26,041 nt of DNA from IMG/VR virus record IMGVR_UViG_3300025098_000248, positions 1 through 26,041 of that record; one strand, given 5' to 3'. The notes beneath the pieces are model-generated. The model was given only the letters and a program-made list of their open reading frames with translations. It was not told the origin of the DNA and made no database searches. The DNA comes from a virus. Each line of letters starts with the position of its first letter. Position 1 is the stretch's first letter. The translations under genes and the position numbers were made by a program. Shown here piece after piece: positions 1 to 26,041 of the stretch.

Positions 1-264
1 ATAGCGCAAGGTTTGCTTTTCGAGCAAAACGACGCAGCAACACGTAATCGATTTATAGCACAAACATCAGCAGTTTTGGCTGACGTTAGAGTTAAACAAG
101 GAATTGAAGATTTCCGCGTAGTTATGGATGAAACAAACAATTCAGCAGAAGATGTAGATAACAATAGACTTAATGGTCGTATTATTGTTGTGCCGACAAG
201 AGCTGTTGAATTTATTGCAATGGACTTCATTATTACTAATAGCGGTGTGGAATTCCCATCTTAA
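1..264 (+). CDS. Tail sheath protein, C-terminal fragment (copy 1, canonical)
   Basis: This is the last 87 residues of a gene whose start lies before the window; the frame is open from base 1 to the TAA at 262-264. The visible part is the conserved C-terminal domain of the T4 gp18 tail-sheath family. It has LLFEQND near the start, the hallmark DETNN motif, and VPTRAVEFIAMDF near the end. In sheath proteins this domain packs against the tail tube and supplies strands exchanged between neighbouring subunits in the contractile lattice. DETNN is intact here but lost in the two downstream paralogs, so this copy is probably the main sheath protein. The next gene follows after 48 bases with its own ribosome binding site. 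Arginine codons include several CGN, as in the tube gene, which suggests high expression. Family assignment is secure; full length is unknown. Confidence 0.88.
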   Translation: MAQGLLFEQNDAATRNRFIAQTSAVLADVRVKQGIEDFRVVMDETNNSAEDVDNNRLNGRIIVVPTRAVEFIAMDFIITNSGVEFPS

Positions 265-312
265 GAATAGTTATTAATAAATTAAAAGAAATTTAATAGG
301 AGTAAATATAAT

Positions 313-3300
313 ATGGCTGGACAAGGCTCAGCGCGAGTTACATTGCGCGAAATAGACTTATCACAAGTAAGAAACCCACAGCAATCGCCTCAAGGTGTTC
401 CAGCTGCTGTTGTTGGTACCGCGAGAAAAGGTCCAGCCTTTGTCCCGCGAACATTTGCCAATATGCAGCAGTTTAACGAAGTCTTTGGTAGCATGCTAGA
501 AGTTGGAAAAGATTCAAATTCAAATCTTCCTGGCCCTCTCGCACTTAATGAATGGATGAAATCTGCACAAGCAGGAACATTTCTTCGTGTTCTAGGTGTT
601 GGTGATGGAACCAAAGCTATTACAGGAACAGATGATGCTTCTTTAGGAAAAGTTCCAGAATCTGGCTTTGTTGTTGGACAAGAATTAGTTCAAGCAAGAA
701 GCGGAAGTAATAGTGCAGGTAAAGTATCACAAAATCCACATGCTACTATAACAAATAGATCTAACGCATCAGCTGCAGCAAAAACTCATTTCTTAGGTTG
801 TTTTATGAAAGATGCTTCAGGTAGTTCTTTTCTACAAGATGCTGGTATTCAAACAGATCTAACTAGAGGTCTCTTAAAACTAAACTTTACAGGTATTCCT
901 ACAAATGGCACTACTCTTACTTTGATTGGAAGAGCAGCTGATTCTACTCAGAAAACTTTTGTTATTACAATTAACACAGCGGATGATCTCGTTGTACACG
1001 GTGACGGTACAATAGCATTGGGTGCACAAGACAATGATGGAGCTAACTTAGAAGCACGTCTAGTAAATGCATTACAAGGTAAAATAGCTGATGGAACTGG
1101 ACATAACTTTGACAACGCTGCACATAATCCTAATTTTTATTTTGAAACATCTCTAGTAGCAGGTGTTATAGAAGTAAGACAAAGAGAAGATGGAGTTTCT
1201 TCTAATACAGTAGCAACATCAACACTAACAGCAGCTACCGATGTTCTTACAATAGATAACGGAACTACAACTATAAAAAATAGTTTAACATCTCAAACTG
1301 TAACGTCAACACTTTCAGGAGCAACTAATTCTTCTTCTGTAGTCACAGTATCAGCTGTACCACAAGCAGATGGATTATGTAGTTTTTCAATAACAGATTC
1401 ACTAGGTATAGAAAAGCATATTAGATTAACTTTAGGAAATGATGATGGAATAACTGTAGATGGTGCATCTCAAGTAAATGGAAAAACTATTGATTTTTAT
1501 ATAGGCGTATTTACTATTCAAAATGATTTTCCTGCTATTGCTGATAAAATTGCTGCTCAGTTGCAGACAAAAGTTGCTGATAATACTTTTACAGGACTTA
1601 CTTTTACAGGTAATAACGATGGAACTTTTAGTATAGCAAACAGTTTAGAAGGTCAAGTTAACTTATTTAATGAAATTCAAGATACAGATAGTGCTATAGC
1701 AGAAACAACAGAAGTTTTAGGCAGTAATGGCTCGCTTTCTACGGTAACATTAACTTTAACGGGTCAACCTGATGTTGATAATGAATTTATTTTAAATACA
1801 GTAGAAGAGACTACTAATGTAGTAACAGATAAAACTTTTATATTTGTAGCAGAAAATGCTCAACCAGGTTCAGTAAATGGTACTGAATCTAATAGTAAAG
1901 TTCAAATTGAGTTAAATGCTAATCTTGATATTCTTTTAGCAAGAATACAAAGTGCAATTGAAGTTAGTGATGTAAAAGACAAATATACAGTTTTAGTAAA
2001 TGCAGCTGATAATACTGTAGAAATTAAAAGAACACAAGCACAAGGTTTTGTTCAAGATAGAGACTTTGTTTTTAAATTAAACAGTAATGTATCTGTTACA
2101 GGAACTGAAAATAAGACCGGTAGATTTGGGCCTCAAACAATTTCTTTTGCAGGCGGCGGTGGAGGTGCTTCACCAATTATTCGTGGTGTTTTAATGATGC
2201 CACAAGGTGTTAAACCTTCTATGCAAGTTAATAACTCTCTAGCAACTTTTAGTAAGTCTACTTCTGATACAAATCTTAGAAATTTAGAGATTCATGGAAA
2301 AACTTTTGGCAGCAATGACGCTAATAACCTTGCAGGTTATCTTGTAGGAGAAGTTGATTCTTCGCAGTCTTTTGATTTACTTCTAAATGGATTTACTAAT
2401 TTAGAAGAATCATCTGTTATTAAATGCTCTTTTGATCCAGATGATGATTCATATTTTGCAAAAGTTTTAAATACAGATCCTACAAAGATTGAAGAAAAAG
2501 GTCACTACTTGTATGCACATTGGGATATTGATTCTAATGTAGCAGTACCATCAAGTGATAATTTACTACATGCAGGAAGTTTACTTTCATCTGGCAACTA
2601 TGCTAATATGATTGGCTTTGTAATGGCAGGAGCTGGAGATGGTGCTGCAGATTTGCCTGACTATGATAGCTTTGAGCAAAGATTCCAAACTGCAAAGACT
2701 CCGTGGATTGTATCTCAATTTACAAGTGTAAGTTCTAATACAGTAGCAAGACCAGCAACAGCAGCTGCAGGTGGTGCTAAAAAGCTATTTAGACTTTATT
2801 CATTAGATGATGGTGAAGTTGGTAATACGCAATTTAGATTGTTAATTAGTGACTTAAGATATAATGGTGCTAATGATTACGGTACGTTTACTCTTTCTTT
2901 AGAGAAGTTTGACTCTGATCCTGTTAGAGGAGAGATTTTAATTTCTTGGAAGAAGGCTGACCTTAATCCTAACAGTCCTAACTTTATTGGACGTTTAATT
3001 GGTGATGAGCATACATATTATGACTTTGATTTAGATTCTGATAAGCAAAGACTCAAGACTAAAGGTTCTTATGCGCTTAAGAACAGCTATGTAAGAATCG
3101 AGCTTTCTGACGAAGTTAAACAAGGACTTATTCCTGTTGATTCTTTGCCAGCTGGTTTCCAAGGACATTCTCATCTAAGAACTTCTGGTATTACTGGTAA
3201 CTTTGTAGAACAGTCTGATTTAAACGAAAAGAGAGTATTTACAGATAGCAGTAATAGTGCACTAACAACTTTAAATAGTGCGCAAGCTTTACCTTTAGAC

Positions 3301-4686
3301 TATGTAAAGAGCATTAGTAGATTAATTGCAACATCAACTGAAGAAGCTGATTCAGATTTGGCTTGGGGTGTTAAGTTATCTGTAAGAGAAAACAAAGATT
3401 CTGATAAAAAAGAATTGGTTGAGCAAGTCTTTAATCATTCTGTTAAATCGTGGACTAAGTTCTTCCCAGAGCTAGGACAGAGTCATGCATTTGAAACTGA
3501 TGGTAATGAAGCGGATAAATTCCAAAACTCTTTCTTCTCTCTTGAAAACATTGAACTAGGAAATGCTTCATCTACTGCAGTTTGGAATGGTTCTAAATAT
3601 GTTAGAAAACCTGCTGCAGCATCAAATAGATTTGTAACAATTTCTCAAGATGCTAAGGGTGGAAACGTTAAGTACTTAAAGTTCCGTTGTTTATTCCAAG
3701 GTGGATTTGATGGTGTCAATATTTTTGATCAAGAAAAGGCAGAGCTAACAAGTGTAGCATCTGTACGTGAAGGTCAAGATGAGGCAGGAACAAAGAAGTT
3801 TACTGGTCCGACAGTCATGGCATATCGAAGAGCAGTTGATGTTTTGGCAGATAAGTCTGCTGCAGAATTCCAACTACTTTCAGTTCCAGGGCAAAGAGCT
3901 TCACAAGTTACTGATTATGCAATTGATGCATGTGAAGATCGATTTGATGCTTTATTAGTAATGGATGTTATAGAGAAAACAGCAGAAACACATCATGTCG
4001 AATCATCTAGCGAAAAACCTCATGTTAGAAATACAATTTCTTCTTTTGAAGGTCGTTCATTGGATACATCATTTGCTGCAGCTTACTTCCCTGATGTTGT
4101 AATTAGAAGACCTTCGGATAGTGCACCGGTTATTATGCCACCTTCAGTTGGTATGATGGGTGTAATGAGTCGAAACGATTCAATTGCTGATCCATGGTTT
4201 GCTCCTGCTGGTTTAAGTCGTGGTCGTTTAGGTGCAATTGATGCGAAAGTTCAAATGAATCGTGATCTTTTAGATGAGCTATATGATGCAGATATTAATC
4301 CAATTTATGTTCCAGCTGGACGTAGTGGAGAGGTTTATGCATTTGGTCAAAAGACTTTATTACAAGATGCATCTGCTTTGGATCGTATTAACGTAAGACG
4401 TTTATTAATTGACATTCGTCGTAAAGTTAAAAAAGTTGGAGAAGAGCTTTTATTTGAGCCGAATAGAGCATCAACACTCACTAAATTCTCTGCACTGGTT
4501 GAGCCTATTATGGCAAACGTGCAACAAAGAAGAGGTGTTGAAAGATATAAGGTTCAAATCGATACAACAACAACTACTCAAAACGACGTCGAAAACAATA
4601 CCATTCGTGGTAAGATTTACTTGCAACCTACAAAGAGCGTAGAATTTATTTCTTTAGACTTTGTTGTGGCAAATAACATACAATAA
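313..4686 (+). CDS. Giant tail sheath-family protein (copy 2) with large modular insert
   Basis: A 1457-aa protein, about twice the length of T4 gp18 (659 aa). Residues 1-105 match the sheath N-terminus, with GVPAAVVGTARKGPAFVP and then FLRVLGVG. Residues about 775-910 and 1125-1457 are further sheath regions: TAKTPWIV, LDDGEVGNTQFR, GGFDGVNIFD, and the C-terminal domain with LLFEPN and KSVEFISLDF. In between, residues about 186-612 form a Thr/Ser/Asn-rich insert of what look like three related beta modules, ending at a five-Gly hinge (614-618). The last 76 alignable residues share 31 identities with copy 1 (hand count, no gaps), but DETNN has become a Thr run. The start ATG at 313 follows TAGGAG. 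The protein probably joins or decorates the sheath around the tube; whether it replaces, mixes with or caps copy 1 cannot be told. Family is sure, exact role is not. Confidence 0.85.
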   Translation: MAGQGSARVTLREIDLSQVRNPQQSPQGVPAAVVGTARKGPAFVPRTFANMQQFNEVFGSMLEVGKDSNSNLPGPLALNEWMKSAQAGTFLRVLGVGDGTKAITGTDDASLGKVPESGFVVGQELVQARSGSNSAGKVSQNPHATITNRSNASAAAKTHFLGCFMKDASGSSFLQDAGIQTDLTRGLLKLNFTGIPTNGTTLTLIGRAADSTQKTFVITINTADDLVVHGDGTIALGAQDNDGANLEARLVNALQGKIADGTGHNFDNAAHNPNFYFETSLVAGVIEVRQREDGVSSNTVATSTLTAATDVLTIDNGTTTIKNSLTSQTVTSTLSGATNSSSVVTVSAVPQADGLCSFSITDSLGIEKHIRLTLGNDDGITVDGASQVNGKTIDFYIGVFTIQNDFPAIADKIAAQLQTKVADNTFTGLTFTGNNDGTFSIANSLEGQVNLFNEIQDTDSAIAETTEVLGSNGSLSTVTLTLTGQPDVDNEFILNTVEETTNVVTDKTFIFVAENAQPGSVNGTESNSKVQIELNANLDILLARIQSAIEVSDVKDKYTVLVNAADNTVEIKRTQAQGFVQDRDFVFKLNSNVSVTGTENKTGRFGPQTISFAGGGGGASPIIRGVLMMPQGVKPSMQVNNSLATFSKSTSDTNLRNLEIHGKTFGSNDANNLAGYLVGEVDSSQSFDLLLNGFTNLEESSVIKCSFDPDDDSYFAKVLNTDPTKIEEKGHYLYAHWDIDSNVAVPSSDNLLHAGSLLSSGNYANMIGFVMAGAGDGAADLPDYDSFEQRFQTAKTPWIVSQFTSVSSNTVARPATAAAGGAKKLFRLYSLDDGEVGNTQFRLLISDLRYNGANDYGTFTLSLEKFDSDPVRGEILISWKKADLNPNSPNFIGRLIGDEHTYYDFDLDSDKQRLKTKGSYALKNSYVRIELSDEVKQGLIPVDSLPAGFQGHSHLRTSGITGNFVEQSDLNEKRVFTDSSNSALTTLNSAQALPLDYVKSISRLIATSTEEADSDLAWGVKLSVRENKDSDKKELVEQVFNHSVKSWTKFFPELGQSHAFETDGNEADKFQNSFFSLENIELGNASSTAVWNGSKYVRKPAAASNRFVTISQDAKGGNVKYLKFRCLFQGGFDGVNIFDQEKAELTSVASVREGQDEAGTKKFTGPTVMAYRRAVDVLADKSAAEFQLLSVPGQRASQVTDYAIDACEDRFDALLVMDVIEKTAETHHVESSSEKPHVRNTISSFEGRSLDTSFAAAYFPDVVIRRPSDSAPVIMPPSVGMMGVMSRNDSIADPWFAPAGLSRGRLGAIDAKVQMNRDLLDELYDADINPIYVPAGRSGEVYAFGQKTLLQDASALDRINVRRLLIDIRRKVKKVGEELLFEPNRASTLTKFSALVEPIMANVQQRRGVERYKVQIDTTTTTQNDVENNTIRGKIYLQPTKSVEFISLDFVVANNIQ
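868..2148 (+). other. Three repeat-like beta modules inserted in sheath copy 2
   Basis: Residues about 186-325, 340-475 and 476-612 of the giant sheath protein share one pattern. Each has a beta-rich TLTL/SFSI-type opening, an aliphatic-aromatic strand, a helix-like segment with an A/L-rich core (for example ADKIAAQLQTKV), and a closing strand before an N/D-G turn. This resembles small beta modules repeated in structural proteins of many large phages. The insert lacks recognisable sheath motifs, and the third sheath paralog has no counterpart. A glycine run at 2152-2166 marks its downstream edge. Arginines here are mostly AGA, unlike the CGT-rich C-terminal sheath domain. Boundaries are by eye, and repeat homology is a pattern judgement rather than an alignment score. 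Confidence 0.5.
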
Positions 4687-4731
4687 GAATTTTAATGATA
4701 TATATAAACAAAGAATTTAGGAGTTTTAAAA

Positions 4732-5220
4732 ATGGCTGAGACACTATCAGTAACGGAGATGATACCTAATAAGTTTGAACCAAAGAGAAAAAATCGTTGG
4801 GTCTTTGCTATTGAGGGTATCGATGCTTTTCTTATGAAGACCGCAAGTCGTCCTTCATATTCTACAAACGAGACACAAGTACCTTTTATTAACAGCACAC
4901 GTTATCTTGCTGGTAAGACAACTTTTGAGACTATGTCTGTAACATTACATGATCCAATTGCACCTTCAGGTTCACAACAAGTTATGGAGTGGATCCGGAC
5001 ACATTATGAATCTGTAAGTGGTCGTGCTGGATACGCAGATTTCTACAAAAGAGATTGCCAGCTTAAATTATTAGATCCTGTTGGAACTGTTGTTGAGTTA
5101 TGGGACATTAAAGGTGCTTTCTTAACAAGTGCAAACTTTGGTGATCTTTCTTATGACGGTGATGACATGACTGAGATTTCTCTAACTATTCGTTTTGATA
5201 ACTGCGTATTACAATACTAA
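4732..5220 (+). CDS. Tail tube protein (T4 gp19-like)
   Basis: A 162-aa protein, the usual size for the T4 gp19 tail-tube family (T4: 163 aa). Family landmarks are the N-terminal NRWVFAIEGIDAFLMKTASRP, the strand around TTFETMSVTLHDP, the helix QQVMEWIRTHYE, and the C-terminal LWDIKGAFLTSANFGDLSY followed by TEISLTIRFD. The protein would stack as hexameric rings to form the inner tube through which DNA passes. AGGAG lies upstream of the ATG. The gene sits immediately after the two sheath genes, as in T4 (18-19), and is followed by a strong terminator, so it closes the sheath/tube operon. Arginine codons are mostly CGN (6 of 8), unlike the AGA-dominated genes downstream, in keeping with a very abundant product. 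Confidence in the family is high. Confidence 0.93.
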   Translation: MAETLSVTEMIPNKFEPKRKNRWVFAIEGIDAFLMKTASRPSYSTNETQVPFINSTRYLAGKTTFETMSVTLHDPIAPSGSQQVMEWIRTHYESVSGRAGYADFYKRDCQLKLLDPVGTVVELWDIKGAFLTSANFGDLSYDGDDMTEISLTIRFDNCVLQY

Positions 5221-5256
5221 GATCAGTTTCATAACTAAGAAACGTTGCTCATAATA

Positions 5257-5290
5257 AAGAGCATTCTGTTTATTCAGGGTGCTCTTTTTT
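5257..5290 (+). terminator. Intrinsic terminator after the sheath/tube operon
   Basis: AAGAGCA (5257-5263) pairs with TGCTCTT (5280-5286), and a short inner CTG/CAG stem extends the hairpin. It is followed directly by a T run to 5290. It begins 36 bases after the tube stop codon. A second TGCTC (5246-5250) just upstream can also pair with GAGCA (5259-5263), giving a competing hairpin. Confidence 0.82.
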
Positions 5291-5308
5291 GCTGTCTGTA
5301 AAAAGATT

Positions 5309-5337
5309 TTAACTTGCATGTATATTTTATCAATAAT
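5309..5337 (+). promoter_or_regulatory. Possible sigma70-type promoter for the second tail operon
   Basis: TTAACT (5309-5314), a 17-base spacer and AATAAT (5332-5337) match the -35/-10 consensus at 4/6 and 5/6. The position is sensible: between the terminator and the third sheath-family gene, in a 190-base gap that otherwise holds nothing recognisable. The sequence is very AT-rich, so chance matches are common. Large phages can also use their own polymerases or sigma factors. Confidence 0.3.
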
Positions 5338-5410
5338 TAATAGTTATCAAAAACAACAAAATTCTGGTAACTCATAATTAATTACGTATTTAAACGATTG
5401 CAGGAATAAA

Positions 5411-8400
5411 ATGCTAGACACAAATTTTATCGATATAAGTCTTGGGAACGCAAAAGAAGATGACTCACAAGTTGTTGAACAAAGCTTGATTGCAACAACA
5501 GCAAACATTATAGGCACAGCTTATAAAGGTCCTGCTTTTGTTCCACAAAAAATATTTGCCGGTCAAACTATAGGTGATGCCCAAGTCTATAATACATTAG
5601 AAAACACACTAGGCACAGCAAGACAGAATCAATATGCTCACCTTTTCGACAACTATACTTGTCATGCTGATAGTATGGCTTATGATGCTGCTTCTTTATG
5701 GTTGAACAATGGAGGCATTTATTCTTCTTTTACAAGAGTCTTAGGCATAGGCACAGGTACTATAGATTCAAATACGGGCAAAATGTCAGGCAGTGGCTTT
5801 AATGCTGCAAATGATATTTCTAGCGGCACTCTTACACATCAAAGAGGTCCTAATCTAAATGCTGTTGCAAACGGCAAGCCTGGAAACGTTACGTTTTTAC
5901 TGAAAACTTTTGAAGAAAAAGATCTTTTAACATTTGACTACATAGATGAATTAGGAATAGATACATCAGGTAATAAGAAGCCTCATTTTATAACAGACGT
6001 TGTGTTATTTGCAAGCGGAGTTCTTCCAAGTCTAACAACTGGGTCAGTAGGGAACATTACATACTCTACAGGCTCTTCTGATTACGACACTCAGGTAAAA
6101 TCAATAGCATCAATTAGCAGTAACAATAATAACATTTTAATGTTAGGTCATAATCCTTATATTGAAAATTCAGGTTCATCAAATTTTCTAAAAACAAAAG
6201 TCTCACCCTATATAAAAGATTCTTTTGGAAATTCTAGCAATCAAATTTTAAAGCAAACAAATTACTTAGATAATAATATCAACTATTTCGCAGATAAGTT
6301 TTTAAATAGAGGACATTTAAATTACGCATCTTTTTCTTTCGCAGGTATGAGTAAAGAAGTTAAAGCAAGTCATGACTGCAAGATTTTAACAACAAAGCCT
6401 TTTAGCGAAATAAGTAACAATACAAACTTACCTGATTTTAATTCTTTTGAGAGTGAATTTACAACAGCAAAAACTCCATGGATAACAGCACAACCTTTTA
6501 ATAGAGAAGGGATTGCAAACAATAGAACAAACATACACGAAAAAGTACAGAATTTGTTCCGTTTTTGGTCTTTAGACGATGGTGAAATAGGTAATAGATT
6601 TAGAATAAAAATCAATCCTAAGCTAAGAGGCGATACTTCTGTAACAAGAAATGCATCTCCAGATGAGTATGCAACCTTTGATATTTATGTTTTCGAATAT
6701 GATCCAAGAATTAATAGTTTTGAGCAGCTTGAGTACTATGAAAACGTTAATTTAGATCCTGAAAGTAAAGATTATATTGGACGTCAAATTGGAACAGTCT
6801 ATAGCTATTATGACTTTACTTCCAAAAAAGTTATAGAAAAAGGATTATACGAAAACAAAAGTAAAGTTTTAAGAGTAGAAATAGATAATGTAATAGAATA
6901 TAAAGTCATTCAAAATCAACATGAATATATACCTTCAGGTTTTAGATCTTACCCACATATAAGTCTGAAAAAGGAATGCTTTTCTGGTTGGTATGATGAA
7001 AGTGAAACATTGTTTGATATAAACGGTGTATATCATTTGCCTCCAATGTTTGCTTTAAATTATTATACTGATACAGTCTTAGGCGAAGAAAGCAACGTTA
7101 ATAACAATTGGGGTGTTATATTTACACAACCTGTAATAAATTCAAACAAACAAACTAGATATGTTGATTCTAATGATGGGAATGAAACAAATTTAATTTC
7201 ACCTCATTTTTACTATACAAAGTATTTCTTAAATGGCTTATCTAATATTCAAAAAGACGTATGGGTAGAACAAGACAATTATCTTAACTCTTTTTTCCAT
7301 TTAGAAAAAATAAGAATTAAAACAGATGATGCTGGTAATTTTACTTTAACATATAATGAGTCTAATGCAATGCAGACATTTTACAAACATTCAGGTGCTA
7401 CACTTGCTAATAATTATGAATATTTAAATTTGAATGACAACAAAGTTTGGAAAGTAAACAATAGAGAAATAATAGCTAAATTGAAAAATAAACTTTCTTT
7501 TGATTTCTTTACATATGGTGGGTTTGATGGTGTAGACATAAGAGATTCAGACAAAAGATTTTTAAGAAATGACGCAGTTATAAGAGAGTTAAATGATGCA
7601 AATGAAACGAAGAGTACATATACTTCTTATGACAAAGCAATAGATATTGCAATGGACGAGGCAAATTGTGCTGGAGACATATTTTTAATGCCTGGGATTA
7701 AAGAAATTCCTTTAATAGATAAAGTCTTGAAGAAATGTGAAGAAGATAGAAGACATTTCTTTATTGCAGATATTGGCGGTGCTTCTTCTAACAGAGTAGT
7801 TTCTTTTGATAAAATTGAAATTGATAACAGTGGGGTTGTTTCTGCAGGTGATGCTGTTAAAAAATCAAGAGGGATTATGGGAAATTTCTTTTTTGTTAGT
7901 AATATTTTAAGTAGCTATGATTTAAACAAAAAAGAATTAGAAGACATAGATCAAAGATTTAGCTTAGGAACTAATTCAATAACAGGACAAGAGTTTTACA
8001 AATATTCAGATGTTTTAAAAAAGCAGCACGATTATGCAGTATCTACATGGAAAGGTTTAGACTTGAGAAGTAGATATATAATGCCTACTTTTGGAGACTT
8101 AATAGCTTCAAATGCTGATACTGATTTTCAAAAACAGGTAACTTCTGATAGTTTTGTTTTAGGGAAACTTGCTCAAGTAATTAGTCCTAGACAGAGTTTA
8201 TCACTTATAGATGCTTATCCTCAAATGTCAAGTGATTTAGGAGAAATAAATTATAATTTAATAAATGAAGAAGATTTATTAGAGAACAATTTAAACTTTG
8301 ATATACTTGCTAAAGATTTGAGAAATGCTGCAGTAAATATTTTATATAAGCCTAGGGACGGAAATATAAAATTATTATCAGAGAGTACATCTTACGAAAA

Positions 8401-8803
8401 CAGAAAATCAATATTTCAATTGCAGAGTATAGTAAGAACTTTACAAGAAATTAAAAAAAGACTGAGAATAGATATTTTTACTAATGACAGTTTAGTAAAT
8501 GGAGGAATATTGTTTTCTCAAAATGCTAGTTTTCAAAACATATATGCAAGATTAAAAATTCAGATAGACAATTTAATGCAGAGTTTTTTAGATGCAGGAT
8601 ATATACAAGATTATAGAGTAATGATTCCTGAAAGTACAGATCCTAAAACTGTATTAGATATGCAGAATTATATTATAAGAGGTCATATTGTTTTACAATT
8701 TGGTGACTCTGATATAATAAATTTATCGATCGACGAAGTGTTGAGCAACTTAAGTTTGTTGTCAGACACGAACCAGGATAGTGTATTAGTATTAAACGTT
8801 TAA
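5411..8803 (+). CDS. Divergent tail sheath-family protein (copy 3)
   Basis: A 1130-aa protein recognisable as a sheath paralog by motifs shared with copy 2. These are GTAYKGPAFVP (35-45), FTRVLGIGTG (107-116), TAKTPWITAQ (352-361), SLDDGEIGNRFR (387-398), DYIGRQIGTVYSYYDF (454-469) and GGFDGVDI (703-710). The C-terminus (about 1040-1110) still follows the sheath layout (ARLKIQIDN, DYRVMIPEST, IRGHIVLQF), but DETNN and the strong VEFI/DF ending are lost. It lacks the large modular insert of copy 2, having only about 230 residues between the N-terminal motif and the TAKTPW region. AGGAA precedes the ATG. Arginine codons are mostly AGA, suggesting lower expression than copies 1 and 2. It could be a minor sheath component, a first or last sheath ring, or a baseplate-contacting variant. 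Family is fairly sure, role unknown. Confidence 0.75.
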   Translation: MLDTNFIDISLGNAKEDDSQVVEQSLIATTANIIGTAYKGPAFVPQKIFAGQTIGDAQVYNTLENTLGTARQNQYAHLFDNYTCHADSMAYDAASLWLNNGGIYSSFTRVLGIGTGTIDSNTGKMSGSGFNAANDISSGTLTHQRGPNLNAVANGKPGNVTFLLKTFEEKDLLTFDYIDELGIDTSGNKKPHFITDVVLFASGVLPSLTTGSVGNITYSTGSSDYDTQVKSIASISSNNNNILMLGHNPYIENSGSSNFLKTKVSPYIKDSFGNSSNQILKQTNYLDNNINYFADKFLNRGHLNYASFSFAGMSKEVKASHDCKILTTKPFSEISNNTNLPDFNSFESEFTTAKTPWITAQPFNREGIANNRTNIHEKVQNLFRFWSLDDGEIGNRFRIKINPKLRGDTSVTRNASPDEYATFDIYVFEYDPRINSFEQLEYYENVNLDPESKDYIGRQIGTVYSYYDFTSKKVIEKGLYENKSKVLRVEIDNVIEYKVIQNQHEYIPSGFRSYPHISLKKECFSGWYDESETLFDINGVYHLPPMFALNYYTDTVLGEESNVNNNWGVIFTQPVINSNKQTRYVDSNDGNETNLISPHFYYTKYFLNGLSNIQKDVWVEQDNYLNSFFHLEKIRIKTDDAGNFTLTYNESNAMQTFYKHSGATLANNYEYLNLNDNKVWKVNNREIIAKLKNKLSFDFFTYGGFDGVDIRDSDKRFLRNDAVIRELNDANETKSTYTSYDKAIDIAMDEANCAGDIFLMPGIKEIPLIDKVLKKCEEDRRHFFIADIGGASSNRVVSFDKIEIDNSGVVSAGDAVKKSRGIMGNFFFVSNILSSYDLNKKELEDIDQRFSLGTNSITGQEFYKYSDVLKKQHDYAVSTWKGLDLRSRYIMPTFGDLIASNADTDFQKQVTSDSFVLGKLAQVISPRQSLSLIDAYPQMSSDLGEINYNLINEEDLLENNLNFDILAKDLRNAAVNILYKPRDGNIKLLSESTSYENRKSIFQLQSIVRTLQEIKKRLRIDIFTNDSLVNGGILFSQNASFQNIYARLKIQIDNLMQSFLDAGYIQDYRVMIPESTDPKTVLDMQNYIIRGHIVLQFGDSDIINLSIDEVLSNLSLLSDTNQDSVLVLNV

Positions 8804-8816
8804 GGAGAAATAATTA

Positions 8817-9665
8817 ATGAGTAATTCTTTAGATAAGCCTATTGATCATACGCAAGTTAATAGCGACGGGCCAATTAAAGTTTCAAATGTAATGAAGGAT
8901 GATTTCGGTTTTGAAATCCCGCAAGAGAGTGTCCCTTTACCTTCACGAGGGGTAATTTATACACAAGATGGGGCTCTTTACGGGCAAGAAACAATTGATA
9001 TTCGTCCAATGACTGCGAGAGAAGAAGATATTTTAACTTCTCGTGCTTACATTAAAAGCGGAACTGTTTTAACAAAACTTTTAAAATCATGTATTGTTGA
9101 TAAAAATATCAAACCTGATGATTTAATTAGTGGTGATAGAAATGCTTTGCTTGTATCACTTCGAATCACAGGATATGGTGCTGATTATGATGTTGAAGTA
9201 GATTGTCCAGAGTGTGGTACAAAAAGTAAGCAAGCATTTGATTTGTCACAGTTAAAGATTAAGAGACTAGAAGTAGATCCTGTTGTCATGGGTGATAATT
9301 TATTTGAAGTTCAATTGCCAATTACAAAGAAGACTGTAAGAGTTAAGTTTTTAACTGGTCATGATGAGCGTGAAATGATGATAACAAACGAAAGAAAGAA
9401 AAAGAGTGGAATGAAAGTTGAAACTGCAATCACAGACAGACTTTCTCGTTCAATTGTTTCAGTAGATGGAATTACTGATCGAAATAAGCTTAATTTCTTT
9501 GTCAAGAATATTCCTGCACGAGACTCTTTATCTCTTCGGAGATTTCTTGACAAGCATGAGCCAGGTATTATTATGAAGTCTTGGATGAATTGTCCTCACT
9601 GTCATGAGCAAAGTGAGGTTGGCCTTCCAATGGGCGCTTCGTTTTTTTGGCCTGACACCGAATAA
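8817..9665 (+). CDS. T4 gp26-like baseplate/tail assembly chaperone with zinc-ribbon cysteines
   Basis: A 282-aa protein of the T4 gp26-like baseplate family. Landmarks are VPLPSRGVIYTQDG (39-52), DIRPMTAREEDIL (61-73), GDRNALLVSLRITGYG (106-121), FVKNIPARDSLSLRRFLDKH (228-247), and two Cys pairs, C130-x2-C133 and C259-x2-C262, that probably bind one zinc. In T4, gp26 acts in baseplate-hub assembly; a role as chaperone for the tape measure is inferred from its place just before the tape-measure genes. AAGGAG lies nine bases before the ATG. The gene ends with codons TTT TTT TGG (FFW), PDTE and TAA. The seven-T run at 9642-9648 lies where a +1-frame ORF overlaps, so a longer fused product is likely. 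Family confidence is high; the frameshift is inferred. Confidence 0.87.
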   Translation: MSNSLDKPIDHTQVNSDGPIKVSNVMKDDFGFEIPQESVPLPSRGVIYTQDGALYGQETIDIRPMTAREEDILTSRAYIKSGTVLTKLLKSCIVDKNIKPDDLISGDRNALLVSLRITGYGADYDVEVDCPECGTKSKQAFDLSQLKIKRLEVDPVVMGDNLFEVQLPITKKTVRVKFLTGHDEREMMITNERKKKSGMKVETAITDRLSRSIVSVDGITDRNKLNFFVKNIPARDSLSLRRFLDKHEPGIIMKSWMNCPHCHEQSEVGLPMGASFFWPDTE

Positions 9666-9876
9666 TAAAGATTTATATCTTGAACAAATCTACATCTTAA
9701 TGTACCACTTAGGCTTTACTTATCAAGATGCATATAAATGCCCGGTTTGGCAACGCTTTTGGTTTATAAATAGATTTAAAAAAGAACTTGAAGATGCTAA
9801 ACAGCAGAATCAGATGGTACAATCACAATCAAAAAGAAACACAAGTGGTAGTAGAATATTTAGTAAATCATTTTAA
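9604..9876 (+). CDS. Overlapping +1-frame ORF, probably the frameshifted C-terminal extension of the gp26-like chaperone
   Basis: This 90-codon ORF starts inside the gp26-like gene, overlaps it by 62 bases, and continues about 210 bases past its stop. The first ATG (9604) has no ribosome binding site and lies in the Cys-pair region of the other frame, so independent initiation is unlikely. A +1 (or -2) shift at the seven-T run joins FF of the gp26-like protein to GLTPNNKDLYLEQIYILMYH. The extension then has LGFTYQDAYKCPVWQRFWFI and a charged Lys/Gln-rich tail. The layout resembles the G/GT tail-assembly-chaperone frameshift of other tailed phages, and also the T4 order, where gene 51 follows gene 26. 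Homology to gp51 cannot be shown by eye. The ORF is real by context and length; how it is translated is inference. Confidence 0.68.
   Translation: MSKVRLAFQWALRFFGLTPNNKDLYLEQIYILMYHLGFTYQDAYKCPVWQRFWFINRFKKELEDAKQQNQMVQSQSKRNTSGSRIFSKSF
9642..9648 (+). promoter_or_regulatory. Candidate programmed ribosomal frameshift site (seven T)
   Basis: Seven consecutive T are read as TTT TTT T|GG in the gp26-like frame, 15 bases before its stop. Skipping one T (+1), or slipping back two, enters the downstream ORF at GGC (9649). Phe tRNA can re-pair on the T run in either direction. No strong downstream stem-loop or pseudoknot was seen. Confidence 0.55.
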
Positions 9877-9917
9877 AAGATAATTATACTATACATATAA
9901 TTTAAAAAGGATTTAAA

Positions 9918-10169
9918 ATGATGACACAAAAAGAAAAACTTCTTCATAATATTGCTGCAAGATATATAATGAGTGAAGATGTAGATATTGAGTTATCTGG
10001 AAGACCTGCTGAAATGGATTGTCTTGTTTCTCTATTAGAAGTATCTAAGCGTCTTAAAATTCAATTAGATGACAATGCTTCATTTAGTGCAATTAACAAG
10101 ACACTTAAAGAAAAAAAAGACCTTACACAAAAGTTTGAAAATCTTTCAGGTATTACTTGGAGGCTCTAA
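9918..10169 (+). CDS. Small hypothetical protein between chaperone and tape-measure genes
   Basis: An 83-aa protein that I do not recognise. It is mostly charged and predicted helical, with no Cys pair, signal peptide or membrane segment. AAAAAGGATT precedes tandem ATG codons (9918 and 9921); the first is taken as the start. The stop is three bases before the first tape-measure start, and that gene's GGAGG site (about 10158) lies inside the end of this one, so the two are probably translationally coupled. Its position between the gp26-like chaperone pair and the tape measure suggests a tail-assembly or hub role (T4 has gp27/gp28 near here), but no sequence motif supports a specific function. 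A 41-base gap precedes it, with no clear promoter. Confidence 0.72.
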   Translation: MMTQKEKLLHNIAARYIMSEDVDIELSGRPAEMDCLVSLLEVSKRLKIQLDDNASFSAINKTLKEKKDLTQKFENLSGITWRL

Positions 10170-10172
10170 TAA

Positions 10173-13100
10173 ATGGAAAATACAGTTCAGATACAACTAG
10201 ATATTTCTAAAGGCCTTTTGCAAGCTTTAGATTCTATGGTAAGCGCATATGAGTCTATGAACATGACAGCAAGCCAGACAAGTGGAATGCAAAAAATGAT
10301 GCAATCTATGCAGCAGTCAGATGATTTAATGCAAACTACTACGTCTAAAGCTGGTAACATGTCAAAAGAAATATCTCAGTCAGTTTCTGAAAGTTTTTCT
10401 AAAAACTTTGAAAAACAATCAAAAGATGCTGTTTCTGCTATAAATAAAAGCTCAGATAACAATCAAAAAAGCACAAACAAACTAAATGCTTCAGCACTAA
10501 AAGATCAAAAAATATTTTCTGCTATTAAAGAAAATTCAGATAGTCTTAACAAAAGCATGAAAAGTAATAAAAGTGCAACAAAAGCTTTAGATAATGCTAT
10601 TAATAAAATGACAGACGTCGAAGATTCTCTTTACATTGCAACAAAAGGTATCGGATTTTTAGCTTCAGCAGTTGAAAAATTTAATACAATTAAAGATGGA
10701 TTTATGACGCTTGGCTTTAGCCTTTTTTATGACGTGCCTAAACTACTTTTCAATCTTCTAAAGTCAGTAGCTTCTATTGTAGGTTCAATACTAAGTTCTG
10801 CAACTAAATTTTTTATGATGACGATGTCTATTCCTTTTACGATAGCAAAATTTGCTGCAAATATAGGTAATACAATAAGGAAAGATCTTGTAGAGGTTAT
10901 ACAAGCTGCAGGTGAAGAAGCAAAAGAAAGCTTTGACTTAACATCACATATTGGTAAAGGTGCTGCTAAAATGACTCAAATGTCAAAGGGTTTACTAAAG
11001 CAGTTCAATACACCTAAGTCAAGGCTTTCAAAACTTTTTGGTATGGGAGCAGCAGGTATTGCTTCTTTTCAAAAAGAAACTTTTAGTTTAGTTGCAGGAA
11101 TGGGACATTATTCTGAGGTTTTTGGTGCTACAATTATGAAAGATTTAAAAGTAGCACAAGCTTTAATTGAGGCTCAAAGAGCAATGGGGTTAAATGCTCA
11201 GCAAATGGCTTTTTATGCACAAGAAGCTTACAATAGCGGCAAAGATCCAACATCAGTTTTAATTGATATAGCTACAAATCTTAAAAAGACAGCTAAAGGT
11301 AGTAATCTAGACTTTAAAGCCCTATCTAAAGAATTTCATGTCTTAAGAACTAATATTGTTGATTTTGGTAATTTATCATCAAATGAAATTATGGGATTAA
11401 CTGTTAAGTTAAGAAAAATGGGCGTTAAAACAGATGATGCTGTAAATGTATTTAAAAAGTTTAGTTCTCTTGAAGAAGCATCAAAAGCATCTGCAATGTT
11501 ATTTCAGTCGTTTGAAATGAATGTAGATGCTTTTGATTTACTAACTTCAAGAGACCCAGGGGAAATGCTGACACAGTTTAGAGAGGCTATGTTACAAACA
11601 GGAAAATCTTTCAAAGACTTAAACAGGCACGAAAAATCTTTAATGCAAAACATTACAGGTATCAGCGAAAATGGACTTAATTCTTTGATGAATTTTATGT
11701 CTTACGGCTTAACTTATGATGAAGCAAGAAAAAGAATGGAAGAGCAAGACCCAACAAAACAACAAACTGAAATGATGAAGGGCTTAACTTCTACTATAAA
11801 AATGGTTCAAAAAACTATGACTTTTGATTCACCCTTTACAGCTTTCTTTAGAGGTTTAACAAACAATGCTGCAAACCAAAAAGACTTGAAAAATAGTGTC
11901 ATAAGTCTAAGTAAACTATATGAAAGCTTTTATCATTTAGGTTTTAGCATGAATCTAGATGAAATAAAGTCATTTTTAGGACCTGTTACAGTTGTGCTTA
12001 CTAAGATTAGAGGTACACTGACATCTCAGAAATTTATGAGTTTACTTAAAACAACAACTAAGACTGTAGGCGGTGTGTTAGGCGATCTAGGTAATGATTT
12101 GCAAAATGATGTATCAAAGGAATATTATAAGTTTGGCTTAAAAGTTGAAAAAATGACAGAGATTGCTGGTGAAAGTGCTGAAGAAAACCTTAAAAAAGCA
12201 GAAACAGCAGCATTACAATCTTTACTTGGAACAACAAAAACAGCAAACAAAGATCTAATTAAAAACTTAAAAGAAAAAGGAATTTTAAAAGCTGGTAAAA
12301 AAGGCATGTTTAAGATCATGGATGGTCTTTCTTTGACAAAATTTTTAAGCAAGATGCAAACTATAAGCAACATGTATGATCCTAATAGTCCAATACAAAA
12401 AGAAATTGCTAAAATAAGAGAAAAAGTCGAGGAGTCTTATGATAAAAGTATTGAGTCTTTTGAAGGAAACTATATAGAAAACCTTAAAAAAGCAAACTAT
12501 CAAGCAAATGAAAGAAGTACAATAAAAGGCAGAATTGATAATCTTTATGATCAAATGAATGAACTTATAAAAGAAGGAACGCCAATGTTCAATACAATTA
12601 AAGGCATTGGCGGGAAAATCATGGGATCTATAATTAGAGGAATGATGTACGGATTTGCTGCAGGATTAAAACTGCTTTCAGGAAACTTAGAGATGGCTGT
12701 AGAATCGTTAGGAATTAATCCACAAGAAAAAGCTCTTGAAGAAGCTGCTAAAAAAGCAGGCAAGTCTGTAGATAAGCTTTCAGCTTTTGATCTTATGGGA
12801 ATATCAACTGATGATAAAAACTACATAAGTGATGAGTTAGGAAAAGAGTCTAGTAAAATGGTTCTAAATCTACCTACATTTATGAGCATGGCAGGTTCAT
12901 TCTTAAACGACTTATCAGAAGTTTTTATTCAATTTGCGGGAGGAATAGTTGGTATTATTGGTGATATGACATACAAGTATTATAAAGCATCAGGCGATAT
13001 TACAAAAGCTGCAATGATAGGAAGTGGCTTTGATCCAGAAAAAGCAGTTGCTTTAAGCGCGTTAAACAGTATTTATAAAAAGAAAGACATTGTAGGACAA

Positions 13101-14069
13101 CTCTCATCTATTAAAGGTAGTCTAGCTGAAGCTAGAGGAATAAATGAAGATGATTATGATAAAAAAGTAAGAAAAGATGACCCAGCAAAAAATAAAGTTT
13201 TATTAAGGATTTTAAAAAAATATAAAGAAAATTTTGATTCAAGAACAAGTGCTTTTAAGTTAATAGACAGTTCACAAAATATCCTTAAGGATAAAAATGT
13301 AACGAATAACAAACTTTCAAATGCAATATATCATATTATCGCAGGTGCAGAAGAGATGAATAGCTATGTACCTGCAAGTTTATTTAAAAAATATAAAGGT
13401 AACGAAGAAGCTATAAAAATATTACTAAAAAAAGACAAAAACAACGTAAACATGAAAATTGCATCTGAATCTGTGCTTAATAATCTTAAAAAAGAAACAA
13501 CTTCAAAATTCTGGATTCGCAACTTAAAAAGTTTTGGTGGCAAAGACAGAGCTAATTCAATTATTGATAATATTAACTCACATAGAGAAAGTAAAAAAGA
13601 TACAGAGCCACGCTTAATTCAAGAAATTGAAGAAAAGCTTAAAGAACTAAAGACGTCTAAGACACCTGTAGACAAAAAAGTTGCAGATTATTACGGAAAA
13701 GGAAAAGGTGCAGTATTAGCTATCGGAAATCAAAGATTACATTTGCATGATCATGATGCTGTATATGCTGCTAAAAAAGGAGGGTTTTTAAATAAAATAT
13801 ATATTGAAGTTTTTGAAACATATAATTTGTTTACGCAAGATCTTTTCTCTGTATTTAATCAACGCATTGAAGCATCAAATAAAGATCTAACAGAAGCAAA
13901 ATCAGTTATCTCTAAGTTAAAAAACAATGACATTAAAAAAGAAGATTATAACAATGAAGCTTCAGCAGAAGAAATGTTTGATATATTTAATCTATGTTTA
14001 GATGTTATCAACGAAAGTTTAAACAAAAAATCTGTATCTAGAAACGTTAAAGCTCAAATTACAGCATAA
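10173..14069 (+). CDS. Tape-measure-like tail protein 1
   Basis: A 1298-aa, helix-rich protein. Residues 1-150 are Gln/Ser/Met-rich and coiled-coil-like. Residues about 155-235 hold hydrophobic stretches (GFLASAV, LLFNLLKSVASIVGSILSSA), typical of tape-measure proteins that later help DNA enter the cell. The core (about 236-570) matches the next gene: RKDLVEVIQ, VFKKFSSLEEA, TGKSFKDLNR, GLTYDEARKRM, FDSPFTAFFRGLTNN. Near the C-terminus, LHLHDHDAVYAAKKGG (about 1188-1203) resembles a motif seen near the end of large-phage tape measures, recalled from memory. As an extended helix the chain would span roughly 195 nm (0.15 nm per residue), compared with 590 residues for T4 gp29. It would sit inside the tail tube and set tail length. 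Function rests on length, composition and gene order. Confidence 0.72.
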   Translation: MENTVQIQLDISKGLLQALDSMVSAYESMNMTASQTSGMQKMMQSMQQSDDLMQTTTSKAGNMSKEISQSVSESFSKNFEKQSKDAVSAINKSSDNNQKSTNKLNASALKDQKIFSAIKENSDSLNKSMKSNKSATKALDNAINKMTDVEDSLYIATKGIGFLASAVEKFNTIKDGFMTLGFSLFYDVPKLLFNLLKSVASIVGSILSSATKFFMMTMSIPFTIAKFAANIGNTIRKDLVEVIQAAGEEAKESFDLTSHIGKGAAKMTQMSKGLLKQFNTPKSRLSKLFGMGAAGIASFQKETFSLVAGMGHYSEVFGATIMKDLKVAQALIEAQRAMGLNAQQMAFYAQEAYNSGKDPTSVLIDIATNLKKTAKGSNLDFKALSKEFHVLRTNIVDFGNLSSNEIMGLTVKLRKMGVKTDDAVNVFKKFSSLEEASKASAMLFQSFEMNVDAFDLLTSRDPGEMLTQFREAMLQTGKSFKDLNRHEKSLMQNITGISENGLNSLMNFMSYGLTYDEARKRMEEQDPTKQQTEMMKGLTSTIKMVQKTMTFDSPFTAFFRGLTNNAANQKDLKNSVISLSKLYESFYHLGFSMNLDEIKSFLGPVTVVLTKIRGTLTSQKFMSLLKTTTKTVGGVLGDLGNDLQNDVSKEYYKFGLKVEKMTEIAGESAEENLKKAETAALQSLLGTTKTANKDLIKNLKEKGILKAGKKGMFKIMDGLSLTKFLSKMQTISNMYDPNSPIQKEIAKIREKVEESYDKSIESFEGNYIENLKKANYQANERSTIKGRIDNLYDQMNELIKEGTPMFNTIKGIGGKIMGSIIRGMMYGFAAGLKLLSGNLEMAVESLGINPQEKALEEAAKKAGKSVDKLSAFDLMGISTDDKNYISDELGKESSKMVLNLPTFMSMAGSFLNDLSEVFIQFAGGIVGIIGDMTYKYYKASGDITKAAMIGSGFDPEKAVALSALNSIYKKKDIVGQLSSIKGSLAEARGINEDDYDKKVRKDDPAKNKVLLRILKKYKENFDSRTSAFKLIDSSQNILKDKNVTNNKLSNAIYHIIAGAEEMNSYVPASLFKKYKGNEEAIKILLKKDKNNVNMKIASESVLNNLKKETTSKFWIRNLKSFGGKDRANSIIDNINSHRESKKDTEPRLIQEIEEKLKELKTSKTPVDKKVADYYGKGKGAVLAIGNQRLHLHDHDAVYAAKKGGFLNKIYIEVFETYNLFTQDLFSVFNQRIEASNKDLTEAKSVISKLKNNDIKKEDYNNEASAEEMFDIFNLCLDVINESLNKKSVSRNVKAQITA

Positions 14070-14079
14070 GGAGATATAA

Positions 14080-17000
14080 ATGGCAGATACTAACGATCCA
14101 AATCAAGCGTCACAAGAATCAGAAGGAAATGCTGGATCTGGACAAATTAATATTGCCAGAGAGTTAAATTCTGTTTTAGAGCAAGTTTCTGCTAGACTAG
14201 AAAAAATACAGAAGCTTACGCAAACACAAGCAGACTTTATGACTCAAATGACTCAAAGTTTTACAGATATGCAAGAAAACATGGAATCAATGACAGGCAA
14301 TGCACAAGAAATGTCCACATCATTTCAAGATGCTGCTGAGTCTGTAATGGATCAATTTAGCAAAGAAAAGCTTGAAACAATAGATAACAGTGTTAAAAAA
14401 ATATCTGATGCCTATAAAGATGCTTCTGATGTTCAAAAAGAAACACTTCAAAATGCAAGTAAAACTGTGTCAAGCATGGGTAGTGTTACAAAATCTATAA
14501 GTGAAGACATGAAAAGAGATACTAATGCACTTAATAAGGCATTAATGAGAAACAGCAAAAGTTTTAATAATTTTGGTAACAACTCAAAAAACATAAACGA
14601 GCAAGTAAAAGAGTTTGTTGGGTCAATAGTCGAATTAAAAAATCAAATTGTCGGGATTGTTTTTTCATTAGGACAGAAAATTAAGTCTGCAATGTCTATG
14701 GGATTTACTTTAGTTAAAGGAGTAGCTTCATTTGTAGGTAGTATGATAGGTGCAGCAGCAAAATTTGGAAAATTTGCACTAACTGTCCCATTTACAATTA
14801 CAAAAGCAGCTGTAAATATAGGAAACACGTTAAGAAGAGACATTGTAGAAGTTATTCAAACAGCACAAGAAGCCTTAAAAGATAAATTTGATATGGATTC
14901 AACTATCGGTGAAGGTATAAAGTCGATGACAAACAAAGGAAAAGGAATGCTTCTTTCATTTCAAAATCCTTCTTCAGAGCTTGTTAAATTGTTTGGCTTC
15001 GGAGCAAACGGTATTGCTTCCATGATTGGATTTTTAGGTGAGAATATAGAAGCAATGGGACATTTTTCTGAAATGTTTGGACGAAGCTTAGGTAATAACT
15101 TGCCAAAATTTAAAGCATTTTCTAGAATGGTAAAGGGTTTTGGTTTTTCATCTGAAGATGTTGCTTACCTTGCACAAGATGCTGCTGTGAATCTTAAAGA
15201 TATAAATGTAAGAATGGCAGAACTAGGTGTAACATTAACAAGTACTGCCAAAGAATTTGGTTTAGACAGGAAAAGATTGTCTAAAAACTTTATGGTTCTT
15301 AGAAAAGACATAACTCAATTTGGACATTTGTCAGATGAAGAAATAGGAAGGACAACTGCAAGACTTACACAAATGAAAGTTAAGCTTGAAGATGCGTCTG
15401 CTGTATTTAAAAAGTTTAGTACGTTTGAAGATGCAGCAAATTCTGTTGCAATGCTATCCCAGACTTTTGGAATGAATCTAGATGCAATGGATATAATACA
15501 GGCAAAAAAACCTGAAGATGTTATTGAAATGTTTAGAACTTCTATGTTAGAAACTGGGAGATCTTTTGAGGATTTAAATAGATTTGAGAAAGATCTAATG
15601 GCACAACACACAGGCATGTCTGCTGAAAGTCTGAAAGGGCTTATGCATTATAGAGATATTGGTTTGACTTATGAGCAAGCAAGAAAAAGAATGGAGTCAG
15701 AAAATCCAACATCAAAACAAATGAAAGCGTTAAAAGGTCTTAACAGCGCAATTAAAGAGGTTCAAAAAGTTATGAATTTTGATTCTCCATTTCAAGCATT
15801 TGTTAAAGGTTTAACTAACAATATAGCACTTTCAGGTGACTTAAAAGGAACTTTGACTAGTTTAAGTAGTGGATATCAATCTATTTATCAATACGCATTG
15901 AAAATGGATCCTAGCACTTGGAGTGGCTTAATTAAACCTATAAAGCTTATTATCGATATTATGAGCAATATTTTAAAAAGTGATGCATTTAAAGGAGGTT
16001 TAGTTTCAGCAATGTCAACAATGGCAGATTTTGCTGCAGAAATGTTTGGTGCAACAAAAGGTGATGTTATTCTTTCAAAACTAGAAACTAATGTATCTAT
16101 AGCAATGCAAAAAGGCGGAAAGTTTTACGGCAAAAAAGGAAAACAAAGAATAGAAGCATTTAAAAATTTATTACTCGATGGACTAGCAAAAGAAGCAAGT
16201 CTTAATAAATTAGTTGATATGGAAGCATTGAAAAAAATAAAAGACCCAAGAAAACTTATTCAAGAGATAAACAAGTATAAACAAAGTGTTAATCCTAAAA
16301 ATCAAGCTAGAATCGATATATTTGATGACTATTTAGAAAGATCGACAAACGAAATTTTTAAGAAGTTTGACAAAGATGATGAAAAATCAGAGGAAAAGAA
16401 GAAAGGCAAGAAATTATCAGCTTCTACAAAAACAAAAGCTAATCGTCTCTCTGAAGGTCTTCTTGATATCATGAAGGCAAATAAAGATAATATGGGCAAA
16501 CTTGCAACATTAAGTCTAAGAATTGCAGGGGCTGTTATTAAGTCTGCTGCAATAGGATTTACAGCACTTCTAAAAGTTATTAATAACGGTATGAGCGAGT
16601 TAGACAAGTCAGGTGCTTTAAATAGCGATACTAACATGATTGAAGACTTTTTGCATTTTAAGCCAGGTGAATTTGCTGAACTTGGAAGTTCAATTGGGGA
16701 TGCATTTAAAGAGTTTTGGGAGAAAAAACAAAATGCCTTTAGCATAACAGGCTGGATTATTGATGGTATATCTGATGCTTTTAGTTTTGTCATTGGAACT
16801 TTTGTAGATACTATAAAAAGTGGAATTAACGAAATACTAGGGAAAGAAGTATTTGAAAAGTCTAGTTCTTCTATATTAAGAGAATCAAGGAAGAAAAAAT
16901 TTGAAGATTCTAAAGGTACAATGAGTTACGGAACTAAAGCCGTAGAAAGCATGGCAGATAAAGCAAAAAACACAAATGTTAGTGATGCTATAAGCGGTGA

Positions 17001-18243
17001 CTTTGGATTTAAAGGCCAAGATATATCTGATGCTATTGTTGCGCTAAGAGCAAAAGCAGAAAAAATAGACGATAAAGAGAAGAAAAAGTCTGCGCTAGAA
17101 AAAATAGATAAAATTGAAAATAGATTTTTAAATAAAGGGTCTAGTGATAATATAGCTTTTCAAGCAACGTCAGCATTAAGTGCAATAGACGAAACAGGCA
17201 TTAGAAAAGGATCACAAGGAATTTTTGATGACAATTTTAATGCAAAGTCAAACATAAAAAGATTTAAAAAACAATGGGCAAAAGTCTCAAGATCAATAAA
17301 TAAAAATGTTCTTACATTTGACAAAGACAACGGGAAGACCAATAGAAGAAATAATCCAACAAATAGAAAAAATTATTTTGTAAATGAAAACTTAGATTGG
17401 TTTTCAAAAAACTTTTATGCACAAGATTTAATGAACTATCTAGGTAGCAGTAGTGATCTGACTAAAAAACTTAAGTATAACAGTAATGCTTTATCAGGAG
17501 CACATGCAAACACGACTAATGAAGTTTTATCAAACAAAATTATTTCTGGTCTTCAAGGATTTAATCATCCTTATGCATCAGTATTTCTTAAGACAATATT
17601 TTCTAAGCTTAGATTAATGCAAGAAAATGGGAGTGAATTACATTTAATTGGCAGTGACAAAGAAGAATCAAGAAACACTATTTTACCTGCAGCGCCACTA
17701 ACAACAACTGACACAACTAATCCTACAGCTCCAGTAAATATAGCTACAAACGATTTAATATCTGATATGTTTACAAACAGAATGAAAGGTATGTCTTTAT
17801 TAAATTCTAATCTTGACATCATGAAAAATCTGTTAAGTGGAGTACAACAGCCTTCTGTGTCAGAGAGTAGCATGTCAAATGTAGAAAGTCTAAATGTTGC
17901 TTCTTATAATGCAGACAGCATATATTCAGAAAATACAAGTATTTCAATTGAGAGAGAACGACGTATGACAAAAGAAGAAGCTTCACAATTTAAAGACAAG
18001 TTGATGAAGACAAAAGAAAGTGTTGCTGCAAGTGAATTACAAGTAGATAGCAATGTATTGATTGACACAAGCTTGATAACGACTTTGATGAAAAAAATGG
18101 CAGGATTAGGTTTAGTTAATGAATTAACAAAGAATGAAAATACACACGGTGTAATGAGACTTGGAGCATCTGCATTAGATTCTGCAACGTTTAACACAGG
18201 AAACTACTCAGCTACAATGAGAGAAACTTACGAGGTTGATTAA
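14080..18243 (+). CDS. Tape-measure-like tail protein 2 (tandem paralog of protein 1)
   Basis: A 1387-aa paralog of the preceding gene, starting 10 bases after it behind AAGGAGA. The core aligns without gaps: residues 442-581 and residues 426-565 of protein 1 share 76 of 140 positions (about 54%, hand count). Flanking parts (about 205-585) are clearly alignable: PFTITKAAVNIGNTLRRDI, KLFGFGANGIAS, EAMGHFSEMFG. The N-terminus is a different Gln/Met/Ser-rich coiled region, and the last roughly 190 residues are unrelated to protein 1 and lack its HDHDAVYAAKKGG motif. Helical length would be about 208 nm. The pair looks like an old tandem duplication with divergent ends. It may be a second tape measure, a partner in a hetero-assembly, or a hub-located relative. 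Confidence 0.7.
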   Translation: MADTNDPNQASQESEGNAGSGQINIARELNSVLEQVSARLEKIQKLTQTQADFMTQMTQSFTDMQENMESMTGNAQEMSTSFQDAAESVMDQFSKEKLETIDNSVKKISDAYKDASDVQKETLQNASKTVSSMGSVTKSISEDMKRDTNALNKALMRNSKSFNNFGNNSKNINEQVKEFVGSIVELKNQIVGIVFSLGQKIKSAMSMGFTLVKGVASFVGSMIGAAAKFGKFALTVPFTITKAAVNIGNTLRRDIVEVIQTAQEALKDKFDMDSTIGEGIKSMTNKGKGMLLSFQNPSSELVKLFGFGANGIASMIGFLGENIEAMGHFSEMFGRSLGNNLPKFKAFSRMVKGFGFSSEDVAYLAQDAAVNLKDINVRMAELGVTLTSTAKEFGLDRKRLSKNFMVLRKDITQFGHLSDEEIGRTTARLTQMKVKLEDASAVFKKFSTFEDAANSVAMLSQTFGMNLDAMDIIQAKKPEDVIEMFRTSMLETGRSFEDLNRFEKDLMAQHTGMSAESLKGLMHYRDIGLTYEQARKRMESENPTSKQMKALKGLNSAIKEVQKVMNFDSPFQAFVKGLTNNIALSGDLKGTLTSLSSGYQSIYQYALKMDPSTWSGLIKPIKLIIDIMSNILKSDAFKGGLVSAMSTMADFAAEMFGATKGDVILSKLETNVSIAMQKGGKFYGKKGKQRIEAFKNLLLDGLAKEASLNKLVDMEALKKIKDPRKLIQEINKYKQSVNPKNQARIDIFDDYLERSTNEIFKKFDKDDEKSEEKKKGKKLSASTKTKANRLSEGLLDIMKANKDNMGKLATLSLRIAGAVIKSAAIGFTALLKVINNGMSELDKSGALNSDTNMIEDFLHFKPGEFAELGSSIGDAFKEFWEKKQNAFSITGWIIDGISDAFSFVIGTFVDTIKSGINEILGKEVFEKSSSSILRESRKKKFEDSKGTMSYGTKAVESMADKAKNTNVSDAISGDFGFKGQDISDAIVALRAKAEKIDDKEKKKSALEKIDKIENRFLNKGSSDNIAFQATSALSAIDETGIRKGSQGIFDDNFNAKSNIKRFKKQWAKVSRSINKNVLTFDKDNGKTNRRNNPTNRKNYFVNENLDWFSKNFYAQDLMNYLGSSSDLTKKLKYNSNALSGAHANTTNEVLSNKIISGLQGFNHPYASVFLKTIFSKLRLMQENGSELHLIGSDKEESRNTILPAAPLTTTDTTNPTAPVNIATNDLISDMFTNRMKGMSLLNSNLDIMKNLLSGVQQPSVSESSMSNVESLNVASYNADSIYSENTSISIERERRMTKEEASQFKDKLMKTKESVAASELQVDSNVLIDTSLITTLMKKMAGLGLVNELTKNENTHGVMRLGASALDSATFNTGNYSATMRETYEVD

Positions 18244-18245
18244 AA

Positions 18246-18503
18246 ATGCAAATTATAGATATTAAAGAATTGATTAGGAACTTAAAACTGGATGAAGCTA
18301 TATGCGAAGCATTTGCTAAAAAGTCTAACAAAAGTAAGGAAGAGTTAATGAATTCTTTTGATCACATTGTCAATAATGAAATAAATAGAATTGGTGAATC
18401 TATGCAAGCATCACTAAACAATCCTCAAGATACTTCACGATTACGAGATTTATCTCTGGATGACTTTATGAAAGACAATGATAAAATTATCAAGGATAAA
18501 TAA
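18246..18503 (+). CDS. Small hypothetical protein
   Basis: An 85-aa acidic/basic, helix-rich protein that I do not recognise. It starts two bases after the stop of tape-measure-like protein 2, using GAGG inside that gene's end. It ends two bases before the next start, and its own 3' end (AAGGAT) supplies the next gene's ribosome binding site. No motifs, Cys pairs or membrane segments are visible. The very tight packing suggests it is made in step with its neighbours and belongs to tail assembly; its size would suit a small chaperone or baseplate adaptor. Coding status is well supported by tight spacing and an uninterrupted frame; function is unknown. Confidence 0.7.
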   Translation: MQIIDIKELIRNLKLDEAICEAFAKKSNKSKEELMNSFDHIVNNEINRIGESMQASLNNPQDTSRLRDLSLDDFMKDNDKIIKDK

Positions 18504-18505
18504 AA

Positions 18506-21217
18506 ATGGCAACGAAATACATTCTGGACCCTTCTGGTAATATAATAAAAGTAGAAAACGGTGAAAATGCAAGTGTAGAGATACAAGATCTTCAAAGCAA
18601 TAATAACGAATATCTTTCAGAACAATTTGACTTGAATGAAGTTAGTACAGATACAGACTTAAGTGAAGGTTTTTTTGGGATTGGTTTTGTTAGCGGTCAA
18701 GACGCTGATAGTGGTGATTTGGGATTTGTTACTGGAAAAAGTGAAACGGCACCTTCTTTCGGGTTTGAGAGCGAAACAGATGAAAATTATAAATCTTATA
18801 AAACATTCAACTCTTTTCTGAGAAAAGAAGATGATGATAATTTTAAGCCAAAAGCATTTGCTGACGAATTTGAAATTTTAACTGGTTTAAGAATGAGAGA
18901 AGATGAGTTTCTTGATTCTGCTTCAACAGTTGCTCTAATGATTACTTATCTTGCAGAATCTATTGTAAGGATATTAACAGTTGAGGCTATTGTTGCTGCA
19001 AACAGAAGTTTAATTAATAAAAAAGGTGATGAAAGCAAAACTGCTGAACGATATAAATTAAGACTTGGCACGTATGACTTTACAGAGTTAGAAATTTTTA
19101 CAAAATATGTTTTTAATGTTTTAAACTATCCTCACGAACAATCAACTTCGCTTGAAAGACTTGATGCTTATTTTATTGGAACAGCAGCTTGGCTTTCACC
19201 AGATGCCGCAATTAATCTCGATAACATTTCAAGAGAAAAAGGTAGCGCATTAAATAGTATAGATTTTGCTACAAATAATAAGTCACTGAGCAAATCTCTC
19301 GAAGGATTTTTACCTGTAACATTGGCATCAGCAGAGATACTAGCAGCAACAATTACCAATACAACTTCTTTAAACAGAGTAAAACTCTTACTTAGAAAAT
19401 TCTATCAAGAAAAACATTGGGATCAAAATATCTTATACAGCGCAAAAGATAAAAATCCAGTTCTTGGATATTTTGCAGACTTAAATTATTATTATTTTAA
19501 ATTTGTTATAGAGAGAATTCAAGTAGGTTTAAAGCTTCTAAATAAATATTATTACGATGACTCATATCTTCAATCAAGACAAAAAGAATCACCAATTAAT
19601 AGAGTTTCTGCAGCAAGAGCTTTTAAAAGCATTTCACAAACTATAACAATACCTAGCGGAAGCAACGCAAAAGGCACTTATAAATGGTCATATAATGAAA
19701 GAGGCAACAACAATACGCCTATAAAAGCAAGACAAACAACAAGCTTAAGGACTTTACCGCAAGCTTTTAATATGAATTACAGCTTTTATAGGTCTCTTGC
19801 ATTAAATGGAAAGCCTACTCTAGATCTAAGTGATGATCTTGCACAAAACTTCTACAGATCAGAAGAAAGAAGACTTCCGATAGAACTTGTAAAAGAAATA
19901 GAAAATAATTTAGAGTCTGAATATATGCCTTTTTATTTTCATGATCTAAGAACAAATGAGATACTTTCTTTTCATGCATTTATTGAAAATATTAGTGATT
20001 CTTTTTCACCTGAATATAACTCTGCAAGTGGCTTTGGCAGAATCGATGATGTTAAATCTTATGTTAAAACAACAAGAAATATAAACTTGACATTTATTAT
20101 TGCAGCAACTTCTGAAGCAGATCATGATTTAATGTGGTTCCAAGTAAATAAAATCGTTGCAATGGTATATCCACAATGGTCTGATGCCTTTGAAGTTGCA
20201 AGCAAAGATAACGAAACAAGTGAATTTAAATACCCGTTTACACAAGTACCGACTGCTTCACCTCTAATCAGACTTCGTGTAGGTGACGTTATAAAAAGTA
20301 ATTACAGCAGAACAAACCTTTCTCGACTCCACGGTATAGGTGATAGAGATCAAGATAAAGGTATTGTGACAAACCCAGATGAATTAGACACAAAAAAAAT
20401 AAAAAGAATAAACGAAATAAAAGAAAGATTAGCAAAAAAATATAATGAGCTTAATGAAGAAACTAAAAATTCATCTATCGGCAATAAATTTTTAAGCAAG
20501 ATTGCAGAAGGCTCTGCAAAAATAGATGAGATAATTGCAGATAGTGCAGATAACAAAAGAATTTACCACCTTCAACCAGGTCTATATAGAACAGCATCTT
20601 CAGGTTTGCTAGACGATTTAGGATTAGGAGGAGTAACAGAGCCTAAAATGAAGTCTATTAAGATAGATCATGAAGTATTGATTAAAGATAGTTTTACTAA
20701 AAACTTAGACTTCCCTGTAATTGAAATTAATGAAGGATCATATAAAGGCATTTCAGTTGTTGCAGATATTAGTAAAATAAGAGTTTTAAATCCAGACCCT
20801 TTAGTTAAAGATATAAAAGATTCATCAGCATTTCTCAAAGACACAAACAAAATTATGCAACCTGAAACTGATGGCAAATCGAACAACCCAATAACAAGAG
20901 CATATGAGAGCGGAATGAGTAGAGGTTTAGCAGGATTTATAACAAACTTAGATGTAGGTTATAATGAATCTACTTGGGAAACTAGTAGAATAGGTTCAAA
21001 AGCACCGATGATGGTAAAGATAAACATAGGGTTTTCTCCGATTCACGATATTCCGCCAGGGCTTGATCATAATGGAATGTTACGTGCTCCTGTTTATAAT
21101 GTAGGCAGAATAAACAATCAATTCTTCGGTGACGTGCATGATGGCGATGCAGGACACAGCAAGGGATTTGAAGCTGCTAGGAAAAAACACACTGAAATTA
21201 AAAATAGTATAAAATAA
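18506..21217 (+). CDS. Baseplate/tube-initiator-like structural protein
   Basis: A 903-aa protein. Residues 1-110 are acidic and Gly/Asp-rich. Residues about 125-350 are helical and unrecognised. Two segments look tube-like and conserved among large-phage structural proteins: about 473-560 (MPFYFHDLRTNEILSFHAFI, then LMWFQVNKIVAMVYPQW) and about 804-870 (MSRGLAGFITNLDVGYNEST, then IHDIPPGLDHNG and RAPVYNVG). Between them, 620-680 is a Lys/Glu-rich helical insert. T4 gp48 and gp54, which cap the baseplate and start the tube, share the gp19 fold, and their genes follow tape-measure gene 29 in T4, so a gp48/gp54-like role is the best guess from context. The split tube-like regions could also mean a different baseplate protein. 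Structural role is likely; the exact T4 counterpart is uncertain. Confidence 0.6.
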   Translation: MATKYILDPSGNIIKVENGENASVEIQDLQSNNNEYLSEQFDLNEVSTDTDLSEGFFGIGFVSGQDADSGDLGFVTGKSETAPSFGFESETDENYKSYKTFNSFLRKEDDDNFKPKAFADEFEILTGLRMREDEFLDSASTVALMITYLAESIVRILTVEAIVAANRSLINKKGDESKTAERYKLRLGTYDFTELEIFTKYVFNVLNYPHEQSTSLERLDAYFIGTAAWLSPDAAINLDNISREKGSALNSIDFATNNKSLSKSLEGFLPVTLASAEILAATITNTTSLNRVKLLLRKFYQEKHWDQNILYSAKDKNPVLGYFADLNYYYFKFVIERIQVGLKLLNKYYYDDSYLQSRQKESPINRVSAARAFKSISQTITIPSGSNAKGTYKWSYNERGNNNTPIKARQTTSLRTLPQAFNMNYSFYRSLALNGKPTLDLSDDLAQNFYRSEERRLPIELVKEIENNLESEYMPFYFHDLRTNEILSFHAFIENISDSFSPEYNSASGFGRIDDVKSYVKTTRNINLTFIIAATSEADHDLMWFQVNKIVAMVYPQWSDAFEVASKDNETSEFKYPFTQVPTASPLIRLRVGDVIKSNYSRTNLSRLHGIGDRDQDKGIVTNPDELDTKKIKRINEIKERLAKKYNELNEETKNSSIGNKFLSKIAEGSAKIDEIIADSADNKRIYHLQPGLYRTASSGLLDDLGLGGVTEPKMKSIKIDHEVLIKDSFTKNLDFPVIEINEGSYKGISVVADISKIRVLNPDPLVKDIKDSSAFLKDTNKIMQPETDGKSNNPITRAYESGMSRGLAGFITNLDVGYNESTWETSRIGSKAPMMVKINIGFSPIHDIPPGLDHNGMLRAPVYNVGRINNQFFGDVHDGDAGHSKGFEAARKKHTEIKNSIK

Positions 21218-21230
21218 AAGGTAAAATAAA

Positions 21231-21530
21231 GTGTCAGAATATATTGATCGATACAATAGGTTTGGTAAGAGTATTGCAAATGACATATTTTTTGGTGTCG
21301 AAAACGAAACTATAAGAGTTATTGCAACAGAAGTTTCAGATGGAAGAAGACTTGACCATTATGCACAAAAGTATTATGGGAACGGCATGAACTGGTGGAT
21401 AATTGCTGCTGCAAGTGGCATAAGATGGCCGTTAGGTATTGGTGCAGGAAACAGCAATAGAGAAGATACTGAGGGTATTGTGATTTTTATTCCAGACATT
21501 GAAGATATCAAAAGTCTCAAAAACAGATAA
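21231..21530 (+). CDS. Small gp53/LysM-like baseplate protein
   Basis: A 99-aa protein starting with GTG at 21231, with AAGG about nine bases upstream; no in-frame ATG fits the N-terminus as well. The motif RRLDHYAQKYYGNGMNWWII followed by AAASGI is the LysM-like pattern seen in T4 gp53-type baseplate wedge proteins and tail protein X. Such small domains link the hub or tube start to the surrounding baseplate, or bind cell-wall glycan. The C-terminus (GIVIFIPDIEDI) fits the last strand of such domains. It lies between the tube-initiator-like gene and the hub gene, 10 bases before the latter. The LysM-like fold is fairly sure; wedge versus hub-adaptor role is inferred. Confidence 0.72.
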   Translation: MSEYIDRYNRFGKSIANDIFFGVENETIRVIATEVSDGRRLDHYAQKYYGNGMNWWIIAAASGIRWPLGIGAGNSNREDTEGIVIFIPDIEDIKSLKNR

Positions 21531-21540
21531 GGTTTTATAA

Positions 21541-24500
21541 ATGGCAGACAACAATACAACAAAAAACAATCTACTGGTTAAAAATCTAAGAGACTCAAAT
21601 ATTTCAAAATACATTAATTTGATGTCTGATGATGAAGTCTTAAAAGCACTATTAAGTAGAGATACAACAACTACAAAAAAAGAAGAAGATTTAAAAAGAT
21701 CAAACGAGGATGCATTGCGTGCAGTTTCTGATGTTTTGCAGTCAATAACAACAGAAGCAATGACAACAAGCGAAATACTTGAAATGTTATACACGAAGTA
21801 TGATGAATCAGTAATTACTGAATTGGGTAAGTTTATTAAAATTGTTCATGCAAAAGATTATAAAATAGTTAATGACAAAAATTTAAGTCAAACACCTTTC
21901 TCTTTAAAATATGAAGCACCTGAATATAAAAATGGTAAATACATTCATGATTCTACTTACGGATTATTAAGCGGAAAAGCAGTCGCATCTGCACTAAAAA
22001 AAGGTAATAATATAAATATAAATTTGTCAGATGTAATAAAAGAAATGGCAACTCTAGCAAAAACAAAAAATGCTTCAATATCTGAAAACGATGCCATCTA
22101 CAGCATTGACTCTATCATTAACAGGAAAATAGACACAGTCAGTGAAACACAAAGTATAAATCCATCGGATAAAGATGAAGCAGTTGGTGAAATTGTTTTT
22201 GTAAATAAAGTTGATGGTAATAATAAAATTATTGCAAACAAAAGTAACCCTAGTCTTTCTTACATTTTAATGGATAGTGCAGATTTAAGAATCGGAACAA
22301 GAAACAGTTTAGAATTATCTACGTTTTTTAATACGTTAAGTACAATAGAGTTAAGTAAATGTCAACCGTACTTTAATGCTGTATTTATACTGCCTGGTAT
22401 TGTAAGTAATAGTGTAAGTCAAAATACTTTTAAAACAGCTTCTATAACACAATTTTTTGACGGAACACCTTATAGTCAAGAATTAACTACAGACACATAT
22501 TCAAAATTAGAAGCTTCATTTGTAAGAACGCTTAAAAAACAAAACAATGTAATAAAACAATCTGCAGTTGCAACAAACCTTTCAGCTTTTACAATGCCAC
22601 AAACAATAAATAAATTTGACGAAGTTTATGTAGGACACAATGAAAACATTGATTTCTATGCAAACAGCAAATTTAAAAGAGTGACGTCTATACACGATTA
22701 TACAAGACCTTTTTTAACAATTAAAAGCTTTGATATTGATGTTGCTCCTACACAAGGACTCATGTCTTTCAAGACAGGAAGACTTTCTTTAGTTCTACAT
22801 GATAGAACAAGAATGGCTGACATTGCTCCTTTTATCAAACCCGATCTATTTGGATCTTTTGGTGCTGAAATTGCTATTGAATATGGGTGGTCTCATATTG
22901 ATGCTGGCGGTAACATTAACTATTTAGGAGAATTCTTAAATAATTCAAGAGTCACAGAAAAATATATTATTACAAACTCTTCTTTTAATATGGATAAAAA
23001 TGGTCAAGTTAATATAGACCTTTCTATTGCTATGAGAGGACCTATAGATATCAAAGGCGTAATGTTGACGTCTGATCCACCAACAACAATAGCTAAGCAA
23101 AAAGTCAATAATAAAATTGAAGCCTTTAACTCTGCAAAAAATAAAATAAATGGTGTGAGCTTGTATACTACAGGCGCAACTAACTACATTCAAAATCTAA
23201 TAAAACCAATAACTGGCGAAGATACAAACTCAATTGATCAACAAACTCTAAAAGAAATAAGAAATTTTTTAAAAAATTATAGAAGAAATAAAAACAAAAT
23301 AAAAAAAATTATAAATTCAGCAAAAACTTTAGATGCAATTTCATCTGCTTTAAACAAGAATATTTTCCAAGAAAGCATTACAGGTAGTAAAAACATAATA
23401 AGTATTATAGCTGATCCCGTAGTAAAGAAGGAAGAAAAGAAGGAAGAAAAGAAGGAAGAAAAGAAGGAAAGCAAAGAAGTGGGGGAAGAAAAAGCATCAG
23501 CTGCAGCTGATGTAGTAGCTGTGATAGACACTAATATTTTAAAAAATGTTAGAGCTTTATTTATAGGTGCCGCCAATCCTTTAAGTCAAATTATGACTGC
23601 GTTACAAAATATAAGTTCTGCAAAAGGAAAAGACAAAGCTGGAAGAAATAGTTTAATTGAAAAAATAATGGGAGGATTAGATATTGTTGACCCTTTTTAT
23701 AATAAAGAATGGTTAAAGCAATACAATAGAATAATTACAAGAGACTCAATTGATCCAGATAATGTAGGATTAGGTGTTACGGGTGTTGGAGGTGGCAAAG
23801 GTACAAATTATGTAACTTTAGGTTCTTTTGTATCAGGATTAATTGGAACTCACATGGCATGCACTGGTAAATTTGATGAAGTTCAAATAGTGAGCTATAC
23901 TACAAATGAAAACTGCGGCTTGATGTCAAATCTTAATGTTTCTTCTTTACTAATCCCAAGGAAAGATTTAAAAGAATTTCTTGAATCACTTTTTAAAAAT
24001 GGGACATCTATGTCAATAGAAAGTGTATTGTCACAAACAATACAGCGATTTATTACTACTAGATTACAGGTTTGTTATGGACTTGCTGAGTTTTATGAAA
24101 CAGACTCAGCTAACAATACTGTTATGAGAGCCAATTATAGAAAAAACAAAAAAAACGGTGCTGAAGCTTTGAAAATCGATGTCAATAAAAAGTTAGTAGA
24201 AATCTATACTTTACTTGCAAAAGAAAAAGTAAGTCTGGAAGGATTTAAACCTAAGCTTATTAGTGGGGAAGATGTTAAATTTGTTATACCTAAAGTTAAA
24301 TTTACTTTTGACACAATAACTTCAAGAAAACAAGGTTTTCAAAGAACAATTTGTAGAGTATCTATTTTTGATCAAAACGATAATCCTTTTGGCTCTGTAC
24401 ATACAATAATGAAAAATTTTCAAGATGAAGAAGGAATAGTAAGAATTGCTACTAAACTTAATAAGCTTAGAGCAGACTATAAATCAAAACTAACAACAAC

Positions 24501-25914
24501 TGATGGTAAAAACAGTCAAAAGTCTGTCAAAGAAAAGTTTTATAAAAAGCAGAATGAAATTCTTAGAAGGTTAGAAGATGAAGGCGTTTTAATTAAAACC
24601 AGTGAAGAAGATGTATATACAATAAAAGATGCATTTCAGCTAGATACAATAAAAAATTCTATTAAAAATATCATGCCTTCAATTACATATGGCTCACAAA
24701 ATTCTGCTATTATCGACGCATCAGTTTCTACAGTAAATGAAGCAAAGCTTAATACAGTTTATTTAACAAGATCAGATCGTAATGCTAAGGGCAAACAAAT
24801 TTCAGCTAAAGTTCAATTTCAAAAAGATTTGCCACTTAGAGTTTTACCTTCTCAGGCAACAATAACTATGTTTGGATGTCCTTTTGTTAACTTTGCTCAA
24901 TACTTGTTTTTAGACTTTGAAACAGGAACAACAGTTGATAATGCATATGCTGTAACTGGAATAAAACATAGTTTGTCACCAGGTAAGTTTACGACTTCAT
25001 TAACTCTTTCATATGGTGATGTTTACGGAAAATATGAAAACGCAGCAAAAACTTTAGCAAGAGAAATAGAAGATAAAACTAAACAAAAAAGCAAAGTTAA
25101 TACTGAAATAGAAAATCCTAGAACTAAGTTAATAGTAAATTATGAAACAAAAAATCCTTCAAAGACAAGTTTGGATGACTTGTCTTTTGCCAAAACTGAA
25201 CAAAAGACTTTTAGTATCTTAAATACGGAAATCAAGATAGAAACTTATTTCTACTATTATGATAAAACTTTATTATATATTAAAAAAGAAAATGTATCAG
25301 ATGATGAAATAAATTTAACAGCACATCACTTTATTGACTTTGACAAAGATAAAAACAAAGAAATTAAAATAGATATAGACTTATTAAAATTAAAAGGAAT
25401 AAAAGAAAAATTAATAAACGAAAAGTTAATTAAAGAATTAAATAAAATAGTAAAAACAAATAAAGATGCATATGATAGTATGAATTTAAGTTTAAATAAA
25501 ACGTTAAATAAAGAAAATGTTACAAAAAACACTAATAATAAAATTAAATTATTTAATGATCTAGATAAATTTGTTAAAGAAGCAATAAAAGATAACATAT
25601 CTAGGATTAAAACTAAATATTCTTATATTTTAAATAATAAAAAAAGTGTAACCCAAAATAAAGATATAGAAATTTTATTAGAAAATAATGCTAATATTAA
25701 TGACAGCATTATTAAAAATAATTTAAATACTAATCTTGAGTCTGAAATTAATAAAAATAAATTAGATAAAATTAAAAATATTAAAGTTATAGACATTAAA
25801 AATTCAAAATTAATAATTGAGATTGTATACAAAAACAAAAAAACAAAAAAGAAAAGAAAAGAAATAAAACTAAACATTTTAGACGCTATTAAAAACAGTT
25901 TATTGTTTTTATAA
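21541..25914 (+). CDS. Giant baseplate hub protein (gp27/gpD-like regions) with Lys/Asn-rich C-terminal extension
   Basis: A 1457-aa protein. Residues about 385-505 resemble phage hub proteins (gp27/VgrG-like): FLTIKSFDIDVAPTQGLMSF, then GAEIAIEYGWSHID. Residues about 1108-1165 match the closing barrel of such hubs: GCPFVNFAQYLFLDFETGTT, then YAVTGIKHSLSPGKFTTSL. T4 gp27 is only 391 aa, so most of this protein is added material. It includes a helical N-terminus, a KKEE-repeat linker (629-644) and an extremely Lys/Asn/Ile-rich tail (about 1265-1457) coded almost entirely by A/T-rich codons. No lysozyme or peptidase motif was spotted. AAGG precedes the ATG. The hub would form the trimeric centre of the baseplate, joining the tube to the puncturing device. 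Hub role is likely; the tail's purpose is unknown. Confidence 0.66.
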   Translation: MADNNTTKNNLLVKNLRDSNISKYINLMSDDEVLKALLSRDTTTTKKEEDLKRSNEDALRAVSDVLQSITTEAMTTSEILEMLYTKYDESVITELGKFIKIVHAKDYKIVNDKNLSQTPFSLKYEAPEYKNGKYIHDSTYGLLSGKAVASALKKGNNININLSDVIKEMATLAKTKNASISENDAIYSIDSIINRKIDTVSETQSINPSDKDEAVGEIVFVNKVDGNNKIIANKSNPSLSYILMDSADLRIGTRNSLELSTFFNTLSTIELSKCQPYFNAVFILPGIVSNSVSQNTFKTASITQFFDGTPYSQELTTDTYSKLEASFVRTLKKQNNVIKQSAVATNLSAFTMPQTINKFDEVYVGHNENIDFYANSKFKRVTSIHDYTRPFLTIKSFDIDVAPTQGLMSFKTGRLSLVLHDRTRMADIAPFIKPDLFGSFGAEIAIEYGWSHIDAGGNINYLGEFLNNSRVTEKYIITNSSFNMDKNGQVNIDLSIAMRGPIDIKGVMLTSDPPTTIAKQKVNNKIEAFNSAKNKINGVSLYTTGATNYIQNLIKPITGEDTNSIDQQTLKEIRNFLKNYRRNKNKIKKIINSAKTLDAISSALNKNIFQESITGSKNIISIIADPVVKKEEKKEEKKEEKKESKEVGEEKASAAADVVAVIDTNILKNVRALFIGAANPLSQIMTALQNISSAKGKDKAGRNSLIEKIMGGLDIVDPFYNKEWLKQYNRIITRDSIDPDNVGLGVTGVGGGKGTNYVTLGSFVSGLIGTHMACTGKFDEVQIVSYTTNENCGLMSNLNVSSLLIPRKDLKEFLESLFKNGTSMSIESVLSQTIQRFITTRLQVCYGLAEFYETDSANNTVMRANYRKNKKNGAEALKIDVNKKLVEIYTLLAKEKVSLEGFKPKLISGEDVKFVIPKVKFTFDTITSRKQGFQRTICRVSIFDQNDNPFGSVHTIMKNFQDEEGIVRIATKLNKLRADYKSKLTTTDGKNSQKSVKEKFYKKQNEILRRLEDEGVLIKTSEEDVYTIKDAFQLDTIKNSIKNIMPSITYGSQNSAIIDASVSTVNEAKLNTVYLTRSDRNAKGKQISAKVQFQKDLPLRVLPSQATITMFGCPFVNFAQYLFLDFETGTTVDNAYAVTGIKHSLSPGKFTTSLTLSYGDVYGKYENAAKTLAREIEDKTKQKSKVNTEIENPRTKLIVNYETKNPSKTSLDDLSFAKTEQKTFSILNTEIKIETYFYYYDKTLLYIKKENVSDDEINLTAHHFIDFDKDKNKEIKIDIDLLKLKGIKEKLINEKLIKELNKIVKTNKDAYDSMNLSLNKTLNKENVTKNTNNKIKLFNDLDKFVKEAIKDNISRIKTKYSYILNNKKSVTQNKDIEILLENNANINDSIIKNNLNTNLESEINKNKLDKIKNIKVIDIKNSKLIIEIVYKNKKTKKKRKEIKLNILDAIKNSLLFL
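23425..23470 (+). repeat. 12-base tandem repeat coding for KKEE
   Basis: Three perfect copies of AAGAAGGAAGAA (23425-23460) plus a partial fourth, in frame, encode (KKEE)3 then KKES. The repeat forms a charged linker between the gp27-like region and the middle of the hub protein. Copy number could vary by replication slippage without breaking the frame. Confidence 0.9.
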
Positions 25915-25924
25915 AAAATTTGAC

Positions 25925-25953
25925 TTGTAAATTTAATTTTAATATTGTATAAT
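25925..25953 (+). promoter_or_regulatory. Sigma70-type promoter downstream of the hub gene
   Basis: TTGTAA (25925-25930), exactly 17 bases, then a perfect TATAAT (25948-25953). It lies in the short gap after the hub stop codon (25912-25914) and just before a new ORF. A TTGACT at 25920-25925 gives a second possible -35 but at 22 bases. Expected transcript start is about 25960. Confidence 0.6.
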
Positions 25954-25960
25954 AATGTAC

Positions 25961-26041
25961 ATGAATAGTACAGAATATAAATTATATAACATTAATAAGT
26001 TAGATAAGTGGAACAAATATATTTCAATGATTATAAATAAA
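25961..26041 (+). CDS. Start of an unknown ORF running off the window
   Basis: The frame opening at ATG 25961 stays open to the last base (27 codons: MNSTEYKLYNINKLDKWNKY and onward). An in-frame ATG at 25955 is also possible, but it lies inside the predicted promoter's unspoken start region. No ribosome binding site is visible before either ATG; transcription from the promoter at 25925-25953 would make the message nearly leaderless. Too little sequence to assign a function. The true start could also lie further in, for example at the internal ATG encoding the SMIIN segment. Confidence 0.4.
   Translation, partial: MNSTEYKLYNINKLDKWNKYISMIINK

Follow-up and report, generated by a model that had tools for sequence, protein, structure and literature searches.

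The window analysed here is the whole of IMG/VR record IMGVR_UViG_3300025098_000248 (26,041 bases) and carries a partial contractile-tail operon with every gene on the + strand. It opens within the C-terminal 87 residues of a first tail sheath protein, S1 (positions 1–264, open at the contig start), followed by a second tail sheath protein of 1457 residues, S2 (313–4686), a 162-residue tail tube protein of the gp19 family (4732–5220; PHROG 4542 tail tube, 3.1e-29), and a third, diverged sheath-family protein of 1130 residues, S3 (5411–8803). A terminator-like hairpin, with a 13-bp stem and a T run, lies between the tube gene and S3 at 5256–5287. Downstream of S3 are a gp26/T4_baseplate-family protein (8817–9665; PF12322, 1.5e-21; PHROG 150), the tape-measure-like proteins tmpA (1298 residues; 10173–14069) and tmpB (1387 residues; 14080–18243), and two further large proteins. 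Only one tube gene was found in the window. The coordinates and lengths that a preliminary description had assigned to the S1 end, S2, the tube and S3 are correct.

The tape-measure-like genes are named by position; they are tandem paralogues with 32% identity, and neither has a protein-family match. The tandem pair also occurs in three other loci (L014, L107, and L123), and two-sheath relatives mostly have a single tape-measure gene. Positions 21541–25914 encode another protein of 1457 residues, which has no match among phage records or PHROGs and whose relatives are found at the corresponding position in several two-sheath loci. The operon is best read as coming from a large, uncultured phage with a contractile tail and a sheath built from paralogues.

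By sequence comparison, S1 and S2 belong to the gp18/PHROG 23 sheath family. The truncated end of S1 matches the C terminus of S2 with 39% identity (E = 7e-21), and the full-length protein is visible in the sister contig L004 (3411–6536), where S2 is identical to the window copy over the shared 1024 residues. Complete S1 has 1041 residues, so that copy 1 is not the small gp18-like form for which it had been taken. It matches the PHROG 23 tail sheath at 2.9e-58, and the S1 profile matches gp18-type sheath chains in the PDB with E = 2.6e-40. S2 matches the PHROG 23 sheath (4.7e-40), PF17482 (above cut-off), and the T4 gp18 chain (1.9e-22). The preliminary description gave the lengths of copies 2 and 3 correctly as far larger than gp18; the size itself is not unusual, since known sheath proteins of the 900–1100 residue range include those of S-TIM5 (1137 residues) and Atu_ph07 (1086 residues). 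Its statement that only copy 1 of the window keeps the sequence DETNN is also true, and DETNN is uninformative as a sheath marker because the exact form is carried by just 4 of 86 S1 relatives. Among the relatives, S1 of L010 (4745–8167) has a short insert resembling a 'VVG..Y.I...G.TDFTTIGA...GTGTGA' repeat, which is frequent in structural proteins of marine phages, and S2 of L071 (2942–6449) is split into two overlapping open frames of 791 and 424 residues through a frameshift, an intron or an assembly error.

Searched on its own against PHROGs, Pfam and the PDB sequences, S3 finds no match, and an 11-row profile did no better. It is related to S2 in a direct BLAST comparison (E = 1e-38) and in profile-profile comparisons with S2 (E = 7e-68) and S1 (4e-35). 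Whether the shared middle domain alone drives this match was tested by comparing the N- and C-terminal parts of S3 separately, which gave P values of 1.2e-21 and 7.5e-13, with off-register controls at 0.47–0.91. A first AlphaFold2 model from an S3-only alignment of 11 rows was poor (pLDDT 44) and was set aside. With 83 relatives, the model reached a pLDDT of 83.7 and a pTM of 0.89; this alignment also held S1 and S2 relatives and leans toward their fold, and the profile comparisons constitute separate evidence. The best structural match of the model is a gp18-type sheath (VIA-align Z = 24.7 over 442 residues), and the best 50 PDB matches are all contractile tails or injection systems in which the matched chains are, going by their titles, sheath proteins. 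Profiles and model together point to a complete sheath fold in S3, N- and C-terminal domains included. Profile and structure searches had been proposed as a check on the larger copies, and they came out in favour of sheath proteins, for S2 through the sequence matches to PHROG 23 and gp18 and for S3 through profiles and model. Sequence comparison, structure, and gene order all support the proposal of three sheath-family genes around a single tube gene.

To follow these genes among relatives, we scanned with tube and S2 alignments and surveyed the open reading frames of ~170 loci. A three-sheath state, S1-S2-tube-S3-gp26, is found in ~30 loci, all viral contigs, and a two-sheath state, S1-S2-tube-gp26, in ~80; the order S1-S2-tube-(S3)-gp26 is kept in ~110 loci. 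A one-sheath state is found in L075–L104 and in the isolates Mel-JY01 and immuto. Wherever the upstream DNA is visible (94 of 94 loci), S2 is immediately preceded by S1; some of these contigs are near-duplicates, so that the independent cases are fewer. Searches across entire records counted exactly two sheath genes where the record is 242 or 257 kb long and exactly three where it spans 115–133 kb; these records therefore hold no further copies elsewhere. In L158 (3922–7062) and L168 (5134–6783) a different third sheath directly follows S2, apparently a parallel, independent third copy. The only match in a cellular genome, L172 (PBIO01000013.1), is a contig that was assigned to a Halobacteriovorax MAG; it carries the two-sheath tail operon and may be a host hint or a mis-binned virus.

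The fast divergence of S3, whose relatives share 26–56% identity with the window copy, is what one might expect if the extra sheath copies were functionless, either decaying duplicates or an assembly artefact. We consider this extremely improbable, since S3 frames of ~1,000–1,200 residues are kept across ~30 contigs from many samples, S3 is monophyletic, and its fold and gene order are conserved; the independent contigs contradict an artefact.

The origin of the three genes was examined with an IQ-TREE phylogeny of 42 sequences, with which a FastTree of 98 rows agrees. The S1 clade (100/100), the S3 clade (100/100), and a clade uniting S2 and S3 (100/99) are recovered, with the one-sheath phages outside. 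These values point to a branching of S3 from the S2 side, later than a single S1/S2 duplication. S2 on its own is weakly supported (55/78), and the tree is accordingly compatible with S3 branching either before or after the split between the two- and three-sheath lineages. The nearest outgroup carries a single sheath gene. Dozens of related viruses show that duplication enlarged the sheath set in steps, first to a pair of genes and then to three.

Textbook phages have a single sheath gene. Two sheath proteins are established in Pseudomonas phage PaBG and have been noted for some other phages (PMC7412058, PMC9230969); in PaBG, gp76 and gp213 are both present in virions and were explained by gene duplication (PMC7412058). 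The present lineage, of which no isolate was found, resembles PaBG in having two paralogous sheath genes in one large phage; S1 and S2 occur together in every locus that could be checked. It differs in that the PaBG genes, encoding ~530 residues, are unlinked (at 46.8 kb and 165 kb), whereas S1 and S2 adjoin and encode ~1,000–1,450 residues; PaBG has two tube-like genes beside gp76 in place of the single tube gene of the window, and no third sheath gene has been described for it. In our tree gp76 and gp213 group together as a separate clade (100/100), which indicates a duplication independent of S1/S2. The earlier suggestion that multiple sheath genes may already be known in jumbo phages therefore holds for two genes, as in PaBG, with the qualification that the PaBG pair is a separate duplication.

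Three paralogous sheath proteins within one particle are known from the injection systems Afp and PVC (Afp2–4, Pvc2–4; PMC9230969), and the clade of the window likewise has three sheath paralogues. The Afp and PVC genes are bacterial, adjacent, and encode ~350–450 residues each, whereas the window lineage has the tube gene between S2 and S3 in a phage tail operon setting, and its sheaths are far closer to gp18 (E ~1e-40) than to Afp3 (6e-5). The uncultured huge phage LR756508.1 (484 kb) has two sheath genes of 824 residues near a tube gene related to that of the window; one, LRb, groups with the single-sheath phages and the other, LRa, is a long branch, so there is no clear S1/S2 pair, and S3 is absent. 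Microcystis phage Mel-JY01 and Flavobacterium phage immuto carry the same sheath lineage in the order sheath-tube-gp26-tape measure, and the Mel-JY01 sheath shares the extra middle domain; unlike the window, both isolates have a single sheath gene. We found no three-sheath phage in the literature, coverage of which was incomplete for subscription papers, and within that coverage an obligate phage sheath pair with a third, diverged paralogue was not found described, two-component (PaBG) and three-component (Afp/PVC) sheaths being known.

S2 contains a hypervariable insert at approximately residues 171–625 (823–2187). L005 has a tube protein identical to that of the window and matches it at 89–100% identity over most of the S2 core that begins at residue 800, whereas the compared part of the insert (S2 residues 500–600) shows 22–34% identity. 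Insert types are common to distant relatives, giving a mosaic pattern, and S2 of L012 has 1005 residues and no insert. The alignments indicate that the insert is swapped between very close relatives, and it is predicted to be surface-exposed. Self-comparison revealed no tandem repeats in it, and it has no PHROGs match to a known domain.

The three paralogues differ in their core motifs. The motif WxAPAG, near the C terminus, is present in 86 of 86 S1 and 124 of 126 S2 sequences and GQKT in 79 of 86 and 121 of 126, respectively, and both are absent from all 18 S3 sequences. In addition, the C-terminal arm of S3 has changed from LDF(V/I) to an LDE-type sequence. Lacking WxAPAG, S3 is referred to here as a diverged sheath paralogue and not as a canonical sheath. 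Composition separates the proteins in the same way: S1 and S2 are rich in Ala and Gly and metabolically cheap, and in comparisons paired within loci S3 is costlier than S2 in 22 of 22 cases (p = 5e-7) and than S1 in 15 of 15 (p = 6e-5), and is likewise richer in FYMINK residues than S2 (22/22) and S1 (15/15). The cost of S3 is at or above the level of the tape-measure and gp26 proteins. Such a composition would fit a protein made in few copies, although as a proxy for abundance it is indirect; the bias could instead stem from drift in a gene that evolves fast.

The intergenic regions also bear on expression. The hairpin downstream of the tube gene is the strongest terminator-like site within positions 1–10300, and similar hairpins with changed stem bases occur at the same place in L017, L018, L019, L020, and L107. 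Across the surveyed loci, terminator-like hairpins were counted in 10 of 31 tube-S3 gaps, 56 of 88 tube-gp26 gaps, 2 of 97 S1-S2 gaps, and 0 of 16 S3-gp26 gaps, counts in which gap lengths differ and longer gaps are favoured. S1 and S2 are separated by ~41 nt, and S3 and gp26 by ~16 nt (13 nt in the window). Judging by the hairpin distribution, S1, S2, and the tube look like one unit of high output, and S3 seems to belong to another with gp26 and the tape measure. The gap between tube and gp26 that S3 occupies contains putative zinc-finger/homing-endonuclease-like reading frames in L050 (1306–2223) and L070 (10608–11483).

S1 and S2 both retain the full core motifs, and each could polymerise alone. 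They might accordingly be alternative sheaths, used at different times or in different particle types with one per tail, and the variable insert would be in keeping with S2 as an optional, differently decorated form. We regard this as quite unlikely, since invariable co-retention, close spacing, rarity of terminators between the two genes, and similar composition all suggest joint production. A three-component sheath, with S3 as a third main-body subunit throughout, is unlikely as well: S3 has a complete sheath fold with N- and C-terminal domains, but it has lost WxAPAG and GQKT, its C-terminal arm is changed, its composition is costlier, its gene sits in the gp26/tape-measure unit, and many relatives manage without it.

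The reading toward which we lean is that S1 and S2 form the sheath body around a single-protein tube and that S3 forms one or more low-copy special rings, probably at the baseplate end; the copy number, virion position, and mechanics given for the three proteins are what we infer from the genes. S1 and S2 would both be full, contraction-competent subunits that jointly build the sheath body, in an alternating or mixed arrangement around the tube or in separate zones. S3, a degenerate paralogue, would be made in lower amount with the gp26, tape-measure, and baseplate genes and would form one or a few rings at the sheath end, most likely the baseplate end, much as the extra sheath proteins of Afp and PVC form special rings at the sheath end. 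Of the ideas in the preliminary description, that of a mixed sheath suits S1 and S2, and that of special rings or a baseplate-proximal collar suits S3, as judged from the gene sequences. In phage phiKp24, each sheath subunit binds subunits of the neighbouring ring through extensions at its N and C termini (PMC9700779); with its arm and core altered, S3 would be best placed where its neighbour is not an ordinary sheath ring.

The altered arm and the lost core motif would suit any terminal position. S3 might thus cap or collar the sheath on its neck side, toward the head, or it might act during assembly and be missing from the finished tail. We consider this possible, if rather unlikely, as the S3 gene sits with gp26 and the tape measure and apart from the upstream set beside S1; gene position is what favours the baseplate end. 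Replacement of the gp25 initiator by S3 is disfavoured. Relatives keep a gp25-type sheath initiator gene elsewhere, in two three-sheath records as a gp25-like gene below the family cut-off, so that S3 would be an addition and not a substitute.

Taking S1 and S2 as the sheath body and S3 as a ring at the sheath end, a bolder version, which we put forward tentatively and which falls short of probable, is that a widespread lineage of large phages combines two obligate, non-interchangeable subunits, one with a swappable outward domain, with an S3 ring that lacks the contraction-core motif and so serves as a stationary anchor or as a trigger. The swappable S2 domain suggests that surface variation involves the sheath wall itself and not the fibres alone. 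The usual view of a contractile tail is of a machine with one sheath and one tube, and the number of sheath types that such a tail can use has barely been explored. The natural series of one-, two-, and three-sheath loci with a single gene order would make it possible to trace and test how a uniform sheath became a zoned or mixed one.

Follow-up and report, generated by a model that had tools for sequence, protein, structure and literature searches.

Does the gp26-like gene of a contractile-tailed phage, which ends inside an open frame displaced by +1, encode one protein or two? We addressed this question in the IMG/VR virus record IMGVR_UViG_3300025098_000248 (26,041 nt, positions 1-26,041; this whole stretch is called the window below), which carries the tail region of such a phage. 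An earlier note on the window had proposed that a programmed frameshift fuses the gp26-like protein to the downstream frame, as in the G/GT tail-assembly chaperones of other tailed phages. Our analysis demonstrates that two products, G and a predicted GT, are encoded and that the shift site and the T region are under selection. We consider it very probable (about 0.88) that the gp26-like gene encodes the G member of a pair of tail-assembly chaperones, with GT made by a programmed +1 shift; the shifting, its efficiency and the chaperone function are inferred.

The gp26-like gene and the overlapping frame

G (8817-9665, plus strand) is a protein of 282 aa with two zinc-ribbon-like CxxC pairs. 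It matches PF12322 (T4_baseplate; 1.5e-21) with 77.5 bits, above the curated cut-off of 24.5, as well as phrog_150 (baseplate hub; 3.6e-25). Its C-terminal end, ...GASFFWPDTE, is encoded by TCG TTT TTT TGG CCT GAC ACC GAA, followed by the TAA stop codon at 9663-9665. The slip region TTT TTT TGG CCT (9642-9653, plus strand) includes seven T's at 9642-9648. When read in the +1 frame, the same bases give ...TTT TTT GGC CTG ACA CCG AAT..., with GGC at 9649, and the frame stays open to 9873 (stop codon at 9874-9876). The resulting extension T (GLTPNNKDLYLEQIYILMYHLGFTYQDAYKCPVWQRFWFINRFKKE..., 9649-9876, plus strand) comprises 75 aa after the shift and is open and conserved in all complete relatives. 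In the predicted fusion GT (8817-9876, plus strand; 352 aa), 8817-9647 is joined to 9649-9873 with base 9648 skipped, and reading with one four-base step produces the junction ...ASFF-GLTPNN....

Only three unshifted start codons lie ahead of the T domain in the window, namely ATG 9604, GTG 9613 and TTG 9619. All are inside gp26, and none of them has a good ribosome binding site. The first (9604-9606, plus strand), which opens the mechanically defined +1 ORF, is not preceded by a Shine-Dalgarno sequence and is absent in most relatives. The claims of the earlier note about the seven-T run, the overlapping frame continuing for about 70 codons (exactly 70 beyond the gp26 stop) and the lack of its own ribosome binding site were thus confirmed, except that the run is separated from the stop codon by 14 bases, not 15.

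The consensus of T is GLTPxDKExYLEQIFxLMYYMGFSYxEAYNxPVWxRxWFIxRLNxE, the product beginning with GL[TSN]. An AlphaFold2 model of GT has a pLDDT of 84, in which the T part is helical but of low confidence because the alignment used separate G and T rows instead of fused relatives.

The position of the locus meets a criterion of G/GT systems, which lie between the tail tube and tape-measure genes. The tail tube gene (4732-5220, plus strand; phrog_4542, 3.1e-29) is followed by a sheath-like gene, G-T, an ORF of 83 aa without a convincing family (9918-10169, plus strand), and two tape-measure-like genes (10173-14069 and 14080-18243, both plus strand). The gene order is equal in SP-15, immuto, LIS04 and Mel-JY01. 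The products of the last two genes are probably tape measure proteins, judged by size and position; no family match was found for the first in Pfam-type and PHROG profile searches. These two proteins are tandem paralogues, with 32% identity over 878 columns (E 1e-116). Two large sheath-like paralogues with 27% identity, encoded at 313-4686 (1457 aa) and 5411-8803 (1130 aa), flank the tube gene, and the first of them has the C-terminal sheath domain PF17482.

Conservation of the slip site and proposed mechanism of a +1 shift

We scanned viral contigs with the gp26-like protein and obtained 80 loci with 58-100% protein identity. The removal of duplicates and truncated ends left 59 non-redundant loci, 56 of which are complete for counting start codons. 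All 59 keep the motif TTY TTT TGG CCT in frame, 18-24 bases upstream of the gp26 stop, together with an open +1 frame. The overlap, the slip site and the open +1 frame are not a matter of chance. This result supports the proposal of a programmed frameshift and confirms the guess in the earlier note that the slip site might be conserved with the FFWP ending.

The second codon of the motif is TTT in 59/59 loci, as against 319 TTT and 176 TTC (36% TTC) elsewhere in the same genes. The corresponding log10 P of about -14 assumes independent loci and can only serve as a guide, since the loci are related. The bias persists in the 13 loci with more than 50% GC, where this codon is TTT in 13/13 against 84 TTC and 39 TTT elsewhere (68% TTC). 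The first codon is TTC in 10 of these 13. Because codon 1 varies and codon 2 is fixed as TTT, codon 2 is singled out as the most likely slip codon. A scan for synonymous conservation over the whole gene placed its top five codons, P279, T281, D280, E267 and F277, within the last 16. Dual coding accounts for most of the conservation of TGG CCT GAC: where a base change would be silent in gp26, it would alter GLT in the +1 reading. Differences at codon positions 1, 2 and 3 of the +1 region (0.38/0.23/0.61) have the periodicity of coding sequence, and the slip site is exactly where the conserved GL[TS]P of T starts.

Alternatively, T could be an ordinary separate gene, started inside gp26 at ATG 9604 or by re-initiation after the stop codon, with the overlap reflecting compact packing. 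The ATG in the window could in principle start T alone. Nevertheless, 31 of the 56 complete loci have no ATG, GTG or TTG from the last upstream +1 stop to residue 13 of T, so T cannot be expressed there as a separate gene by normal initiation. One such relative (L041, 3757-3850) lacks all three in the +1 frame over the whole stretch between the upstream stop and a point about 70 bases beyond the slip site. The immuto-type relatives, in which the inferred +1 shift falls at TTT_Y in 57/57 loci, also lack a start codon before the T core in 13/57. A separate gene would explain neither the slip codon fixed against codon usage nor the start of GL[TS]P exactly at the slip site. We consider this alternative highly improbable, and the programmed shift remains the preferred reading.

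Is the seven-T run itself the functional element? The earlier note had suggested checking whether the run and the overlapping ORF recur among homologues. The +1 ORF recurs, but the run is intact in only 47/59 loci; the other 12 read TTCTTTTGG (TTCTTTT, with four T's). Among immuto-type loci the run is broken in 31/57 (TTTCTTTGG, TTTCTATGG, TTTCTTTAC), including TTTCTTT and TTTCTAT, with the same +1 arrangement. We therefore rejected the seven-T run as the functional element, as these variants break the run yet keep the +1 layout.

The same variants bear on two further explanations, both of which we rejected. In transcriptional slippage, the run of T's would give mixed mRNAs read by unshifted ribosomes. 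An intact run, as found in the window and 47 relatives, favours this model, but it requires a long run, while the broken runs in 12/59 window-type and 31/57 immuto-type loci accompany an unchanged +1 layout, leaving it with very little plausibility. Mu uses a -2 shift, and such a shift would lead to the same frame with one extra Phe at the junction (ASFFFGLTP instead of ASFFGLTP). However, a -2 shift on TTC TTT or TTT CTT mispairs tRNA-Phe or tRNA-Leu, whereas a +1 shift on UUU_Y pairs fully, and the -2 shift is also most unlikely.

The element that accounts for the +1 shift is, very probably, UUU_Y decoded by tRNA-Phe, as inferred from sequence alone. In the window, the slip codon would most likely be TTT at 9645-9647, followed by T9648, with tRNA-Phe moving from UUU to UUU. 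A +1 slip from UUU to UUU or UUC fits every +1 member found, namely the window type, the immuto type (57/57), Mel-JY01, SagM-GXN1, SP-15, BRock and LIS04. In PMC10885494, UUU is named in the group of codons that rank next in slipperiness behind CUU. In the proposed mechanism, most ribosomes would terminate at 9663 and release G of 282 aa. In a minority, with tRNA-Phe on UUU (9645-9647) in the P site and UGG in the A site, the tRNA would slip by +1 onto UUU (9646-9648), and these ribosomes would continue in the +1 frame to produce GT of 352 aa. Whereas the conserved slip sites are shown by sequence, the actual shifting at low frequency and its efficiency are inferred, without expression, ribosome-profiling or mass-spectrometry data.

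What could stimulate the shift is less clear. No downstream RNA stimulator or structure was found by RNAalifold. A Shine-Dalgarno-like GAGGT (9615-9619, plus strand) is located 23-27 bases before slip codon 1 in 58/59 relatives, and its role is unknown. Its Glu codon is almost invariably GAG and belongs to the most conserved synonymous sites of the gene. The element, GAGGT or GGAGGT in window-type loci (L002-L081), could conceivably be a new frameshift stimulator. Similar elements occur near -30 in about 38/57 immuto-type loci and at about -15 in 35/59 loci of the cyano type described below. The latter spacing is close to that of dnaX; to our knowledge, no stimulator fits the long spacing (23-27 bases) of the +1 groups.

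T domains in other lineages and in T4

A T-like domain in the +1 frame was also found in Microcystis phage Mel-JY01, immuto, SagM-GXN1, LIS04, SP-15 and BRock. A search of IMG/VR with the SP-15 query matched only SP-15 itself, and a scan of distant genomes with the single protein yielded one metagenomic bin only.

Elsewhere the domain is in the -1 frame. In the T4-like cyanophage S-PM2, gp26 is followed by a 57-aa "gp51" and then by a gene of tape-measure size. Its gp26 ends with TCT TTT TTC GCA TAA, which contains the classical U_UUU_UUC, with "gp51" encoded in the -1 frame. The predicted S-PM2 junction peptide ISMFYNNLENYYR would begin upstream of the annotated gp51 ATG, so only a fusion could yield it. 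All 59 non-redundant cyano-type relatives retain both the U_UUU_UUC heptamer and the domain in the -1 frame, and 13 have no start codon. Several cultured T4-like and jumbo phages share this arrangement; a -1 frame with a T-run slip site is also present in Aeh1, phage 65, phiAS5, S13, VmeM-32, pf16, ACP17, phi-pp2 (KVP40 group), Bhz51, Asswx_1, RHph_I1_9, Atu_ph07 and RaK2. Aeh1 reads GAT TTT TTC GAC TGA; its -1 frame stays open over the 37 bases preceding the stop and the 170 bases following it, and the first part of this frame lacks a start codon. In the Ackermannviridae VP-1 and Kevin, the -1 frame also encodes the domain, with weaker slip sites. In this branch (cyanophages, Aeh1, KVP40-like phages, RaK2), the same two products would be made by tandem -1 slippage at U_UUU_UUC.

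At the slip run, near 2220 of its locus, Stenotrophomonas phage IME-SM1 has GAT TTT TCG, one T fewer than GAT TTT TTC in its relative Bhz51, and the annotated gp26 runs on out of frame. Whether this is a sequencing error or a real indel is undecided.

These lineages include the exceptions that could have refuted the frameshift, as the earlier note had named homologues with a clearly separate downstream gene as evidence against it. The separate-gene alternative draws support from LR756511, a 595-kb uncultured phage with its own T-like ORF, whose ATG lies just after the gp26 stop (about 3769 of the locus), and no slip site. An ATG that overlaps the gp26 stop or closely follows it is also present in VP-1 (a TAATG overlap), RHph_I1_9, phi-pp2, Bhz51 and many cyanophages. 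On the other side, no start codon precedes the core in Aeh1, phage 65, phiAS5, S13, Asswx_1 and RaK2, nor in the 13 cyano-type loci mentioned above. This absence of start codons at many loci is shown and leaves a programmed shift as the better account. LR756511 might represent a natural loss of, or an alternative to, frameshifting.

How are these pairs related to gp26 and gp51 of T4? PF12322 covers T4 gp26 (8.8e-64) and residues 1-201 of T4 gp51 (3.9e-52). After this domain, gp51 has 48 further residues and gp26 has none. These C-terminal 48 aa match cyanophage T (hhalign 96.6%, 5e-10), which in turn matches the window T (E 5.8e-5; 2e-5 for S-PM2 gp51 alone), and the window T matches immuto T (97%, 3e-11). 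Direct profile comparison of the window T with T4 gp51 was not significant, and the link therefore rests on the cyanophage T as an intermediate. A model of a T4-like gp51 (pLDDT 84) has gp26 of Aeromonas phage 25 as its structural match (E 4e-10). The gp51 architecture is shown; that the T domain equals the C terminus of T4 gp51 is likely, as inferred through the cyanophage T. We likewise infer from sequence alone that in T4 gp26 probably is G and gp51 is GT in one frame, without a shift product. The same two products would then come from two paralogous genes. The tie between gp26/gp51 and the chaperone system drawn in the earlier note thus held, except that the two T4 genes do not form one overlapping pair; its model also required refinement to UUU_Y instead of seven T's, a -1 shift at U_UUU_UUC elsewhere, and a separate in-frame gp51 as the GT of T4.

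This architecture bears on earlier annotations. According to Sullivan 2010 (PMC3037559), the first ~200 aa are absent from cyanophage gp51, and Aeh1 alone was without gp51. Frameshifting would account for both the "truncated" and the "missing" gp51, with gp26 supplying the first 200 aa.

What would the fusion do? We read it as a chaperone because the gene lies directly before the paralogous tape-measure-like genes, the design is that of lambda G/GT, and PMC3004832 classes T4 gp26 and gp51 as chaperones of hub assembly, with gp51 absent from the final particle. On the model of lambda, the tape measure protein would be coated and held by many copies of G and a few of GT, and the T tail would recruit tail tube or initiator subunits, for which there are no interaction data. 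Tape-measure chaperoning and recruitment are thus both inferred. The fusion could instead be made but serve as a structural or plug-like part of the baseplate. PF12322 proteins are annotated as baseplate hub, genetic evidence cited in PMC3004832 places gp26 in the hub, and the plug protein Alg6 of eCIS is a small hub part required for assembly (PMC8894135). Against this possibility, the T profile has no meaningful match in the PDB, neither gp26 nor gp51 occurs in any solved structure of the T4 baseplate or tail, and the gene is positioned directly before the tape-measure-like genes. A PDB search did not find gp26 or gp51 (two gp26 matches were zinc-finger chance matches); for gp27 it returned seven entries, among them the full baseplate 5iv5 and the portal-neck-tail 9mkb. 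We regard a structural role as unlikely and retain the chaperone reading.

T as an eCIS plug (Afp6/Alg6) was rejected for the lack of a meaningful PDB match. Similarity of T to PF20546 (DUF6760) is weak: the window T scores 18.7 bits, below the curated cut-off of 27, and 31/41 relatives match at up to 0.1, with 1.1e-5 at best. A search for a bacterial DUF6760/eCIS context in 380 genomes from a single phylum, with 14 controls, returned nothing.

Tail chaperones made by frameshifting are well known in themselves; the present case would have wide implications for T4-like phages. In the open-access literature searched, which leaves out most subscription papers, we found neither an account of frameshifting in gp26/gp51 nor a G/GT pair named for T4-like phages. 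T4 is the textbook assembly pathway, yet gp26 and gp51 are listed as hub chaperones without a mechanism. A bolder reading, which we think likely, is that the whole T4-like myophage superfamily uses a PF12322 G/GT pair for the tail or hub, that ancestral frameshifting switched between +1 (UUU_Y) and -1 (U_UUU_UUC), and that T4 replaced it by duplication, with gp26 as G and gp51 as GT. If true, one rule of a short form and a T-tailed form would span lambda-type and T4-type tails, the short cyanophage gp51 and the missing Aeh1 gp51 would be explained, and missed frameshift fusions would be predicted in hundreds of sequenced myophages. It would also provide a natural case of one site switching among +1 shifting, -1 shifting and gene duplication, and the role of gp26/gp51 would become directly testable.

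Comparison with known systems

The closest design is found in lambda gpG/gpGT and the siphophage, Mu and P2-type chaperones (Xu, Hendrix and Duda 2004; PMC5009743), which have the same position between tail tube and tape-measure genes and the same arrangement, in which a long first ORF is followed by a short one that lies in a different frame and is accessed through programmed shifting. The criterion of a second ORF overlapping in another frame and reached at a conserved slip site is met here, and in both cases the slip site differs between lineages. Unlike in the lambda type, G belongs to PF12322, is zinc-ribbon-like and has a length of about 240-290 aa, and the inferred shift is +1 on UUU_Y by tRNA-Phe. 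Foldseek against the PDB gave no match at E <= 0.001, the HK97 chaperone 2ob9 being at rank 40 (E 5.3, prob 0.14). The G/GT analogy of the earlier note therefore held by position and anatomy, while homology to lambda gpG was not shown. A functional resemblance to the lambda system is possible; membership of the lambda gpG/HK97 protein family is not supported by homology in sequence or fold.

T4 gp26 and gp51 are both PF12322 proteins like the window G, and gp51 likely carries the T domain as its C-terminal 48 aa. They differ in being separate genes on opposite strands, with the GT form in one frame and no slip. Cyanophage gp26 and short "gp51" (S-PM2 and others) resemble the window in having these G and T domains one after the other, ahead of a gene of tape-measure size, but T is in the -1 frame at U_UUU_UUC and is annotated as a separate truncated gene.

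With regard to the slip itself, the CUU_UGA site of E. coli RF2 (prfB) is alike in the P-site +1 slip on YUU_U with an A-site codon beginning with UG, and the immuto form CUU_UGG resembles it. Here the A-site codon is the sense codon UGG, not a stop, and the Shine-Dalgarno-like element is 23-27 bases upstream instead of 3. The haloarchaeal virus HSTV-2 (PMC5009743) is likewise a myovirus with, very likely, a +1 shift in its tail chaperone.
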